Source: Aminobacter niigataensis
Lineage (GTDB): Bacteria > Pseudomonadota > Alphaproteobacteria > Rhizobiales > Rhizobiaceae
Assembly (NCBI RefSeq): GCF_014200015.1
Contig: NZ_JACHOT010000006.1
Coordinates: 62,001-126,000, forward strand
Direction of reading: 5' to 3'
Length of the DNA: 64,000 nt
Shown: piece by piece, positions 1-64,000 of the stretch
How positions within the stretch are numbered: the first letter of the stretch is position 1
Layout of the letters: each line of letters starts with the position of its first letter
The notes under the pieces: model-generated
What the model was told of the DNA's origin: nothing
The model's database searches: none
Seen by the model: the letters and a program-made list of their open reading frames with translations, nothing else
Position numbers and translations under genes: made by a program

Positions 1-486
1 CAGCGGCTCGTCGAGCAGCAGCACGTCCGGATCGGGCGCAAGCGCACGCATCAGTGCGACGCGCTGGCGCTGGCCGCCGGACAGTTCCGACGGGAGGCGC
101 TTGGCGTAGTCCTGCAACTGGACGAGTTCGAGCAGTTCCGATACGCGGCGGTGGATCTGCTGGTTGTCGAGCCCCTTGAGCTCAAGGCCGAAGGCGATGT
201 TCTTGGCGACGCTCATATGCGGGAACAGCGCATAGTCCTGGAACACGATGTTGACGTTGCGCTTGTTGGGCGGAACGCGCGTCACGTCCTTGCCGCCGAG
301 CAGGATGCGCCCGGAATTCGGCATTTCGAAACCACCGAGCATGCGCAGCGAGGTCGACTTGCCGCAGCCGGAGGGGCCGAGCAGGGTGACGAACTTGCCC
401 GCCTCGATGCTGAGGTTCAGGTTTTCGACGGCAACGTGCTTGCCATAGCTCTTGGTAACGTTGTCGAACTGGACGACGGGTTGCAT
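1..486 (-). CDS. ABC transporter ATP-binding protein, polyamine type (partial)
   Basis: The first 162 codons of a nucleotide-binding subunit; the C-terminal half lies outside the window. Visible are Walker A GPSGCGKST (residues 37-45), the Q-loop in VFQDYALFPH (about 81-90), the signature LSGGQRQR (135-142) and Walker B with VLLLDEP (155-161). This set is typical of PotA/FbpC-type ATPases that energise import of spermidine/putrescine-like solutes. The ATG overlaps the stop of the upstream permease gene as TGATG, so the two are translationally coupled. It is the last gene of a binding protein-permease-permease-ATPase operon. The substrate is inferred from family resemblance only. Confidence 0.93.
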   Translation of the reverse strand, partial: MQPVVQFDNVTKSYGKHVAVENLNLSIEAGKFVTLLGPSGCGKSTSLRMLGGFEMPNSGRILLGGKDVTRVPPNKRNVNIVFQDYALFPHMSVAKNIAFGLELKGLDNQQIHRRVSELLELVQLQDYAKRLPSELSGGQRQRVALMRALAPDPDVLLLDEPL

Positions 487-1280
487 CAGCGGGTCCTCGC
501 GCGGCGGGTCAGGTATTCGGCGTAAAGTCCGACGGCGGCGGTAACCACCAGGACGAGTGTCGCCATTGCGTTGATTTCGGGAGACATGCCGCCCTGCACC
601 TTGGCGAAGATCAGCATCGGCAGCGTCGGGCGGTAGCCGCCCAGGAAGAAGGTGCGGACAAAGTCGTCGATCGACAACAGCACACAGAAGATCATGCCGC
701 CGACCAGCGCCGGCTTCAGGTAGGGCAGCGTCACGCGGAAGAAGGCAACGACGCTGTCGGCGCCGAGGTCACGCGCCGCGTCGACCAGATTGCCCGGCAT
801 CGAGCGCAGCCGCGTCAGCGCCATCACCACCACGAAGGGCACCGCGTGCACCGTGTGGCCAAGGATGATGGCGGCCGTTCCCGTCGGCATGTCGATGGTC
901 GAGATGAAGATGCGCAGCGAGATCGCCGAGATCATGCCGGGCACGACGGCAGGCAGGCAGGCGAGCGCGAAGATGATAACCTGGCCCTTGATGCCTTCGG
1001 CAACGATCAGCATGGCGATCCAGGTGCCGAGCGTCGTCGCGGCCAGCGTCGAAGCGGCGGCGATCATCACCGAATACAGGCAGGCCTCCAGGAACTGCTT
1101 GTCCTGCATCACCTTGGCGTACCAGTCGAGCGTCCAGTCGCCGATCGGGAAGGCGACGAAGTTGGCGTCCTTGAAGCTCATCGCCATCATCAGCGTCAGC
1201 GGCAGGAGCAGATAGAGCAGGAAGGCCCAGTAGAACGCGGTCAGCGTCGTGCGCGGAGCGTCCGCAAACATGTTGCGCAT
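486..1280 (-). CDS. ABC transporter permease, PotC-like
   Basis: 264-residue integral membrane protein of the binding-protein-dependent permease family. It begins MRNMFADAP, has hydrophobic segments throughout, and carries an EAA-type loop (DAARDLGADSVVAFF) that contacts the ATPase. A frame open a further 35 codons upstream is rejected because that stretch overlaps the preceding permease gene and reads as charged shadow sequence. Its ATG overlaps the upstream stop as TGATG, and its own stop overlaps the ATPase start the same way. It pairs with the next permease to form the membrane channel of the polyamine-type importer. Confidence 0.9.
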   Translation of the reverse strand: MRNMFADAPRTTLTAFYWAFLLYLLLPLTLMMAMSFKDANFVAFPIGDWTLDWYAKVMQDKQFLEACLYSVMIAAASTLAATTLGTWIAMLIVAEGIKGQVIIFALACLPAVVPGMISAISLRIFISTIDMPTGTAAIILGHTVHAVPFVVVMALTRLRSMPGNLVDAARDLGADSVVAFFRVTLPYLKPALVGGMIFCVLLSIDDFVRTFFLGGYRPTLPMLIFAKVQGGMSPEINAMATLVLVVTAAVGLYAEYLTRRARTR

Positions 1281-2266
1281 CAGAATGCACTCCTTTTTTT
1301 GCCGCCCACGAGGCGCATGAAGATGCCGGCCGTGATCAGGGCCGTGACCAGCATGATCAGTGCGAAGGCGGCACCGACGGGCCACTTGTCGCTGGCGCCG
1401 TGGAAGAAGCCGCTGATCGTCTCGGGGAACAGCACGGTGGTCGGGCCGCCGAGCAGCATGGGCGTAGCGAAGACGCCGATGCAGGTCAGGAACACCAGCG
1501 AGCAGCCTGACACGATCCCGTCCTTGGACAGCGGCAGGATGATCCTGCGGAAGCGCGTGAACGGACCGGCGCCGAGATCGGCCGCCGCGTCGAGATACTG
1601 GGAAGGAATCTTCTCAATCGCCGAATAGAGCGGCAGCAGCATGTAGAGGCATATGAGATAGACAAGGCCGAAGCCGAGCGAGAAGGAGGTGTAGAGCATC
1701 GGGATCGGGCGGTCGATCAGCCCGATTTCGCGCAGCAGCACGTTGACCGCGCCGCGGTTGGCCAGAAGCATGATGACCGAGAAGGTGCGGATCAGTTCGC
1801 CGGCCCAGAACGGCACCAGCAGCAGCAGCAGCGCCTTGGAACGCCCCTCCGGCTTGACGATCTTGGCGACGTAGTAGGCGACCGGATAGACGACCACCAG
1901 GGTGACCGCGGTCGCTGTCGTGGCGAAGATGAAGCTCTTGATCAGCGGCGTGAAATAGAGCGATTCTTTGAAGAAGATCGCGTAGTTATCGAGGGTGAAA
2001 CGCGACTCCACGCCCGGCTGGACCGGGTAGTGGGACAACAGGCTGATCTTCAGCATCTGATAGATCGGCCCGACATGCATCATGACCAGCCAGATCAGCG
2101 GCACACCAGTCAGAAGCATGACCCGGCCGATGCGCGACTCCACCGCAGCCCCCAGCGTATGCCGGTAGAGCGCGGAGTTTACCACCTTGGCAATGCCGGT
2201 CGAATATTTGGGCACGGACGCGTCGCGCCCTCCCGCATAGCCGGCTGTCGTGTTGCTACTCACCAT
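1280..2266 (-). CDS. ABC transporter permease, PotB-like
   Basis: About 328 residues if translation starts at MVSSNTTAG (2266); an in-frame ATG at 2305 would add 13 residues, and neither has a strong ribosome site. The N-terminal 80 residues are polar, then the permease domain begins (VMLLTGVPLIWLVMM). The EAA-type loop reads DAAADLGAGPFTRFRRI. It is the first permease of the operon, 206-245 bp downstream of the binding-protein gene, from which it is separated by a strong stem-loop. This resembles importers where the binding protein is made in excess. Function is by family. Confidence 0.88.
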   Translation of the reverse strand: MVSSNTTAGYAGGRDASVPKYSTGIAKVVNSALYRHTLGAAVESRIGRVMLLTGVPLIWLVMMHVGPIYQMLKISLLSHYPVQPGVESRFTLDNYAIFFKESLYFTPLIKSFIFATTATAVTLVVVYPVAYYVAKIVKPEGRSKALLLLLVPFWAGELIRTFSVIMLLANRGAVNVLLREIGLIDRPIPMLYTSFSLGFGLVYLICLYMLLPLYSAIEKIPSQYLDAAADLGAGPFTRFRRIILPLSKDGIVSGCSLVFLTCIGVFATPMLLGGPTTVLFPETISGFFHGASDKWPVGAAFALIMLVTALITAGIFMRLVGGKKRSAF

Positions 2267-2350
2267 CAAACAATCTCGGTTGGCGCAACCCGACCGGTGC
2301 CGCATGACATGATCGGCCGTCGGTCATTGCGCGTTGTTGGATTACAGCGC

Positions 2351-2370
2351 CGCATCCGCCCCCGGATGCG
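2351..2370 (-). terminator. stem-loop between binding-protein and permease genes
   Basis: CGCATCCG-CCCC-CGGATGCG, a perfect 8-bp stem with a 4-base loop. It has no T-tract, so it is more likely a processing or attenuation hairpin that stabilises the upstream binding-protein message than a full terminator. Similar hairpins follow the binding-protein genes of other importers in this window. Confidence 0.55.
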
Positions 2371-2511
2371 CAATGGGACGCAGTAAAACTGTGAACGGTG
2401 CATGCCCTTTGGTAGCTCGGGTCATGCACTGAACAGGCCTGCGAAAGCGGGCTGCCTGCCCCGGAGATCGTCGCAGCGCTCCGGGACAGGTCGAGAGGCT
2501 TCGTTGCCTCG

Positions 2512-3624
2512 TCAGGCCGCTTTGACCTCTGCGGTGGCGCGGTCGATCATCTCGTTCTTCATGTCGCGGTTGACCGACGAGAAGAAGACGACGCGCTCCA
2601 GCTCTTCCTGCGGCAGCGTCGCGGCGAGCTTTTCGCGATCGTTGAGCAGGTCGCCGACGCCGTTGATGGTCGAGCTGTAGCCCGACTGGCGGGTCATCGC
2701 AGCGCCCACTTCCGGGCTTGCCAGCACAGCGTCGAGCAGCTTGTAGGCGTTCTCAGCGTTCGGCGCATTGTTGACTACGTTGAGCGTGTAGCAGAAGCCG
2801 AACGTGCCTTCCTTCGGCACCGACAGCTGGATCGGATGACCATCCATGATCAGCTTGGCGGCAGGGCCAGACCACGAATGGGCGAGGTAGATGTCCTCGT
2901 TGATGAACATCTGCTGCACTTCCGAGCCCGCGTCATAGTACTTACGCACCATGTCCTTGTTCTTGATCAGGAAGTCGCGCGCTTCGTTGGTCGCCTTCTG
3001 CGCCACGTCGGCCTTGTCGACATAGCTGACGAAGTCGCCGTCATGGCCGAGATACTGCATGACGATGGTCATGAAATCGCTGACGATATAGGAGGTCTGA
3101 CCCTTGTACTGTGGGTCGAACATGATCTCCCAGCTGGGCGCGTCCTTCACGTAGTCGACGTTGCGGGCGAGGCCCTCGTAGCCGGCGAGGATCGGCAGGC
3201 CCCAGAGGTTGTTGTCGACACGCGCCCAGGGCGCATCCTGGTAAGCGGTGTTGAGGTTCTTCCAGTTTGCGATCTTGCCGGTGTCGAGCGGCTGCAGCAG
3301 CTTCGAGCTGATGAACTGCGAATAGCGGTGGCCGGCAACGGTGACGATGTCGGTCGAGGGATTGGCGCCTTCGGCGGTGAGCAGGTTGTACTGCTTGCCC
3401 TGGTCGTCGGTCAGGCGGATGTTGACCTGAATGCCGGTGTCCTTCTGGAACTTGTCCAGGAATTCCTGTGGCAGGAACTTGTCGTAGGTGGTGATGTTCA
3501 GCACGCCTGCGGCGGCAGCCGGACGCGGACTGATGATGTACGGAACGGCAAGCGCGCCCACGCCACCGCCCAGCAGCTTCAGCGCGTTTCTCCGGTTCGT
3601 CATAAGAATTTTACTCACTGTCAT
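2512..3624 (-). CDS. periplasmic solute-binding protein, polyamine-type ABC importer
   Basis: 370 residues, with a signal peptide that contains a twin-arginine-like motif (NRRNALKLLGGG) followed by a hydrophobic stretch and an Ala-rich cleavage region near residue 38 (RPAAAAG). A second start, MTNRRN at 3603, would give a more compact signal peptide. The mature part (VLNITTYDKFLPQEFLDKF and later SGPAAKLIMDGHPI) is typical of the PotD/PotF-like extracellular solute-binding group. It is first in the operon and delivers ligand to the two permeases and ATPase downstream. Ligand identity is not determinable here; polyamines, opines or related cations are possible. Confidence 0.9.
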   Translation of the reverse strand: MTVSKILMTNRRNALKLLGGGVGALAVPYIISPRPAAAAGVLNITTYDKFLPQEFLDKFQKDTGIQVNIRLTDDQGKQYNLLTAEGANPSTDIVTVAGHRYSQFISSKLLQPLDTGKIANWKNLNTAYQDAPWARVDNNLWGLPILAGYEGLARNVDYVKDAPSWEIMFDPQYKGQTSYIVSDFMTIVMQYLGHDGDFVSYVDKADVAQKATNEARDFLIKNKDMVRKYYDAGSEVQQMFINEDIYLAHSWSGPAAKLIMDGHPIQLSVPKEGTFGFCYTLNVVNNAPNAENAYKLLDAVLASPEVGAAMTRQSGYSSTINGVGDLLNDREKLAATLPQEELERVVFFSSVNRDMKNEMIDRATAEVKAA

Positions 3625-4128
3625 TCCCCTTCTTTGTAATTACCCACTAACCGAGCAAGCAAATCAGCGCACAATACTTCCCGCTCCGGCAGCATTGTTG
3701 CTTGCCGGTTCAAAACTGAAGAAATTGTGGCGCCTCCCACCTGGAAATCCGCTGGCTTGTTGAACAACCGCCTTGCGATCATCCAGTATGCCGCTATAAA
3801 TTTCCAATAAACTGGAACTTTTCTCTAAACCGGACGAATGTCAAGCTGCCTCTTGGAAAAATGACAATTGATCCGCAGGGATGATTGGGATCAGCGGCCC
3901 TTCCGGCATTCGATTTGTCCGAATAGCCACTACCGCGATACCGCTTCCCGTCGCACAGAGAGACGCTGCGGCGCCGTCATTTCACTTCGCGACGCCGGGC
4001 ATGAGCAAGGATGGAAAGTACTCGGACAGGCGCCGGCAATTCAACCGACAACCACGGGCCAGACACCTGAGGCTATCGGGACATCAATACTCAACTTCGC
4101 TGCCCACTTGCACGGACATTTGCACACA
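3625..4128. promoter_or_regulatory. divergent intergenic region between ABC operon and MATE gene
   Basis: About 500 bp without a convincing gene. It must hold the promoters of the leftward ABC operon and the rightward MATE gene. One small inverted repeat, TTCCA-ataaac-TGGAA at 3802-3817, sits in an AT-richer stretch and could be an operator, but the arms are only 5 bp. An open frame entering the MATE gene from 3868 shows no family signal and is not called. Confidence 0.4.
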
Positions 4129-5451
4129 ATGAACATTTCCGCCCCTCTCGAACTCCAGGAAAACTGGAACCGCCGGATGATCATGCTGGCGTTTCCGATC
4201 ATCCTGGCCAACCTGGCCCAGCCGGTACTGTCCCTGGTCGACACCATGGTCGCCGGACACCTGCCCGGCTCGTGGTACCTCGGCGGCGTCGCTCTCAGCG
4301 GCGTGCTGTTCAATTTCCTGTTCTGGAGCTTCAGCTTCCTGCGCATGGCCACCACCGGTCTCGTCGCCCAGGCCTGGGGTGCCGACGATGCCGTCCTGAT
4401 GCGCAAGCACCTGCTAAGGGCGCTTCTTGTTGCGGCCACCGGCGGCATGATCATCGTCATATTGCAAAAGCCGATCATCGAAATCGGCCTCTCCCTCCTT
4501 GGCGGCAGCGAAGCAGTCTATGAGAGTGCTGTCGCCTATTCCTCGGCGAGGATCTGGTCGGCGCCGGCTGCATTGGGCAATTTCGTCCTGCTTGGCTACC
4601 TGCTCGGCCGCCAGCGGGTAATGGTGTCGCTGGCGCTGCAAGTCGCGCTCAACGTGATCAACCTGGCCGCGACGCTGACGCTCGTCTTCGTCTTCGACTG
4701 GGGCGTTGCCGGCATCGGCGCCGGCACGGCGCTAGCCGAATGGATTGCATTCGGCGCCGGCCTGATGATCGTCCGGCCGTTCAGCGCCGTCGGCCCGCTG
4801 CCCTGGCGCGACATCCTGGATGGGGCAGCGCTGCGCCAGCTGTTTGCGGTCAACCGCGACATATTCCTGCGCAGCCTGTTCCTGCTGGTCTGCTTCGGCT
4901 GGTTCGCCCGCAGCGGCGCCGTCGAGGGCGACGCGATCCTCGCTGCCAACGCCGTCCTGCTCAACCTGCACGGCATCATGTCCTACGGGCTGGACGGTTT
5001 TGCCCATGCCACAGAAACGCTCGTCGGCTCGGTCATCGGGGCGCGCCGCAAGGACGCGCTCTACCGTGTCATCAAGGCAGCGTTCATCTGGTCGGGATTG
5101 GTCGCAGCACTGTTTTCGGTCTGTTACTGGCTGGGCGGTCCAACCATCGTCTCGCTCCTGACCAACCAGCAGGATGTCCGCCTGGCGGCCGAAACGTTCC
5201 TGCCCTACGTCATCGCCCTGCCACTGATCTCGGTGAGCAGCTACATGCTCGACGGCGTCTTCATCGGCGCGATCCGGACGCGCGAACTGCGCAACAGCAT
5301 GTTCGTGTCCACGGTGGTCTTCCTGGTCGCGGCCTACGCCCTCCAGCACTTCTGGGGCAACCACGGTTTGTGGCTGGCGATGATCGTGCTGATGCTTGCC
5401 AGAACCCTGACGCTCGGACTTTACCTCCGACGGATATTCGCCGCGCTCTGA
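4129..5451 (+). CDS. MATE family efflux transporter (DinF-like)
   Basis: 440 residues from ATG 4129 (MNISAPLELQEN), the usual MATE length; an in-frame extension to 3868 is rejected because it is non-hydrophobic and unlike the family. About 12 hydrophobic segments are visible, and the two-fold MATE layout starts with IILANLAQPVLSLVDTMVAG, matching the N-terminal helix of DinF-type members. Such proteins export organic cations or metabolites using Na+ or H+ gradients. The gene stands alone on the plus strand, divergent from the polyamine-type importer and convergent with the phosphodiesterase operon. Substrate unknown. Confidence 0.9.
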   Translation: MNISAPLELQENWNRRMIMLAFPIILANLAQPVLSLVDTMVAGHLPGSWYLGGVALSGVLFNFLFWSFSFLRMATTGLVAQAWGADDAVLMRKHLLRALLVAATGGMIIVILQKPIIEIGLSLLGGSEAVYESAVAYSSARIWSAPAALGNFVLLGYLLGRQRVMVSLALQVALNVINLAATLTLVFVFDWGVAGIGAGTALAEWIAFGAGLMIVRPFSAVGPLPWRDILDGAALRQLFAVNRDIFLRSLFLLVCFGWFARSGAVEGDAILAANAVLLNLHGIMSYGLDGFAHATETLVGSVIGARRKDALYRVIKAAFIWSGLVAALFSVCYWLGGPTIVSLLTNQQDVRLAAETFLPYVIALPLISVSSYMLDGVFIGAIRTRELRNSMFVSTVVFLVAAYALQHFWGNHGLWLAMIVLMLARTLTLGLYLRRIFAAL

Positions 5452-5463
5452 GCCATGCGAATT

Positions 5464-5502
5464 CGTCGCGAGGACCGCGTTTTCGATGCGGTCCTCGCGA
5501 CG
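5464..5502. terminator. bidirectional hairpin terminator
   Basis: A perfect 15-bp stem (arms 5464-5478 and 5488-5502, beginning CGTCGCGAGGACCGC) with a 9-base loop, placed in the 73 bp between two converging genes. There is no long T-run on either side. Position and stem strength suggest it ends transcription from both directions. Confidence 0.75.
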
Positions 5503-5524
5503 CCATCAGCGGAACCCGAGAAGG

Positions 5525-6328
5525 CTATTTGAGCGCGGAATCTACAAAGTTCTTGAGCCAGCCGATATCGTCGCCCGACAGGGTGTCTATGAGACCGCCC
5601 TTCAGCCAGGCCGCCAGGTTCTCATCCCAACCAAGACCGGCGCGCCGGGCCTCCTCCCACGCGCTTGGCTTGTAGGCATGGCAGCGGATGGCAATGCCGG
5701 CATCGTGGAGCGCTGCGGCATCGGCGGGATCGAAGACGTCGAGATCGATGCAGAGTTCATCGAGGTCGGACATCCGTGCCACGGCGACCGGGTCCGAGTA
5801 GCGCTCATGTGCGATACCGCCGGTTCGCAGCCCCGGAATACGAGCCTTGACGGCCTTGAGGCTGGCGTGGTCGAACGAGATCATCATCACTCGGTCGCGA
5901 TCTGCCGGATTTGCAACCACGGCTTCCAGCGCCTCGTAATAGGCGTCGAGATTCACCTTCTCCTTGATCTCGACCTCGAGCACCAGGTCGAGCTCGTGCG
6001 CCAGGGCGATCGTCTCGGCCAGCGTGGGTATCTTCTCCCCGGCGAAACGCGGGTCGAACCACGAACCGGCGTCCAGTGCTGCGATCTCGGCCGCCGTCAT
6101 TTCCCGGGCGGCACCGCTGCCGTTGCTGGTGCGGTCGACGAGCAGGTCGTGCAGGACGATGATCTGGCGATCGGCCGTCAGCACGGTATCGATCTCGATG
6201 CTGGTGGCGCCGAGTTCATGCGCTGCTCGGAAGGCGGCGAATGTGTTTTCGGGCGCCGTCATGTTGTGGCCGCGGTGGCCACAGAGGCGAATGAACCCGG
6301 TTTCGCGGGCAAGGAAGGGATTGGGCAT
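5525..6328 (-). CDS. ugpQ: glycerophosphodiester phosphodiesterase
   Basis: 267 residues starting MPNPFLARETGF, with AGGAG 8-9 bases before the ATG. The GDPD fold is shown by GHRGHNMTAPENT (residues about 15-27), EIDTVLTADRQIIVLHD (about 42-58) holding the metal-binding Glu/Asp and catalytic His, and EVEIKEK further on. The family hydrolyses glycerophosphodiesters to sn-glycerol 3-phosphate and an alcohol. No signal peptide is seen, so it should act in the cytoplasm on imported substrate. It is the last gene of the LacI-linked ABC operon, 17 bp after a permease gene, which points to a phosphodiester as the transported ligand. The ugpQ name is by function; true orthology is not established. 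Confidence 0.9.
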   Translation of the reverse strand: MPNPFLARETGFIRLCGHRGHNMTAPENTFAAFRAAHELGATSIEIDTVLTADRQIIVLHDLLVDRTSNGSGAAREMTAAEIAALDAGSWFDPRFAGEKIPTLAETIALAHELDLVLEVEIKEKVNLDAYYEALEAVVANPADRDRVMMISFDHASLKAVKARIPGLRTGGIAHERYSDPVAVARMSDLDELCIDLDVFDPADAAALHDAGIAIRCHAYKPSAWEEARRAGLGWDENLAAWLKGGLIDTLSGDDIGWLKNFVDSALK

Positions 6329-6345
6329 TATAGACTCCTGGGGGA

Positions 6346-7185
6346 CTAAAGTTTTCCGAGGCCGGCGGCCATGACGTCGTCCTTGCCGATACGTTCGGCG
6401 AGCACGAAGATGACCAGCATCGGGGTGAGAAGGATAAGGGTGACGACGGCTGCGGTCGGCAGCACCAGCACCTCGCCGCCGAGATAGCTCCAGAGCTGGA
6501 CGGCAAGCGTGCGCACTTTCGGCGCCCCGACCATGAAGCTCTTTTCGAACTCCTCGAACGAGGCGATGAAGGTCAGAAGGCCTCCGGCGGCGAAACCCGG
6601 CCAAGCAAGCGGCAAGGCGATGCGGGTGACCGCAACGAAAGGCGACGCTCCGAGCGTACGCGCGGCGTAGATCAACTCGCGCGGAATCCCTTCGATGGTG
6701 GCGGTCAGGATGCGGATCATGAACGGCAGCGTGCCGACGATCTGCACCAGGATGACTCCGAGCACCGTCCCGGCCAGGCCGAAGCGGAAGAATATCTCGC
6801 CAAGGCTGACCGCGACGACGATGCCGGGGACGATCACTGGCGCCAGCACGAAAATCTCGACCAGTCGCTTGAGCCGGAACGGAAACTGCGCCAGCGCCCA
6901 GGCGGTCGGGAAGGCCAGGGACCCGGTCAGCACCGTGACGACCACCGAAACAAACAGGCTGAGCGCTGCTGCGGGCAGCACGTTGCGGTCAGCCAGCACC
7001 TCTCGCCAGGCCGAAAGCGAGAACGAGCGCGGAATGATGTCGGGTGGAAACCAACCGACCGCGGGGTCGTAAAAGGCCCAAAGAGCAACGATGGCTACAG
7101 GGAAGGCCAGGGTCAGCGCCAGGTAGGCATACAGGCCGAAGCCGATCAGCGCCTGGTTGCGCCTGGCACGAGGAGATCCGCTCAT
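6346..7185 (-). CDS. ABC transporter permease (second)
   Basis: 279 residues with about six membrane segments and an EAA-type loop (YAARTLGASPFVAVTRI) typical of PotC/FbpB-like permeases. It follows the other permease gene with 3 bp between them, and precedes the phosphodiesterase. It forms the importer channel with its partner. The subfamily also carries iron, thiamine and phosphonate transporters, so the substrate cannot be fixed from this protein alone. Confidence 0.9.
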   Translation of the reverse strand: MSGSPRARRNQALIGFGLYAYLALTLAFPVAIVALWAFYDPAVGWFPPDIIPRSFSLSAWREVLADRNVLPAAALSLFVSVVVTVLTGSLAFPTAWALAQFPFRLKRLVEIFVLAPVIVPGIVVAVSLGEIFFRFGLAGTVLGVILVQIVGTLPFMIRILTATIEGIPRELIYAARTLGASPFVAVTRIALPLAWPGFAAGGLLTFIASFEEFEKSFMVGAPKVRTLAVQLWSYLGGEVLVLPTAAVVTLILLTPMLVIFVLAERIGKDDVMAAGLGKL

Positions 7186-7188
7186 AGC

Positions 7189-8043
7189 CTAGCCCCTCGC
7201 GGTGTCGTTGCGGCTCAACGAGCCGATGATGGCGTAGTAGGCGAGCAGCACGGCGATCGCCATGGCACTAAGCAGCGTGCCCATGGCGTAGACCATCGGC
7301 CAATTCCCTTGCTGGAAGCCTTCGGAGAACATGTGGACGCTGAGCGGCAGCGGGTAGCTGGGGCCAAGCAGGCTCGGGATGACGTAGGAGCCAAGCGAGC
7401 CGATGAAGCTCAGCAGGACGGCTGCGGTGACGCCGGGTTGCGCCAGCGGCAGCTGGATACGCCGCAGCACGGTAAGGTGGTTCGCGCCCAGCGTCCGGGC
7501 GGCCGACAGCACATCCTTGCTGATCGCTGCCATCGAGCCCGCGATGATCAGCGTCATGAACGGCACCGTCTTCCACGACAATGCGATGATTGCGCCTGCT
7601 CCCCAATCATCGCGCACCAGGCGGGGCATGGTCACGCCAAGCGGTGCCAGCAAGCGCCCGGCCATCCCGCCGCGATCGAGGATGACGAGGACAAGAAAAC
7701 CGGCAACGATCCCCGGCACCACCAGCGGGATCTTGTAGAGCGTGCCGAACAGCTTACGGCTCGTCTCGTTGGCCTGCATCAGCGCCGACAGGGGCAGGCT
7801 GATGCACAAGCTGACGATCGTCGGCGCGATGCCCAGCCAGAGCGAGAACCAAAGCCCGTCCATGTAGACGGGATTGCCGAACAGCTCGGCCCAGGTCGCG
7901 AGCGTCGGCCCCTCGGAGCCGCGCTCGGTGAAGCTGCCGGACAGGACCCGCACCAGAGGCAGGCCAAACAGCGCCAGCAGATAGCCGACGCCGGGAAGCA
8001 GGCAAAGCAGCAGCGTCGCGGTCTTGACCTTGCTCCCGCTCAT
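7189..8043 (-). CDS. ABC transporter permease (first)
   Basis: 284 residues with hydrophobic helices from the N-terminus (LLLCLLPGVGYLLALFGLPL) and an EAA-type loop (SAARTLGANHLTVLRRI). The start overlaps the end of the ATPase gene by 4 bases, so it is translationally coupled. It pairs with the adjacent permease to build the channel of the putative phosphodiester importer. Confidence 0.9.
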   Translation of the reverse strand: MSGSKVKTATLLLCLLPGVGYLLALFGLPLVRVLSGSFTERGSEGPTLATWAELFGNPVYMDGLWFSLWLGIAPTIVSLCISLPLSALMQANETSRKLFGTLYKIPLVVPGIVAGFLVLVILDRGGMAGRLLAPLGVTMPRLVRDDWGAGAIIALSWKTVPFMTLIIAGSMAAISKDVLSAARTLGANHLTVLRRIQLPLAQPGVTAAVLLSFIGSLGSYVIPSLLGPSYPLPLSVHMFSEGFQQGNWPMVYAMGTLLSAMAIAVLLAYYAIIGSLSRNDTARG

Positions 8044-9098
8044 GCCGCCACCTCTTGCAGGGGATGGTGCGCCCGCAACAAATGCAGCATCGGCGGCGGC
8101 ACCAGTCGGACCTTCTGGCCGACGGGCAGGATTGCAGTGCGTCCGCCCGATGTGATCGCCCTCAAGGTCTTGCCGGCCGCTCTGATCCAGTAATGTGTCG
8201 CCGCACCCATGAACATTGCCTGCTCGACCACGCCATGATGATCCGTCTCGACGGCCTCGATAGCGAGGTCTTCGGGCCGTATCGCGACACCCTCGACATC
8301 GCGCTCTGATGGATTCTCCAACTCGCGCACGTCGCCCCAGGGCAACTGGCAGGCACGGTCGCGAAGCTTGGCTTCGATGACATTGGTCATGCCGAGGAAC
8401 TCGGCCGTGAAACGGTAGGCCGGGCGACGGTAGAGGTCGATCGGCGTTCCGCGCTCGACGATCTCGCCATTCTTCATGACCACGATCTCGTCTCCCAGCG
8501 CCATTGCCTCGGATTGGTCGTGGGTGACATAGATCGAAGTGACGCCGAGCTTCTGCTGCAACGCGCGCAGGTCGTCGCGCAATGTGTCGCGCAGCTTGGC
8601 GTCGAGATTGGAGAGCGGCTCGTCGAAGAGCAGCACATCCGGCTCGATGACGATTGCGCGAGCGAGCGCGACACGCTGTTGTTGTCCGCCAGACAATTGC
8701 TTGGGCAGGCGCTTGGCATAGTCGGCGAGGCCGACGAGTTCCAAGGCTGCCGCGACACGGTGCGCGATGTCGCGCTTGTTTACGCGCCGCATTTCCAGGC
8801 CGAAGGCGACATTCTTCTCGACGCTCATGTGGGGGAAAAGCGCATAGGTCTGGAACACCAGGCCGAAATTGCGCTGCTCCGGCGGCATGGCGTCGATGCG
8901 GCGATCCTTCAGCCAGATGCCGCCAGAACTCGGGTCGGATATTCCGGCTATCGTGCGGAGCAGCGTGCTCTTGCCGCAGCCGGATGGGCCAAGCAGCACG
9001 ACGAAGCGTCCGGCCGCAACTTCGAGATCGATGCCCTTCAGCACCAGGTTGGAGTCGAACTGCTTCGTGAGCTGTCGGATGGAGAGCGAGGGTTTCAT
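8040..9098 (-). CDS. ABC transporter ATP-binding protein
   Basis: 352 residues from MKPSLSIRQLT; a GTG start at 9140 would add 14 residues but falls inside a hairpin and is less likely. Walker A GPSGCGKST, the Q-loop VFQTYALFPH, the signature LSGGQQQR and Walker B DVLLFDEP are all present, followed by a TOBE-like C-terminal region (residues about 270-350). It is a PotA/FbpC/UgpC-class ATPase that drives the two downstream permeases. The gene lies 69 bp after the binding-protein gene. Confidence 0.92.
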   Translation of the reverse strand: MKPSLSIRQLTKQFDSNLVLKGIDLEVAAGRFVVLLGPSGCGKSTLLRTIAGISDPSSGGIWLKDRRIDAMPPEQRNFGLVFQTYALFPHMSVEKNVAFGLEMRRVNKRDIAHRVAAALELVGLADYAKRLPKQLSGGQQQRVALARAIVIEPDVLLFDEPLSNLDAKLRDTLRDDLRALQQKLGVTSIYVTHDQSEAMALGDEIVVMKNGEIVERGTPIDLYRRPAYRFTAEFLGMTNVIEAKLRDRACQLPWGDVRELENPSERDVEGVAIRPEDLAIEAVETDHHGVVEQAMFMGAATHYWIRAAGKTLRAITSGGRTAILPVGQKVRLVPPPMLHLLRAHHPLQEVAA

Positions 9099-9117
9099 CT
9101 TCAATCCGTTTCCATTG

Positions 9118-9146
9118 GCGGCGGCACCCGAAGGCACCACCGCCGC
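9118..9146 (-). terminator. hairpin after binding-protein gene
   Basis: Arms GCGGCGG (9118-9124) and CCGCCGC (9140-9146) give a 7-bp G+C-only stem with a 15-base loop, just after the binding-protein stop and before the ATPase start. It has no T-tract. Its likely role is to protect the upstream message or lower downstream expression. Confidence 0.4.
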
Positions 9147-9167
9147 TGTCTTTGGGGAGGGGGAGAG

Positions 9168-10412
9168 TTACTTGCGCAGGACGTTGGCGGTGAAGTAGGC
9201 AGCCAACTGGTCATTGAGGACCGCCGGCATGCGCGCCAGAGCCCGCTCCTTGAACTGCTCGGTGGGGATCAGCCGTGCGACCTGCTCTGGCGTAAAGCTC
9301 TGGGCGGGGTCGATGTCGGTGCGAGCGGAGCGCGATCCAACCGCCGACAACTTCTCGAGCTGAACCTCCTTGCTCATCAGGAAATCGAGCATCAGGAGCC
9401 CGGCCGCCGGGTTGCTTCCGTTGACCGGCAGGAACAGGCCGTCACCGCCGCCAACCTGGCCCTCCTCCAGCAGTTGCTGGCGCACTGTTGGCGGCAGCAG
9501 GCCCCGACCGGTGAAATCATAGGCCATATCTTCCCAGGCGGTGCCGATGGCGCCGGCGCCGTTGGCGATAAGGTTGAGCGTATCGGAATTGCCGTTGGTC
9601 ACTTCGATCGAGGACAGGATGTCCTTGTAGTAATCCCAGACCGGCGCCATGCAGTCACCGGCGGCGAAGGCATCGGCTTCCGTCTTGGTGATGTTCCACT
9701 GGACGAAAGTTTCGCGGCAGGCGGCGTCGGTTACCTTGGCAAAGGCAATCGCCTGCATCAGGCCGCTACCCGAACCACCTCCAGCCGGCGAAGTGACGAC
9801 GAACTTTCCCGGATTGGCCTTGGCCCAGGCGGCAAGCGAATCGAGATTGGTCGGTACCGTATCCGCCGGCACCGTGCGGGTATCGAAGATGATGCCGGTC
9901 TGGTTGCGGTGGAACGGCAGGAAGGTGCCGCCGTGGTCGATGCCGCTGGTAACGGTGGCGATAGCCGGATCGAGGGCAGCTCCGCTCGGCAGCAGCTTGT
10001 GCAGCGGCACGTTGGCAACCACGCCTTCGCCCCCGAGCAGCGGCAGGCTGCCCGAGCTCACGAAATAGGCATCGGCAGGAGCCTTGGCACCCGAATTGTG
10101 GGCGGCGATCAGCTGCTGGTTGGCAGCCTTGTCCTCGCCCCGGACATACTCGACCTTGATGCCGTACTTGGCCTCGAATTCGGGGATGAAACGGTCGTTG
10201 AACAGCGGGCCGAACGAGTCGGTGAAGTCGTAGAACGTGACCGTTCCCTCTTTTTTCGCCAGCGGAACGATGACATCATAGAAATTGTCTGCACTCAGCG
10301 TGCCGAGATCGAAACCCGGATCGGTGTTGAACTTGTCCGAGCCTGTGGGTTCGACCGCGTAGGCGGCAGTGCTCAGCAGGATGGCGATGGACGCCGTCAC
10401 CAAGGCTTTCAT
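9168..10412 (-). CDS. periplasmic solute-binding protein (iron/phosphonate-like class)
   Basis: 414 residues with a clear signal peptide (MKALVTASIAILLSTAAYA). The mature part resembles the large extracellular-solute-binding class used for iron, 2-aminoethylphosphonate, thiamine and phosphodiester ligands (for example VTFYDFTDSFGPLFNDRF). It is encoded between the phosphatase-like gene and the ATPase in one direction, so it supplies ligand to that importer. The neighbouring phosphodiesterase and phosphatase suggest an organophosphate ligand; this is inference. Confidence 0.88.
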   Translation of the reverse strand: MKALVTASIAILLSTAAYAVEPTGSDKFNTDPGFDLGTLSADNFYDVIVPLAKKEGTVTFYDFTDSFGPLFNDRFIPEFEAKYGIKVEYVRGEDKAANQQLIAAHNSGAKAPADAYFVSSGSLPLLGGEGVVANVPLHKLLPSGAALDPAIATVTSGIDHGGTFLPFHRNQTGIIFDTRTVPADTVPTNLDSLAAWAKANPGKFVVTSPAGGGSGSGLMQAIAFAKVTDAACRETFVQWNITKTEADAFAAGDCMAPVWDYYKDILSSIEVTNGNSDTLNLIANGAGAIGTAWEDMAYDFTGRGLLPPTVRQQLLEEGQVGGGDGLFLPVNGSNPAAGLLMLDFLMSKEVQLEKLSAVGSRSARTDIDPAQSFTPEQVARLIPTEQFKERALARMPAVLNDQLAAYFTANVLRK

Positions 10413-10446
10413 TGTCTAGTCTCCACGTTGGGGTGAGGCATTGCGA

Positions 10447-11283
10447 TCAGTTCGCAACCTTTCCGGTGCTCCGCGGCTCATTTTCCCGATGAAGCGGAGT
10501 GCCGGAAAACGGAGCTGGCAGCGCGGCCAGCAATTGCTTGGACAGCAGTGGTGCCACGGCATAGACCGGGGCACCGGCGGCAAGCCCGTTGGCTTCGAGA
10601 TAGTGGCCGGTCACCGCGCCGGCACAGGCGGCGAGATAAAGCCCGCCCACCGCGTCCCAGGGGTTCATGTGCGGTTCGAGGTAGCCCTCGAGCCGGCCGG
10701 CTGCGACATGAGCGAGGCAAAGCGCACCAGCTCCCAGGCGGCGATGCTCGGTCCCCACTGCCGTGAGGCCTGCGATGACATTGGCGGCAACTTCCGAGCC
10801 ATGGCGTGACGAGAAGCCAAGGCCGATCACGGCTTCGAGGAGATCGGTTTCCTGCGAACATGAGACCTCGGCCTCATTGACGCGGACGACGCCATCCGGG
10901 CCGGCGTGAAACAGCTCGTTCTGAACCGGATCGAGGATCCACGCTGCAACAGGCCGGCCATCCGACAACAGCGCCAGCGAGATGCAGAAATAGCCAAGCT
11001 TTCGAGCGAAATTGACCGTGCCGTCGATGGGATCGATCAACCATGTGTAGCCGGCCGACGACGCTCCGCCGCCCAGCTCTTCGCCGATGATGTTGTCGTG
11101 CGGAAAGGCATTGCCAACTTCCGTCCGGATCATGCGTTCGATGGCGAAGTCGGTTTCGCTGACGAGGTCGCCGGGAGATTTGCTCGACACTTCGATAGAC
11201 GGAGCTGCATAGGCGGCAAGGGCCAGCCTGCCGGCTTCGGCTACAAGAGTGTTAGCCAGCGAAAGACGTTGTTCGAGGTTCAT
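10447..11283 (-). CDS. inositol monophosphatase family protein
   Basis: 278 residues from MNLEQRLSLANTL. The Mg-dependent phosphatase motifs are intact: GEELGGG supplying the metal-binding Glu, LIDPIDGTVNF (the hallmark DPxDGT) and WDAVGGLYLA (WDxxxG) near residue 210. Family members dephosphorylate inositol phosphates, histidinol phosphate, PAP or other sugar phosphates. The ATG overlaps the TGA of the LacI regulator (ATGA), which places it second in the operon. Together with the phosphodiesterase it could act on the products of an imported glycerophospho-alcohol. Confidence 0.9.
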   Translation of the reverse strand: MNLEQRLSLANTLVAEAGRLALAAYAAPSIEVSSKSPGDLVSETDFAIERMIRTEVGNAFPHDNIIGEELGGGASSAGYTWLIDPIDGTVNFARKLGYFCISLALLSDGRPVAAWILDPVQNELFHAGPDGVVRVNEAEVSCSQETDLLEAVIGLGFSSRHGSEVAANVIAGLTAVGTEHRRLGAGALCLAHVAAGRLEGYLEPHMNPWDAVGGLYLAACAGAVTGHYLEANGLAAGAPVYAVAPLLSKQLLAALPAPFSGTPLHRENEPRSTGKVAN

Positions 11284-12335
11284 TTCTGCCCCCTTGTGGT
11301 GTTGCGGACAATCAGCTGTGGTGGGCAGTAGATGACGCCGTCGGCGCTCGGGGTCGGCACCGGGCTCGCCATATGCAGCTCGGATTGCCGGTGATTTTCG
11401 ATATGGCCGACAACGGCGGCCACCATCGTATCGAGCGGCTGCTCGAACGTGGTCAGCCGATAAGGCGCCCAGGCCGACGCCGGCAGATTGTCGAAGCCGA
11501 CCAGCGACAGGTCCGAGGGAATTCCAAGCGCGCTCGACCTGAGTCCGTCGATAAACCCCAGCCCCAGCGCGTCGTTTGTCGCAAACACCGCGTCGGGACG
11601 CCCGGCTGCAGACAATTCGAGCAGCCGCCGCGCGCAGGCACCTCCTGCGTCGGTGGACATCGCGTCGTTGCACCAGATCTCTGGCTCGATACCGCGATCG
11701 CGTGCCGCGGCGACAAAACCCTCGGTGCGGCTGCGGCTGGCCCAGCTGTCGGCGGGTCCGGCGAGGACGAGAAGGCGTTGCCGTCCCTCGTCGGCCAGCA
11801 CCGTCGCCGCATGACGGCCGCCGAGCCTGTTGTCTGTTGCGATGGCAAAGGCCCGCTCGTGATTTGCCGGGCGGTTGAGCGCTGCCAGGAACTGGCCGCG
11901 CGACAGGATCGCCTCGGCCCGCGCCTTCTGCACCACGCCGGCCGTCACGACGACGCCTCGTGTGCGCCAGCTGATGGTCTCGGCAAGCAGGCGATCGACC
12001 TCCTCGTCGCGTTCGGCGTGAAAAAGCAGTGGCTGCAGGTGGCGCTCCTCGAACGCCTTCAACAGGTGAGAGAGCACCTGGGCGCGCCAGTCGAAGCTCA
12101 GTCGGGTGGTGATCACAGCGACAAGCGGTGCATCGCCTGTCACCATGCTCGCCGCCAGCGCATTGGGCTGCCATCCGATCTCTGCGGCTGCCTTGAAGAT
12201 TCTTTCCCGCGTGTCTGCCGCAATCCGGCCATTGCCGCTGAACGCGCGGCTGACCAGCGCTTGGGACACGTTGGCCGCCCGGGCAACATCGCGCGACGTG
12301 ATGGTGTTGAGCTTGTCGGAACGAGGTCGGGTCAT
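11280..12335 (-). CDS. LacI family transcriptional regulator
   Basis: 351 residues. The N-terminal helix-turn-helix is canonical (TSRDVARAANVSQALVSRAF, residues about 13-32), followed by the hinge region (GWQPNALAASM) and a periplasmic-binding-protein-like ligand domain. It is the first gene of the leftward operon that runs through the phosphatase, ABC importer and phosphodiesterase, with ATGA coupling to the next gene. A perfect palindrome 20 bp ahead of its start suggests autoregulation and control of the whole operon. Confidence 0.93.
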   Translation of the reverse strand: MTRPRSDKLNTITSRDVARAANVSQALVSRAFSGNGRIAADTRERIFKAAAEIGWQPNALAASMVTGDAPLVAVITTRLSFDWRAQVLSHLLKAFEERHLQPLLFHAERDEEVDRLLAETISWRTRGVVVTAGVVQKARAEAILSRGQFLAALNRPANHERAFAIATDNRLGGRHAATVLADEGRQRLLVLAGPADSWASRSRTEGFVAAARDRGIEPEIWCNDAMSTDAGGACARRLLELSAAGRPDAVFATNDALGLGFIDGLRSSALGIPSDLSLVGFDNLPASAWAPYRLTTFEQPLDTMVAAVVGHIENHRQSELHMASPVPTPSADGVIYCPPQLIVRNTTRGQK

Positions 12336-12355
12336 GGCCCCAGCTCCCCTATCCG

Positions 12356-12371
12356 GGTAATACGTATTACC
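12356..12371. promoter_or_regulatory. LacI-type operator candidate
   Basis: GGTAATACGTATTACC, a perfect 16-bp palindrome with the central CG typical of LacI-family operators, located 20 bp upstream of the LacI-family gene start. Binding there would block transcription of the regulator and the downstream transport and phosphodiesterase genes. Confidence 0.8.
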
Positions 12372-12665
12372 AGCCTTGCTGTGATTTCGTCGGTGACCAT
12401 TGCGCTTGCCAACTGTTTGGATGCGCGACTCCTAGCCGGCCATTGTGACAGGCAGATTACGTCCGAGGAAAACGTGGACGCCGTTGCGTTGGGCGCGACC
12501 CGCCCGGTGCGATACTGCGAATGAAGTGCGCAACGCTGGAAAAGTCCATCCGTTGATGATAGTCGCCACGAGATCAGGATTTTCGCAGGCGAGCGTTGGC
12601 GCGCCACCGGGCGCGACCGAGCGTTCCAACCGCACCAGTTATTGGATCGTCAGGCCAGTCAAATT
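12372..12665. other. intergenic stretch without recognised gene
   Basis: Between the LacI operator and the DUF1612 remnant. Short open frames exist on both strands, but none shows a family motif, a good ribosome site or plausible length. It probably holds the upstream promoter of the LacI operon. Confidence 0.4.
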
Positions 12666-12745
12666 TTGCTGCACCACGCCCCAGGCGCGGCACCTGCCCC
12701 GGCCGGTACTCTCGCGCCGTTCGAGTTCGTCGACCAGCCTTGGCG
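12666..12745 (-). pseudogene. remnant of DUF1612 (RHE_PE00001) family gene, C-terminal end
   Basis: Read leftward, this encodes LVDELERRESTGRGRCRAWG, which matches the last residues of the intact family member at 24120-25253 (IGELELREITGRGRYRAWG). A stop codon lies just upstream in the same frame and no start or N-terminal part is present. It is a decayed fragment left by a duplication or deletion event. Confidence 0.75.
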
Positions 12746-12766
12746 AACCGGCTTACCCAGTCTGTG

Positions 12767-13579
12767 TCAGCTCGTGAGAGCCTGTTCTATGCGGCGCGCC
12801 GTAGCCAGTATACTCTCGCCCAGCTTGGCCAAATGCGCTTCAGACGCAGCGTCCGAGGGCAATCCAAAGCTGATGGCTGCTTCAATGTCGCTATGACCCT
12901 GCGCTATCTTCGCGCCGACAGTGACAACTCCCGGAAAGAGTTCGCTCCTGATCAATGCGTAACCATTCTTTCGCGCGAACTCTATCTGAGCATCGAATTC
13001 AGCAAGAAAGGTTTCCCCCACGGCATTGTCTTGAAATACGCGATCCTTGAACTCTTTGAGACGTGCTTCGGACAAGTCCGCCAGAATCGACAGCCCCATC
13101 GCCGTAGCGACCAGAGGCACCTCCGTACCGGGTGCCAACCTGATGCTGCTCCGGCGCGCCGCGGAGAAGTCGTAGAGGTAAACGATGCTCGTATCCTTGC
13201 GGACGCCCAGGAAGCAGTTGACGCCTAGCCGTTGACCAGCCTCCTGCAGGATCGGCTTGGCCACGGCCTCGGTCTTCATTGTTTCGGTGTAGCTCTGGCC
13301 GACACGGTAGCTTTCGATTCCGATGATGTACTTGCCGGTCGCGGGGTTCTTTTCGAGAAAGTTGCGATGGCGAAGGGTGGCTACGAGCCTGTGCGTAACC
13401 GTCGAGCTGAGGCCGAGAATATGCCCGATCTCGCGCAGGCTCAGCTCACCGTTCGTCTTGGCCACGAGCGACAGGACATCCAGCCCGTTCGCGAGAACAA
13501 GACTGGTGCTGGTGTCCTGCTTGCGCTCGGCGGGACCGGTCTCTTGCAGAAATGTTTCGCTTTCGCTGTCCTTCGACAC
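12767..13579 (-). CDS. IclR family transcriptional regulator
   Basis: 270 residues: a winged helix-turn-helix domain (LSLREIGHILGLSSTVTHR, residues about 45-63) followed by an IclR effector domain (GVNCFLGVRKDTSIVYLYD and later GAKIAQGHSDIEAAISFGL). Such regulators sense a small catabolite and act as repressors or activators. It is the distal gene of a ten-gene leftward array, 191 bp after the flavin reductase gene, so it may have its own promoter. The array is its probable target. Confidence 0.9.
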   Translation of the reverse strand: MSKDSESETFLQETGPAERKQDTSTSLVLANGLDVLSLVAKTNGELSLREIGHILGLSSTVTHRLVATLRHRNFLEKNPATGKYIIGIESYRVGQSYTETMKTEAVAKPILQEAGQRLGVNCFLGVRKDTSIVYLYDFSAARRSSIRLAPGTEVPLVATAMGLSILADLSEARLKEFKDRVFQDNAVGETFLAEFDAQIEFARKNGYALIRSELFPGVVTVGAKIAQGHSDIEAAISFGLPSDAASEAHLAKLGESILATARRIEQALTS

Positions 13580-13770
13580 TTTGACCTTGCCTGTTCATGC
13601 GTCATGCGGAGAGTCCGGCGGCCAAAGATCATGGTCGCGCCTGAACGACAAGTCTCGGAAACAAATATCTTTTTGAGCGCCATTCAGAGCAGATTCGGAA
13701 ATGACTATCTCGCGCGCCGTGTGCGCCGGCAATAGCGACGCCGGGCACGCCGTACCCGCCACCGCCGCCG

Positions 13771-14442
13771 TCAGGACCGGAGCTCGCGTCCGTACTGACG
13801 ATACGGATCGTCCAAACCGTCGGGCATCTCGACCACTTCGCGCGTGCGACAGTAGCTGCGGCCGGCGATGCGCCCGAGCGGCTTGAGCTTCCGATGATCG
13901 ACCCGATGCCCGGATACCAGACCGGCTCGCGCATGCACCGCCACCACCTCGCCGGCAATCAGGGTAGCCGTTTCCCCGAACCTTTCCGTGCGCTGCAACC
14001 GGCACTCGAACGACATCGGCGAGGCAGCAAGGCGTCGTCCGTCGATCGTCGTGCAATCCAGCGTGTCCAGACCGACGATCTCGGCTTCGCTCTGGTCTGA
14101 GCGGAACGGAAATGCACACGCCTGCGTCGCCTGCGCGAGATCCTCGTCCACCACGTTAATCACGAATTGCTGCGTGCGAAGAATGTGCGCATGGGTATCC
14201 TTGATACCGTCGCTGTACTGGCCCGACACGATGCCGAGGATCGGGGGCGTCGCCGACAGGATGATGAACTGGCTGAACGGGGCGACGTTGACTAGACCCG
14301 TCGGTCCTATTGTCGACACCAAGGCGATGGGCCGCGGCACGACCGACGCGGTCAGGAACTTGTAGCGGTTAAGCGGCGTCAACGGATTGAGATTCACCTG
14401 CTCGAAAGCGGCTTCGCCGAATGCGGAAGACATGTCACTCAT
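13771..14442 (-). CDS. flavin reductase family protein (NtaB/DIM6 type)
   Basis: 223 residues of the flavin-reductase-like FMN-binding fold: PLNRYKFLTASVVPRPIALV near residues 23-42, VNVAPFSQFI, and QQFVINVVDEDLAQ. Members either reduce free FMN for a partner monooxygenase or use bound FMN. Its ATG overlaps the stop of the amidohydrolase gene by 4 bases. In this cluster it could feed reduced flavin to the luciferase-like monooxygenase, a role also possible for the SsuE-like reductase. Confidence 0.88.
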   Translation of the reverse strand: MSDMSSAFGEAAFEQVNLNPLTPLNRYKFLTASVVPRPIALVSTIGPTGLVNVAPFSQFIILSATPPILGIVSGQYSDGIKDTHAHILRTQQFVINVVDEDLAQATQACAFPFRSDQSEAEIVGLDTLDCTTIDGRRLAASPMSFECRLQRTERFGETATLIAGEVVAVHARAGLVSGHRVDHRKLKPLGRIAGRSYCRTREVVEMPDGLDDPYRQYGRELRS

Positions 14443-15260
14443 GGTTGAAGAAGCGCCTCGATGAATGGGGATAGCGTTTGCTGCAGAAGGCGCGCGCCGT
14501 CAGCCTCGTATTCCGGCGCGCCATAGTCGTTCTCGTCGCGGACGAGAAGGTAAGCGTTCATGGCGATTTCGATCTGAACGGAATCAATTCCGGCCTTTGG
14601 GTTGCCGAAATGACGCGTGATCCATCCCCCTTTGAAGCGGCCGTTCGATACCCAGGTGAAGGGCGACTGTTCGGCAACAGCCTCGAGCTTCGCCTGCACC
14701 CGCGGCAAACAGGATCGGCCGTCATCGGTGCCGATGTTAAGGCCTGGCAACGTGCCGTCAAAAAGGCGCGGAATGCGCGGTCGGATCGAATGGCAATCCA
14801 GCACCGCGACCCGCCCGTGCCTTGCGCGCAGGCGTTCGATCTGCTCGCCCAACGCTCGGGCATAGGGCTCATGGAACAGGCGACGACGGCACTCGATCTC
14901 GTTGGGCGCAGGTTCGGAGCCGGGTCGGTAAAGTGGCGTCCCGTCGAAGTCCGTGGTCGGGCATAGCCCCGTGGTGGCCTGACCTGGATAAAGGGATTGC
15001 CCGTCCGGGGGACGGTTCACATCGATGATGCTTCGGGAGATATCTGTCCGGACCACCGTGGTGCCGGCGGGCAGGATCGGCCGGAAGACCTGATGCAGAT
15101 GCCAGTCCGCGTCGCGTGTCGTGAGCTTTGTGTTGGCGAACCCTGCCGCAAACTCGTCAGGAACCGTAGTTCCGGTATGAGGCAGGCTGACGATGAAAGG
15201 GAGATTGCCTTCGACGACCTCCAGCCAGTCCCCTCCTCCGCGCAAGGAGGCCTCACCCAT
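14439..15260 (-). CDS. hutG: N-formylglutamate amidohydrolase family protein
   Basis: 273 residues. The zinc amidohydrolase motifs are visible: VSLPHTGTTVPDEF (residues about 24-37), DADWHLHQVF, RTDISRSIIDVNRPP and VLDCHSIRPRIPRLFDG. The family removes formate from N-formylglutamate in histidine degradation, with relatives acting on N-formylaspartate and similar amides. No other histidine-pathway gene (hutH, hutU, hutI) is nearby, so a different N-formyl substrate made by the adjacent monooxygenase and aldehyde dehydrogenase is plausible. It overlaps the upstream gene by 8 bases and the downstream gene by 4. Confidence 0.88.
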   Translation of the reverse strand: MGEASLRGGGDWLEVVEGNLPFIVSLPHTGTTVPDEFAAGFANTKLTTRDADWHLHQVFRPILPAGTTVVRTDISRSIIDVNRPPDGQSLYPGQATTGLCPTTDFDGTPLYRPGSEPAPNEIECRRRLFHEPYARALGEQIERLRARHGRVAVLDCHSIRPRIPRLFDGTLPGLNIGTDDGRSCLPRVQAKLEAVAEQSPFTWVSNGRFKGGWITRHFGNPKAGIDSVQIEIAMNAYLLVRDENDYGAPEYEADGARLLQQTLSPFIEALLQP

Positions 15261-15693
15261 GGGTAACGCCGCCGCTGAAGGTTTCGAAGATCGCCACCAC
15301 TTCGTCGAGTTGATCGGCGCCGGTGAAGAAGTGGTCGGCGCGCAGGCCGCACACGGGCGCGGCCTTCAGTCTGCGAGCGTTGACCGGCTCGAGCGCCGTG
15401 CGGATGAAGCCGGGCACGTCGAACGGCAGCTCGGAATTCGTCGAAAGCACCTTGAGCGGGCCAAAATGCTTGCGTTCGAGCGACGCAATGCCGAGCGCGT
15501 GCCATGTCTCGACGTCGATTACCAGCGAGAAGCCGAACTGGTCGCGCGTCACGGTGCAATATTTCGCGGTCGACTTCTCGAGGGCCGAAACGGCCACGGC
15601 GAGGTGTTCGACGGGAAGGTCAACGAGATAGTACTCTTCCGGCCAGACTTTGACCTGCATTGTCTTCCAGGTTTCGATCGGATCGTATGCCAT
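15253..15693 (-). CDS. hypothetical protein, possible ACT-like domain
   Basis: 146 residues, no signal peptide or membrane segment. The C-terminal half (LPFDVPGFIRTALEPVNARR and GLRADHFFTGADQL) vaguely resembles ACT-type amino-acid-binding modules, but the match is weak and no catalytic motif is seen. It is tightly packed between aldehyde dehydrogenase and amidohydrolase genes in the same direction, so a sensory or accessory role in this pathway is likely. Function unknown. Confidence 0.7.
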   Translation of the reverse strand: MAYDPIETWKTMQVKVWPEEYYLVDLPVEHLAVAVSALEKSTAKYCTVTRDQFGFSLVIDVETWHALGIASLERKHFGPLKVLSTNSELPFDVPGFIRTALEPVNARRLKAAPVCGLRADHFFTGADQLDEVVAIFETFSGGVTHG

Positions 15694-15714
15694 TGCTTTC
15701 GCTCGCAGTTTGCT

Positions 15715-17085
15715 TCAACCGATGACGGCGGTCGAACGTGTGAAGAATCGAATGCTTTCGTCGCCGAGTTCACCGACGCCGGCGCCGGAGCCCTTCCAGC
15801 CACCCGCGGGCAGGCCGACGGACAGACCGGGGGTCGAGTCGTTTATCTTGACGGTGCCGACCTCTGCCTCTGCTGCGAAGCGGCGGGCCTTGGCCCGGTC
15901 GGTGGTAAAGACGCACGCAGCCAGCCCATAGTCGCTGTCGTTGACGCAGGCGATCGCATCCGTCAGATCGGACACTTGCGTCACGGCGAGGATGGGGCCG
16001 AAGAATTCCTCACGCATCAGGTCGTCGTCGCGCGGGACGTCGTAAAACACAGTCGGCGCGAAGAAGGCGCCGCCCGTGCTGTCGCCGACCGTCGTCAGTT
16101 CCAAACGGAGCTGAGGGATGCCACGTGCCAGCGCAGCCTCGCGAACGCCGTCGAGCTCCCGACTTTTGTCACTGGAGATCACCGGACCGGCGACTGTCCG
16201 TTCGCTCTGGGGATCGCCGAACCCGAGGGCGGACACTGCCTCAGACAACAGACCCAGGAACGCGTCGGCGACCTCACGCTCGACATAGACGCGCGAAACC
16301 GCCGTGCACTTCTGCCCCGCGAAACCGAAGGCGCCATAAGCGATCCGCCGGGCAGCGTGCCGAAGATCCGCGTCCGCCGCTACGACAGCTGCGTTCTTGC
16401 CGCCCATTTCGCACTGGATCGCGCCTTGCCGCTGCAGCACCGTTTGGCGGATCTGCTGTCCGACGGCGGTCGAACCGGTGAAGCTGACCGCCTGGACACG
16501 GGGGTCGGCCACGAGGCGGCGTGCCAAGTCCGAGCCTTGCTCGTAGAGCGGCGTCAGGACGTGGTCGGGAAGGCCAGCCCGCACCGCGAGATCGGTGACC
16601 AGAGCCGACGTCTCCTGGCAGAGCGGCGACGGACGCCATATGACGACGTTGCCAGTCACCAGGGCACCCGCGATCTTCTGGACCGGACTGGACAGCGGGT
16701 AGTTCCAAGGGGTGATCAGCCCGACCAGCCCCTGCGGCTTCAAGAGGACTCCCCCTTCAGGAAGGCTTGAAACTGCACCGACTTGAGCGGTCCGACCCCA
16801 AAGAGGCCAGCCCGCAAAGTATTCCAGCATCCGCACCGAAGCGTCGACTTCCGCTCGGGCTTCCCCAAGAGGTTTGCCGACCTCGCGGATCAGCAACTGG
16901 GCGAAACGCTCCTTCTCGACGCTAATCAGTTCGGCGAGACGCATGAGTATCCTGGCGCGGGCCTCGACAGGCATGCCGCGCCATTCGGGCCGCGCCTTGC
17001 GGCCGTTCTCGATGATACGGTCGAAGCTCGCCGGATCGGTCTGCAGGTTGGCACCCGTTGGCACTGAGGACAGGGCGACCGTCAT
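15715..17085 (-). CDS. NAD(P)-dependent aldehyde dehydrogenase
   Basis: 456 residues, slightly short of the usual 480-500. Catalytic features are intact: ITPWNYPL with the catalytic Asn, FTGSTAVGQQI in the cofactor site, the general-base Glu in CEMGGKNAAVV, and the nucleophile Cys in FGFAGQKCTAVSR. It oxidises an aldehyde to a carboxylate in the cytoplasm, possibly a semialdehyde formed by monooxygenase cleavage of the imported compound. It overlaps the FMN reductase gene by 4 bases, so it is co-translated with it. Confidence 0.93.
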   Translation of the reverse strand: MTVALSSVPTGANLQTDPASFDRIIENGRKARPEWRGMPVEARARILMRLAELISVEKERFAQLLIREVGKPLGEARAEVDASVRMLEYFAGWPLWGRTAQVGAVSSLPEGGVLLKPQGLVGLITPWNYPLSSPVQKIAGALVTGNVVIWRPSPLCQETSALVTDLAVRAGLPDHVLTPLYEQGSDLARRLVADPRVQAVSFTGSTAVGQQIRQTVLQRQGAIQCEMGGKNAAVVAADADLRHAARRIAYGAFGFAGQKCTAVSRVYVEREVADAFLGLLSEAVSALGFGDPQSERTVAGPVISSDKSRELDGVREAALARGIPQLRLELTTVGDSTGGAFFAPTVFYDVPRDDDLMREEFFGPILAVTQVSDLTDAIACVNDSDYGLAACVFTTDRAKARRFAAEAEVGTVKINDSTPGLSVGLPAGGWKGSGAGVGELGDESIRFFTRSTAVIG

Positions 17086-17687
17086 GCCGAGTTCCTCGGC
17101 ACCGTTCCGGCGCGGTCCGGCTGGGGATGGCCCAGGAACGGAAGCGGTCGGTCTGCCGAGACGGCAATCACGAAGTGACGCAGCGCCTCGACATATCGTG
17201 GATTGCCGGCGAGATGCTGCTTCAGCGTCCCCCCCTCCGGCACGGTCAGGTCGGCGGGATTGAAGAAGGCGCTTTGGATGATGTGGCGGGCGCCCATCGA
17301 CTGCAGGATGGGACGCACGCCGTAGTCGAGCGCCAGCGCGTGGGCCAGCGATCCCCCCGTTCCGACGGGCCAGACGACCTTGTCGGCCATGCCGTACTGG
17401 GGAAGCGTGTCGATGAACGACTTCATCAGACCAGACAGCGAAGCCTTGTAGATCGGGGTTCCGATGACGACGCCATCGGCGGCCTCGACAGCCTCGATGG
17501 CCGCCTGCAGGGTCGGTTCGTTCAAGTCCCCCGACAAGAGCGCTTCGGCGGGGATGTCGTTCAGAGAAACCAGCGTCCTGCCGATGTTGTCGGGGAGTTC
17601 GTTGAGGATCTGCGAGACGACCGCGGCAGTGGAAGATGGTCGCGAAGGACTTCCGACCAGGGCGACGACGCGGAGAGGCATGTCCAT
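17082..17687 (-). CDS. NAD(P)H-dependent FMN reductase, SsuE/MsuE-like
   Basis: 201 residues with the flavodoxin-like fold: VVALVGSPSRPSSTAAVVSQ near the N-terminus and the conserved GVVIGTPIYKASLSGLMKSF (about 73-92) followed by GGSLAHALALDYGVRPIL. Homologues supply FMNH2 to alkanesulfonate or related two-component monooxygenases. It sits directly after the sulfonate-type ABC permease gene (1-base overlap) and in the same operon as the luciferase-like monooxygenase, a natural partner. Confidence 0.92.
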   Translation of the reverse strand: MDMPLRVVALVGSPSRPSSTAAVVSQILNELPDNIGRTLVSLNDIPAEALLSGDLNEPTLQAAIEAVEAADGVVIGTPIYKASLSGLMKSFIDTLPQYGMADKVVWPVGTGGSLAHALALDYGVRPILQSMGARHIIQSAFFNPADLTVPEGGTLKQHLAGNPRYVEALRHFVIAVSADRPLPFLGHPQPDRAGTVPRNSA

Positions 17688-18460
17688 TAGCTGTCTCCCT
17701 TGGTTGCGGTGCGCTGCCAGAAGACGACGCGCCTGTATGTGAAACGGACCAGGGCGGTCATCACGGCACCCAGGCAGGACAGCGAGATGATGCAGGCAAA
17801 GACGATCGGTAGGTTGAATGACACCGAGGCTGCCTGGATGACGCTTCCCAGGCCCTTTTGGGACGCGATGAACTCGCCCACGACCGCGCCCAGCAGTGCA
17901 AAGACCACCGCGATCTGCAATCCGGCGAAGAACGAGGGTAGAGCCGTCGGGATCTTGATCTCGAAGAACATCCGCCAGCGGCTTGCGGAGAAGGCACGGT
18001 AGAGGTCGACAAGTTCGATCGGCACGCTTCGCAGTCCGGTCACCGCGTTGACGAACATCGGAAAGAAGCAGATCAGCGCCACCAGCACGACCTTGCTCGC
18101 CATGCCGAAGCCGAACCAGACAATCAGCAGCGGGGCGAGCGCGACCTTGGGCATCGACTGCAGCGCGATGATGTAGGGGTAGATGCTGCGATCGACGATC
18201 TCGAACTCGACGACCAGGGCGGCCAGGACCACCGCGACCACGCAGCCAATGATGAAGCCGAAAATCGTCTGGAAAAGCGTCGTGAAGAGATGCTCCCAGA
18301 GTGTGCCGCGAACGATGTAACCGTCGATCAGCGACTGCACCACTGCCCAGGGCCTGGGAAGGATGAATGCCGCGTCCGGCCCCCGGGAAGCGAACTCCCA
18401 GGCGGCGATGATCAATATGAACGTCACCAGAGGCGGAAGGTATCGTCTGATTGCGCTCAT
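17687..18460 (-). CDS. ABC transporter permease, SsuC/TauC-like
   Basis: 257 residues with about six hydrophobic segments and the family loop (DLYRAFSASRWRMFFEIKIP). This family forms homodimeric channels for sulfonates, taurine, nitrate or thiamine-like compounds. It overlaps the ATPase gene start region by 4 bases and precedes the FMN reductase. Substrate is inferred only from the family and the flavin-enzyme neighbours. Confidence 0.92.
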   Translation of the reverse strand: MSAIRRYLPPLVTFILIIAAWEFASRGPDAAFILPRPWAVVQSLIDGYIVRGTLWEHLFTTLFQTIFGFIIGCVVAVVLAALVVEFEIVDRSIYPYIIALQSMPKVALAPLLIVWFGFGMASKVVLVALICFFPMFVNAVTGLRSVPIELVDLYRAFSASRWRMFFEIKIPTALPSFFAGLQIAVVFALLGAVVGEFIASQKGLGSVIQAASVSFNLPIVFACIISLSCLGAVMTALVRFTYRRVVFWQRTATKGDS

Positions 18461-19275
18461 GGCCTTGCGTCCGTCTGGTTCTTGTGATCCCCGAGAAAGT
18501 GCGCGCGCAGATGGCTGCTGAGCTGCCCGAACTCCGGCAGGGACTGGGTGTCGGCGTTGCGAGGACGAGGCAGGTTCACGTCGATAATCTCGACCACCCG
18601 GGCCGGACGGGCGGAGAGAACGACGATGCGGTCGGCGAGGAAGATCGCCTCCTGGATCGAATGGGTGATGAAGAACACCGATTTGCGCGTGTTCATCCAG
18701 ATCCGCTGGAGCTCAGCACCCATATGCTCACGCGTCATGGCGTCCAGCGCCGCGAAAGGCTCGTCCATGAGCAGCAGCTTCGGCTTGTGTATCAGGCCGC
18801 GGCAGATGCCTACGCGCTGTTGCATGCCGCCCGACAGTTCATGCGGATAGGCCAACGCGAAGTCGGTCAGGCCTGCGATCTCCAGGAGTTCGTCGCACCA
18901 GTCCTTGTACTTCTCCGCGGGCAGCTTCAGCGCCCGGATCGGCATCATCACATTGTCCCGAACCGTCTTCCAAGGCAGGAGCGTCGGGTTCTGGAACACG
19001 ATCCCGACCTCCTTGTTCGGACCGTCCAGTTCCTGCCCCTTGAAAAGGAGCTGGCCAAGGGTCGGCTTCAGCAAGCCTGCTATGAGCCGAAGCATCGTCG
19101 ACTTGCCGCAACCGGAAGGACCCAGCACGGCGACAAACTGCCCGTCCTCGACCTCCAGGGTGAGGTTGTCGATGGCGCGGGTTTCCCCGCGCCTCGTGGA
19201 ATAGGTGACGCCGACGTTGGAAAGGCTAAGAAACGAGCCGGCAAGGTTGGGGTTTTCGGTCAAGGCCATTGGCAC
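18457..19275 (-). CDS. ABC transporter ATP-binding protein, SsuB/TauB-like
   Basis: 272 residues with Walker A GPSGCGKST, Q-loop VFQNPTLLPW, signature LSGGMQQR and Walker B LLLMDEPFAALD, the motif set of the sulfonate/nitrate/taurine importer ATPases. The frame opens with GTG at 19275 directly behind the binding-protein stop (AGAGGT upstream); an ATG two codons later at 19269 is the alternative. It energises the adjacent permease. Confidence 0.93.
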   Translation of the reverse strand: MPMALTENPNLAGSFLSLSNVGVTYSTRRGETRAIDNLTLEVEDGQFVAVLGPSGCGKSTMLRLIAGLLKPTLGQLLFKGQELDGPNKEVGIVFQNPTLLPWKTVRDNVMMPIRALKLPAEKYKDWCDELLEIAGLTDFALAYPHELSGGMQQRVGICRGLIHKPKLLLMDEPFAALDAMTREHMGAELQRIWMNTRKSVFFITHSIQEAIFLADRIVVLSARPARVVEIIDVNLPRPRNADTQSLPEFGQLSSHLRAHFLGDHKNQTDARP

Positions 19276-20333
19276 TACTTTACCTCTTTGGCGAGCTTGA
19301 CGATGTCGTCCTTGTTGAAGTCGTTGAAGGCGGGAACCAGTTCGTTGGTATAGTAGAGATCCAGCGATACGTTGGGGTCCGTCACGAGACGGCCCAGTTC
19401 AAGAGCCTCAACCAGACTCGTCCAGTCGCCCTTCGAGAATTCACCGTACTGACCCGGGATATCGAGCAGCTTGGCCAGGCGCGCTTCGAGAACCTTCTTC
19501 TCGGTATCGAGGGCCGCGCTTTCCTTGTCCGCAGTCGGCGCCAGTTCGGGATAAGCCTCCCAGTAAGCGCGAATGCAGCCCTCGATGTTTGCCTGGCAGG
19601 CAATGTTCGACTCCGCCAACACGCGGCCGAAACGCGTCCAGTAGTCCTTGTGCTCGGCATAGCCGGACTTCAGGATGGAAATCCCATGGCTGGACCCGGC
19701 GAAGTTTCCAGGCATTTCCAGCAAGCGGATCGGCGTTCCTGCAAGCTCGAGCCGCTTATGGGCGGTGTCGAAAAGGTTCAGAACGTCGATCTGGCCGCTC
19801 TTCAAAGCCTCGTATGCCGCGGCGCCGACACCCACGGCCTGAAAGCTGACGTCGTCGGGAGAAATCCCCGCCCCTTGCAAGATTGCCTTTGTGGTCAGCA
19901 CGTTGGACGAGCCTAGCGCAAGAACACCGATCGTTTTCCCCTTCAGATCGGCGAGCGACTTGATGTCCGAATCCTCACGAACCGCCAGCTCCCAGATCGA
20001 GTTCGGAATGTAGTTGTAGATGAAGAAGACACCGAGATCGGCTGCGTTCGGCTGATGGGACAGGATGGCGGGTTCAAGCCCGGAATAGGCGGCGTCGATG
20101 GCTCCGGCATGGAGTTGCGGGACGATCACGCCCGAACCCGTCAAGACGACAATGTCCAGCTCCAGCTTCTCTCGCTCGAAAAGACCAAGCTTTTCGGCGA
20201 AGACGAGCGGCGCGACGCCGGAATTGATAGCCGACGGCCAAGCAAAGCGCACCGGCTCGGCGCTTGCGGCTGATGCGAAGCCAAAGAATGTGGCCGCCAT
20301 CAAACTGGTCGATAGCACACGTGAGATCGTCAT
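19275..20333 (-). CDS. periplasmic solute-binding protein, SsuA/NMT1-like
   Basis: 352 residues with a signal peptide (cleavage near ASAASAEP) and AGGAGG 6-7 bases before the ATG. The body follows the NMT1/SsuA fold (FAWPSAINSGVAPLVFAEKL and LAVREDSDIKSLADLKGKTI). It binds a small organic solute in the periplasm for the SsuBC-like transporter. The gene follows the gamma-glutamyltransferase-type gene with a 35-bp gap. Confidence 0.92.
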   Translation of the reverse strand: MTISRVLSTSLMAATFFGFASAASAEPVRFAWPSAINSGVAPLVFAEKLGLFEREKLELDIVVLTGSGVIVPQLHAGAIDAAYSGLEPAILSHQPNAADLGVFFIYNYIPNSIWELAVREDSDIKSLADLKGKTIGVLALGSSNVLTTKAILQGAGISPDDVSFQAVGVGAAAYEALKSGQIDVLNLFDTAHKRLELAGTPIRLLEMPGNFAGSSHGISILKSGYAEHKDYWTRFGRVLAESNIACQANIEGCIRAYWEAYPELAPTADKESAALDTEKKVLEARLAKLLDIPGQYGEFSKGDWTSLVEALELGRLVTDPNVSLDLYYTNELVPAFNDFNKDDIVKLAKEVK

Positions 20334-20368
20334 TTTTCCTCCTCAGTTTGTATCGGTCGTGCTGTGGT

Positions 20369-21943
20369 TCAGTTCATGTCTCTTGCAGCACACGCCGCGC
20401 TCCAGGGCGTCATTACATCCGGCTGGCCTGTCGCGACATGATTTGTGATCTTCAGGACGGATGGGCATCCAAAGTTGAGCGGCGCCGCGGCGTGTTCGCA
20501 AACCGTGACGTTGTTGATCTCCGCAAGCCTTCGTTTGACATCCTCGGCGATGCGTCGGTCGACGACAATCTGTTCGGTCGCGGAAACGTCGATCCGCGGA
20601 AGGTGCGCCGCTTCCTCCGGGGTAAGGGAGAAAACCGCGAGATCCGCCAGGTGGCTCAGCACGGCCGGCAGAATCCGCCGCCCACCCGAGGCACCGAGGC
20701 TGAGAATGTCGCCCGCGGCGGTTCGACAGATCACTGGCAACATGTTCGATTGGGGGCGAACGCCGGCACCGATCGAATTCGGTTTGCCAGGTACCGGATC
20801 GAACCACATCATGCCGTTGTTCATGAGGACGCCAGTCTTGGGCAGGACAACTGCGCTGCCCATCAAACCGAGCAAGGAAGTCGTGAAGGCGATCGTCAGC
20901 CCGTCTGAATCGCACGCGTTCAGGTGCGTCGTGCAGGTTTGACGCTCGTTTTCCGCCTTGATCCCCTCGATCCGCCGGCGTGAAGCCTGCGTGAGGACAC
21001 CAGCCAGATCGGAAAACCATTCGGCATTCCGGGCCGAGGGAACCGTCAATTCCGGTAGAACCTCACGCAACATGCCGCCGCCGCAATCGGACGATGGCAG
21101 GAACAGGCGATGGCCTCCCCAGTCCATGTGTTCGGCAGTGTCAAACGAAGCGTCGGCCGCCTGCATATCTGCGAACGACATCCGTGATCTCACGGCTGCC
21201 AGGTCGTCAACGAGAAGAGAGGCCAGTTCCCCCTCGTAGAAGCTGCGCCACCCGTCTCGCGCAAGCATCTCCAAGGTGCTGGAAAGAGCGCCTTGCGGGA
21301 GAAACGACGGGTTGCCCTTTTCAGCGCCGACAGGCGGCAAGCCGTTCGGAAGATAGATCCGTGCGGCCTCCTCGTACTGCCGCAACAGATGTCCCATCTG
21401 GGCGATCTTGACCGTCGAGAACCAATCCTTCGGCATGCCCCTTTTGGCGCAGGCGACGGCTGGAGCGACGACCTCCGCCCAAGGCAGACGCCCGAAGCGA
21501 TCATGAAGCCGTCCCAGGCCGGCAACGGCCTTCGGCACGCAAAAGCTCAGTGGACCGTGAACATTCCGGTCGCCCTCGACTTTTGGCCAGCCGAAAATCT
21601 CCGGAGACGAGCCCCCGCTCAGGGGGTAGTCGGCGATATCCACCGCGACCGGGGCAACCGGCCCAAAGTCGAGCGACCAGGCGGCATCGTCGGGTTCTCG
21701 TATCACTGCATAGCCGATACCGCCGAGCCCGCTGTTCCATGGCTCCACGACCGCCAGAACGAGCGCGGCGGCAACCACGGCGTCGGCAGCGCTTCCGCCC
21801 ATCTCGAGCATGGCGCAACCAGCGAGGCTCGCCTCCCGGGATTGGGAGACGACGACGCCATTCGAGCCAGACGCAGACGGCTTGGTGACGTTCCAGTTCT
21901 GCGTCAGATGCAGCGAAGGACCTGCCACGGCGAGCCGATTCAT
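20369..21943 (-). CDS. gamma-glutamyltransferase family (Ntn-hydrolase)
   Basis: 524 residues. The autoprocessing/nucleophile region TCTTHLNACDSDG (about 335-347) provides the catalytic Thr after maturation, and the small subunit carries GSAVVLPKTGVLMNNGMMWF and LGASGGRRILPA, typical of GGT relatives. No signal peptide is evident, so it may be cytoplasmic, unlike periplasmic GGT. Family members hydrolyse or transfer gamma-glutamyl groups, or act as acylases. Its ATG overlaps the monooxygenase stop (TGATG), tying it to that pathway. Confidence 0.88.
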   Translation of the reverse strand: MNRLAVAGPSLHLTQNWNVTKPSASGSNGVVVSQSREASLAGCAMLEMGGSAADAVVAAALVLAVVEPWNSGLGGIGYAVIREPDDAAWSLDFGPVAPVAVDIADYPLSGGSSPEIFGWPKVEGDRNVHGPLSFCVPKAVAGLGRLHDRFGRLPWAEVVAPAVACAKRGMPKDWFSTVKIAQMGHLLRQYEEAARIYLPNGLPPVGAEKGNPSFLPQGALSSTLEMLARDGWRSFYEGELASLLVDDLAAVRSRMSFADMQAADASFDTAEHMDWGGHRLFLPSSDCGGGMLREVLPELTVPSARNAEWFSDLAGVLTQASRRRIEGIKAENERQTCTTHLNACDSDGLTIAFTTSLLGLMGSAVVLPKTGVLMNNGMMWFDPVPGKPNSIGAGVRPQSNMLPVICRTAAGDILSLGASGGRRILPAVLSHLADLAVFSLTPEEAAHLPRIDVSATEQIVVDRRIAEDVKRRLAEINNVTVCEHAAAPLNFGCPSVLKITNHVATGQPDVMTPWSAACAARDMN

Positions 21944-23043
21944 CAGAGCCCAGCTCCGAAGCGTTGTTCTGGGCGACGATCCGGCCAGGTCTCCATGACG
22001 GGAATGACGTGCTTGCCGAGCACCTCGATGGTCGCCTTGTTGGTTTCGTGGCCCATTCCATCAACGCGCCAGATAAGATCGTCGACGCCCATATCGTAGA
22101 GCCTGCGGGCCGTCTTCAGGATCTCGTCCGGGCTGCCGGCCATGATGTAGGGCGACGTCTCGATCAGGAAGTCGATGTTTTCCGCATTCTCCTTAACCTC
22201 CTGAATGCGGCTCATATACTCGTAACCCTCGGCGGTCTGACCGAGCTTCGTCATCCAGCCGATGATCACTTTGAAGAAGTCGATCGTGTTCTTGCGCGTC
22301 AATTCGCGGGCACGCTTGGAATCCTCGTGGCAACTTGTGCCGACGGAGAAGGTCGCGAAACGCGACGTGATGGAACCCACAACCGGCTCCGCCTTCGCCA
22401 TCCCGCGCTCATAAGCCTCCAGACAGTTGCGAACATAGTCCCAGCCCAGGATGCCGAGGCCTGACATCACGCCACAGCCGGCAGCACCTGCCTGCTCATG
22501 GGACTCGGAACTCGTTGCCGAGAGGTGGACGGGGATGGGACGGCGCGAGGGCGTCCAGGGCGAAATCCGCCGCTTGGGAATGTCGTACAGATCCGATTTG
22601 TACTCAAACCATTCCTCCGTCAGCGCCTTTCCGATGATGTTCAGGAACTCATCGCGGTATTCACGCGTACGGGACGGGTCGATGCGGAAAGCCTCGAGCG
22701 TGTACGGATTGTTCGACCTGGCGCCGCCAAGTTCGAAGCGTCCGCCCGACAGGATATCGAGCGTGGCCGCCTGCTCCACGACACGCAGAGGGTGGTTGAA
22801 TGGCAGAAAATTGACGGAGGAAATGCGCAGCTTGATCTTGCTCGTGCGCGCCGCGACGTAGGCCAGGCAGACCTCCGGCGCTGAAATGATCGCTTCACCC
22901 TTGGCGAAATGATGCTCGGATTGGGCATAGGCGTGGAAGCCGTTCTCCTCCGCGAGAACCACCTCGTCGCTGATCTCGCCCAAGCGTTGGTCCCAGCTTG
23001 TCCCCGCCGGACAGATAGCCTCGTGAAACAGGATCGCCTTCAT
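21943..23043 (-). CDS. LLM-class flavin-dependent monooxygenase
   Basis: 366 residues from MKAILFHEAICP, with AAGGAA ahead of the ATG; a frame extending to 23118 has no ribosome site. The bacterial-luciferase-like TIM barrel is shown by EENGFHAYAQSEHHF (about 35-49), FNHPLRVVEQAATLDILSGG and VGSITSRF. These enzymes use FMNH2 and oxygen to hydroxylate or cleave their substrate. It is first in the operon with a GGT-type hydrolase, ABC importer and two flavin reductases. The substrate is unknown; sulfonates, amines and N-heterocycles all occur in the family. Confidence 0.9.
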   Translation of the reverse strand: MKAILFHEAICPAGTSWDQRLGEISDEVVLAEENGFHAYAQSEHHFAKGEAIISAPEVCLAYVAARTSKIKLRISSVNFLPFNHPLRVVEQAATLDILSGGRFELGGARSNNPYTLEAFRIDPSRTREYRDEFLNIIGKALTEEWFEYKSDLYDIPKRRISPWTPSRRPIPVHLSATSSESHEQAGAAGCGVMSGLGILGWDYVRNCLEAYERGMAKAEPVVGSITSRFATFSVGTSCHEDSKRARELTRKNTIDFFKVIIGWMTKLGQTAEGYEYMSRIQEVKENAENIDFLIETSPYIMAGSPDEILKTARRLYDMGVDDLIWRVDGMGHETNKATIEVLGKHVIPVMETWPDRRPEQRFGAGL

Positions 23044-23375
23044 CAATAAATTCCTTATATAGGGATTTGTATTTCGATATACGGAACTTTTGAGAATTCT
23101 GTCAAGGTCAGAATTCAAAGCGCGGCGGTTTACGTCATGAACTTTCGGCGTGACTCGGTCCGCTGTCGGCTAGGAAGAAGTTCAGGGCCGACGACGCCCG
23201 TCGCAGCCATTTCAAATCGCAGGTCAGCGATCGCGCCGGCCTCGCCGGGGCTCCAGCCACACTTTAGACATGGCAAGCTTCACCCAAAGCGGCTAGGTCA
23301 TGCACCGGCGAACCGGGACAGCGGTGACGACAGATCCCGACTGACTGTCCCCCAAGTGCCAGGGAGAACGACAAG
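23044..23375. promoter_or_regulatory. divergent promoter region, monooxygenase operon / deformylase-like gene
   Basis: No gene is seen in these 332 bp. The part next to the monooxygenase is AT-rich and carries an inverted repeat (separate entry). The side next to the deformylase-like gene includes AGGGAG just before its GTG start. Confidence 0.55.
23094..23116. promoter_or_regulatory. operator candidate upstream of the monooxygenase operon
   Basis: GAATTCTG-tcaaggt-CAGAATTC, perfect 8-bp arms with a 7-base spacer, about 50 bp upstream of the monooxygenase start. Its place at the head of the operon makes it a candidate binding site for the IclR-type regulator encoded at the far end. Confidence 0.5.
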
Positions 23376-23879
23376 GTGGCGATCCGACCGATCGTGAAAT
23401 TCCCGGATCAGCTGCTGAAATCGGTGGCAGCACCGGTGACCGTCTTCGACGAGAACCTGCGCGGGCTCGCGGATAACTTGCTCGACACGATGCGCGCGGC
23501 GCCGGGCATCGGCATCACCGCGCCGCACATCGGCATCCCGCTGCGAGTGGTCGTGCTCGAGCTTGCGCCGGGCAACGGCGTGCGTGTCTACGTCAATCCC
23601 AGGATCACCTGGGCTTCACCCGACAAAATTCAGCATCAGGAAGGTAGCGTTTCGATGCCGGGCGTCGTCGAGCAGGTCGAACGCCATGCCAGCGTCAAAA
23701 TCAGCTACCAGGATCTGGACGGAAACGAAAAAACGGAAGAGGCGGATGGCCTGCTGGCCGTCTGTCATCAGCACGAGATCGACCAGCTCGACGGCACCTT
23801 CTGGCTCCAGCGCCTTTCCCGACTGAAGCGCGACCGCCTGATCAAGCGCTATGAAAAGCTGCGCGCTCGCCAGCCTTGA
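23376..23879 (+). CDS. peptide deformylase-like protein with altered active site
   Basis: 167 residues starting with GTG, with AGGGAG 9-10 bases upstream. The fold is that of peptide deformylase, but the three hallmark motifs deviate: GIGITAPH (44-51) instead of GxGxAAxQ, EGSVS (89-93) with Ser91 where the metal-binding Cys should be, and HEIDQ (133-137) with Gln at the second metal-binding His. Only one of three metal ligands remains. Ordinary deformylation of Met-tRNA-derived N-termini is therefore doubtful; a different hydrolase activity or loss of function is possible. It faces the monooxygenase operon. Confidence 0.85.
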   Translation: MAIRPIVKFPDQLLKSVAAPVTVFDENLRGLADNLLDTMRAAPGIGITAPHIGIPLRVVVLELAPGNGVRVYVNPRITWASPDKIQHQEGSVSMPGVVEQVERHASVKISYQDLDGNEKTEEADGLLAVCHQHEIDQLDGTFWLQRLSRLKRDRLIKRYEKLRARQP

Positions 23880-24119
23880 GGTGGGGGACCCTGAACTCGC
23901 CAACGCGAGGCGATTGTCACCGGCCCTAAGCACCTCGCGATGCGCTTCCTTCGATGGCGCGGTGCACTGTATCGGCATCTGCCGGATCGAGCCCTGAAGA
24001 GGCATCCGAGAACCGGCTTTCAGGATCATCGGGCACGGCCGAAAGCAGGAGCTAGTCTAAGGGGTGCTGCGGCTCGTCGTCATCTCTTTGAGAGGTTGAA
24101 GACGCTGAACCAGCAGCAG

Positions 24120-25253
24120 CTAAATCACGCCCCAGGCCCTGTACCGGCCCCGGCCGGTGATCTCGCGCAGCTCGAGCTCGCCGATCAGGTTGAGCGCGCC
24201 GGCGGTGGTCACGCCGAGTTCCTTCTCGATCATGCCGCTGCTGACCAGCGGCCGAGACAGCACCAGCGCGATCACCTCGGGCAGACGCGATGTCGAGCGC
24301 CGGCCCTTGAGCCGCCGGTCCATCTGCGCCTTGGCGAGCACCAGCCGGTCATGCTCCTTCATGCCGGCCGCGGCGGTCTCGTAGACCCCGTCGAGGAACG
24401 CCACCAGCCGCGTCGTCCGGTCGCGCGCAAACCGCCGCTCGCGCGCAATCGTCCGTGCGCCGACATGCAGGGCCGCAAGATGCGCAGTCGTCGTCGCCGA
24501 CTGGCGCAGCAGCGCCGCAACCAGCAGGCGCCCGAGCCACGGCGCATGCTGCAGAGGCGCGATCGCCGTCCACGCATCATAGGCGATGGCGGCGCGTACA
24601 AGCGCCGGCAGGCCCTCGCTTGCGGCGAGCGCCGCCTGCCACTCGGCAAGCCGCTCCGGCTCATCCCAATCGGCATCGTAGATCAGCGGGTTCTTCTCAT
24701 CCGCGGCCTCGCTGCGGCGAGAGGCGTCGTCGCTCGACGCCTGCGGACCTGCCAACGCCTTGTCGAGTACGGCTTGGGCACGGCCGAGCGCAGCATCGAG
24801 CGCGGCCAGTTCGGCACTCAGGCGATCGTCGCCATCGTCGTCCTCCTCCGCATCGCCGCCTTGGTGTGTTGCCACCTGCCGTTGCGGTTTCGGCACGGCC
24901 GGCGCGGCGCCGCGCCCGCACAGCACGGAAAAACCCTCGCGGCCGAGCGCCCAGTCCGGCCTGTTGCTGAGGATCTGGCGCCTGAGGCGCAGGATTTCAT
25001 GGGCACGCGTGAGTTCGTGCGTCGGTGCGCGCAAATCCATATGCGCATCGTGCAGCACGAGGTCCTCGACATGGACCAGATCGCCATCGAGCCAAAGCGA
25101 CGAGGCCGCATCGGCAAAATGGCTGCGCTCGACAAAGCCCTTGGCCACCGGCGAGCGGGCGATGCGCTCGTCGAGCCGGACCAGCGCCTCGGTCGCCCGC
25201 ATGGCCGGGCCGAACAGCTGTTCCGTGACCAGGGATTCGATCCGGTAACTCAT
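24120..25253 (-). CDS. DUF1612 / RHE_PE00001 family protein with C-terminal helix-turn-helix
   Basis: 377 residues from MSYRIESLVTEQ; a TTG two codons earlier is possible. The family is known from rhizobial plasmids. The protein is Ala/Arg-rich; the C-terminal region (SGMIEKELGVTTAGALNLIG, about 340-359) reads as a helix-turn-helix, followed by the conserved ending GRGRYRAWG. Its cellular role is not established; DNA binding is a reasonable guess. Three decayed pieces of the same family occur in this window at 12.7, 25.4 and 54.0 kb. The gene stands alone between unrelated genes. Confidence 0.85.
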   Translation of the reverse strand: MSYRIESLVTEQLFGPAMRATEALVRLDERIARSPVAKGFVERSHFADAASSLWLDGDLVHVEDLVLHDAHMDLRAPTHELTRAHEILRLRRQILSNRPDWALGREGFSVLCGRGAAPAVPKPQRQVATHQGGDAEEDDDGDDRLSAELAALDAALGRAQAVLDKALAGPQASSDDASRRSEAADEKNPLIYDADWDEPERLAEWQAALAASEGLPALVRAAIAYDAWTAIAPLQHAPWLGRLLVAALLRQSATTTAHLAALHVGARTIARERRFARDRTTRLVAFLDGVYETAAAGMKEHDRLVLAKAQMDRRLKGRRSTSRLPEVIALVLSRPLVSSGMIEKELGVTTAGALNLIGELELREITGRGRYRAWGVI

Positions 25254-25325
25254 TGCCAACGCTATAATCGAATATTTTTCCTAAAGCTATCTGCTCCCTA
25301 GCTTCACCCGAATGACCGCCCATCG

Positions 25326-25397
25326 GCGCCGACCTACCACTCGAACGTCCTGCGCCGCATCATCGCCGATGCCGGCGCGGAGGCAGTCATTGTGCGC
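25326..25397 (+). pseudogene. fragment of IS5-type transposase
   Basis: The plus strand encodes APTYHSNVLRRIIADAGAEA, resembling the (K/R)xYDSNxLRxxIxxxGAExVIP segment around the second catalytic Asp of IS5-group transposases. It is about 24 codons long with no start, stop or flanking match, so it is debris from an element that inserted near the DUF1612 copies. Confidence 0.6.
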
Positions 25398-25500
25398 CTT
25401 CATGCCGGCCGCGGCGGGCTCACGGACACCGTCGAGGACAGCGACCAGGCGTATCGTCTGGTCGCGCGCGTTCGTCCGCGCCCCGACATCCAGGGCTGCA
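25392..25500 (-). pseudogene. second DUF1612-family remnant (internal segment)
   Basis: About 110 bp matching, at the nucleotide level, the internal segment near 24351-24480 of the intact DUF1612 gene (both contain CTTCATGCCGGCCGCGGCGG and the downstream GTCGAGGA...GACATGCAG/GACATCCAG landmarks). It lies only about 140 bp from the start of the intact copy and in the same orientation, evidence of a former tandem copy. Confidence 0.7.
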
Positions 25501-25505
25501 AACCA

Positions 25506-26507
25506 CTAACCGCATCTGAGCACGATCTTGCCCATATTCGCGTTTTCGTCCAACAGGCGATGCGCCTGGGCGGCCTCATGTAGCGGGTAGGTCCTGAAGA
25601 TGGGCGGCGCCACCTTCCCCTTCGCGACCAGCGGCCAGACATGCCGCTCCACCGCTCGCGCCAGCCGGCTCTTCTCGTCTACGGATTTGGGTCTCATTGT
25701 AGAGGACGTCAAAGTGAGGCCCTTCATCATGATGGCGGTCAAGTCGACCTCCACGACAGCGCCTTCCATGAAGGCAATACTGACATGACGGCCACCGGGC
25801 GCCAGAACCGCGAGGTTGCGCTTGATGTAACTGCCGCCGACAATGTCCAGCACGACATCCACGCCGCGGCCACCGGTCATGCTTCGGCCGATCTCGACAA
25901 AATCCTCGCTGCGATAATCTATGGCTACGTCGGCCCCCAATTCGCGCACGAAATGCGTCTTTTCCGGACCACCGGCAGTGGCCAGGACAGTTGCTCCCGC
26001 AGCCCGCGCAAGCTGAATGGCCAAGCTTCCAATGCCACTGGCACCACCGTGGATGAGCACCGTGTCGCCCGGAGCGACGCCGCCGCGTTCGAAAAGATTG
26101 TGCCAGACGGTGAAGGCCGCCTCAGGTAGGGCCGCGCTGGCGACGTGGTCCAGGCCCGCTGGAAGCGGCAGGCAGTGCCCCGCCTGGGCGAGGCAATATT
26201 CGGCGTAGCCTCCGCCGGATACCAGTGCTGCAACCGATGTCCCCACCATCGACGGCGCGACGCCGGGACCCACGGCAACGATCTCACCGGAGATTTCCAG
26301 GCCGAGAACGTCGGTGACACCCGCCGGCACAGGAATCGCGCCGCGGCGCTGCATGATGTCTGGCCTGTTGACGCCGGCGGCCTCGACGCGGACCAGGACT
26401 TCGCCCGCACCCGGCTGAGGCAGCGGCCGTTCGACCAGCGTCAGAACCTCCGGACCGCCGGGATGGGACGCCACTACCGCTTTCATCGTCTTCGGCAAAA
26501 CTGTCAC
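25506..26507 (-). CDS. NAD(P)H quinone oxidoreductase, zinc-independent MDR family
   Basis: 333 residues of the medium-chain dehydrogenase/reductase fold without zinc-binding cysteines, closest in layout to the PIG3/QOR group. Features are NRPDIMQRRGAIPVPAG near residue 48, LGLEISGEIVAVG, and the nucleotide-binding HGGASGIGSLAIQLARAAGA (about 153-172). It would reduce quinones or enals with NADPH in the cytoplasm. The gene appears monocistronic; its end lies 6 bp from the DUF1612 remnant. Confidence 0.92.
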   Translation of the reverse strand: MTVLPKTMKAVVASHPGGPEVLTLVERPLPQPGAGEVLVRVEAAGVNRPDIMQRRGAIPVPAGVTDVLGLEISGEIVAVGPGVAPSMVGTSVAALVSGGGYAEYCLAQAGHCLPLPAGLDHVASAALPEAAFTVWHNLFERGGVAPGDTVLIHGGASGIGSLAIQLARAAGATVLATAGGPEKTHFVRELGADVAIDYRSEDFVEIGRSMTGGRGVDVVLDIVGGSYIKRNLAVLAPGGRHVSIAFMEGAVVEVDLTAIMMKGLTLTSSTMRPKSVDEKSRLARAVERHVWPLVAKGKVAPPIFRTYPLHEAAQAHRLLDENANMGKIVLRCG

Positions 26508-26689
26508 TGCAAATCCCTGCTGTTGTTGATTTAGGTGCAGGGATCGACAGCCTCACCATCCTGACGCTTGACGATCACATCCTGCGATTTCCTGCCGTGC
26601 AGTTGTGACAAGGCTATTGGCTTCAGTACATTCGTGAATATCGGGCCCCGGCATCGGATAAACTGATCAACGGCACGCCAAAGGGCCAA

Positions 26690-28087
26690 TCACGCTGGAA
26701 AAGCCAGGCTCATCGGGTCAAGCATCGAGGCTGCCTGTTCGCTGCTCACCAGACCGCGCTCCACCGCAAGCTCGGCCACCTTTCTATCGAGCCGAAGCGC
26801 GTCGTTGGCCAATTCGGCGCTGCGGCGATAGCCGATCAGCGGCACCAGGGCCGTAACTGAACCTACGCTCGCTTCGAGATGCGTCCAGCAGCGCGCGCTG
26901 TCGGCTTCGATGCCCCGCACACACTGCTCGTCCAGCGTGCGGATCGCGGCCTCGAGCATTTGCATGGAGAAATGCAAGTTGAACGTTATGAGCGGCTCCA
27001 TGGCGTTGAGCTGAAGCTGGCCAGCCTCAGACGCCATGGTGACGGCGATGTCGTTGCCGATGATCTGGAAGCAGACCTGATTGACGACTTCCGGAATGAC
27101 GGGATTGACCTTGCCCGGCATGATCGACGAGCCGGGCTGGACTGCCGGCAACCGAATTTCGCCAAGACCGCCGCGAGGACCGCTCGACAGCAGGCGCAGG
27201 TCGTTCGAAATCTTGGAGAGCTTCGTCGCCAGCCGCTTCAGCATGGCGGAGAACAGGACGAAGGCGCCCATGTCCCAGCTGGCCTCGACCAGATTGGCAG
27301 CCGGCGTCAACTTGTGGCCACTGATTGCCGACAGCTCGTCCAGCGCGATCTCGGAATAACCCCTGGGCGCATTCAGGCCGGTGCCAATGGCCGTACCGCC
27401 GAGGTTTACCTCCGCCACAAGCGGCAGCATCTCGCGGAGCCGGGCGACATCCTCGTTCAACGCCGTGGCGAACGCCGAGAACTCCTGACCGAGCGTCATC
27501 GGCACCGCGTCTTGCAGCTGGGTGCGTCCCAGCTTGGCAATCTTTGCGAAAGCGGCTGACCGCTCCTCGAACGAGCCGACCAGCGAGCGCAGCGCCCGTT
27601 CGAGGTCGCCATGAGCCAGAAGCAGCGACAGGCGCACAGCGGTCGGATAGGCATCGTTGGTGGATTGCGAACGGTTGACGTCGTCATTGGCGTGAACCGG
27701 CTCGTTGGCGCCGCGCACGCCGCCAAGCTTCTCATTGGCAAGATTGGCGATGACCTCGTTGGCATTCATGTTCACCGACGTGCCAGCACCGCCCTGAATG
27801 GGATCGAGCGGAAAGGCATCGAAATGGCGGCCGGCAATGACCTCATCGCAGGCGCTTTCGATTGCGTCGCACTTTTGCTGTGACAGAAAGCCAAGACGGG
27901 CATTCGCACGAGCCGCAGCCTGCTTGGTCATGGCGAGCGCCACGATGACATGCGGAAAGCGGGTGAGTGTCATGCCGGAGATGCGGAAATTTGCGCGTGC
28001 GCGTTCCGTTTGAGGCCCCCACAAGGCATCGCAAGGCACATCTACATGCCCAAGGCTGTCATGTTCACGTCGAAACCGAATTTCCAT
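26690..28087 (-). CDS. aspA: aspartate ammonia-lyase (aspartase/fumarase superfamily), copy 1
   Basis: 465 residues with the superfamily signature [15 protein letters not shown] (about 316-330), QGGAGTSVNMNANEV and SQSTNDAYPTAV. The combination fits aspartase more than fumarase, because a second gene here (45388-46839) encodes a closely similar protein inside an asparagine/aspartate operon. It converts L-aspartate to fumarate and ammonia. It is divergent from the ArgE-type deacetylase gene, sharing a 239-bp promoter region. Substrate may be a related amino acid. Confidence 0.87.
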   Translation of the reverse strand: MEIRFRREHDSLGHVDVPCDALWGPQTERARANFRISGMTLTRFPHVIVALAMTKQAAARANARLGFLSQQKCDAIESACDEVIAGRHFDAFPLDPIQGGAGTSVNMNANEVIANLANEKLGGVRGANEPVHANDDVNRSQSTNDAYPTAVRLSLLLAHGDLERALRSLVGSFEERSAAFAKIAKLGRTQLQDAVPMTLGQEFSAFATALNEDVARLREMLPLVAEVNLGGTAIGTGLNAPRGYSEIALDELSAISGHKLTPAANLVEASWDMGAFVLFSAMLKRLATKLSKISNDLRLLSSGPRGGLGEIRLPAVQPGSSIMPGKVNPVIPEVVNQVCFQIIGNDIAVTMASEAGQLQLNAMEPLITFNLHFSMQMLEAAIRTLDEQCVRGIEADSARCWTHLEASVGSVTALVPLIGYRRSAELANDALRLDRKVAELAVERGLVSSEQAASMLDPMSLAFPA

Positions 28088-28326
28088 TTCCCGCCCCTCG
28101 CCGCACCCCGAAGCGATATTTGAGGTGCTGGAATGAGGCTAAGGGGGCGTCCGCGAGAGTGCCATTCGCAAAAGACTAAGCTGAAGAACGGCGAATACGA
28201 TCAGATGCCGCCCGCAGCCCCCGGCCGGTGGACTTTACGATCTTCTGCTTCGGAAAAACCAAATGGCGCCGATGCGGGCTGGTCGGTTAGCTAGGACCAA
28301 CTTCAACGAGCCACAGCTCGGGATCA
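28088..28326. promoter_or_regulatory. divergent promoter region, aspartase copy 1 / deacetylase
   Basis: 239 bp between divergently transcribed genes. No strong palindrome or clear -35/-10 pair is visible by eye, and short open frames lack family signal. Confidence 0.35.
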
Positions 28327-29484
28327 ATGTCCATTCAGCGCGCCACGGAAATACTTGACCGGCTTATTGCCTTCCCGACCATCAGCCGAGCCTCCAATCT
28401 CGACCTGATCCACTTCGTCAGGGACTTCCTGGCCAGGCTCGGCATCGCGGCCGACATCGTGCACAATCAGGAAGGAACCAAAGCCAACATCTATGCGACG
28501 CTCGGACCGGCCGAGGTTGCAGGCGTGCTTTTGTCGGGCCATACCGATGTCGTGCCTACGGAAGGCCAGGCGTGGAGCAGCGATCCGTTCCGGATGGCCC
28601 AGCGGGGCGAGCTTCTTTACGGCCGCGGAACAGCCGACATGAAGGGTTTCATCGCCTGCGTGCTGGTGCTGTTCGAGGAGTATGCGGCCCGCAGCTTCAG
28701 CCGTCCGCTGCATCTGGCCTTCAGCTATGACGAGGAAATCGGCTGCGTCGGCGTGCGCCGGCTCATCGACCTTCTGGCCAACAGATCCTATCGCCCTTCG
28801 ATGTGCGTGATCGGTGAACCGACCAGCATGCAGACCGTGGTCGCGCACAAGGGCAAGGTCGCGGGCCGGATCAACTGCACCGGGCGCGAGTGCCATTCCA
28901 GCCATGCGCCGGAAGGGCTGAACGCCATTCATCTCGCCACCGACATGGTGGGTACGCTGCGCGCGCTGCAAGACGAACTGCTCGCAAGTGGCGCCCGCGA
29001 CCCGGACTTCACCGTGCCGTTCACCACGGTTCACGTCGGCATGATCAACGGCGGAACCGCGCTCAACATCGTGCCCAACCATTGCAGCGTCGACTTCGAG
29101 ATCCGCAACATTCCAACCGACAATGCGCAGCCGCTGCTCGACCGCTTGGCCGAGCGCGCCATGGAACTGACAAGCCATGCGCAGTCGCGCTTTCGCCATA
29201 CCGGTGTCGCGCTCGAAATCGTCAACGCCTACCCCGGCCTGGATACCCAGCCTGACGCCGCGGTGGTTCGGGAAATTCAGAAACACACCAACGGCGGCAA
29301 GCTCGGGAAAATAGCCTTCGGCACCGAGGGCGGGCTGTTTCACGAACGGCTTGGCATCCCGACAGTCGTTTGCGGACCCGGCGACATTCGCCAGGCCCAC
29401 CAGCCCGACGAATTCATCAGCCTCGATCAGATGACCCAGTGCATGTCGATGCTTCGCAGGCTGGCCGACGACCTGGCCGCATAG
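28327..29484 (+). CDS. argE: acetylornithine deacetylase-like M20 metallopeptidase
   Basis: 385 residues. The dinuclear zinc site is complete: LSGHTDVVP (His), GRGTADMKGF (Asp), YDEEIGCVG (Glu pair), IGEPTSM and the C-terminal FHERLGIPTVVCGPG. Dimerisation-domain sequence lies between about 185 and 300. It hydrolyses N-acyl amino acids, classically N-acetylornithine. The context of importers and amine catabolism suggests a catabolic N-acyl-amino-acid substrate rather than arginine synthesis, so the argE label describes similarity. It converges on the LysR gene with 4 bp between their ends. Confidence 0.88.
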   Translation: MSIQRATEILDRLIAFPTISRASNLDLIHFVRDFLARLGIAADIVHNQEGTKANIYATLGPAEVAGVLLSGHTDVVPTEGQAWSSDPFRMAQRGELLYGRGTADMKGFIACVLVLFEEYAARSFSRPLHLAFSYDEEIGCVGVRRLIDLLANRSYRPSMCVIGEPTSMQTVVAHKGKVAGRINCTGRECHSSHAPEGLNAIHLATDMVGTLRALQDELLASGARDPDFTVPFTTVHVGMINGGTALNIVPNHCSVDFEIRNIPTDNAQPLLDRLAERAMELTSHAQSRFRHTGVALEIVNAYPGLDTQPDAAVVREIQKHTNGGKLGKIAFGTEGGLFHERLGIPTVVCGPGDIRQAHQPDEFISLDQMTQCMSMLRRLADDLAA

Positions 29485-29488
29485 CGCC

Positions 29489-30415
29489 TCAGCGCATCGG
29501 CGCCATCCCCGGCAGATTGACCGTGGTCATGAGCTCGCGGCAATGCTCTTCGAATCTCTCGGTGGCTCGCGTCTTGCGCAAGCCCTTGAGCGTGGCAATG
29601 CCGAGCACCATCGGGGGATGGTCTCCCGCCAGTGGCACGTAGGCGAGCTGCTTTCCGTTGACGGCTGCCATGTTCATGGGACGCGCCGTCATGAGCGAAT
29701 AGCCAAAGCCGCATGCCACGAAACTGCGAACCGTTTCGGGAGAAACCGATCGCGCGGTTATGTTCGGGGTAATGCCATGCGTCACGAACAGATTGAGGAA
29801 GTATTCCTTGCTCAGCGGCATGTCCAACAGGATGAAAGGCTTCTCCGCCAGCACGGACAGCTCGATCGATTTTTCGTTGGCAAGCGGATCATCGGCCGGC
29901 AGCAGAATATAGGTGGGCAATTCGGCCAGGGGCTCGAAGGCGATGTCGTCGGTCAAATGGATCGCATAGGTCAGCGCCAGGTTGATCTCGGCACGTCGCA
30001 GCTTGGCGATCAGCGCTGCCTCGTCGTCTTCGCTGACTTGCAGCTTCACGGCGGGGTATTGCGCAAGAAACCCCTTGCACAACTCGGGAATGAGCATCGG
30101 CGCCAGGGTACGGAACGAGCCTACCTGCAGCGGGCCAGAAACCGATTTGGCCACTTCGTCGGCAATGCCGTGAAGGTCCTCCGCCTGCTGCAGAAGCGCC
30201 TTGGCTGCGTGCAACAGACGTTGACCGGCCGGCGTCAGGGACAATCCCTGCGCATGATGGCGGACGAAGAGCTGGAGGCCAAACTCGGCTTCGAGCTGAG
30301 AGATGGCAGCCGAGATCGAAGGCTGTGAGACATTGATGCGTTCCGACGCAAGGGTAACCCCGCCCACCTCGCCCGCAGCCACGAAGTAGGCGAGTTGCCG
30401 CAACGTAAATCGCAT
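29489..30415 (-). CDS. LysR family transcriptional regulator
   Basis: 308 residues from MRFTLRQLAYFVAAGEVGG; an extended frame to 30520 is not family-like. The N-terminal winged helix-turn-helix reads LASERINVSQPSISAAISQL, followed by a type 2 periplasmic-binding-like effector domain. It is downstream of, and in the same direction as, the DUF1028/RidA/HpaBC genes, 155 bp after DUF1028, and could regulate that cluster or the convergent deacetylase. Confidence 0.92.
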   Translation of the reverse strand: MRFTLRQLAYFVAAGEVGGVTLASERINVSQPSISAAISQLEAEFGLQLFVRHHAQGLSLTPAGQRLLHAAKALLQQAEDLHGIADEVAKSVSGPLQVGSFRTLAPMLIPELCKGFLAQYPAVKLQVSEDDEAALIAKLRRAEINLALTYAIHLTDDIAFEPLAELPTYILLPADDPLANEKSIELSVLAEKPFILLDMPLSKEYFLNLFVTHGITPNITARSVSPETVRSFVACGFGYSLMTARPMNMAAVNGKQLAYVPLAGDHPPMVLGIATLKGLRKTRATERFEEHCRELMTTVNLPGMAPMR

Positions 30416-30569
30416 TGAAAAGGTACGCAAATCGAGATCGTTCACGAGGCCCTGAGCTAGGTTAGTATTCAAGCTAGGTATTCCTCGCGGCGTCGGTCGG
30501 ACGATTGCGTAAGGAACCATCGCGGACGATGGCGGCTGCGAATTTTACTGTCAAGGCGTCATTGGCGCC

Positions 30570-31247
30570 TTACAGATCTCCCGGAACTCCATAAGACGGC
30601 GCGACCGACGGGTTGATCCCGCGCGACACGTAAGCGTCAAGTTGCGGCTCCCACAGCTCCCACAACCTGGAGAGCTCACCGATGGGATCGGTTTCATGCC
30701 AATCCACGCGCAGGTCGGCAACGGGCCAGGCAACCTCACGCACCAGCAGCATGCCAACCGAATGGACCGGGCCTTCTTCACCCCCGGCCGCCAGTGCTGC
30801 CCGCATGGCCTTGATCAGGCGGCTGCCGAGCGACCCGCCCTCGGCCATCAGGAACGCTTCGACCATTTTTTCGGGCACCGCCGCGTTCGACAGCAAATTG
30901 CCGGCGGCCACGACGTTGGGCTCGATCACGGTCCGATGCGTGCCGAGCGTGTTGCGCCCGGAAAAAGCAGCACCGCCGCCATTGCCATCGACCAGCGCAA
31001 GCTGGCGATACTCAAGGTGACTGGCTTGCGATTTGATGCGCTCCATCGCGTCTGCGGCACTTAGTCCGGAAGCCATCAAATCGAGACCAAGTGGCCCGAG
31101 AGTGGGGTCGGTGATGTTCTGGGTCGCCACCACACCGACGCCTGCCCGAGCATGGGCGCAGCGCGCGGCGACGCACGGGCTGGACGACGAAACCGCAATG
31201 CCGAACATTCCGGTCTTTGCGCAGCGCGCCGAAATCGAGAAGGTCAA
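30570..31247 (-). CDS. DUF1028 domain-containing protein (Ntn-hydrolase-like)
   Basis: 225 residues beginning MTFSISARCAKTGMFGIAVS, the standard N-terminus of DUF1028, with GVGVVATQNITDPTLGP following. Family members are Ntn-hydrolase-like and frequently lie next to RidA and amino-acid transport genes; their reaction is not firmly established. Here the RidA gene is 15 bp upstream in the same operon. It may hydrolyse an amide in amine or amino-acid catabolism. Confidence 0.88.
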   Translation of the reverse strand: MTFSISARCAKTGMFGIAVSSSSPCVAARCAHARAGVGVVATQNITDPTLGPLGLDLMASGLSAADAMERIKSQASHLEYRQLALVDGNGGGAAFSGRNTLGTHRTVIEPNVVAAGNLLSNAAVPEKMVEAFLMAEGGSLGSRLIKAMRAALAAGGEEGPVHSVGMLLVREVAWPVADLRVDWHETDPIGELSRLWELWEPQLDAYVSRGINPSVAPSYGVPGDL

Positions 31248-31262
31248 CTGTTCAACCTCCGA

Positions 31263-31682
31263 TCAGGCGGCGTCGGGGATGACTGCGGTCACCTCGATTT
31301 CAACGACCCATTCTGGCCGGGCGAGCGCCGGGACGACGATGCCGGTGGAGCAGGGGAACACGCCCTTCAGCCACTTGCCCATTTCCTGGTAGACCGCTTC
31401 GCGATAGCGGATGTCGGTGACATAGACGACGATGCGGCAGATGTGCGCCATCTCGCTGCCCGCTTCCTCAAGCAGCATCTTGATGTTTTGCATCGTCTTG
31501 GCTGTTTGCGCGCCTGGATCGCCGACATGCAGGCATTCACGCGTGTCGAGGTCCTGGGAAACCTGGCCACGAAGGAAGACCGTGGTGCCGCGGGCGACGA
31601 CGCCCTGCGAAAGATCGTTGTCGAGCTTCTGTTCTGGATAGGTGACGCGGGTATTGAACGGACGCAGGCGCTGATGGATCAT
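31263..31682 (-). CDS. RidA family protein (enamine/imine deaminase)
   Basis: 139 residues of the YjgF/YER057c/UK114 family: FLRGQVSQDLDTRECLHVGD, QTAKTMQNIKMLLEEAGSEM, and the C-terminal RPEWVVEIEVTAV containing the Arg and Glu that line the active site of deaminating members. RidA proteins hydrolyse reactive 2-aminoacrylate-like intermediates to ketoacids and ammonia. It is placed between the monooxygenase HpaB and DUF1028, so it could process an imine produced in this pathway. Confidence 0.92.
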   Translation of the reverse strand: MIHQRLRPFNTRVTYPEQKLDNDLSQGVVARGTTVFLRGQVSQDLDTRECLHVGDPGAQTAKTMQNIKMLLEEAGSEMAHICRIVVYVTDIRYREAVYQEMGKWLKGVFPCSTGIVVPALARPEWVVEIEVTAVIPDAA

Positions 31683-31716
31683 GATTGAGGTTCTTTCACA
31701 ATATCGGGGGACGCCT

Positions 31717-31743
31717 GCGCCAACCGGGGGGACCGGCTGGCGC
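31717..31743 (-). terminator. stem-loop between hpaB and ridA
   Basis: Arms GCGCCAACCGG (31717-31727) and CCGGCTGGCGC (31733-31743) pair at 10 of 11 positions around a GGGGA loop, 20 bp after the hpaB-like stop. No T-tract follows. It may attenuate transcription into ridA or protect the hpaBC message. Confidence 0.5.
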
Positions 31744-31762
31744 GAAGCGAGTTGAAACGGTG

Positions 31763-33235
31763 CTACTTCGCCGCCGCCGCAAAGCTCTGCGGACCGTAGA
31801 CGCGGTCCGACAATCCGGCCGCTTCCTTGGTGAAGCGCAGTGGCTCCTTCCAGTCGAAGTTATTGTAGACGGCCGCCAGGTGCGCGAAGGGTGGGGCCTG
31901 CGCGAAGAGCTGGAAGGTCAGGCGATGACCGGCATAGTCGGAATTCAGCAAATCGCGTGCGAAGGCGAGAAGCTTGCGCCGATCCTCGGCATACCAGTTG
32001 TCGTTTAGCGTGTAGAACTTCTCGAGCCATTGGCCGGCTTCAGGATCGCGGAAGCTGGCGTAGTCCGGCGTGATGCAGATCTGACCGCCGCAAAGCTCGC
32101 GGGCGATGTGCATCATGTGGTGGAGTTGCGAGCAGGCGAGCACGCGGCCAGCCATCAGCAACGACTGGTTCGGCATAAGCAACCCTGCAGGGCTACGCTC
32201 GGCAGTGGCAATTGCCGCCGTCAGGTGTGCATTGATACCCTCGCGGTAGCAGGCCAGCGTGGCGAGCTTTTCCTGAACCGCCTGCTGCTTTTCAAGGCCG
32301 GTCTGGCGCACGTTCCACAACGCCGCACCGATCATCAGGTCGGCAAGCTTCTGGTTGCGCTGGACAAAAGCGAACGCCGAATAGCGATGCAATGTCGAGC
32401 GGATGAACTGCGCCGCTTTCGTGTACTGGTAGAACAGCACATTTTCCCACGGGATCAGCACGTTGTCGTAGATGACCAGCGTGTCGACCTCGTCGACGCG
32501 GTTGGACAGAGGATAGTCCTCGGCCGGCGCGCGTCCGGCAAAGCCGGTGCGGGCAATGAAGCGAAGATTCGGCGAGGAGAAGTCGCAAACGAAGCCTACC
32601 GCATAGTCCGACAGCTTTTCGTCGCCCCAGTTCGCAATCGTCGGCTTGGTGAATGCCTGGTTGGCATAGGCTGCGGCCGTCTCGTATTTCGCGCCGCGGA
32701 CAATGATGCCGGCGTCCGTCTCCTTGACCACATGCAGAAGCATGTCGGGGTCCTGATCCTGCGGGCGCTTCGAGCGGTCGCCCTTGGGATCGGTATTGGC
32801 CGAGACGTGGAACGGGTCGTTCCTCAGAACCGTGTTGATATGGCGCTCGATGTTGACCGCAAAGCGCGGATCCACATCGTTGAGCATTTCGCGGCCGTCG
32901 AACAGCGACCACATTTCACCGACGGTCTCGTCGCCGACGCGGGTGACAATTCCCCGTGCCTCATCAAGGACGGTATCGGTGGAGCGGCGCTTGTCGTGCC
33001 AATCCTGCTGCGTGTACGGCAGCTTCAGGCCGACCGCGAAACGCTCGCCGCCTTCTTCGTAGGACATGACCGAGCTGTGCTTCGGGTCATGCGCCATATC
33101 GTAGATGCGAGCCCGGATATCGACGATAGGCTTGAACATCGGGTGCGACGTGACGTCTTTGACACGCTCACCATTGATCCAAACCCGCCGGCCATCCCGG
33201 ATCGAATCCCGATATTGATTACCGGTTCTGATCAT
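31763..33235 (-). CDS. hpaB: 4-hydroxyphenylacetate 3-monooxygenase-type oxygenase (HpaB-like)
   Basis: 490 residues from MIRTGNQYRDSIRDGRRVWI with AAGG ahead of the ATG; the family is about 480-520 long. Characteristic segments are HPMFKPIVDIRARIYDMAHD, DTLVIYDNVLIPWENVLFY and AGRVLACSQLHHMMHIAREL. HpaB enzymes hydroxylate phenols using FADH2 supplied by a separate reductase. The reductase gene (HpaC-like) lies 44 bp upstream. No ring-cleavage dioxygenase is seen nearby, so the natural substrate may be another aromatic or heterocycle. Confidence 0.9.
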   Translation of the reverse strand: MIRTGNQYRDSIRDGRRVWINGERVKDVTSHPMFKPIVDIRARIYDMAHDPKHSSVMSYEEGGERFAVGLKLPYTQQDWHDKRRSTDTVLDEARGIVTRVGDETVGEMWSLFDGREMLNDVDPRFAVNIERHINTVLRNDPFHVSANTDPKGDRSKRPQDQDPDMLLHVVKETDAGIIVRGAKYETAAAYANQAFTKPTIANWGDEKLSDYAVGFVCDFSSPNLRFIARTGFAGRAPAEDYPLSNRVDEVDTLVIYDNVLIPWENVLFYQYTKAAQFIRSTLHRYSAFAFVQRNQKLADLMIGAALWNVRQTGLEKQQAVQEKLATLACYREGINAHLTAAIATAERSPAGLLMPNQSLLMAGRVLACSQLHHMMHIARELCGGQICITPDYASFRDPEAGQWLEKFYTLNDNWYAEDRRKLLAFARDLLNSDYAGHRLTFQLFAQAPPFAHLAAVYNNFDWKEPLRFTKEAAGLSDRVYGPQSFAAAAK

Positions 33236-33279
33236 TGATACGCCTTTCTCTTGGGTACTTTCTTGCTTCCGGCCGACCG

Positions 33280-33843
33280 CTAGCTGTTCAGCGGCAAGGT
33301 GGACGGATGGCAATATGCGCGTCGGCAATGCGCCAGGGGGGCGCTTTCGGTGGCGGTTACATCCACCACACGGCCGACAAAAATCGTATGGGTTCCAACG
33401 TCGTGGCCGCTATCGACAACGCAGTCGAAGGTGCTTGCGGCATCCGGAAGGCGCGCCGATCCGGTGACGGTCGGCTGCCATTCGGCGCAGCGGAAATCGA
33501 ATGCCTCGCCTTCGCGCGGATGCCCGGCAAAGACGTCGGAAATGTCGCCCTGGTGAACCGCCAGGAGATTGACGCAGAATACGCCGTTTTCCTTGATGGC
33601 CGCGCATGCCGGACTGCGACGGTTGACGCAAACGAGCAGCATTGGCGGGTCAGCCGACACTGACGCCATCGCACTGACGGTGACGCCAAATGTGCCGGCA
33701 GGACCGTCCGTGGTGATGACATTGACGCCGGTTACAGCGCCGCTCATTGCGCCAACGAATGCCCCGCGATCGACCGTCGGAAACTCCTGGCCGACAGCCT
33801 TGAACTCACGACTTGTACTAAGCGATGCTTGGAGGGTCGACAT
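33280..33843 (-). CDS. hpaC: flavin reductase, HpaC-like
   Basis: 187 residues, with FVGAMSGAVTGVNVITTDGP (residues about 28-47), FGVTVSAMASVSADPPMLLV and NRRSPACAAIKENGVFCVNL, the standard flavin-reductase-like FMN-binding pattern of HpaC. It provides reduced flavin for the HpaB-like oxygenase encoded directly downstream. The upstream 131 bp are AT-rich and may hold a promoter. Confidence 0.9.
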   Translation of the reverse strand: MSTLQASLSTSREFKAVGQEFPTVDRGAFVGAMSGAVTGVNVITTDGPAGTFGVTVSAMASVSADPPMLLVCVNRRSPACAAIKENGVFCVNLLAVHQGDISDVFAGHPREGEAFDFRCAEWQPTVTGSARLPDAASTFDCVVDSGHDVGTHTIFVGRVVDVTATESAPLAHCRRAYCHPSTLPLNS

Positions 33844-33974
33844 TTTGGGTGTCTCTCGAAGTTTTCATTGCCTTGTTCGATGGGTAAATATTGGCGCAGA
33901 AGGCATCTTTTTGAAAATAGAGCTTAAATATCTCTTGGTTCGGTATTCCTGATGCAGCCATGCCTTGGCTGGCG

Positions 33975-34424
33975 TCAGTGACCGCGCAATTTCTGCACGA
34001 TCGCTTCGATGGCGATTTCGTAGCCGGCCGGGCCGAGTCCGATCAGGCACCCGGTGACAGCCTGGGAAATGAAGGAGTGATGACGGATCGCCTCCCGCTT
34101 GAAGACATTGCTGACATGGACCTGGAAGCTCGGGCCTCCGAAGCTCGCCATGGCGTCCATGAGTCCGATGGAGGTGTAAGACAGGCTGCCACCGTTGATG
34201 ACGATGCCATCGGCCTTGCCGCGCGCCTCGTGAATCCAGTCGATGAGCATGCTTTCGGAACTGGACTGGTTGAAGCGGACCGTGGCCCCGAGCAGCTCGG
34301 CCTTGTGGCGGCAGCGCGCCTCGATGTCGGCGAGGGTCAGCCGGCCATAGGGGCCTTCGGGGTCGAGACCATACAGGTTCGTGTTGGGTCCATTGAGGAC
34401 CTCGATATGCAAAATGTCGGACAT
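33975..34424 (-). CDS. type II 3-dehydroquinate dehydratase-like protein, divergent
   Basis: 149 residues, the AroQ length, starting MSDILHIEVLNGPN. The fold is clear (NGPN 11-14, PYG with the catalytic Tyr26, HVSN 103-106, FKREAIRHHSFIS). Compared with type II dehydroquinases, the essential lid Arg is replaced by Asp21 and the active-site His by Tyr83 in NGGSLSYTS. Catalysis of dehydroquinate dehydration is therefore unlikely or altered. It lies between the GST gene and hpaC in a catabolic array, so a related lyase or isomerase reaction is suspected. Confidence 0.85.
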   Translation of the reverse strand: MSDILHIEVLNGPNTNLYGLDPEGPYGRLTLADIEARCRHKAELLGATVRFNQSSSESMLIDWIHEARGKADGIVINGGSLSYTSIGLMDAMASFGGPSFQVHVSNVFKREAIRHHSFISQAVTGCLIGLGPAGYEIAIEAIVQKLRGH

Positions 34425-34437
34425 CACGCGCTCACAG

Positions 34438-35085
34438 TCATGCTTTGATCTTGGTGTGATCGACCGCCGCCAGGCGGTCATAGGGCTTGGTCGCGACCAT
34501 CGAAGCACGCGCCTCAAAGTCGGCGAACCATCGCTCCGCCACCGGGCGTTGCGCCCGCCAATTCAGCTCGGGAAACCGGAAGTCGAGATAACCGAGCGCG
34601 CAGCCGAAGCTGATCGCGCCGATCGTCACCTCGCCGCCGACGTCCGGCAGCAGAGCCTCGATCTTGTCCAATGCGGCTTCGACCTTGCGCAGCTGTGCGG
34701 CACGCCATTGAGGCGAACGCGCGCCCTCAGGCCGCATCAGCATTTCGTAGCGGGCAAGCAGCGCTGCATCGAGCAGCCCGTCCCCCAGCGCCTGCTGCAT
34801 GAGCGCTGCCCAACGGCGCGGACCCCGCGGCTCGAAAATCGTGGTGTCCCCGGCCAGTTCTGCCAGGTATTCGCAGATGACCCGGCTGTCGAACAGACAC
34901 ATGCCATCATCGGTCAGCAGGGCTGGGATCTTGCCGAGCGGATTGAACGCGAGAAGGTCCCGGTCTCCCTCGAGCGGCGTGGTGCCGCTCGGTATCAATT
35001 CAATCCTGCTGACCAGCCCGACTTCATGGGCCACCGTCATGACCTTGCGGACATAGGGAGAAGTCGGAGCGTAAAAGAGTTTCAA
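34438..35085 (-). CDS. glutathione S-transferase family protein
   Basis: About 215 residues if started at the TTG of LKLFYAPTSPYVRK (35085); an alternative TTG at 35148 exists but overlaps a palindrome. The thioredoxin-like N-domain (FYAPTSPYVRKVMTVAHEVG) and helical C-domain (GALGYLDFRFPELNW-like segment near residue 165) are clear. Members conjugate glutathione or act as isomerases or dehalogenases in aromatic catabolism. No in-frame ATG precedes the conserved start. It is followed after 13 bp by the dehydroquinase-like gene. Confidence 0.87.
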   Translation of the reverse strand: MKLFYAPTSPYVRKVMTVAHEVGLVSRIELIPSGTTPLEGDRDLLAFNPLGKIPALLTDDGMCLFDSRVICEYLAELAGDTTIFEPRGPRRWAALMQQALGDGLLDAALLARYEMLMRPEGARSPQWRAAQLRKVEAALDKIEALLPDVGGEVTIGAISFGCALGYLDFRFPELNWRAQRPVAERWFADFEARASMVATKPYDRLAAVDHTKIKA

Positions 35086-35131
35086 GACGCGAACCCGCCA
35101 TTGCAAGTGTTCTGATTTGGACGACAGCTGC

Positions 35132-35152
35132 CGACTTGATCGGATCAAGTCG
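35132..35152. promoter_or_regulatory. long palindrome between glcG-like and GST genes
   Basis: Ten-base arms CGACTTGATC and GATCAAGTCG around a single G. It lies 36 bp after the stop of the GlcG-like gene and 47 bp before the preferred GST start, so it is either an operator for GST and downstream genes or a short hairpin; with a 1-base centre an operator is more likely. Confidence 0.55.
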
Positions 35153-35187
35153 CCAATGCCGATCGGGGCGATCGGGCGAGCCGGCGG

Positions 35188-35610
35188 CTAGGGCTTCTGG
35201 TCTTCGGCGCCCACGCCACTGAGTGCGGCACGCGCCACCTCGACGTCCTGGGCGCCTGTCCCGGAACCGACACCGACCGCGCCAACGCAGTGCCCGTCGA
35301 TGAATATGGGCAAACCGCCCTCTAGATTGGTAAGGCGACCGCCGCCCGCGATGGCGAGCTTGATTTCGTAGTTCGGATCGAGGCGTGACGTCGGCTGGCG
35401 ATGCGAGGCGGCGGTGATCGCCTTGGACATCGAGGTTTCACGCGACAAGAGTTTTGCCCCGTCCATCCGCACGAACGCCAGCAAATTGCCGCCGTCGTCG
35501 ACGATCGTGATGTTTTGGGGAACGTTGAGCGACTCGGCCTTGGCAACTGCACTGGCGAGGGCCTTGAGCGCCCCGGCGTGCGTCAGCTTCAATGCAGGCT
35601 TGGTTGTCAT
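35188..35610 (-). CDS. GlcG/HbpS (DUF336) family protein
   Basis: 140 residues from MTTKPALKLTHAGALKALAS, with GGAGG 5 bases before the ATG. Typical segments are ITIVDDGGNLLAFVRMDGAK, SKAITAASHRQ, and the glycine-rich end GGLPIFIDGHCVGAVGVGSG. The family is found in many catabolic operons and includes heme- and cobalamin-related proteins; its reaction is not firmly known. It lies between RibF-like and GST genes on the same strand. Confidence 0.88.
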   Translation of the reverse strand: MTTKPALKLTHAGALKALASAVAKAESLNVPQNITIVDDGGNLLAFVRMDGAKLLSRETSMSKAITAASHRQPTSRLDPNYEIKLAIAGGGRLTNLEGGLPIFIDGHCVGAVGVGSGTGAQDVEVARAALSGVGAEDQKP

Positions 35611-35755
35611 GTCTACCTCCAAGGATGAGGCCGGCCATGACGATCTCGCTGGCAAGCCATATTCCTTGCTAGGTATCCACCCAAGGTCTTGGATCTGTAA
35701 AATAGTATAGCTCGTGCCTATGGATCACATTTTGCGATCTTTCGGCGAGACGGAA

Positions 35756-36730
35756 CTAACCGGCGCGCCGACGGATGAAATCGACGAACAATATGGCCTG
35801 CGGTCCAGGCTCTATGGCACGCCAACACTCCAGCGCCAGGGTTGCCACCCCCGAAGCATCGATGGTGATGCAGCCGTGTGACAGCGGTCCAGATGCATTT
35901 GGCAGCCGTACCGTAACATCATATGCGCCGCAGGCGGGTTTGAGCACGCTGCCGTGCCAAGCCACGATCTTCTCTCCCGATCGCAACACCGCAGCCGGCT
36001 CTACTCCCAGCTCGACGCTCCACGCATGGCCGAGCAATGAGTTGGCTGCCTCGATGTCACCCGACATGAGCAGATTGCGCACGCGCGTCGACGAACAGGT
36101 GGCGTCGTCCCAGTGAATGTCCTCGACCACCGTCACCGCAAACCCGCGCTGTTGTCCAAGGCGTCGCAAAAGATCCACGTCGCCGCGTCGCTGCCGGCCG
36201 AAACGAAAATTGTGGCCGACAACCAACCGCGAGACCTTGAACCCGTCGACCAGGATTTCATCGATGAAATCCTCCGGCTCCTGTCCGGCGAAGGCGTGGT
36301 CAAAACGCGGGCTGTACAGGAAGTCGACGCCGAGCCGACCGAAAGTTTCCGCTTTGGTGGCGGGCGTGCCGAGACGGAACGCCTTGGCTTGCGGCGCAAA
36401 AAGCTGGCGCGGATGCGGTTCGACGGACATGACGCCGATCGGGCTGCTACCGACGAGCGCGGCCGCCTGGGCCGCCGCCATCAGCGCCTGGTGGCCGCGA
36501 TGGAAGCCATCGAAACTTCCAAGCATCATGACGCTTGCCTGCAAGTCGGCCGGCAGCGTCGCTGCGTCAGTCACCAGCTGCAACGGTCTACCGCATGGCC
36601 CAACAAAGGGGACGCCCATGCCCTGATGCAGATCTCGCGGTGCAATGGATTGGTGGCGCTGGGCAAGATCGCCAATGCGGCCGCGATACGGCGAGAAGAG
36701 TGTATTTCGGGTATCGACCATCGTGTTCAT
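35756..36730 (-). CDS. RibF-like FAD synthetase, accessory copy with divergent kinase domain
   Basis: 324 residues. After a non-conserved extension of about 65 residues comes the nucleotidyltransferase domain: MMLGSFDGFHRGHQALMAAA, SVEPHPRQLF, VVGHNFRFGRQRRGDV and TCSSTRVRNLL. The C-terminal region (about 235-324), where riboflavin kinase should be, lacks its usual motifs (GSVLKPACGAYDVTV instead of a clear PT/PN-containing site). It probably adenylylates FMN to FAD but may not phosphorylate riboflavin. In a cluster with HpaB/HpaC, a dedicated FAD supply makes sense. Confidence 0.85.
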   Translation of the reverse strand: MNTMVDTRNTLFSPYRGRIGDLAQRHQSIAPRDLHQGMGVPFVGPCGRPLQLVTDAATLPADLQASVMMLGSFDGFHRGHQALMAAAQAAALVGSSPIGVMSVEPHPRQLFAPQAKAFRLGTPATKAETFGRLGVDFLYSPRFDHAFAGQEPEDFIDEILVDGFKVSRLVVGHNFRFGRQRRGDVDLLRRLGQQRGFAVTVVEDIHWDDATCSSTRVRNLLMSGDIEAANSLLGHAWSVELGVEPAAVLRSGEKIVAWHGSVLKPACGAYDVTVRLPNASGPLSHGCITIDASGVATLALECWRAIEPGPQAILFVDFIRRRAG

Positions 36731-36817
36731 GATCGAAAAAATAGCTCAACTTCATGCCTCGGGAAAATATGAAAGTGCAAGCAACAGGATCAGCAATTCT
36801 GATCCACCAGCCGACGG

Positions 36818-37393
36818 CTAGGCACGCGTCTCCGGTTCGAAAGCAGCAACCAGGCACACGCTGTCCCGGCCCGGAGCAATATCGACCCGGGCAACGTCCC
36901 GCACGATAAGCGTTTCGCCGGCATCGATGCGGCCGGGGGATGCGATGCATTCGCCGCGCACGGCATGCACGACAAGCAGCCCACCTGGCGGAACGGACAT
37001 GCTGCCTCCGTCGGAATTGCCTACCACGGCGACCCGTGCAGACCAGCGTCCGCGGCGCGTCATGACGTTCATGACCTGTGATGCACCGCCTGGCAACTGC
37101 GAACATGGCGCCGATACACTGTCGAAGCGATAGGGCGACAGGTGCCCTAGCGCGACCTCCTCCCCGTCCTCGAAGCGAAGGACCAGGGGATTTTCGCCAA
37201 GGCGCGTGATCGTCCGGTCGATGCCCGGAAACGGAGAGAACTGTGATTCATCGACGATCGGCGCCCGGCTGATGCGAATATCGAAGTTCTCATGCGTTGC
37301 ACCTTGCGGCAGCAGGAGAACGTCTTCGGTGACGCCCCGGCCATTTTTCCAGGGCGTCGTTCGATAGTCCTGCTCGGTCAAGAATTCCAACAT
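36818..37393 (-). CDS. HutD/Ves family protein
   Basis: 191 residues of the bicupin HutD family: TPWKNGRGVTEDVLLLP (residues about 13-29), FDIRISRAPIVDESQFSPFP and FRFDSVSAPC-like central strands. HutD is linked to histidine utilisation in other bacteria with an ill-defined regulatory or metabolite-buffering role. Here it sits between a polyamine-type ABC importer and the RibF-like gene, with no histidine-catabolic genes beside it. Function in this cluster unknown. Confidence 0.87.
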   Translation of the reverse strand: MLEFLTEQDYRTTPWKNGRGVTEDVLLLPQGATHENFDIRISRAPIVDESQFSPFPGIDRTITRLGENPLVLRFEDGEEVALGHLSPYRFDSVSAPCSQLPGGASQVMNVMTRRGRWSARVAVVGNSDGGSMSVPPGGLLVVHAVRGECIASPGRIDAGETLIVRDVARVDIAPGRDSVCLVAAFEPETRA

Positions 37394-37470
37394 CAGGATT
37401 GCCCTTCCTGCCAGCCAGGGCCTCGGCGCCGGCCGGTCATACGTTCTGCACCGGCGCCCGAGGTTCAGCT

Positions 37471-38592
37471 TCAGCTCGACTTGTCGGCGAGGAGAATGAC
37501 CTGCGACAAATCGAAGGCGATCTGCGTCGGCATTCCCACGGGAACCCTGCCGACAACGTCGCCGCCAGGAAGCCGCATCTCGATCGGACCGAGGCCGTCA
37601 ACGCGCAGACGCGTGATCGTGTGCGAACCCTGATAGATGTGGGTCAGCACTTCACCCGTGACGACGTTGCAGCCGGCGTCGGCGGACGTCGCTATCCGGA
37701 TGTGCTCAGGCCGCACGAACGCCTGCACCATCTCTCCCTGGCCGAACTGCCATTCCGCACGCCGTGGCGCGGTCATGCGGATATTTCCGATTGCCAGCGA
37801 GATCTCGCGGTCGGATGCCTGATAGATTGCCGCCGGCAAGGCGTTGATTTCACCGATGAAGGAGGCAACGAAACCGTTGGCCGGATTGCGGTAGAGATCG
37901 ATCGGCTCGGCCACCTGCTGAATTTGACCGCGGTTCATCACCACGATGCGATCGGAAAGGCTCAGCGCCTCGCCCTGGTCGTGTGTCACGAAGATCGTTG
38001 TCAGGCCGGTATTACGATGCATTTCGATCAACTCGACCTGCATCTGGGCACGCAGGCTCTTGTCGAGCGCCGACAAGGGTTCGTCGAGCAGCAGAACCTT
38101 GGGCTGGATGGCGATAGCGCGGGCCAGGGCGACACGCTGCTGCTGGCCTCCCGACAGTTGCGAGATGCGCCGGCCTTCCATGCCCGACAGCTTCATCATC
38201 TCGATGGTCTGCATGACCTTGTGCGTAACTTCGCTCTTGGAGAACTTCCGCTGGCGCAGGCCGAAGGCCACGTTGTCGAAGACGTTCATGTGCGGAAACA
38301 GCGCATAGCTCTGGAAAACCATGCCGGTGTCGCGCAGATGAACGGGAACATCGGTGACGTCGACGCCACCGATGTGGATCGCTCCGGCGCTGGGGTCGAT
38401 GAAGCCCGCCACCATGTTGAGCAACGTGGTCTTGCCGCAGCCGCTAGGCCCGAGCAGGGTGACGAATTCCCCGGTACGGATCGGCAGCGATACGTTGTTG
38501 ACTGCGTGGAACGAGCCGAACGTCTTGCTTACGGCCTTGATCTCGACCGAGTGTTCGAGAGCTGTGATGGCGGTCATTTTTTGATGCATCAT
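37471..38592 (-). CDS. ABC transporter ATP-binding protein, PotA-like
   Basis: 373 residues with Walker A GPSGCGKTT, Q-loop VFQSYALFPH, signature LSGGQQQR and Walker B KVLLLDEPLSALD, then a TOBE domain over the last 90 residues. It energises import by the two permeases encoded directly upstream in transcription order. The start MMHQKMTAITAL could be either the first ATG or that at MTAITAL. Confidence 0.93.
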   Translation of the reverse strand: MMHQKMTAITALEHSVEIKAVSKTFGSFHAVNNVSLPIRTGEFVTLLGPSGCGKTTLLNMVAGFIDPSAGAIHIGGVDVTDVPVHLRDTGMVFQSYALFPHMNVFDNVAFGLRQRKFSKSEVTHKVMQTIEMMKLSGMEGRRISQLSGGQQQRVALARAIAIQPKVLLLDEPLSALDKSLRAQMQVELIEMHRNTGLTTIFVTHDQGEALSLSDRIVVMNRGQIQQVAEPIDLYRNPANGFVASFIGEINALPAAIYQASDREISLAIGNIRMTAPRRAEWQFGQGEMVQAFVRPEHIRIATSADAGCNVVTGEVLTHIYQGSHTITRLRVDGLGPIEMRLPGGDVVGRVPVGMPTQIAFDLSQVILLADKSS

Positions 38593-38612
38593 GGTGCTAA
38601 ACCTCTAGCGCT

Positions 38613-39422
38613 TCAGCCGTTGTCGATTCCAAGGATTCGACGGAGGCCGAGGAAATGATTGGCAATGATCATGATCGCTGTCGTCGAAAGGATCAGCAGC
38701 GCCGATATCGCCGAAATGGTGGGGTCCGCATATTCCCGGATGTAATTGTACATCGCGACCGGCAGCGTTTGGGTGCGGCTTGCGGTGACGTAGAGCGAAG
38801 CCGTGAACTCGGTCAGCGACAGAATCGATGCGATGAGCCAGCCGCCTATCATACCGGGCAAAATCAAGGGAACCGTGATCTTGACCATCACCCTGGTGGG
38901 CGTGGCGCCGAGATTGGCCGCCGCGCGGGCGTAGTTCGGGTCGACATTGCTCAGCGAGACAAAAACTGCGCGAGTCACGAATGGTGTCACAAGCAACAGA
39001 TGGGCCATGACAATGACAGCAAAGCCCTGCGTCAGGTTGAGATGGCTGCCGAGCAGAAGGAAGCCAAATCCTGTGGTGAAATGCGGCACGATCAGCGGCG
39101 ACCACAGCGCGGCTTCAAGGAGACCGCGACCACGGAAATTATAGTGGAAGATCAGATAGGCGAAGCTTGATCCAAGCAGCATGGCGAGTGTCGAAGACAC
39201 CCCCATGACGATCAAGCTATTTTTGAAGGCCACCTGAAAGTCCGGATATGTCAGCGCCTTTTCATACCAGCGCAGCGAAAAGCCGTTTGGCGGAAACGCC
39301 ATGACTTCCGTGGGGTTGAACGATGTCGCGACGACGACCACGGCAGGCAGCGTCATATAGACCAGGATCGCCACTACGGCCGTCCAGAACAGAGTGCTTC
39401 GCATGTTCGTACCCTTGCTCAT
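38613..39422 (-). CDS. ABC transporter permease, PotC-like
   Basis: 269 residues with about six membrane helices and an EAA-type loop (RAAANLGATPTRVMVKITVP). The first ATG overlaps the end of the PotB-like gene (ATGA); a second at MRSTLFW, six codons later, is also possible. It forms the channel of the third polyamine-class importer of the window. Confidence 0.91.
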   Translation of the reverse strand: MSKGTNMRSTLFWTAVVAILVYMTLPAVVVVATSFNPTEVMAFPPNGFSLRWYEKALTYPDFQVAFKNSLIVMGVSSTLAMLLGSSFAYLIFHYNFRGRGLLEAALWSPLIVPHFTTGFGFLLLGSHLNLTQGFAVIVMAHLLLVTPFVTRAVFVSLSNVDPNYARAAANLGATPTRVMVKITVPLILPGMIGGWLIASILSLTEFTASLYVTASRTQTLPVAMYNYIREYADPTISAISALLILSTTAIMIIANHFLGLRRILGIDNG

Positions 39423-40276
39423 GACGTCGCCATGTTCTGCTCGAGGCGGGCCGTGAGGAGTTTCATCAATGCCAGGCTTCCAAGTGCGGCAACCAGCGCG
39501 ACAAGGCTAAGCACCGCCGCAAAGGGCAGGTTGAATGACGAGAAGCCCTGGAGATAGACGACATTTGAAATCATCAGCACCTTGCCTCCGCCGATCAGTT
39601 GAGGTGTCGAGAAGGCGCTCATCGTCCAGGCGAAGACCACGACGAAGCCGGAGAGAATGCCCGGCAGGGTAAGTGGAATGGTCACCCACCAGAAAACCGT
39701 GTTCGGTGTGGCGCCAAGATTGGCGGCCGCCTTTTCACAGTCGCGGTTGATCTGGCTGATCGCGGTCGCCAGCAGGATGATCATGACCGGCATTGCAAAT
39801 TGCACTAGGGCGATGACGACGCCCACCCGCGTGTACATGATCGGCACGGACCGATCGATGATGCCCAGCGACTTCAGCGCCGTGTTGACGACACCGTCCG
39901 AGCCGAGCACCAGCATCCAGGAATAGGTGCGCACGATTTCGCCGGTGAACAGCGGCGTGATCGCCAGGACCACAAGTACCGAGCGCACCCAGTTCCGCTC
40001 GGCGCGTACCAATGCAAACGAAATCGGATAGCTCAGCAGCAGTGCGAAGAACGCCGTCGCAAAGCTTAGGATGAAGGTGTCGAGCAAGACCCAATAGTAG
40101 ATTGGCCGATTGATGCGGGTGAAGTTTTCCAGCGTGAAGCCACCGACATTCAGCGATCCGGGAACGAATTCGAGGAAGCTGTACTTCAGGACATTGAACA
40201 TCGCTGCGGCGAAAATCACCGCGACGAGTACCGCTGGCACGAGAAACTGAACGAAAAAGGGGCGCTGTCTGGTCAT
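39419..40276 (-). CDS. ABC transporter permease, PotB-like
   Basis: 285 residues from MTRQRPFFVQFL; a frame open upstream to 40357 runs through a hairpin and into the binding-protein gene and is rejected. Hydrophobic segments begin at residue 8 and the EAA-type loop reads KAAANLGATPNTVFWWVTIP. It is coupled by ATGA overlap to the next permease. A hairpin lies 7 bp before its ATG and leaves little room for a ribosome site. Confidence 0.91.
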   Translation of the reverse strand: MTRQRPFFVQFLVPAVLVAVIFAAAMFNVLKYSFLEFVPGSLNVGGFTLENFTRINRPIYYWVLLDTFILSFATAFFALLLSYPISFALVRAERNWVRSVLVVLAITPLFTGEIVRTYSWMLVLGSDGVVNTALKSLGIIDRSVPIMYTRVGVVIALVQFAMPVMIILLATAISQINRDCEKAAANLGATPNTVFWWVTIPLTLPGILSGFVVVFAWTMSAFSTPQLIGGGKVLMISNVVYLQGFSSFNLPFAAVLSLVALVAALGSLALMKLLTARLEQNMATS

Positions 40277-40282
40277 GGCCGT

Positions 40283-40307
40283 TGGGCAGCGCACAAGGCG
40301 CTGCCCA
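40283..40307 (-). terminator. hairpin between binding-protein and PotB-like genes
   Basis: TGGGCAGCGC-acaag-GCGCTGCCCA, a perfect 10-bp stem with a 5-base loop, in the 44-bp gap between the genes. No T-run. It probably favours the binding-protein message and lowers permease translation, since it occupies the place of the Shine-Dalgarno region. Confidence 0.65.
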
Positions 40308-40320
40308 TCCTCTCGACTGG

Positions 40321-41346
40321 TTACTGCATCATGTTTTCGGTGAACCAGATCTTCCACTGCGGAAGAAGCTTGGCGTAGGTCGCATCGTCAAGCACGATCG
40401 CCTGGGTCTTCCACTGCTCGTCGGTCGTGAAGATCCCTGGCAGTTTCGCAAGCTCTTCCGAAATCTTGGCCTTGCGGTTCATCGGCGAACATTTGTGGAA
40501 TTCGCAGATCTCCTGCTGAACGATGGGGTCCAGCGCGACGTTGATGAACTCGTGCGCGGCATCGAGCTTCTTGGTTCCCGTGTTGATGCCCAGGGCGCCG
40601 ATGCCAACCACGGCACCTTCCTTCGGGATGGCAATCTCGATCGGCAAGCCCTGCTCGATCAAATGGTATCCATTGATCGACAGCAGGACCTGCACAGGCG
40701 TTTCACCGGTGCGGATGAGATCCTGGCTGGTCGCATCCGACTGATAGAAGGCCTTGATGTTGGGCTTCAGCGCAGTCAGCTTGTCGGTGATGCTTTCCCA
40801 ATCCGCCGGGCTTTTGCCTTCCATGACCGAAGCGGCGATGACGACATGGCTGGGATCGAAATCCGGGAGACCCAGGCTGCTCTTCATGGATTCGTCCCAC
40901 AGAACTTTCCATGAATCGATCTTGAAGCCTTCAGGCATGAGATCGGTGCGGAAGGCCGGCGAATAGACGTAGGAGTAAACGCCCATCTCGTAGCCGCCGC
41001 GATCGCCGGCAGGGTAGAGGTCGGCGGCGTTCGGAACCTTGCTCATATCGAGTTTTTCGAAAAGGCCATCCGATTGATAGAGGGCCCCCACATGCGATGT
41101 CGTGTAGGTCACGTCGGACTCGGGATTTCCCTTGGCGACCTTGGCCTTGGCCAGACGGTCGAGCGTGCCGCCGGTGATGAACTCGACTTCCATCCCTGTA
41201 CGCTTGGTGAATTCCTTGGCGATAATGGCCGTTCCGTCCTTCCAGTTTCCGCCCCAGGTGCTGACGATCAGCTTCTCCTGTGCGCCCGACTGCGTCGCGA
41301 ACGATGCCAGCGCCATGGCGCCGATGCCAATCCAATAATTCTTCAT
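40321..41346 (-). CDS. periplasmic solute-binding protein, PotD-like
   Basis: 341 residues with signal peptide MKNYWIGIGAMALASFATQS. The mature protein (LIVSTWGGNWKDGTAIIAKE, VEFITGGTLDRLAKAKVAKG) is typical of the spermidine/putrescine-binding class. It supplies ligand to the PotABC-like proteins encoded next. The associated HpaBC, RidA, HutD and GhrA-like genes suggest an amine- or acid-containing aromatic or heterocyclic ligand, but this is inference. Confidence 0.9.
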   Translation of the reverse strand: MKNYWIGIGAMALASFATQSGAQEKLIVSTWGGNWKDGTAIIAKEFTKRTGMEVEFITGGTLDRLAKAKVAKGNPESDVTYTTSHVGALYQSDGLFEKLDMSKVPNAADLYPAGDRGGYEMGVYSYVYSPAFRTDLMPEGFKIDSWKVLWDESMKSSLGLPDFDPSHVVIAASVMEGKSPADWESITDKLTALKPNIKAFYQSDATSQDLIRTGETPVQVLLSINGYHLIEQGLPIEIAIPKEGAVVGIGALGINTGTKKLDAAHEFINVALDPIVQQEICEFHKCSPMNRKAKISEELAKLPGIFTTDEQWKTQAIVLDDATYAKLLPQWKIWFTENMMQ

Positions 41347-41451
41347 TGCATGCTCCTCACTTTTTCATTGTTGTTTATTGACACCAACGTTGCCAAGCAT
41401 CGCGTTCCCCAGCGATGCGAGACAGCGCCAACCTCAGGGATTTCCCTGAAC

Positions 41452-42387
41452 CTAGTAGCCCCTTTGCGGATCGACTTGATGAAGGGGCGCTTCACCGCGG
41501 CGCACGCGCCTTATGCTCTCGGCCACATCGCGAACCGCCAGAGCGGGCACGGTAATGCTGGCCAGATGTGGCGTTATGAAAACGTTGTCCAAGGCCCAGT
41601 ATGGATGGCTCGGTGGCAACGGCTCGGCGCCGAACACGTCAAGCGTTGCTTCGCCGATGGCTCCCGATCTAAGTGCCGCCACCAGGGCTGCTTCATCGAC
41701 CACAGCACTACGCGAAACGTTGATGAACTTGGCGCCAGCCGGCATCAGCGCCAGTTCACGCGCGCCAAGGAGGGCATGCGTGTCGTTTGTCGCCGGAAGC
41801 ATCGATACAAAGATCTCGCATTCTCCGAGCAGGGCATCGAGCGAGCTACGTCCGGCGTGACATGCGACCCCGGGAATGGTCTTCAATGAACGCGACCATC
41901 CACGAACGTCATAGCCCATATCGGCAAGCGATTTGGCCGCATGGGCACCGAGTTCGCCGAGACCGAGGACGCAGACCTTGATTTCGGACAGGGCGCGCGG
42001 GTGGACATAGTGCCACTCCCCTCGCCGCTTGGCGCGCTCGAAGATATGCATGTCACGGGCGTAGCGGGTCACTGCAAAGATGACATAGCTCGTCATGAGC
42101 GACACCATCCCGGGATCCGAAAGGCGGGTAATAGGAACAGGCACGAGGTCGTCGCGGTTCAACAGCGCGTCCACCCCAGCGCCAAGGTTGGTCAAAAGCT
42201 TGAGATTGCGGAACCTCTGGAAGAAGCCTTTCGGAGGCAGCCAGCACAAGGCGTAACTGACTTCCGCAGGATCGCCACCGTCTTCGTCAACGCGAAAATC
42301 CAGATCCGGCAATTCGCTGGCGAGAGCATCCCGCCATGCCGCGGGATCATCCACGGGACTGTAGAAGACAAGAGCATCACGCTTCAT
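41452..42387 (-). CDS. D-2-hydroxyacid dehydrogenase, GhrA-like
   Basis: 311 residues from MKRDALVFYSPVDD. The NAD(P)-binding motif VLGLGELGAHAAKSLADMGY (about 139-158), the catalytic Arg/Glu/His context (NVSRSAVVDE, GAEPLPPSHPYW, FITPHLASIT) and the short length match glyoxylate/hydroxypyruvate reductase A. It reduces 2-oxoacids to D-hydroxyacids. It is the first gene of the leftward array, 105 bp ahead of the binding-protein gene. Confidence 0.9.
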   Translation of the reverse strand: MKRDALVFYSPVDDPAAWRDALASELPDLDFRVDEDGGDPAEVSYALCWLPPKGFFQRFRNLKLLTNLGAGVDALLNRDDLVPVPITRLSDPGMVSLMTSYVIFAVTRYARDMHIFERAKRRGEWHYVHPRALSEIKVCVLGLGELGAHAAKSLADMGYDVRGWSRSLKTIPGVACHAGRSSLDALLGECEIFVSMLPATNDTHALLGARELALMPAGAKFINVSRSAVVDEAALVAALRSGAIGEATLDVFGAEPLPPSHPYWALDNVFITPHLASITVPALAVRDVAESIRRVRRGEAPLHQVDPQRGY

Positions 42388-43101
42388 GCTAAACCCTTCT
42401 GCCGAGACTGATCGCGGCCTGCCACCGCCGCCGATTGGTCTTTTGTCCAGGCCCCTCGAGACCTGATCCTCGAACCAAGATATGGAAGTTCGCTGGTTAA
42501 CGATGTGACGCCGGGGGACCATTGAAAAGAACTTTTAGTCGTTCCTTTGCATTGGATATTCCGATCCTATCGCAGGCCAGCCTAGCGGCTCGCATTTTGC
42601 CCTGAGCGCACTATCGAAGGCTCACTGCAGCGAAAAACTGCAATGCCAGTTGCTCGAATGTATGCGCTGCAATTTGGACGGCTAAATGCCCCCGTATCGG
42701 GCTAATTCTTGCGGCAAAGCCTCGGGCCGGAACTCGTTCAAGCCAATCAAGATATGATCTGCTTGCCATTGTGGAAGCGTGCACGAAACTTGGTCTGGCG
42801 TCCTACGCCGTTGCACTGGCGTGGATGTTCGACGCCCCTTCATCATCAACGATGGCCATCGCACCAGCGTTGTTGATTTAAGCACAGCACTATTTCAAAC
42901 CAACCTTGATTTCCGAAAACAAGACTCTGATGCGTCGAAATACACCTTCAATCATACCCCACCCGAACCGGATCGCGTTGCGATTTGATGGGCCCTGTTG
43001 GCAAGCACGCTTGCCGGCGGACGCCAAAATCTCGTCATCACCGGATTTCATGGAAATCATGGCCATCCTCCAAGTTATGTGCTGGTCACTAGTGTAAGAA
43101 T
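42388..43101. other. 714-bp intergenic region, no recognised gene
   Basis: Between the GhrA-like gene and the J-domain-like gene. Several short open frames occur on both strands, but none has a family motif or a convincing ribosome site. Base composition drops toward the right end, next to the J-domain-like gene, suggesting foreign or decayed DNA. The promoter for the GhrA-led array should lie near 42400-42540. Confidence 0.4.
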
Positions 43102-43356
43102 TTAGAATCCGAGATAATTTGGCGTAACTGAATCAAATCTATCTGGTTCGACATCATATAATTTTCGCCTAGACACATTTCCTATTACGCTATGTGCATA
43201 ATCAAATTGATACCTCATTCCGAACACTCGAACTATAAAACCAGATATTCCATGCTTAGGTAAATTTGCAACTTTCTTGACATAGGCATTCTCTATCTCA
43301 TCAGCTGTTGCATTCATTTTTACGCCTAGCACTTCGTATAGAGCTGATTTTGCCAT
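43102..43356 (-). CDS. small J-domain-like protein without HPD motif
   Basis: 84 residues starting MAKSALYEVLGVKMNATADE, with GGAG about 9 bases upstream; an extension to 43431 is less likely. The pattern YEVLGV...A.ADEIENAYVKK matches helices I-II of a DnaJ domain, and HSVIGNVSRRKLYD matches helix III, but the His-Pro-Asp loop needed to stimulate Hsp70 is missing (NLPKHGISGF lies there instead). The gene is in a clearly low-G+C patch and has no functional neighbours. Role unknown; it may be a decoy or partner-binding module acquired by transfer. Confidence 0.65.
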   Translation of the reverse strand: MAKSALYEVLGVKMNATADEIENAYVKKVANLPKHGISGFIVRVFGMRYQFDYAHSVIGNVSRRKLYDVEPDRFDSVTPNYLGF

Positions 43357-43640
43357 TTCTGGAGACTCCAACGCATTCGGTGAGGCTGATTGACGTTGAG
43401 GCTGAACCTCCTGAATAAAATTACAAAACACCTTTTCCGAACCAGTAACTCAAGAATTCTGATCCAGTCCCGATTGCGAGATTGTTCAACGGGCGACGAC
43501 TGATCATTGAAGATCTCGCTGAGTTGCGAGCCGGGTGCCTGCCGGTTGTCGCGAAACACCGAGAAGCGCCCGTCAGCAGTTGAGCCTCTCGCCGAATAGC
43601 TTCGGGATGCGCAAAGGTCGTTGCGCCGTTTAAGGTCAGG
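43357..43640. other. intergenic remnant region, no gene recognised
   Basis: 284 bp between the J-domain-like gene and the end of the asparaginase gene. The left part is AT-rich, the right part returns to normal composition. Short open frames carry no family signal. It must contain the end of the long asparaginase operon and the promoter of the J-domain-like gene, but no strong hairpin is obvious. Confidence 0.35.
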
Positions 43641-44639
43641 CTACCTGCCAAATTGCGCGAACAGGGCAGCGATCTCTTGTTCAGGCATGTTGGCAAGTGC
43701 CAGGCACAGCAGAATTCGTGCCTTCGGGCCCTTGAGGCGTCCGGCAAAAATCGCCCCCGCCTCCTCGAGGTCCCGGCCGCCGCCGTCGCCGTAAAGTGGA
43801 AGCACCCGGCCTTGGGGACAACGCGAGGTAACGATGGTGACAAGGCCCTTTTGCGTGGCCCGCGTTACTGCAGCAACCACCTCAGGCGTCGCGTTGCCGC
43901 GGCCGAAGGTTTCGAGCACGATGCCGCGGGAACCAGAGGCTACCGCAGCTTCATACAGGCGCTCGTCTGCCCCCATTGCAAGGGTGATCAAGTCGACGCG
44001 CGTCTCGATGTGTTGTGCCTTGATGGCCGGATACCCCGAAGGCCGACTGGTGATCAGGACCGCGCCATGATCGACCTCGCCCAGCGGCCCCAGGCCACTT
44101 GAATCGTATGCCGCCAGACGCGAGGTATGAACCTTGGTGGCGTCTATGGCGGACAGCACCTTGCCGGCGAATACAACCAGCGTGCCGAGATCGGCGGCAT
44201 CGGCGGACGCAGCAACGGCAATGGCATCGGCAAGGTTGCGCGGCCCATCCGCGTCGGGCTGGTCTGCTCCTCGTTGAGCACCGGTGAAGACGACCGGCTT
44301 GGACGATGAAATGACGAGATTTGCCAGGAAGGCACTCTCTTCGAGCGTATCGGTGCCGTGGGTGACCACACAGCCGCAGATCGTGTCGTCCTTGAGCAAC
44401 TCGTCGATGTGGCAGGCAAGTCGGAACGAAGTTTCGAGGTCGATGCGGTTGCTGCCAAGATTGCTGAATTCCTCAAGGACGATATCCACGGCAGGCGCAA
44501 GCGAACCGAGCGTCGACAGCAATTCTGCACCGGTCGCAACGCTCATCAGAGCTTTCTCGACCGGATCATAACGCGAGGCGATGGTGCCCCCCGTCGAAAC
44601 GACCAGGACCTTTTTCGCACCAATTCGATCCGTGTTCAC
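43641..44639 (-). CDS. L-asparaginase
   Basis: 332 residues. Both catalytic threonine motifs are present: VVSTGGTIASR (residues about 13-23) and VTHGTDTLEES (about 92-102), with the C-terminal domain of the AnsA/AnsB family. No signal peptide, hence probably cytoplasmic. It converts asparagine to aspartate and ammonia, and the aspartase in the same operon completes the path to fumarate. It is the last gene of the operon, 9 bp after the second ATPase. Confidence 0.93.
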   Translation of the reverse strand: MNTDRIGAKKVLVVSTGGTIASRYDPVEKALMSVATGAELLSTLGSLAPAVDIVLEEFSNLGSNRIDLETSFRLACHIDELLKDDTICGCVVTHGTDTLEESAFLANLVISSSKPVVFTGAQRGADQPDADGPRNLADAIAVAASADAADLGTLVVFAGKVLSAIDATKVHTSRLAAYDSSGLGPLGEVDHGAVLITSRPSGYPAIKAQHIETRVDLITLAMGADERLYEAAVASGSRGIVLETFGRGNATPEVVAAVTRATQKGLVTIVTSRCPQGRVLPLYGDGGGRDLEEAGAIFAGRLKGPKARILLCLALANMPEQEIAALFAQFGR

Positions 44640-44648
44640 ACCGCGAGC

Positions 44649-45404
44649 CTAATGCAGGATCTGACTGAGGAAGAGCCGCGTCCGGTCATGCTTCGGCGTA
44701 TCGAAGAACGCCGAAGGTTCCGCGCTTTCGACGATCTGGCCACGATCCATGAAGATGACGCGATCGGCGACGCGGCGCGCAAAACCCATTTCGTGGGTGA
44801 CGCAGATCATGGTCATGCCTTCTTCGGCCAAGCCCACCATCGTGTCGAGCACCTCCGTCACCATTTCCGGGTCGAGCGCGGACGTCGGCTCATCGAAGAG
44901 CATGATCTTCGGGTTCATGCAAAGCGATCGCGCAATCGCGGCGCGCTGCTGCTGCCCGCCGGAAATCTGCGAGGGGTATTTATGCGCGTGATCCGAAATC
45001 CTGACGCGCGACAGGTAGCGCATGGCGGTTTCGTTGGCGGCCTTTCGGCTCATGCCCCGCACCGACATCGGCGCAAGGGTGCAGTTTTCCAGGATGGTCA
45101 GATGCGGAAACAGGTTGAAGTGCTGGAACACCATGCCGACTTCCCGGCGCACCTCGTCCACCGATCGTGTGTCGTCGGTAAGGGCGATGCCGTCGACAGT
45201 CACCTGGCCGCTTTGAAACTGCTCGAGGCGGTTGAGGCAGCGGATCAATGTCGATTTTCCGGAGCCAGAGGGCCCGCAGATGACCACGCGCTCGCCCTTG
45301 GCCACATCGAAATCGATGTCCTTGAGCACCTGGAATTGTCCATACCATTTGCTGACGGAACGCATGACGACAGCAGCATCGGATGTCTTAGCCGGCATGA
45401 GCAT
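44649..45404 (-). CDS. amino-acid ABC transporter ATP-binding protein (second), GlnQ-like
   Basis: 251 residues from [10 protein letters not shown] (an alternative ATG is two codons in). Walker [11 protein letters not shown]-loop [10 protein letters not shown], signature ISGGQQQR and Walker [17 protein letters not shown] identify the polar-amino-acid class. It overlaps the aspartase stop by 17 bases. The operon already has a full ATPase gene (47875-48699), so this is a second nucleotide-binding subunit for the same permease pair, or serves permeases elsewhere. Confidence 0.92.
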
Positions 45405-46839
45405 CGATCGGCTCCTTGCTTGGGGTTCTCTGCGGAATTGCCATTTCCAACGGGTCGAGCAGGACCTGCAGCGCCTGCTCATCCAAACCCAGCGACACCG
45501 CGACCTCCATGACGGTCCGTCCCGATGCGAGCGCTTGCTTGGCGATATCTGCGGCCTTGGTGTAGCCGACGACAGGCACGAGTGCGGTGGCCAGCGAGAT
45601 GCTGCCTTCGGCGCCGGCGCGACAACGTTCGACATCGGCCTCGATGCCTGCCACGCAACGCTCGGCGAGGTTGGTCATGGCCCGGCCGAGTAGCCGCATC
45701 GACGTCAGGAGATTGTAGACGATCAGCGGCTCGAACGCGTTGAGCTGCAGCTGTCCACCCTCCGCCGCCATGGTGACCGCCAGGTCGTTGCCAATCACCT
45801 GATAGCAAACCTGGTTGACGGATTCCGGAATGACCGGATTGACCTTGCCGGGCATGATCGATGATCCGGGCTGAACCGGAGGCAACCGGATTTCGCCCAG
45901 CCCACTGCGCGGTCCACTGGACAGCAGCCTAAGGTCGTTGGCGATCTTGGAAAGCTTGACCGCGATCCGCCGGAGGATGCCGGAGAATGTAACAAACGCG
46001 CCGGTGTCCCAGCTCGCCTCCAAAAGGTTGCTGGCGGCTTTCAGCTCAAGGCCAGATATCCTCGACAGTTCGACGATGGCACGCTCGGCATAAGCGTGCG
46101 TCGCGTTGATGCGGGTTCCTACGGCGGTGCCGCCCAAATTCACTTCCTGGAAAAACGAGGCGACCTCTTCCAGCCGCGCGGTATCTTCCCTGAGCGTTGC
46201 GGCGAAAGCTTCGAATTCCTGGCCCAGTGTGATCGGGACCGCATCCTGCAGCTGCGTGCGGCCAATCTTAACCGTGGTCGAGAACTCGCGCCCCTTTTCC
46301 TCGAAAGCCGAGATCAGCTTGGCAAGTGCGGTCTGCAAGTCGGAACGTGAGAGCAGCAGCGCCAGCCGAACCGCCGTCGGATAGACGTCGTTGGTTGACT
46401 GGGACATGTTCACGTCGTCGTTGGGATGAACCGTCTGGTATTCGCCCTTCGGGCGCCCCAGATGCTCAAGGGCACGATTGGCGATGACCTCGTTGGCATT
46501 CATGTTGCTCGACGTGCCCGCCCCGCCCTGGAAGACGTCGACGACGAACGGCTCCATCAGCAGTCCATCGATGACGTCGTCGCATGCCTTGACGATGGCT
46601 CCGAATTTCGGTTCGGGAAGTTGCCCTGCAGCATGGTTGGAAATGACGGCTGCCTTCTTGACCATGGCGAGAGCGCGGACCAGCGTCGGAAAATGGCTGA
46701 GCGCAATGTCGGAAAGCGAGAAGTTCTCGACTGCCCGCAGCGTCTGGATGCCGAAATAGGCCTCGATGGGAACATCCCGTTCGCCCAGTGAATCGCGCTC
46801 GCGCCGTGTGCGCGAGCGATTGTCTTCGTGCCAGGTCAT
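45388..46839 (-). CDS. aspA: aspartate ammonia-lyase, copy 2
   Basis: 483 residues. The signature [31 protein letters not shown] and [13 protein letters not shown] are all present, and length and layout match aspartase. It deaminates aspartate to fumarate. In this operon it lies between ureohydrolase and asparaginase genes and an amino-acid importer, so aspartate is the natural substrate. It is similar throughout to the protein at 26690-28087. Confidence 0.92.
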
Positions 46840-46847
46840 GATGGATC

Positions 46848-47861
46848 TCAGGCCGCTGCGTAAGTCTGATTTCCGGCCTTTGCGGCGCTCGCTTCGAGCT
46901 CCGACTTGGTGCCGAAATAGTCCGCCCGCACCGCAGCGCCGATCAGGTTGACGAAGAACCGCCCGGCCGAAATCGCGGTGAGCTGGTTGACGTCCTTGGA
47001 AGGCGTGATCTCGACGATGTCCATGCCGACGACGCGACCCTTCTTGACCAGGCCGTGAAGGAGCTTGCGGGTCTGGGCGTAGGTCACGCCGGCCAGCGCG
47101 GGACCGGCGACGGCCGGCATCACCGAAGGATCGATGCCGTCGGCGTCGATGGTGATGTAATAGCGGCCACCATCGGGGATGCGGTCGAGGATGGCGTCCA
47201 TGCCGACGTCGTGCAGTTCATATGCGGTGATGATGTTGGAGCCGTAGGCCTTGGCAGCCTCGTATTCCTCCGGACGCGCCGTACCCTGGGCGCGAATGCC
47301 GATCTGGAAGATGTCTTTGACATGCGCCATCTCGGAGGCACGGCGGATCGGGCTCGACAGGCCGTCATGCACGCCGTTGATCTGGTCGCGCCAATCGAGA
47401 TGCGCGTCGATCTGGATCAGCGTGATCGGACCCTGGTCGTCATAGGCACGCAGGACCGGAATCGGAATGCCGTGGTCGCCACCGATGATCAGGGGCAGAG
47501 CGCCGGCGGCCAGGATCTTGCGAACCGCAGCTTCCGCATTGCGGTAGTGAGCGCCGGGGTCCTTGGGGTCGCCGACGACGTCGCCGCAATCCACCGCCTT
47601 GATCGCGCGGTCGTCATAGAGCGGACCCCCGACGTCGAAATCGTACCTGTCGAGGTTGCGGACGGCGCGGTCGGTTGCCTGGCGCACGGCGGTCGGCGCC
47701 CGCGTCTGGTCGTTGGTCACTTCGTCGATCGTGTAGGCCGAACCGTAGGGAATGCCCAGGAAGGCGATGTGAGCATCCAGCGTGTCGAGATCGGTATGCA
47801 CCTTGGAATAGAGCATGCTCGTGTGGCCATGCTTGGGGGCGGAGGTGAGCTGTGCGGTCAT
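46848..47861 (-). CDS. ureohydrolase (agmatinase/guanidino-acid hydrolase family)
   Basis: 337 residues from MTAQLTSAPKHG. The binuclear manganese site is intact: GGDHGIPIP (His), DAHLDWRD (Asp-His-Asp) and TIDADGIDPSVMP (two Asp). The family splits urea from agmatine, guanidinobutyrate, guanidinopropionate or similar. No arginine decarboxylase is near; the joint presence of asparaginase, aspartase and an amino-acid importer suggests a guanidino acid giving an amino acid, but the exact substrate is open. It lies 8 bp from the aspartase start. Confidence 0.9.
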   Translation of the reverse strand: MTAQLTSAPKHGHTSMLYSKVHTDLDTLDAHIAFLGIPYGSAYTIDEVTNDQTRAPTAVRQATDRAVRNLDRYDFDVGGPLYDDRAIKAVDCGDVVGDPKDPGAHYRNAEAAVRKILAAGALPLIIGGDHGIPIPVLRAYDDQGPITLIQIDAHLDWRDQINGVHDGLSSPIRRASEMAHVKDIFQIGIRAQGTARPEEYEAAKAYGSNIITAYELHDVGMDAILDRIPDGGRYYITIDADGIDPSVMPAVAGPALAGVTYAQTRKLLHGLVKKGRVVGMDIVEITPSKDVNQLTAISAGRFFVNLIGAAVRADYFGTKSELEASAAKAGNQTYAAA

Positions 47862-47874
47862 TTCGCTGTCCTTC

Positions 47875-48699
47875 TTAGTGGATTGGCTGTTCGGCTGCAG
47901 GGGACGAACCTTTGCCTGCAGCTGGTTGGTCGGATGTGATCTGCGAGAGGAATTCGCGCAGACGAGGATTGGTGGGGTTGGAAAGCACATCGTTCGACGG
48001 ACCGGCTTCGGCCACGTAGCCTCGGTCAAGGAAAACGACCCGGTCCGCGACATGGCGCGCAAAGCCGATTTCATGGGTGACGATGACCATCGTCATGCCG
48101 GAGTCGGCGAGCTCCCGAAGAAACAACAGGACTTCCTTGACGATTTCAGGATCAAGCGCCGAGGTCGGCTCGTCGAACAGCATCAGCTCCGGTCCCATGG
48201 CCAGCGCACGAGCGATCGCGACGCGCTGCTTCTGGCCACCTGAGAGCGAAGAGGGAAACATATGAGCCTTGTCGCGCAGCCCAAAGCGTTGCAACAGCGC
48301 GAGCGCTTGTTCTTCGGCTTCCGCGCGTGGTCGTTTCTGGACTTTGATGGGGCCCTTGACGATGTTCTCCAGAACGCTGAGATGCGGCCACAAATTGAAC
48401 TGCTGAAAGACGAAGCCCATCTTCGGACGCATGCGGTCGATCTCGCGATGCGACTGCATCCGCAGCTTTCCATCCGCCTTCCGCTCGCGGCCGATATAGG
48501 AGCCGGCAACTTCAACAAATCCGCTGTCGGGAGCGGTCAGGTGGTTGATGCAGCGCAGTAGCGTGCTCTTTCCGCAACCGCTTGGGCCGATGATGCAGAC
48601 AACCTCGCCTGCCGCCACGTCGAAGCTGATATCGCGAAGTGCCGTCGCGCCGCCGAAGCTTTTGGCCAGGTTGGAAACCTTGAGCAGGGTCTTGGTCAT
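47875..48699 (-). CDS. amino-acid ABC transporter ATP-binding protein (first)
   Basis: 274 residues from MTKTLLKVSNLAKSFGG. Walker A GPSGCGKST, Q-loop VFQQFNLWPH, signature LSGGQKQR and Walker [17 protein letters not shown] mark it as a polar-amino-acid (GlnQ/HisP) ATPase. It overlaps the permease gene by 4 bases and serves the two HisMQ-type permeases encoded upstream. Confidence 0.93.
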   Translation of the reverse strand: MTKTLLKVSNLAKSFGGATALRDISFDVAAGEVVCIIGPSGCGKSTLLRCINHLTAPDSGFVEVAGSYIGRERKADGKLRMQSHREIDRMRPKMGFVFQQFNLWPHLSVLENIVKGPIKVQKRPRAEAEEQALALLQRFGLRDKAHMFPSSLSGGQKQRVAIARALAMGPELMLFDEPTSALDPEIVKEVLLFLRELADSGMTMVIVTHEIGFARHVADRVVFLDRGYVAEAGPSNDVLSNPTNPRLREFLSQITSDQPAAGKGSSPAAEQPIH

Positions 48700-49418
48700 G
48701 CCGGCCTCCGTGCGCCGATCAACAGATACTTGTCCGCCAGACTGGTCCGCGCCTGATGGGCGCCTTGAGCAGCGCCAAACGCCTTTTCCGCGCGGTGCAT
48801 GAAATGGGCAAAGATCGCGGTGACCACCCAGTAGACGGCAGCAGTGGTCAGGAAGACTTCGAACGGCGCGAAGGTTTCGCCCTGGACGACGAGCCCCTGG
48901 TAGGTGAGCTCGGCAACGGTAATCGTGCTGAGCACCGAGGTTTCCTTGACCATCGAGATGCTGGTGTTGGTCGAAGGCGGCACCAACAGGCGCACGGTCT
49001 GTGGAGCCACGATTTCCCACAGGCCCTGGAAGTAGGACATGCCGATCGCCCGAGCCGCCTCCATCTGCCCCTTCGGCACAGCGAGGATCGCGCCGCGGAT
49101 GATCTCGGCAAAATACGAACTGGCGAAGAAAGCGAGCGCGATCGTGCCGACGATGGCTTCGGGCAGGCGAAGGTTGAAGAACGGCAGCCCGTAGAAGAAC
49201 AGGTAGAGCACGACGATGAAGGGGATATTGCGGAACCACTCGACATAGGCGGTGGCGATCCAGCGCAAGGTCCGGCGATGCGACAGCGCCATCAGCGCGA
49301 TCGGTATGGAGATCAGGAACCCCACTGCGACGGCAGCGACGGCGATGATGATCGTCAGCCATGTGCCGCGAGCGAAAAGCGCCCAGTTGTCGAGAATGAC
49401 GTTAAAGTCGAAGGCCAT
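48696..49418 (-). CDS. amino-acid ABC transporter permease
   Basis: 240 residues of the HisM/GlnP family: GTWLTIIIAVAAVAVGFLIS at the start and the loop EAARAIGMSYFQGLWEIVAP. About five membrane helices. It forms a heterodimer with the permease encoded 4 bp upstream to import a polar amino acid. Confidence 0.93.
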   Translation of the reverse strand: MAFDFNVILDNWALFARGTWLTIIIAVAAVAVGFLISIPIALMALSHRRTLRWIATAYVEWFRNIPFIVVLYLFFYGLPFFNLRLPEAIVGTIALAFFASSYFAEIIRGAILAVPKGQMEAARAIGMSYFQGLWEIVAPQTVRLLVPPSTNTSISMVKETSVLSTITVAELTYQGLVVQGETFAPFEVFLTTAAVYWVVTAIFAHFMHRAEKAFGAAQGAHQARTSLADKYLLIGARRPA

Positions 49419-49422
49419 GACC

Positions 49423-50082
49423 TTATCCTCTGCGCGCGGCGAAGCGCGTCTCCAGAATCCTGCCGCTCTGGCTGATGACGAAGTTCACCGCAAACAGGAT
49501 GATCGCTGCGGCGAGCAGGGTTTCGAGCGGCCTGAAGGAGGCGTTCGCCACCTGCTGCGCGGTTCGCAACACTTCCACCACCGTGATCACCGACAGCAGG
49601 GCTGTGCCCTTGACGATGGTGGTGAGTTCGTTGACCAGCGGCGGCATGATGCGGATGTAGAGCTGCGGCAGGATTACCTTGGTCCAGATGACCTTGCCTT
49701 TGATGCCGAGGGCGATCGCGGCTTCGACCGGACCGGAATCCATGCCGGACAATCCCCCGCGCATGATCTCGGTGATAAATATCGAGCTGTTGAATGCGAT
49801 GGCCAGGATGCCTGCCTGGATCGGCGACAGGTCGAGGCCGAGAGCCGGCAGGCCGTAGTAGAACAGGAAGATCTGCACGAGGATCGGTGTTCCCCGTATG
49901 AAGCTGATCACGACGCCGATCACTGCGTTGAGCGGCATGATGCCAAGCGTGCGCAGGATCGTAAGTGCCGTGCCGCCGATCAGCGCCAGCACCATGGCGA
50001 CAAGAGAGATCGCCAGATTGATGCCCATGGCCGGCAGGAGCTGGGGAAAGGCGCCGCCCAGGGCGGCAACGCTGAAGTCCAT
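49423..50082 (-). CDS. amino-acid ABC transporter permease
   Basis: 219 residues, HisQ/GlnP family, with GINLAISLVAMVLALIGGTA, RGTPILVQIFLFYYGLP and the loop VEAAIALGIKGKVIWTKVILP. It pairs with the adjacent permease. The gene begins 177 bp after the binding-protein gene, separated by a hairpin. Confidence 0.93.
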   Translation of the reverse strand: MDFSVAALGGAFPQLLPAMGINLAISLVAMVLALIGGTALTILRTLGIMPLNAVIGVVISFIRGTPILVQIFLFYYGLPALGLDLSPIQAGILAIAFNSSIFITEIMRGGLSGMDSGPVEAAIALGIKGKVIWTKVILPQLYIRIMPPLVNELTTIVKGTALLSVITVVEVLRTAQQVANASFRPLETLLAAAIILFAVNFVISQSGRILETRFAARRG

Positions 50083-50219
50083 CGTCGTTTCCTTCGATGT
50101 CGGGGGTGGATGGCTCGCCTACAGCGCCGCTCGTCCTGTTGAGCACACAAGGACGCTGTAGGATCTTGAAATTGCGCATGGTCCCGTTCGAAGATCGTTT
50201 CCGATTTTCGTGGTCATGC

Positions 50220-50247
50220 CGGTCCCGGGCCCTTGGCGTCGGGACCG
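50220..50247 (-). terminator. hairpin after amino-acid binding-protein gene
   Basis: Arms CGGTCCCG (50220-50227) and CGGGACCG (50240-50247) around a 12-base loop, 11 bp after the binding-protein stop. No T-tract. Fits the usual attenuation or message-protection hairpin behind a highly expressed binding protein. Confidence 0.5.
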
Positions 50248-50258
50248 CCAGGGAGGTG

Positions 50259-51101
50259 TTAGCGAGCGCCCTCTGGCAGGTAGCCCTTCTCGGGCAGATC
50301 GTAGGTCATGCCGAGCCACTTCTGCTGCAATTCGGCCAGCTTGCCGCTCTTCTTGAGTTCGAGGATCGCTGCATTGACCGCATCGCGCAGGTCCTGGTCC
50401 TCGGGACGTACGACCCATGCATTGTAGCTCGGCACCACCGCAGCCTTGCCGACCAGCTCGAAGATGCCGGGGCGCTCGTTCATCAGGTTCTGCAAGACCG
50501 GCAGGCCGGCAAGTGCAGCGTCTGACGTGCCATTTGCGACGGCAAGGAATGAGTCATTGAATGTCGGGAACAGCTTGAGATCGGCAAAGCCTTCCCCGCT
50601 GGCCTTCAGGCGCTCATCCAGGGCCTTGGCAACCGGATCGACCGCCGAAGCAAGCTGCGTCGACACAACCTTGCCCTTCAGGTCTTCGACCGTCTTGATG
50701 TCGGCATTGCCGACCTTCTTCATGGCGTAGGCGGTGCTGTCGGCAATAGGCAAGGTGTAGGCGTAGCGCTTGGCCCGCTCCGGGTTGATGCCAACCGAGG
50801 TGGCCACGAAATCGAACTTGCCGGCAATGAGGCCCGGCAGGATGCCCTGGAAGGGCAGGTCGAGTTGCTCGACCTCTACGCCCCACTGCTTGGCGATCTC
50901 ATCGAGCAGATCCTTGCCGAAGCCGACGATCTGGCCGTCCTTGACGAATTCGAAGGGCGGATAGGCAGCCTCGGTTCCAACGGTAACCTTCTTTGTCCGC
51001 TGGATCTTCTCGAGCGTGGTCTCAGCCCAGCTGGGGGCGGCATAGGAAACTGCGCAGGCCAGGCCAAGCGCTGCAATTCCGAACATGCGTCTGGTAAGCA
51101 T
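50259..51101 (-). CDS. periplasmic amino-acid-binding protein
   Basis: 280 residues if started at MLTRRMFGIAALG; an ATG three codons earlier (51110) is directly against the GGAGGA ribosome site, so the second ATG with a 9-base spacing is preferred. A signal peptide runs to about PSWAE. The mature protein (VTVGTEAAYPPFEFVKDGQI, DFVATSVGINPERAKRYAYT) is a type 3 extracellular solute-binding protein of the polar-amino-acid class. It is first in the eight-gene operon. Confidence 0.92.
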   Translation of the reverse strand: MLTRRMFGIAALGLACAVSYAAPSWAETTLEKIQRTKKVTVGTEAAYPPFEFVKDGQIVGFGKDLLDEIAKQWGVEVEQLDLPFQGILPGLIAGKFDFVATSVGINPERAKRYAYTLPIADSTAYAMKKVGNADIKTVEDLKGKVVSTQLASAVDPVAKALDERLKASGEGFADLKLFPTFNDSFLAVANGTSDAALAGLPVLQNLMNERPGIFELVGKAAVVPSYNAWVVRPEDQDLRDAVNAAILELKKSGKLAELQQKWLGMTYDLPEKGYLPEGAR

Positions 51102-51301
51102 TTGGTTCATTCCTCCAAAAAAACCGATGGCGTTGGAATATTGGAGACGGGCGTTGGGCGCAAACATAATGAATCTGTCGCATCTCCTGGAAACCGCAAA
51201 CGTTCCAGCTCGGGCATTGGCTGGACGTTGTATTGGTGCGCGCAAGGATACAAAATTACACTGCAATTACAGTGCTTTATGTCACCATTCGCAAAAGATG
51301 T

Positions 51302-51317
51302 CGCGAAATGTTTCGCG
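51302..51317. promoter_or_regulatory. LysR-type operator candidate
   Basis: CGCGAAATGTTTCGCG, 7-bp perfect arms around TG, 70 bp upstream of the LysR gene in the region shared with the divergent amino-acid operon. A natural place for autoregulation and activation of the opposite operon. Confidence 0.5.
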
Positions 51318-51386
51318 TTGGAGCGGAGATTGACGATTACCGACATTTCTGAATAACATGATCCAAACTCATAGTAGCGGCGTGCA

Positions 51387-52388
51387 ATGGTGACGAATTC
51401 GACTGCGCACAACCAGATGGTGGTCAGCCGGCTGGGCTTTGACCTTCAGGCTTTGGAGATTTTCATCACTGTCTGCAGGACAGGCAGCATGACTGCCGCC
51501 GCAGCCCATGCCGACCTGACACAGTCGGCAGTCTCGCGGCAGATATTGAATTTGGAGCGGCGTCTCGGTGTTTCGCTGATCGAGCGTGGTTCGCGACCGC
51601 TCAAGCCAACTCTGGCCGGTCAAAAGCTGGTCAATGTTGCCGAGCGCCTGATCGCCGAAGCATCTGCGGTACCTGCGCAGTTGCAGAGCGCCGACGTCCG
51701 GATGATCCCGCAACTGCGCCTAGGCCTGATCGACTCCTTGTCCGATCCGCTGGTTCCGATACTGATAAAGGCGCTTCGCGACCGCGTCGGCTCGATCTCG
51801 GTTGCGACAGGATTCATGGAGCCGCTACGCCAGCGGCTGCTCAAGCGTGAACTCGATGCGGTGATCTCGGCCGATCCGTTCGACGATGTCGACGGCTTCG
51901 AACGGTTTGAGCTGTTTCAGGAGCAGTTCGTGGTGCTCGTATCTCGCGGCGAGCCGCCTTTTGGAGATGAAAGCGAGTTTCGCAGCTTCGCCACGCGGTT
52001 CCCCATGATCCGCTCGGGCACCACCACCGGAATCGCCCAACGGGTCGAACAGCATTTTCGCCGAATGAGACTCGAGGTACCGCAGGCGTTCTCTTGCGAC
52101 ACGATTGAATCGATCGTCAGCCTGGTTGCCTCCGGCGTCGGATGGTCGATCCTGACACCAGTGTGCGTCAGAAAATGCATTTCGCTGGCGCCCGCAATCC
52201 AGGTTCTCCAACTCCCCGGAGCGGGGTTCTCGCGGCACATCTATCTGGTTGTCAGGCAAGGCGAGATGGGCAGCTTCGCCAAGCAGCTTTCGACAATCTG
52301 CCGGCGCGCTGTGCAGAAGAGCTACATGCCGCCGCTCGTCGCGGTGGCGCCATGGATGGTCGACGCGATCACGGTCGCGCAAAGCTAA
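51387..52388 (+). CDS. LysR family transcriptional regulator
   Basis: 333 residues. The N-terminal helix-turn-helix reads MTAAAAHADLTQSAVSRQIL (about 34-53), followed by the effector-binding domain. Divergent from the amino-acid ABC/ureohydrolase/asparaginase operon with 285 bp between starts, the typical LysR arrangement for controlling its neighbour; the inducer could be the imported amino acid. Confidence 0.92.
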   Translation: MVTNSTAHNQMVVSRLGFDLQALEIFITVCRTGSMTAAAAHADLTQSAVSRQILNLERRLGVSLIERGSRPLKPTLAGQKLVNVAERLIAEASAVPAQLQSADVRMIPQLRLGLIDSLSDPLVPILIKALRDRVGSISVATGFMEPLRQRLLKRELDAVISADPFDDVDGFERFELFQEQFVVLVSRGEPPFGDESEFRSFATRFPMIRSGTTTGIAQRVEQHFRRMRLEVPQAFSCDTIESIVSLVASGVGWSILTPVCVRKCISLAPAIQVLQLPGAGFSRHIYLVVRQGEMGSFAKQLSTICRRAVQKSYMPPLVAVAPWMVDAITVAQS

Positions 52389-52403
52389 GGCTGCCTGGCA
52401 GGT

Positions 52404-52668
52404 GACCTCAGGGTGCCGCATGAATGACAGACGGTCGTCGATTAGTAACTCGGTGCGCTCGTCCGACAGATTGTTCGCCGTCTGGATCACCAACACCTTC
52501 AACATCATCACAGGATCATACGGCGGTCGGCCACCGTGCCGCCCGCTCGCATAGGCAAGCGCCTTTTTCCAGATCAGGTCGGAACGCCTCGAAGTCCACA
52601 ATCCGCCCTTCGAGCTGATCGCCCAGATCACTCAGGAACGTCCATCTTGCCTCAAGCCGTTTACTCTG
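52404..52668 (-). pseudogene. IS5-type transposase, N-terminal remnant with frameshift
   Basis: Leftward reading gives FLSDLGDQLEGRIVDFEAFR, then after a +1 shift at an A-run (about 52565) KALAYASGRHGGRPPYDPVM and TANNLSDERTELLIDDRLSF, the standard N-terminal domain (DUF772) of IS5-group transposases. The catalytic core is missing and no inverted terminal repeats were seen. It is an inactive element remnant between the LysR and aminotransferase genes. Confidence 0.8.
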
Positions 52669-52711
52669 GCGCTACCCTAACGCATGCTATCGAAACATCG
52701 GGAGTGTCCCC

Positions 52712-53887
52712 ATGAGCATTCTGTCCGAACGTGCGATTTCGTCGGCCGACGCCATCGACACGGTCTTCAGGTTTTTCAGCAGCTATCGCGACGGCGTCGA
52801 CGACAAGGATGTGCGCGCCGATCTCACCTTCGGCAATCCGCACGAAATGCCGCTGCCTGCTATGGTGGCGGCGATCAAGGCCCGGATGGAGCCGAAAAGC
52901 GCGAACTGGTTCGCCTACAAGACCAGCGAAGAGGAACCGCGCGCGGTGATCGCCGAGGCCCTTGGCGCCGAACTCGGGCTGCCGTTCCAACCCAAGGACA
53001 TCGCCATGACACAGGGCGCCTTCGGTGCGATCGCGCTCGCCTTTTCCCTGCTGCTTGACCCCGGCGACGAATGCATCATCCCGCAGCCGGGCTGGTTCTG
53101 CTACGCCACCACGCTGCGCGCCCGCAATGCGGTGCCGGTTCCGGTCCCGCTCGCCGAAGGAACATTCGACCTCGATGTGGCCGCCATCGAAGCCGCGATC
53201 TTGCCACGCACGCGGATCGTGGTTGTCAACACACCGCACAATCCGACGGGCGTCATCTACAGCCGGGAACGTCTGATCGAACTCGCCGCCATGCTGACCC
53301 GCAAGTCGGCGGAGCTTGGCCGCCCAATCTTCATCCTGTCCGACGAACCCTACCGCCGCATCCGCTTCGACGGCGTGCCCTTCACCAGCCCCGCCGCCGT
53401 CTATCCCCATACGCTCATCGACTACAGCTACGGCAAGATCCTGCTCGCGCCGGGCCTGCGCATCGGCTACCTTGCGATATGCCCGTCCATGCCCGAGGCC
53501 GACAAGGAAGCCCTGCGTGCGGCGGCGTTAACTTCGCAGGTCGGTGGCGGCTGGAATTTTCCCGATGCACCGCTGCAATATGCGGTCGCCGATCTTGAAA
53601 GGATTAGCATTGACATCGGCGAACTGCAGCGCAAGCGCGACCGGCTGCACGGCGCGCTGACGCAATGGGGCTACAGCATGACCAAGCCAGAAGGCACATT
53701 CTACCTCTGGGGGCGCACGCCCGGCGGGGACTCGATTGGCTTTACCCGCAGACTGGCGGATCAGGGTGTCTTCGTGATGCCGGGAACGCTCTTCGACCGG
53801 CCCGCGGATTTCCGGATCAGCCTGACGGGCACTGCAGACATGATCGAGGCAAGCCTTCCTGCCTTCCAGGCTGCAACCGAACGCTAA
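52712..53887 (+). CDS. class I/II pyridoxal-phosphate aminotransferase
   Basis: 391 residues. The PLP-dependent fold type I is shown by QGAFGAIALAFSLLLDPGDE, NTPHNPTGVIYS (the substrate-Asn/Pro motif), ILSDEPYRRI (Asp) and YSYGKILLAPGLRIGY with the Schiff-base Lys. It transfers an amino group between an amino acid and a ketoacid. It follows the IS remnant by 44 bp and is alone on its strand here; substrate not predictable. Confidence 0.92.
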   Translation: MSILSERAISSADAIDTVFRFFSSYRDGVDDKDVRADLTFGNPHEMPLPAMVAAIKARMEPKSANWFAYKTSEEEPRAVIAEALGAELGLPFQPKDIAMTQGAFGAIALAFSLLLDPGDECIIPQPGWFCYATTLRARNAVPVPVPLAEGTFDLDVAAIEAAILPRTRIVVVNTPHNPTGVIYSRERLIELAAMLTRKSAELGRPIFILSDEPYRRIRFDGVPFTSPAAVYPHTLIDYSYGKILLAPGLRIGYLAICPSMPEADKEALRAAALTSQVGGGWNFPDAPLQYAVADLERISIDIGELQRKRDRLHGALTQWGYSMTKPEGTFYLWGRTPGGDSIGFTRRLADQGVFVMPGTLFDRPADFRISLTGTADMIEASLPAFQAATER

Positions 53888-53961
53888 TGCGGTTTGCTTT
53901 TGGAATGAACCGGGAGATTTGCAGTCCGGGGGCTCTGATACTGTCGCCCCCCTGACGGCAT

Positions 53962-54270
53962 CGGCGTGCCAATCCGGCCTGTTGCCGAGGATCTGCAGCC
54001 TGAGGCGCAGGATTTCATAGGCCTTGTCATTTCGTGCGTCGGGGCGCGCCGGTCCATATGCGCATCGTGCAGCACGAGGTCCTCGACATGGACCAGTTCG
54101 CCATCGAGCCACAATGACGACGCCGCATCGGCAAAATGGCTGCGCTCGACAAAGCCTTTCGCCACCGGCGATCGGGCGATGCGCTCGTCGAGCCGGACCA
54201 GCGCCTCGGTTGCCTGCATGGCCGGGCCGAATAGCTGTTGCGTGGGCAGGGACTCGATCCGGTAACTCAT
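53962..54270 (-). pseudogene. third DUF1612-family remnant (N-terminal, frameshifted)
   Basis: The first 80 or so codons from MSYRIESLPTQQLFGPAMQA match the intact family member at 24120-25253 almost residue for residue, then the frame shifts after APTHEMTR; in the next frame YEILRLRLQILGNRPDW continues the match and then homology ends. The upstream leader (GTTAACGCTATAATCGAT) is also shared with the intact gene. It is a truncated pseudogene. Confidence 0.88.
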
Positions 54271-54298
54271 TGTTAACGCTATAATCGATTCTCTTTCC

Positions 54299-54323
54299 TA
54301 AAGCTATATATCGCATAGCTTTA
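54299..54323. repeat. perfect inverted repeat upstream of the DUF1612 remnant
   Basis: TAAAGCTAT-atatcgc-ATAGCTTTA, 9-bp perfect arms, 7-base spacer, 29 bp from the ATG of the remnant. The intact DUF1612 gene has a decayed version of the same element (TAAAGCTAT then CTAGCTTCA near 25282). Likely an operator for DUF1612 genes or a recombination half-site pair. Confidence 0.6.
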
Positions 54324-54350
54324 TCGACTGATGGTTCCTCGAAGTTGAAA

Positions 54351-54387
54351 AATCGCTATTGATAAACACTTCTTATCGATAGTGATT
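54351..54387. other. candidate recombinase core site
   Basis: Two 15-base arms, AATCGCTATTGATAA (54351-54365) and TTATCGATAGTGATT (54373-54387), are inverted repeats with 2 mismatches around a 7-base spacer. This arm-spacer-arm size fits tyrosine recombinase core sites, and the element lies 80 bp upstream of a tyrosine recombinase gene. A regulatory site for that gene is the alternative. Confidence 0.5.
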
Positions 54388-54466
54388 GTTTTGGCGCGTG
54401 AAACGGCTAGAATCCGGGCCAATCCCACCGGCCGTGGCCGGAAATTCCACCGGGGAAAGATGCCTC

Positions 54467-55645
54467 ATGGCCCCAAAACGGCCCGCCCTCTCCAATGCCG
54501 ACGACGTCGCCCGCCGCGCCGAGACACTGGACGCACTCGACGCCGTCTTGCCCTTCGATCGCCGCGAACAGCTGGCCGGCGTGCTCAGCGACGACGACGT
54601 CGCCACGCTGCGCCATCTCGTCCAGGCCGGGCTTGGCGACAATTCGCTGCGAGCGCTGTCTTCGGATCTCTTCTACCTCGAGGCGTGGGCTCGGGCGGCG
54701 ACGGGCGAGCCCCTGCCCTGGCCGGCGCCCGAGGCGCTACTGCTGAAATTCGTCGCCCACCATCTCTGGGACAGTTCCCGGCGTGAGACCGATTTTACCC
54801 ACGGCATGCCCGACACCGTCGAAGCGGCTCTCCGGTCCGAAGGTCTCCTGAAGGTGACAAACAGACCGCATGCGCCGGCCACCGTCCGACGAAAGCTGTC
54901 GAGCTGGTCGACACTGACCAAATGGCGCGGCATGCAGGGCCACTTCAACGCCCCTGGGCTCAAGAGCGCGGTCAAGCTCGCCGTGCGTGCCACCGATCGG
55001 ACGCACCAGCGCAAGAGCCAGAAGGCCATCACGTCAGACGTCTTGGCAGCCGTGCTGAAGGCCTGTGCCGGCGACAGCCTAGTCGATTGCCGCGATCGCG
55101 CCTTGCTGACCACTGCCTTCGCCTCCGGCGGCCGCCGCCGCAGCGAAGTTGCCGCCCTTCGCGTCGAACATCTGGTGGAGGAGGCCCCGGTGCCGGCCGA
55201 TCCAAATGATCCCGACGGCACGGAAAAGCTGCCCTGCCTGATGATCAGTCTCGGCCGCACCAAGACCGGCAACGCCGATACCGGAGCCAGCGTCTACCTG
55301 ATCGGCCGGCCCGTGACTGCGCTGCAGGGCTGGATCGCCCGGGCCGGCATCAGCGAAGGCGCGGTGTTCCGCGCGATCGACCGCTGGGGCCATCTCCAGC
55401 GCCGCGCGCTGACCCCGCAGGCGGTCAATCTGATCCTCAAGCGCCGCATCGCCGAGGCTGGGCTGGATCCGGCGCAGTTCTCCGCCCACGGCCTGCGTTC
55501 GGGTTATCTCACCGAGGCCGCCCGGCGCGGCATCCCGCTGCTCGACGCCATGCAGCAGTCGCAGCACCGCTCGGTCAACCAGGCCTCGAGCTACTACAAC
55601 GATGCAGAACGCAAGCTCGGAAAGGCCGCGAGACTGCTCGTCTGA
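54467..55645 (+). CDS. tyrosine-type site-specific recombinase/integrase
   Basis: 392 residues from MAPKRPALSNADD; a TTG-initiated extension to 54386 would overlap the inverted repeat. The N-terminal core-binding region precedes a catalytic domain with all expected residues: Arg in ASGGRRRSEVAAL, Lys in GRTKTGN, HGLRSGY (His-x-x-Arg), QHRSVN (second His) and the nucleophile Tyr in SSYYND. It could resolve plasmid dimers or integrate a mobile segment. It lies 1.2 kb from repC, next to an addiction module. Confidence 0.9.
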   Translation: MAPKRPALSNADDVARRAETLDALDAVLPFDRREQLAGVLSDDDVATLRHLVQAGLGDNSLRALSSDLFYLEAWARAATGEPLPWPAPEALLLKFVAHHLWDSSRRETDFTHGMPDTVEAALRSEGLLKVTNRPHAPATVRRKLSSWSTLTKWRGMQGHFNAPGLKSAVKLAVRATDRTHQRKSQKAITSDVLAAVLKACAGDSLVDCRDRALLTTAFASGGRRRSEVAALRVEHLVEEAPVPADPNDPDGTEKLPCLMISLGRTKTGNADTGASVYLIGRPVTALQGWIARAGISEGAVFRAIDRWGHLQRRALTPQAVNLILKRRIAEAGLDPAQFSAHGLRSGYLTEAARRGIPLLDAMQQSQHRSVNQASSYYNDAERKLGKAARLLV

Positions 55646-55662
55646 ACACCACGAGACGCATT

Positions 55663-56181
55663 TCAGCCCCAGGACAGCTGGTTTTTCGGCAGTCGTCCAT
55701 CAGGGTCGATGACAGTGACCTTGTGCGGCGGCGTGCCGTCCCAGCTCCACAGGACCAGGTTGTGGTCGTCGGCGTCAGCGCCCGGTGCGAAGCTCGGCAC
55801 CAGGATGCCGGCCACGCCCTGCGAATGAAGCCGGTCGTGGATCGTCCAGGATGGCGGCCGCTCCCCTTCGGCAAGGAAGCTCATCCAGCCACAAGCCATA
55901 TCCTCGAAGCGGACCGACGCAGCGTCTCGGGCCTGCGGTGTGCGCAGATCGACGATGTCGTCGCAGTCGACCTCATAGGAACACAGCACGCAGGGATCAA
56001 TACGGTGCGCAAAACCCTGGTTGGCTTCCTTGACCGCGGTCATGATGCCGAGTGCCAGATAGAGCGTCGGCGTGCCCTTCGGGTTGAAGCGCGCGCCGCG
56101 GATCGACGCGCCTTCGCCAGAGATCGGCTGGAAAGACCAGCGCGGGTCGTGCGCCCGGTAGCAAGTGCCTGAAAACCTCAA
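55663..56181 (-). CDS. RES-domain toxin of a type II toxin-antitoxin pair
   Basis: 172 residues, started at a TTG whose last two bases sit in the TGA stop of the antitoxin gene (TTGA), since no in-frame ATG or GTG precedes the conserved GTCYRAHDPRWSFQP. The RES fold segments ARFNPKGTPTLYLALGIMTA and CDDIVDLRTPQARD follow. RES toxins act on NAD+ in characterised members. Beside a replication origin it would stabilise the plasmid. Confidence 0.85.
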   Translation of the reverse strand: MRFSGTCYRAHDPRWSFQPISGEGASIRGARFNPKGTPTLYLALGIMTAVKEANQGFAHRIDPCVLCSYEVDCDDIVDLRTPQARDAASVRFEDMACGWMSFLAEGERPPSWTIHDRLHSQGVAGILVPSFAPGADADDHNLVLWSWDGTPPHKVTVIDPDGRLPKNQLSWG

Positions 56182-56582
56182 GCAAAACCACCGACAGCGA
56201 GGTGGTCGAGATAGTCGCGCACGGCACCGGCCTTGCCGTCCTTGACCAGGGCTTCCGCCGTCCTGCCGCCGAATGCCGGGATCGGCTGGGCCCGGTACCA
56301 GGCCATCGCCTGCTCCTTGCCGCCGGCCCATTCGGACACCCGGCTGATGATCTCGAGCATTTCGCGCACCCGTGCCTGCGTCTTGAGGGTACCGACGCGT
56401 GCCGCCTTGTAGAGCGACTCCCGCGCCAGGCCGACGGTTTCGGCCAGCTGCGTCTTGGACATGCCGAAACTGTCGGCGACGCGATCAATGGCAATCCGGC
56501 CCGAACCATCCATAAAGGTCAGCACCAGGGCCTTGTCGCCGGAGCCCGAAGCTTGAGCCGATTTTTTCGCCAGCGCAGCCAT
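56178..56582 (-). CDS. Xre/ParS-like antitoxin of the RES pair
   Basis: 134 residues from MAALAKKSAQASG. The central part (DSFGMSKTQLAETVGLARES) is a helix-turn-helix, and the C-terminal segment (AMAWYRAQPIPAFGGRTAEA, then LVKDG) is the DUF2384 toxin-neutralising domain. It overlaps the toxin start by 4 bases, allowing coupled synthesis and repression of the pair by the antitoxin. Confidence 0.9.
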   Translation of the reverse strand: MAALAKKSAQASGSGDKALVLTFMDGSGRIAIDRVADSFGMSKTQLAETVGLARESLYKAARVGTLKTQARVREMLEIISRVSEWAGGKEQAMAWYRAQPIPAFGGRTAEALVKDGKAGAVRDYLDHLAVGGFA

Positions 56583-56828
56583 TGCCTTATCCCTTGACCG
56601 GTTTGTATGGCAACATATAGGGCAATCCCCTTTCGACTGCAATCTTGGCCGAGCTGAAATTGGCCTGGGAACTTGGGACTGGCGGAAAATTCCCGGGGTT
56701 GCCCGTCACAGCCATTGGTTTGCAGGGCGCGACGCACCTGAACGAAGCGGCTCAATCCCGCGCAGCACAACCGCTGCTGACGCAACCCGCCGGCGACCAG
56801 GCATTCTCGCGGTTCACCGGCCAGTTCC

Positions 56829-58037
56829 TCACCCCGCCCTCGCCTGAGCCCCTCCCCTGCCCCGAAGCAAGGCCATCAGCACCGGCCCGATGGAGAACTC
56901 GCCGGCATGCGCCTTCGCCGTCAGGCTGCGCAGGTAGCCGCCAGGGCTCGCAATCGCCTCACCCTTCTGCAGCATCGCTGCCACCATGATCGCGGCGTCC
57001 ACCGCTCCCATCGCCTCGCAGGCCTGGTTCCACGCATCCGGGCTCACGCCGAGCGCGCCGCGCACCAAATTCGCCGTCTCCACCAGATCGGCCCAGCCAG
57101 AAATGCCGTTTCGTGCGTAGTCGGCAATATCGGGGCAGGCCCGCAGCACCATGCCAAGCGGATATCCCGTCGGCGGCTGGCTCCTGGTCTCCAGCTTTTG
57201 CGCCACCGTCGCTCCCTGGTCTTCTTCGAGGCCGGGTTCAAGTTCATGAGGTTGTGTATTTGAATTCTGTATGTGGCGCTCAAAATGAGACTCATTGGCG
57301 CTTGTTTTCTTCGATTTAACGTGACTTTCCAGCGCGTTACGCACCTCCTGGGCGAGCGAGGCCAGTTCGGTTGCTACGGGCTCGAGCTCAAGTCGGCTTG
57401 CAGTGCGCGGAATCTGCGCAATGATCTCGCGATATTCGAGATGCAAGCGCTGCCAATCGGCAGCAATGCCCTCTTCCAGGCCGAACGAGATCATCTTGGC
57501 AATGTCCCGGCGCAGGATGGTGATCCGCTCCCGCAGGAGCTGCAGCGCCCGCCTCTCGGCCCGAACAGCCTCGGCCATGCGCTCGAACTCCTCGGCACGT
57601 GCGAGAAGCGGCGTCAGGTCGAAGCCGAAAGCCTGTTCGATCTCGCCACCGAAACCCTTGCGGGCGTAGCGCTTGCCGTTAGGGCTGTCGCGACGCACGA
57701 CCAGGCCGCAGTCGACAAGCACGGAGAGATGGCGCCTCAGCGTCGCCGGCGCCATGCCATGCGCGCGAAGCGCCAGTTGCGCGTTGGAAGGAAATACCAC
57801 CAGCCCCTCCCCTTCCGCGAGATCCGCGTCCGGATGGAAGCTCAGCAGTGCGTTGAGCACCGCCAGCGCGCGATCGCTGGCACCCAGCAAGCCCTTCGCC
57901 TCGCACACGGCGCGAAACACCTGCCATTTGTTGGCGCTGGCGCCGGGCGCGCAGCCGTCGGCCGCCATCTGCCCTGCCACCATGGCAAGCGACAACGACC
58001 GCCGCCCAAAGGGCGTCGTCGAGATATGCTCGATCAT
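56829..58037 (-). CDS. repC: plasmid replication initiator RepC
   Basis: 402 residues, the usual RepC length. The N-terminus (TPFGRRSLSLAMVAGQM, then GASANKWQVFRAVCEAKGLL) is the conserved RepC DNA-binding region with a winged helix, and the C-terminus carries NGISGWADLVETANLVRGAL. RepC binds the origin inside its own gene and starts replication. GAGGTG lies 7 bases before the ATG. Expression should be limited by the antisense RNA locus in the 251-bp repB-repC gap. Confidence 0.95.
   Translation of the reverse strand: MIEHISTTPFGRRSLSLAMVAGQMAADGCAPGASANKWQVFRAVCEAKGLLGASDRALAVLNALLSFHPDADLAEGEGLVVFPSNAQLALRAHGMAPATLRRHLSVLVDCGLVVRRDSPNGKRYARKGFGGEIEQAFGFDLTPLLARAEEFERMAEAVRAERRALQLLRERITILRRDIAKMISFGLEEGIAADWQRLHLEYREIIAQIPRTASRLELEPVATELASLAQEVRNALESHVKSKKTSANESHFERHIQNSNTQPHELEPGLEEDQGATVAQKLETRSQPPTGYPLGMVLRACPDIADYARNGISGWADLVETANLVRGALGVSPDAWNQACEAMGAVDAAIMVAAMLQKGEAIASPGGYLRSLTAKAHAGEFSIGPVLMALLRGRGGAQARAG
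57236..57330. other. probable origin of replication inside repC
   Basis: An A+T-rich segment within the otherwise G+C-rich repC gene, corresponding to the linker around residues 236-267. In characterised repABC plasmids the replication origin is an A+T-rich stretch inside repC, so this is the most likely place. No experimental boundary can be given. Confidence 0.5.
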
Positions 58038-58092
58038 CTTCGTTCACCTCTTGTCGAGGCAAGCCAAAGGCGTTCCGGAACGCGTCCAGTGG

Positions 58093-58121
58093 TTGACAAG
58101 TCGGTCCGGAAATGATTCTCT
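58093..58121 (+). promoter_or_regulatory. candidate promoter of the counter-transcript RNA
   Basis: TTGACA at 58093-58098, a perfect -35 element, followed after 17 bases by a weak TTCTCT -10. Read on the strand opposite to repC, it would start an RNA near 58127 that ends at the hairpin terminator 58143-58177. Confidence 0.45.
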
Positions 58122-58126
58122 CACAA

Positions 58127-58177
58127 TTGCTACATTGATGAGGGCTTCCGGAATGGCGACGTTTCGGGGGCCTTTTT
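58127..58177 (+). ncRNA. counter-transcribed RNA (incA-type) between repB and repC
   Basis: An RNA of about 50 nt, antisense to the repC leader, is predicted between a TTGACA promoter and an intrinsic terminator in the repB-repC gap. Position, strand and size match the ctRNAs of repABC plasmids, which pair with the repC leader and limit RepC synthesis. The exact start is an estimate. Confidence 0.65.
58143..58177 (+). terminator. intrinsic terminator of the ctRNA
   Basis: Arms GGCTTCCGGAA (58143-58153) and TTTCGGGGGCC (58162-58172) pair fully in RNA when G-U pairs are allowed, with an 8-base loop, followed by TTTTT. This is the standard hairpin plus U-tract on the plus strand. Confidence 0.75.
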
Positions 58178-58288
58178 CTTGCGTCTATCCTTCTGGTTCC
58201 AATCCTCTACGCACTAGGTACTGACACACTCCGCATCCGCTGGAGCGCTGCTTCCAAGCATGCGCCCGATCACCAGACGTGGAGAATT

Positions 58289-59341
58289 CTAGTTCTGCCG
58301 GGCCGCGTCCGCGCGCTCCTGTTCGAACCTTTGCAGCAGCCTGGGCAACTCCTCGCCGAGAAAATCCTCGAAACCCTCGGCAATCTTTTCGACGAAATCG
58401 ATGCGGGCCTTGCCCTTGGCGACCGTCAGGTGTGCCACCGCCCTGCCCTTGCCGTCGCGAATTTCGCGGGCGCCGTCTGTCTTGGCGACCTTGCGCTGCA
58501 ACCTCGTGAACAGCAGATTGAAACGCTCATCACTGGTTGCTTCGCGAAACCGCGCGCTGGATATCTCGTCGTTGGCCTTGACCCGGGCCGCCTCGCTCTT
58601 GAGCAGATCGGCCAGCGCCATCCAGCGCGGACGGCCGACCTTGGGCGCAGCACCGATGGCACGCACGATGTGCTCGGGCACCGCATCCGCCACCTGCAGG
58701 AAGCGTGTCATCTCCGCCTTGTGCAGCGACAGCGCATCCTGCACCAGGCCGCGTTCGAACCCCCGGCCGATCAGCTCGTGGGCGAACAGCGCACGTTCGA
58801 TGAAAGAGAGATCACGGCGTTCGCTGTTTTCCTTGCCCTGGGCAAGAACCAGCTCGATGTCGGAGAGCGGCCGCACGATCGCCAGGACCGGAACGCCGAG
58901 CCGGCTGGCAGCCCGCACGCGGCGGTGGCCGTAGGCCGTCTGGTAACGCCCCTGTTTGTCGGGATGCGGACGCAGCAGCACCGGCACCTGCTGGCCGGAT
59001 GCCTCGATGCTCGCCACCAGCGCTTCAAAATCGGCATCGTGGTCGCCATGGTCGAGCCGGTCGGCGACAAAGGATGCTTCGATCAATCCGGTATCCACCG
59101 GGGCCACGCGCTCGGCGGTATCGAGACTTTCCTTGAGCCGACGCGCTTCCTCGATCTCCCTGGAAAGACCGCCGAGAGAAAGTCCCATCGCCTTGACGGC
59201 ACCTGAGGCGCTGCGCGCCCGTGCCGGGCTTTCGGCTTCCATCGGCTTGATCGGCGGGTTGTCGGCCGGAATTGCCGCCACCGGTGCGGGCTCGCCGGTG
59301 CCAAACAGTGCCTTGAGCTGATCCTTGCGGTTCTGTGCCAT
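58289..59341 (-). CDS. repB: plasmid partitioning protein RepB (ParB family)
   Basis: 350 residues. The N-terminus AQNRKDQLKALFG is the typical RepB opening; a ParB/Srx-like domain follows (ASIEASGQQVPVLLRPHPDK, AYGHRRVRAASRLGVPVLA) and the segment QGKENSERRDLSFIERALFA is the conserved ParB box. RepB binds the parS palindromes and interacts with the RepA ATPase for segregation and autoregulation. The gene follows repA with an 11-bp gap. Confidence 0.95.
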   Translation of the reverse strand: MAQNRKDQLKALFGTGEPAPVAAIPADNPPIKPMEAESPARARSASGAVKAMGLSLGGLSREIEEARRLKESLDTAERVAPVDTGLIEASFVADRLDHGDHDADFEALVASIEASGQQVPVLLRPHPDKQGRYQTAYGHRRVRAASRLGVPVLAIVRPLSDIELVLAQGKENSERRDLSFIERALFAHELIGRGFERGLVQDALSLHKAEMTRFLQVADAVPEHIVRAIGAAPKVGRPRWMALADLLKSEAARVKANDEISSARFREATSDERFNLLFTRLQRKVAKTDGAREIRDGKGRAVAHLTVAKGKARIDFVEKIAEGFEDFLGEELPRLLQRFEQERADAARQN

Positions 59342-59352
59342 CTCAGCCTCCC

Positions 59353-60546
59353 TCAGCCTGCCCGGTTCCAGGCCTTGACCATCAGGCCTTCGACCTCGTC
59401 GTTGACAGCTGTCAACGACTCCATGGCGCGGTCATAGGTGGCCCGGCTGAAGCTTTCGCGCGCCACTTCGTAGAGCGTCTGCTTGGTCAGGCCGGCGTCG
59501 GAAAAAGCCGTCGACTTGACCAGCGGCGCGGTCAGCACGCGATCGCCGAACAGCGAGCGCAAGAAGCCAACGATCTGCGTCTGTGGTCCGTCATTGGGCT
59601 CGTAGCGGGTAATCAGATAGCGCATGAAGTCGAAATTGAGCTCGCCACCCGCTTCCCGCACGACCGACAACAGATCGGCCGTCATGAACAGGAACTGGCT
59701 CATCGAGGCGACGTCCAGCATCTGCGGGTGGATGGTCACCAGCACCGAGGTCGCCGCACACAGCGCCGACAAGGTCAGGAAGCCGAGCTGCGGCGGGCAG
59801 TCCATGACGACGACGTCGTAATTGTCGGCAACGGTCTGCAGCGCCTCCTGCACACGCGCAAAGAACATCGCCTTGCTGTCGCCGGCCTGGCGCGCAGCCA
59901 GCATCTGCGGCGTGGTGTGCTCGAACTCCTGCAGCTCGAGATTGCCAGGCACGAAATCGAGACCGTCGAAATAGGTCCTGCGGATGATATCGCTGAGCGG
60001 CCGGCGCTCCTCGTCATAGCGGATCGCGCCGTACAGCGTGTCGTTGCCGTTCAGGTCGAGTTCCGGCTGATAGCCGAACAGCGCCGACATCGAGGCCTGC
60101 GGATCGAGGTCGATGGCGAGCACGCGATATCCGGCAAGCGCCAAATGCTGGGCGAGATGGGTGCTGGTCGTGGTCTTGCCCGAGCCACCCTTGAAGTTGG
60201 TGACGGCAATGACCTGCATATGCTCGCCGCGCGCGGCGTCGCGGCGCGGCAGGTAGTGGCGCGCCTTGGACGGGTTCTGCTCGGCGAGATGTCGGCGCAG
60301 CCCATTGATGTCGTCGAGTGCATAATAGCGGCGCCCGCCTGCCCCCGTCTCGGGCTGCGGACCCTCGCCGGCGATGGACAGTTGCCTGAGATAACCGTCG
60401 GAGACGCCGATCAGGCGCGCTGCCTCGCCGCTCGAAAACTTGCGCAATGCTTTCTTCGAGGTCGGTGAAAACAGCCGGTCGCGCATCGCCTGCAGCTGTG
60501 CCGAAAGCATCTCGGCATCGCGGGCAATGGCACGGTCGGTCGACAC
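59353..60546 (-). CDS. repA: plasmid partitioning ATPase RepA (ParA family)
   Basis: 397 residues from a GTG at 60546 with GAGGAGG 8-9 bases upstream; a GTG-preceding open frame to 60654 lacks a ribosome site. The first 100 residues include the RepA helix-turn-helix (SSGEAARLIGVSDGYLRQL), then Walker A in FKGGSGKTTTST (118-129), VLAIDLDPQASMSALFGYQ and VVMDCPPQLGFLTLSAL. It segregates plasmid copies and represses the repABC promoter with RepB. A parS site lies inside the 3' end of this gene. Confidence 0.95.
   Translation of the reverse strand: MSTDRAIARDAEMLSAQLQAMRDRLFSPTSKKALRKFSSGEAARLIGVSDGYLRQLSIAGEGPQPETGAGGRRYYALDDINGLRRHLAEQNPSKARHYLPRRDAARGEHMQVIAVTNFKGGSGKTTTSTHLAQHLALAGYRVLAIDLDPQASMSALFGYQPELDLNGNDTLYGAIRYDEERRPLSDIIRRTYFDGLDFVPGNLELQEFEHTTPQMLAARQAGDSKAMFFARVQEALQTVADNYDVVVMDCPPQLGFLTLSALCAATSVLVTIHPQMLDVASMSQFLFMTADLLSVVREAGGELNFDFMRYLITRYEPNDGPQTQIVGFLRSLFGDRVLTAPLVKSTAFSDAGLTKQTLYEVARESFSRATYDRAMESLTAVNDEVEGLMVKAWNRAG
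59401..59416. other. parS partition site 1
   Basis: GTTGACAGCTGTCAAC, a perfect 16-bp palindrome that fits the repABC parS consensus GTTNNNNGCNNNNAAC. It lies inside the 3' coding end of repA (codons for the segment around LTAVND). RepB should bind here. Confidence 0.93.
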
Positions 60547-60909
60547 GACGTCCGCCTCCTCGCTCGCGTTTTCCGCCCGTGTTTGAACAGCCCCTGCCAA
60601 GTTCTTTAGTCCCCTCTCGGCTGCCCGGCCGCGTGCTACACGACGGCCTGACAAGCCTGCTACGGTTTATGCGCCGATTCGCTGCGGAATCCGAATCCGG
60701 GTTACGCCTTCACCAGTTTTTACGTGCTGGAGCGTGGATAACGGATCGATGAAGCGGTTACGCCGGGCACATCGAAATACGTCAAATTACCGTAACAGGG
60801 TGCTGGAGCGCCCGAGTCGAGTCAACTTATTTATAGTTAACGGAAATTAACCATTGTGACGGGGACGAAACGACGTGCTGCCAGGTCGTTTCGGGGCCGT
60901 CGGGAACTC
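60547..60909. promoter_or_regulatory. repABC promoter/leader region
   Basis: 363 bp upstream of repA without a convincing gene. It becomes AT-rich around 60760-60860, where leftward TTGACT and TTGACG hexamers could be -35 elements of repA promoters. The 11-base direct repeat GTGCTGGAGCG occurs at 60724-60734 and 60800-60810, and CGTGGATAA at 60733-60741 is one base from a DnaA box on the minus strand. Confidence 0.5.
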
Positions 60910-60925
60910 GTTGACAGCTGTCAAC
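60910..60925. other. parS partition site 2
   Basis: A second perfect copy of GTTGACAGCTGTCAAC, 364 bp upstream of the repA start. It overlaps the TGA stop of the WGR gene, so both features share bases 60921-60925. Identical to site 1 in all 16 positions. Confidence 0.93.
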
Positions 60926-61166
60926 CGGCGTTGCGGTACCCGCGCCTGAGCTTAGAAGCGGCCAGCCGGCGCAGAGCGTCATCGGCCTGGGCGGCGTCGG
61001 CGAACAAGTCGAGGCGCCGCCTGCCCGACGTGCCGATGCGGCCCCATTCGCGGACCAGAGCCGCATCGCCGAACAGCGACGGCTCGACAGACAGCCGATA
61101 GAACCGCGCCATGTTGCGGCTCGGGTCACGACGCTGAAGATGCAAAGCTGGGGATGGCTGTTCCAT
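60921..61166 (-). CDS. small WGR-domain protein
   Basis: 81 residues. The segment RFYRLSVEPSLFGDAALVRE, then WGRIGTSGRRRLDLFADAAQ, is a near-complete WGR domain, a nucleic-acid-binding module also found in PARPs; here it is almost the whole protein. It lies immediately upstream of repA in the same direction, and its stop codon is part of parS site 2. Small WGR genes occur on alphaproteobacterial plasmids; the role is unknown. Confidence 0.85.
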   Translation of the reverse strand: MEQPSPALHLQRRDPSRNMARFYRLSVEPSLFGDAALVREWGRIGTSGRRRLDLFADAAQADDALRRLAASKLRRGYRNAG

Positions 61167-61256
61167 GGACGCCAGAATCGCAAGGGCGGATTCTGGCGTC
61201 CAATGAAAGTGCTGAATCGGTCAGCCGGGATCGATTCAGGGCGTTGATAGGCCGGC

Positions 61257-64000
61257 CTAGGCCGCCTGCCCTATTGGCGCCGACTGCGAAAAGGCTGCGA
61301 GCAGTTCGGCCTTGCGCTTCTCGAAGCGCGCGACGGAAGCGAGCTTGACATGGCCATAGCCGCGAACCTCTTCCGGCAGGCAGGCGAGTTCGGTGGCCGC
61401 CGAAAGGTTCTCCGGCGCCAGCCGTGCAATGAGGTCTTCGACGAGCGCAAAATAGTCCGCGATCAGGCGACGCTCCATCTTGCGCTCGGCGGTGCGGCCG
61501 AAGGGATCAAAGGACGTGCCGCGCAGGCCCTTCAGGCGGGCGAGTACGGCGAAGACCGGCTCGATCCAGCGGCCGATGGCGATCTTGGCCGGATGGCCGG
61601 TGCGCGGATCGACGCGGGTCAGCATGGGCGGCGCCAGATTGTACTGGAGCTTGAAGCCGCCTTCGAACTGCTCGGCGAGCTTCTGCCTGAACGCCGGATC
61701 GCGATGCAGCCGCGCAACCTCATATTCGTCCTTGTAGGCCATCAGCTTGAACGCGGCCTTGGCGACCGCATGGGCGAATGCCTCCTGGCCAGGTGCTGCC
61801 CGCGTCTCGGCCTGCCGCGCCTTGTCGACCAGCGCACGATAGCGCTCGGCATAGGCGGCGTTCTGGTAGCCTTTGAGAAAATCGACGCGTCGCGCGACGA
61901 TCTCGTCGAGCGTCTTGACCTCGGGCGCAGCTGAGGCGGGCAACATGCCCGCCTGGCGGCTGACGAAGTCCAGATCTTCGGCCGAGCGCCGGCCCCAGGC
62001 AAAGGCGGCACGGTTCATCGCGACGCCGGCGCCATTGAGGTCGATGGCCTTTTCAATCGCCCCGCGGCTGATCGGCACGAACCCCTTCTGCCAGGCGTGG
62101 CCGAGCAGGAACATGTTGGCGGCAATGGCGTCGCCGAACAGGGCCGTCGCGAGCTTCATGGCCGGCAGGGTGGTGAGCGCGTCCTCGCCACCGGCATTAC
62201 GCAGCCGGCGCAAGGTGGCGCCTTCGCGGAAGTCGATGGTGGTATCCTTCACAAACGAAGCGGTCGGAGCGAAATGATCGTCGACCACCGTCCTGGTCCG
62301 GCCCTTGCCGAAGGTGGCGATGGCGTTCTGCGAGGCAGCGACCACGAGATCGAAGCCGAGTACCAGATCGGCCTCGCCGGGTCCGATGCGCGCGGCGTTG
62401 AGCTGCTCGGGCTGCCGCGCCAGGCGGATATGCGAGACGACCGCGCCGTTCTTCTGCGCCAGGCCAGTCTGGTCGAGCGTCACCAGCGACAGGCCGTCGA
62501 GATGGGCCGCCTGGGACAGGATCGCGCTGACGGTGATGACGCCGGTGCCGCCGATGCCGGTCAGCAGCAGGCTGTAGGGCTCGGTGCCGAGGGCAGGGCG
62601 GTTCGGCTCTGCCAATGCGGCGTCGACCCCGCCGGCGGCCTTGGCGCGCGGCTTGCGCAGGCGTCCGCCCTCGATGGTGACGAAGCTCGGGCAGAAACCC
62701 TTGGTGCAGGAGAGGTCGGTGTTGCAGCTCGACTGGTTGATGGCGCGCTTGCGACCGAACTCGGTCTCGCGCGGTTCGATCGAGATGCAGTTGGAGACCG
62801 CCGAGCAGTCGCCGCAGCCCTCGCAGACCAGCTCGTTGATGAAGGCGCGCTTGGGTGAAACCGGATAGGTGCCGCGCTTGCGGCGGCGGCGCTTTTCGGC
62901 GGCGCAGACCTGGTCGTAGACCAGCACGGTGACGCCTTCGACCTCGCGCAGTTCGCGCTGGACCTGATCGAGTTCGTCGCGATGACGCACATTGACCGAA
63001 CGCGGCAACTGGCCTGCCAGCAGGTGCGGACGCTCTGAGACGACAATCACCTGTTTGGCACCCTCGGCCAGCACCTGGCCGACGATCGATGACACCGACA
63101 GCTCGCCGTCATGGCGCTGGCCGCCGGTCATGGCAACCGCATCGTTGTAGAGGATCTTGTAGGTGGCGTTGACCTTGGCAGCGATGCCGGCGCGGATCGC
63201 CAGCAGGCCGGAATGGAAATAGGTGCCGTCGCCCATGTTGACGAAGACGTGCTTCTCGTCGGTGAAGGGCGAAAGGCCGATCCACGAGCCGCCTTCACCG
63301 CCCATCTGGGTAAAGGTCGAGGTGTCGCGCTCCATGCCGATCACCATCATGTGGCAGCCGATACCGGTCGAGGCGCGGCTGCCCTTGGGCACCACGGTCG
63401 AGGTCGAGTGCGGGCAGCCGGAACAGAAATAGGGCTCGCGGTTGAGCAGGCCCGGTTCGGCAGGGGAGGGGGCTCCGACCAGCGACAACTCGGCCGCGCG
63501 GGCGGCAAGGCCGGCATCTTCAGTGCCGAGCCATTTCAAGATGGCGCGCGCAACCGACAGGGCGCCGATCTCGCCGATCGAGGGCAGGAGAGGGGAGCCG
63601 TCCGGACCGGACTTGCCGAAGACCTGTGGCCGGCGGTCGCCGGGCAGGTTGAACAGCAGCGACTTGATCTGCTCCTCGATCACCGGGCGCTTTTCCTCCA
63701 CAACGAAGACCTGATCCAGCCCGTCAGCGAATTCGCGCAGGCCTTCCGGCTCAAGCGGCCAGACCATGCCGACCTTGTAGAGGCGGATGCCGAGTTCGGC
63801 TGCACTGGCTTCGTCGATGCCAAGCAGCGACAGGGCGCCCTTGAGATCGAGCCAGGATTTGCCGGTCGAGACGATGCCGAGCTTGGCCCTGGGAGAGGGC
63901 CAGACCTGCCGGTCGAGGCGATTGGCACGAGCAAAGGCGAGCACGGCCGCAAGCTTGGTCTCGAGCCTGCGCTCCATCGCCTGCTGGGCGTCGGGCCAGC
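61257..64000 (-). CDS. indolepyruvate ferredoxin oxidoreductase (partial, C-terminal part)
   Basis: The frame is open through the right edge (WPDAQQAMERRLETKLA at the edge), so about 914 residues are visible and the N-terminus is missing; complete homologues are about 1150 residues. Present are the TPP-binding part (NMGDGTYFHSGLLAIRAGIA), iron-sulfur cysteines (CEGCGDCSAVSNC and CTKGFCPSF), the gamma-type domain (LLTGIGGTGVITVSAILSQA) and a C-terminal DUF6537-like region. It is the fused form that oxidises aryl pyruvates to acyl-CoA, reducing ferredoxin or a similar acceptor. Confidence 0.92.
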   Translation of the reverse strand, partial: WPDAQQAMERRLETKLAAVLAFARANRLDRQVWPSPRAKLGIVSTGKSWLDLKGALSLLGIDEASAAELGIRLYKVGMVWPLEPEGLREFADGLDQVFVVEEKRPVIEEQIKSLLFNLPGDRRPQVFGKSGPDGSPLLPSIGEIGALSVARAILKWLGTEDAGLAARAAELSLVGAPSPAEPGLLNREPYFCSGCPHSTSTVVPKGSRASTGIGCHMMVIGMERDTSTFTQMGGEGGSWIGLSPFTDEKHVFVNMGDGTYFHSGLLAIRAGIAAKVNATYKILYNDAVAMTGGQRHDGELSVSSIVGQVLAEGAKQVIVVSERPHLLAGQLPRSVNVRHRDELDQVQRELREVEGVTVLVYDQVCAAEKRRRRKRGTYPVSPKRAFINELVCEGCGDCSAVSNCISIEPRETEFGRKRAINQSSCNTDLSCTKGFCPSFVTIEGGRLRKPRAKAAGGVDAALAEPNRPALGTEPYSLLLTGIGGTGVITVSAILSQAAHLDGLSLVTLDQTGLAQKNGAVVSHIRLARQPEQLNAARIGPGEADLVLGFDLVVAASQNAIATFGKGRTRTVVDDHFAPTASFVKDTTIDFREGATLRRLRNAGGEDALTTLPAMKLATALFGDAIAANMFLLGHAWQKGFVPISRGAIEKAIDLNGAGVAMNRAAFAWGRRSAEDLDFVSRQAGMLPASAAPEVKTLDEIVARRVDFLKGYQNAAYAERYRALVDKARQAETRAAPGQEAFAHAVAKAAFKLMAYKDEYEVARLHRDPAFRQKLAEQFEGGFKLQYNLAPPMLTRVDPRTGHPAKIAIGRWIEPVFAVLARLKGLRGTSFDPFGRTAERKMERRLIADYFALVEDLIARLAPENLSAATELACLPEEVRGYGHVKLASVARFEKRKAELLAAFSQSAPIGQAA

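Follow-up and report, generated by a model that had tools for sequence, protein, structure and literature searches.

Gene content and extent of the locus

Which pathway is served by a leftward run of closely packed genes in Aminobacter niigataensis, in which an ABC importer and a flavin monooxygenase stand beside a DUF1028 protein? A sequence-only reading of the window (the whole 64,000-nucleotide stretch of DNA analysed here) had described fifteen such genes, and our check of open reading frames recovered all fifteen on the minus strand at 29489-42387, with spacing from a 4-base overlap up to 154 bases, values that depend on the start codons we chose. A Pfam scan of ten of them confirmed LysR, DUF1028, RidA (Ribonuc_L-PSP), HpaB_N/HpaB, Flavin_Reduct, DHquinase_II, GST, HbpS/GlcG, FAD_syn and HutD. 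The other five encode a D-2-hydroxyacid dehydrogenase closest to GhrA, an SBP_bac_8-type solute-binding protein, two permeases and a PotA-type ATPase, the last three of which have ABC transporter annotations on a plasmid that carries a near-identical locus. The gene previously called RibF-like does have an FAD-synthetase (FMN adenylyltransferase) domain, but it is not a bifunctional RibF, as the riboflavin kinase domain was absent from the Pfam scan. The cluster also reaches past the fifteen genes, adding an M20 hydrolase, an aspartase and a PIG3-type reductase. Overall, we consider it probable that these genes, carried on a plasmid, make up a two-module operon for the catabolism of a carboxylic acid of the imidazole (N-heteroaromatic) type, with HpaBC replacing the HinF oxygenase of the Pseudomonas histamine (hin) pathway. 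The features are as follows.

25506..26507, minus: PIG3-family NAD(P)H-quinone oxidoreductase-like protein (QOR), module 2; TIGR02824, 450 bits
26690..28087, minus: aspartate ammonia-lyase-like protein, putative HinI role; Pfam Lyase_1/FumaraseC_C, NF008909 656 bits (above cut-off)
28327..29484, plus: M20 hydrolase, putative HinG role, convergent to the operon; Pfam Peptidase_M20, M20_dimer
29489..30415, minus: LysR-type regulator (longest ORF 29489-30520); Pfam LysR_substrate, HTH_1
30570..31247, minus: DUF1028 protein, putative HinH role; Pfam PF06267, 218 bits
31263..31682, minus: RidA-family protein of a distinct subfamily, putative HinL role; Pfam PF01042
31763..33241, minus: HpaB-type two-component flavin monooxygenase, proposed HinF replacement; Pfam HpaB_N, HpaB
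33280..33843, minus: HpaC/RutF-type flavin reductase; Pfam PF01613, RutF and HpaC models below cut-off
33975..34430, minus: type II dehydroquinase paralogue (AroQL) with Asp23 and Tyr85; Pfam PF01220
34438..35082, minus: glutathione S-transferase, module 2; Pfam GST_N_2, GST_C_2
35188..35610, minus: GlcG/HbpS-like protein, module 2; Pfam PF03928
35756..36730, minus: FAD synthetase domain protein; Pfam FAD_syn only, motifs GSFDGFHRGH and SSTRVR
36818..37393, minus: HutD-family protein; Pfam PF05962
37471..38592, minus: ABC importer ATPase, PotA type; annotation on the near-identical plasmid
38613..39422, minus: ABC permease B; >40% in AroQL loci
39419..40276, minus: ABC permease A; >40% in AroQL loci
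40321..41346, minus: ABC solute-binding protein (SBP_bac_8); Pfam, >40% in AroQL loci
41452..42387, minus: GhrA-like D-2-hydroxyacid dehydrogenase (longest ORF to 42522); GhrA model 217 bits, below cut-off

Conservation of the core genes

At least 540 candidate stretches encode an HpaB relative, and the best 80 loci were examined for partner genes (E at most 1e-8, any identity). RidA was found in 78 of these loci, DUF1028 in 70, HpaC in 65, LysR in 63 (a large family, whose paralogues may inflate matches) and M20 in 39; where DUF1028 (10/80) or RidA (2/80) was not found near HpaB, some of the contigs were short. The window's whole genome holds a single DUF1028 gene, the cluster's own, which together with the partner counts argues that the linkage is not due to chance. 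The core genes are therefore not scattered among relatives, the outcome that by the sequence-only reading would have told against it, and their conserved linkage supports the view that the core forms one catabolic unit. Among 198 other genomes of the order, 25 have an HpaB at ≥65% identity. That independent genes came together on a plasmid by accident is extremely improbable, for although the near-identical locus is plasmid-borne and HpaB had no match in six of six other same-family genomes of one sample, the linkage is retained across alpha-, beta- and gammaproteobacteria and on one Bacillus plasmid.

Correspondence with the lower histamine pathway

The set had at first matched no pathway that could be named; judged by gene families and order, its core matches the lower hin pathway, save for a different oxygenase. 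In published accounts, Pseudomonas hin2 consists of hinFLHG, encoding an FAD-monooxygenase, an enamine deaminase and two amidases, and the pathway also has the aspartase HinI and HinK, a regulator of the LysR type responsive to imidazole-4-acetate (PMC8231116, PMC6467879). The terms enamine deaminase for HinL and amidase for HinH (PMC6467879) fit the imine and amide chemistry that had been proposed earlier for RidA and DUF1028.

The route used for comparison leads from imidazole-4-acetate, which arises from histamine, to aspartate and fumarate. RidA, DUF1028, the adjacent M20 gene and the aspartase match hinL, hinH, hinG and hinI by family and order, and an oxygenase, RidA, DUF1028 and M20 (the last two by order) are common to the window and to hin2 of P. 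putida U and P. aeruginosa (PA5390-PA5393), as are an aspartase and a LysR regulator to the window and the hin system. These equations, including that of the FAD monooxygenase of related loci with HinF, rest on names, family labels and gene order rather than on aligned HinF, HinL, HinH or HinG sequences; for the FAD monooxygenase, order, names and EC label agree, a comparison by description. Among 20 loci chosen from the better of 63 sites with a match to a single-component FAD monooxygenase, the same-strand order FAD-monooxygenase, RidA, DUF1028, M20 was seen in 11, and its first three genes in 17. The window differs from hin2 in that its oxygenase is the two-component HpaB/HpaC, its M20 gene adjoins LysR on the opposite strand while RidA and DUF1028 follow HpaB, the histamine transaminase/ALDH part is absent, and there is an extra importer/GhrA/AroQL/GST/PIG3 module. 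The M20 hydrolase scores above cut-off with NF005710 and TIGR01892 (NCBIfam name acetylornithine deacetylase), and the aspartase also adjoins the cluster in three other loci (L030, L031 and L032). The window LysR is 39% identical to that of locus L138, which matches PDB 3fzv (589 bits) and 6m5f (587 bits), one of which may be HinK.

A search of the window's genome at E 1e-40 returned no HinF-type single-component FAD monooxygenase, and the best match to histamine dehydrogenase in that genome was only 31%, which makes histamine itself an improbable substrate. Within the window there was no class III aminotransferase match, and the only ALDH match was at 33%. A histamine-dehydrogenase-like protein, which scores 929 bits with the solved histamine dehydrogenase versus 516 bits with trimethylamine dehydrogenase, has a ≥55% homologue in 14 of the 80 HpaB loci.

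Exchange of the oxygenase

HpaB/HpaC occupies the slot held elsewhere by the single-component FAD monooxygenase. In two Pseudomonas loci (L077 and L092), HpaB stands in the FAD-monooxygenase position before RidA, DUF1028, M20 and LysR genes that are closely related to those of seven FAD-monooxygenase loci (87-90%, 62-79%, 61-74% and 58-85%, respectively, LysR being present in 4 of the seven). On a DUF1028 tree built by a quick method, the oxygenase label switches 7 times, of which at least three changes are forced by supported branches (the supported part forces only 3, and many forks are open). We read HpaBC as a likely non-orthologous replacement of HinF.

A wider comparison of 95 HpaB loci with 28 loci holding the single-component FAD monooxygenase alone found HpaC in 78/95, the FAD-synthetase-like gene in 19/95 and HutD in 15/95, versus 0/28 for each. 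The first two counts bear out the earlier suggestion that a flavin reductase and an FAD synthetase support HpaB; a second RibF-like match (37%) lies elsewhere in the window's genome. HutD, once given weight as a sign of a nitrogen-rich ligand, defines little because it is present in just 13 of the best 80 HpaB loci.

The window's pair shares its protein families and two-component design with the HpaBC 4-hydroxyphenylacetate 3-monooxygenase but has different gene partners, and its invariant E105 and S147 align to Tyr104 and His142 in the solved HpaB structure, which we take to be the phenol-binding residues; hence its substrate is unlikely to be a phenol. The reading suggested by family names, that of a standard 4-hydroxyphenylacetate (phenol) hydroxylase operon whose neighbours are unrelated to it, is very improbable given that HpaB scores far under both HpaB equivalog cut-offs (232.2 vs 480.2 and 151.3 vs 885.2 bits), that none of the identified cluster genes encodes a ring-cleavage dioxygenase, and that the RidA, DUF1028 and M20 partners are conserved. 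In the Rut pyrimidine pathway (RutA-RutF), a flavin oxygenase, a flavin reductase and a RidA-family protein act on an N-heterocycle, a general logic like that proposed here, and RutF is the best model for the window HpaC, though below cut-off; however, neither RutA nor RutB is among the genes named in the cluster, and the window RidA scores 36 bits against a RutC cut-off of 169 bits.

RidA, DUF1028 and the substrate of the core

Thr2 of DUF1028 is invariant in 106 of 106 sequences. Its AlphaFold model (pLDDT 87) retrieved 2imh with Foldseek, followed by weak matches to proteasome subunits, HslV and PurO (best E 9.6e-5 beyond 2imh, TM about 0.35-0.5), placing the modelled protein in the Ntn fold with a predicted N-terminal Thr nucleophile. 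No paper under the name DUF1028 was found in the literature searched. The RidA proteins of both oxygenase types share invariant residues across 117 sequences, including Thr113 (117/117), which aligns to the catalytic Arg of the archetypal RidA deaminase, presumably Arg105 in Salmonella RidA; by this residue, the window RidA does not qualify as a deaminase of the archetypal kind.

Module 1 would operate like the lower hin pathway, with HpaC supplying reduced flavin and the FAD-synthetase-like protein supplying FAD to HpaB, which would oxidise the ring (in the hin model, imidazole-4-acetate to imidazolone-acetate). Ring opening and the release of ammonia would then fall to DUF1028, acting as an Ntn hydrolase of the Thr type, and to the special RidA; the M20 hydrolase may strip a formyl group, and the aspartase would yield fumarate. 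The analysis itself shows the gene content, the linkage, the exchange of oxygenases, the altered AroQ active site and, for a predicted model, the Ntn fold; we infer every reaction, the substrate and the division of steps between RidA and DUF1028.

These same steps, in which the ring is oxidised, DUF1028 opens the lactam and RidA hydrolyses the imine, could also act on another N-heteroaromatic acid, such as pyrrole-2-carboxylate or a methylated imidazole-acetate, histamine-linked loci then being one branch only. We regard this as rather unlikely: it would suit the lack of a close histamine dehydrogenase and of the upper genes, the Rieske oxygenase in 14 and the nucleobase-type permeases in 7 of the 80 HpaB loci, and E105/S147, which leave the substrate otherwise free, but the invariant residues of RidA and DUF1028 are the same in loci with and without histamine genes, and the two Pseudomonas genomes have HpaB replacing the other oxygenase before closely related genes.

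A second module around a dehydroquinase paralogue

The AroQ, GlcG and GhrA genes, earlier read as part of a single set, belong to a separable second module. Comparing 20 AroQL loci with 103 others, we found the GhrA-like dehydrogenase (>45%) in 16/20, the PIG3-type QOR (>45%) in 16/20, GST (>45%) in 12/20, GlcG (>60%) in 7/20, and the solute-binding protein, permease A and permease B (each >40%) in 17/20, 16/20 and 15/20, each in 0/103 of the others. RidA was missing in 1/20 and DUF1028 in 3/20 AroQL loci. These genes form a second conserved block that recurs in distantly related bacteria and was apparently not previously described; the window QOR, for example, is 59% identical to that of a Klebsiella plasmid cluster. 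R226, E255 and H274 of the GhrA-like protein, which we assume to be catalytic, are invariant in 8/8 aligned sequences.

AroQL shares with type II 3-dehydroquinate dehydratase (AroQ) its fold family and Asn16, Tyr28, Asn79 and one His, to which we assume active-site roles. At Arg23 and His85, however, it has Asp and Tyr in 20/20 loci, where 54/54 ordinary AroQ proteins have Arg and His, and every Asp/Tyr member inspected adjoins this pathway. It passes the subfamily model NF003807 (148 vs 130 bits) and fails the aroQ equivalog (140 vs 170), and an ordinary type II dehydroquinase is ruled out by the two substitutions.

Module 2 is found with either oxygenase, and histamine upper genes accompany it in 0/20 AroQL loci versus 36/103 others, as expected of alternative upper branches. 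Its most likely role is to take up a compound with a variant side chain, perhaps a 2-hydroxy- or 2-oxo-acid, which it would convert to the module 1 substrate. Alternatively, AroQL, the GhrA-like dehydrogenase, the PIG3 reductase and GST could act once the ring is open, on a product that is not formylaspartate, a reading of module 2 only, compatible with our explanation of module 1. We hold it to be unlikely: M20 was found in only 10/20 AroQL loci (some cut short), and GhrA and GlcG, with an alpha-hydroxyacid oxidase present in two loci, do suggest 2-hydroxy/2-oxo acid intermediates, yet module 2 and M20 occur together in the window, in L030, L193 and L237 and on the Klebsiella and Pantoea plasmids, the window also carries the aspartase, and the distribution of histamine upper genes favours an upper branch.

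Implications

The cluster thus appears to be a variant of a known hin-type pathway plus one apparently undescribed module. We lean, by a modest degree, towards a broader reading, that the AroQL module marks an undescribed, plasmid-spread catabolic pathway for an imidazole-type acid, in which a dehydroquinase paralogue whose active site was rebuilt, the GhrA-like dehydrogenase, the PIG3 reductase and GST would carry out side-chain chemistry that, to our knowledge, no imidazole pathway contains, with two unrelated flavin monooxygenases repeatedly exchanged before one set of ring-opening enzymes. If our reading of the cluster holds, many genes annotated as 4-hydroxyphenylacetate 3-hydroxylase, type II 3-dehydroquinate dehydratase, acetylornithine deacetylase or DUF1028 would belong to imidazole-type catabolism (orthology was looked at for the best 80 of the at least 540 stretches), DUF1028 would gain a role, and a natural swap of two unrelated oxygenases within one pathway would be on record. 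It would also point to an imidazole compound whose genes are retained by plasmids of soil and enteric bacteria. The plasmid spread of the AroQL module in that reading takes in Aminobacter, Rhizobium, Klebsiella, E. coli and Pantoea.

Gene content and plasmid setting

The fifteen minus-strand genes set out by the sequence-only reading were confirmed, and the family names that it gave them match Pfam for the ten genes scanned; the other five encode a GhrA-like dehydrogenase and an ABC importer whose binding protein is of the SBP_bac_8 type. The unit runs past this interval and also includes an M20 hydrolase, an aspartase, and a PIG3-type reductase. Plasmid pUSP1 of Aminobacter sp. MSH1 is nearly identical in the compared genes and their order (HpaB 100%, other unit genes 97-100%), which argues that the window is very probably part of a large plasmid of this kind. 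The fifteen genes and three neighboring stretches, the latter with gene names after the pUSP1 annotation, are as follows.

18457-23118, minus strand: LLM-class flavin oxidoreductase, gamma-glutamyltransferase-like gene, ABC ATPase, and substrate-binding protein, apparently a separate cluster adjoining the unit
23376-23879, plus strand: small gene near the unit, annotated as peptide deformylase
29489-42387, minus strand: the fifteen genes
43641-48672, minus strand: asparaginase, second aspartase, agmatinase, and amino-acid ABC transporter genes

The window thus holds two aspartase-like genes, and the position of a deformylase gene near a pathway that would release formyl groups is suggestive.

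Linkage and spread of the HpaB core

Gene calls in the compared neighborhoods were codon-scored, as plain ORF clustering was dominated by shadow ORFs in GC-rich DNA. In a sample of 198 other genomes of the order, HpaB relatives of at least 65% identity were found in 25, with a 40% match in one more. A Pseudomonas HpaB query at a stricter limit matched 9 of the 398 genomes compared in the phylum (own genome included), so the distribution is patchy. Among the best 80 of at least 540 confirmed relatives in the genome collection, the HpaB gene was accompanied by RidA in 78, DUF1028 in 70, HpaC in 65, LysR in 63, M20 in 39, an FAD-synthetase-like gene in 16, HutD in 13, and an AroQ-like gene in 4; 55 of these 80 loci exceed 21 kb with both flanks, and the rest end at contig ends. 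The genome of the window has a single DUF1028 gene. The same HpaB, RidA, and DUF1028 set occurs on the Bacillus badius plasmid pPM400 with an FAD synthetase, an amino-acid permease, a histone-deacetylase-like protein, a transaminase, and an aldehyde dehydrogenase, and by its gene content this locus represents a putative Gram-positive version of the pathway.

Exchange of oxygenases in a proposed hin-like pathway

Two reports on bacterial histamine degradation describe hinFLHG as encoding an FAD-monooxygenase (HinF, EC 1.14.13.5), an enamine deaminase (HinL), an amidase (HinH), and an amidase of EC 3.5.1.8 (HinG), together with an aspartase (HinI) and a LysR regulator answering to imidazole-4-acetate (HinK) (PMC8231116, PMC6467879). 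For Pseudomonas putida U, PMC6467879 gives the protein accessions AWA45229 (HinF), AWA45230 (HinL), AWA45227 (HinH), and AWA45228 (HinG). On a Pseudohalocynthiibacter plasmid that carries an HpaB gene, a single-component FAD monooxygenase some genes away adjoins RidA and DUF1028. Used as a query, this enzyme matched 57 of the 398 genomes compared in the phylum. Of 20 neighborhoods taken from among the better matches, 17 have RidA and DUF1028 directly behind it, and in 11 M20 comes next. This is the order of hinFLHG, which is why we take the FAD monooxygenase to be HinF, on names and gene order rather than sequence alignment. The best model for the HinF-like enzyme in two compared loci (L124, 17525-18802; L235, 16580-17830) is TIGR04046, the MSMEG_0569 family, below its cut-off, and by that model it is related to a flavoprotein family of unknown role.

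In the Pseudomonas loci L077 and L092, HpaB precedes RidA, DUF1028, and M20, with a LysR gene alongside, and these proteins share 87-90% (RidA), 62-79% (DUF1028), 61-74% (M20), and 58-85% (LysR, found in four of the seven) identity with their counterparts in the FAD-monooxygenase loci L137-L142 and L144. In a quick-method tree of 107 DUF1028 proteins, which omits the repeat copies L195 and L202 and has many open forks and several long-branched rows, there are 7 changes of the oxygenase label, of which supported branches force at least 3. Across 123 different loci, HpaC (78/95), the FAD-synthetase-like gene (19/95), and HutD (15/95) accompany HpaB, and each is absent from the 28 loci with the FAD monooxygenase only. 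Leaving out the second copies of L060 (L195) and L081 (L202) hardly moved the counts (HpaC from 80/97 to 78/95; histamine genes from 37/105 to 36/103). HpaB and FAD synthetase are also paired on the Bacillus badius plasmid. Such HpaB-only partners form the pattern expected if a one-component enzyme gave way to a two-component one dependent on free flavin. We read the unit, from its gene content, as one that would work like the lower hin pathway with its oxygenase replaced, by reactions that we infer; since the defining gene, hinF, is absent, the unit is not to be classed as a hinF-type operon.

Features of the core proteins

RidA proteins accompanying either oxygenase keep R5, R7, F9, and T11 invariant (117/117), and their Thr113 aligns to the arginine of ordinary RidA that we take to be catalytic. 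For the predicted DUF1028 model (pLDDT 87), the solved DUF1028 protein 2imh is a match, and far weaker matches are proteasome subunits, HslV, and PurO; these matches and an invariant Thr2 (106/106) fit a predicted N-terminal-nucleophile amidase, in line with the description of HinH as an amidase. Aligned to the solved 4-hydroxyphenylacetate-3-hydroxylase 2yyg, HpaB retains Arg100 (R101) and replaces Tyr104 with E105 and His142 with S147, these presumably being phenol-binding residues of 2yyg. Both E105 and S147 are invariant in 17 aligned sequences. No mention of the presumed phenol-binding residues was found in PMC6506529.

Candidate substrates

Our best guess for the substrate, weakly held, is an imidazole 2-hydroxy- or 2-oxo-acid, with pyrrole-2-carboxylate staying as a rival. 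A link to histamine is seen in related loci: 14 of the 80 HpaB loci encode a protein at least 55% identical to a histamine-dehydrogenase-like protein, which itself reaches 929 and 858 bits with two solved histamine dehydrogenases and 516 with trimethylamine dehydrogenase, and class III transaminases and aldehyde dehydrogenases are present in other loci. Histamine is probably not the substrate of the window unit, since no such dehydrogenase was found in its genome (best match 31%). An imidazolonepropionase is encoded elsewhere in this genome, an enzyme that belongs to the ordinary histidine route. Among the matches listed from the one library searched, none linked HpaB to histamine or imidazole-acetate.

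Homarine, trigonelline, and proline betaine had been suggested by Rieske and OYE-like neighbors; the OYE-like gene proved to be the histamine-dehydrogenase-like one, and a search for homarine gene literature gave nothing useful among the matches listed. The Rut pathway was rejected on model scores, and the phenol pathway on model scores and gene partners.

A Rieske oxygenase occurs in 14 of the 80 HpaB loci (L051, 7037-8128, and related), in some within the operon. The nearest solved structure to that of L051 is carnitine monooxygenase, and it is possibly an N-demethylase for methylated imidazoles.

A second module around an AroQ-like protein

The AroQ-like gene (AroQL) is present in 20 of the 123 loci, window counted, and it travels with a block of its own: GhrA in 16, the PIG3 reductase in 16, the binding protein in 17, permease A in 16, permease B in 15, GST in 12, and GlcG in 7, each absent from the other 103 loci at the set identity limits. 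RidA (19), DUF1028 (17), and M20 (10) recur in the same 20, where the accompanying oxygenase is HpaB in 9 and the FAD monooxygenase in 11. Histamine upper genes occur in none of the 20, in contrast to 36 of the 103 others (Fisher p 0.0008, a guide only, as the loci are related and were gathered with different queries). No description of this module was found in the literature searched.

AroQL carries Asp at position 23 and Tyr at 85 in 20/20 sequences, whereas ordinary AroQ has Arg and His in 54/54 among the loci that the AroQ searches gave (L159, L167, and L171 coincide with L192, L191, and L190 and were each counted once); these positions are presumably the catalytic Arg and His of type II dehydroquinase. 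A wide AroQL search of the class matched 198 of 385 genomes, with two matches in the own genome, the one examined being that in the window, and of 30 loci drawn from it, 29 held ordinary AroQ and one was the window. R226, E255, and H274 are retained throughout the aligned GhrA-like enzymes (8/8) and presumably serve in catalysis. An arylmalonate-decarboxylase-like protein is also encoded in two loci, and an alpha-hydroxyacid oxidase in two.

The module lies on plasmids of Klebsiella, Pantoea, and Rhizobium, and also of Shinella, but there without GhrA and with another transporter. One AroQL query matched 135 plasmid records, 102 from Klebsiella and 7 from Escherichia, the neighborhood examined among these two genera being one Klebsiella stretch. 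On the Klebsiella pneumoniae plasmid locus L235, an IS5-family transposase gene lies on either side of the AroQL module, which may therefore move as a unit.
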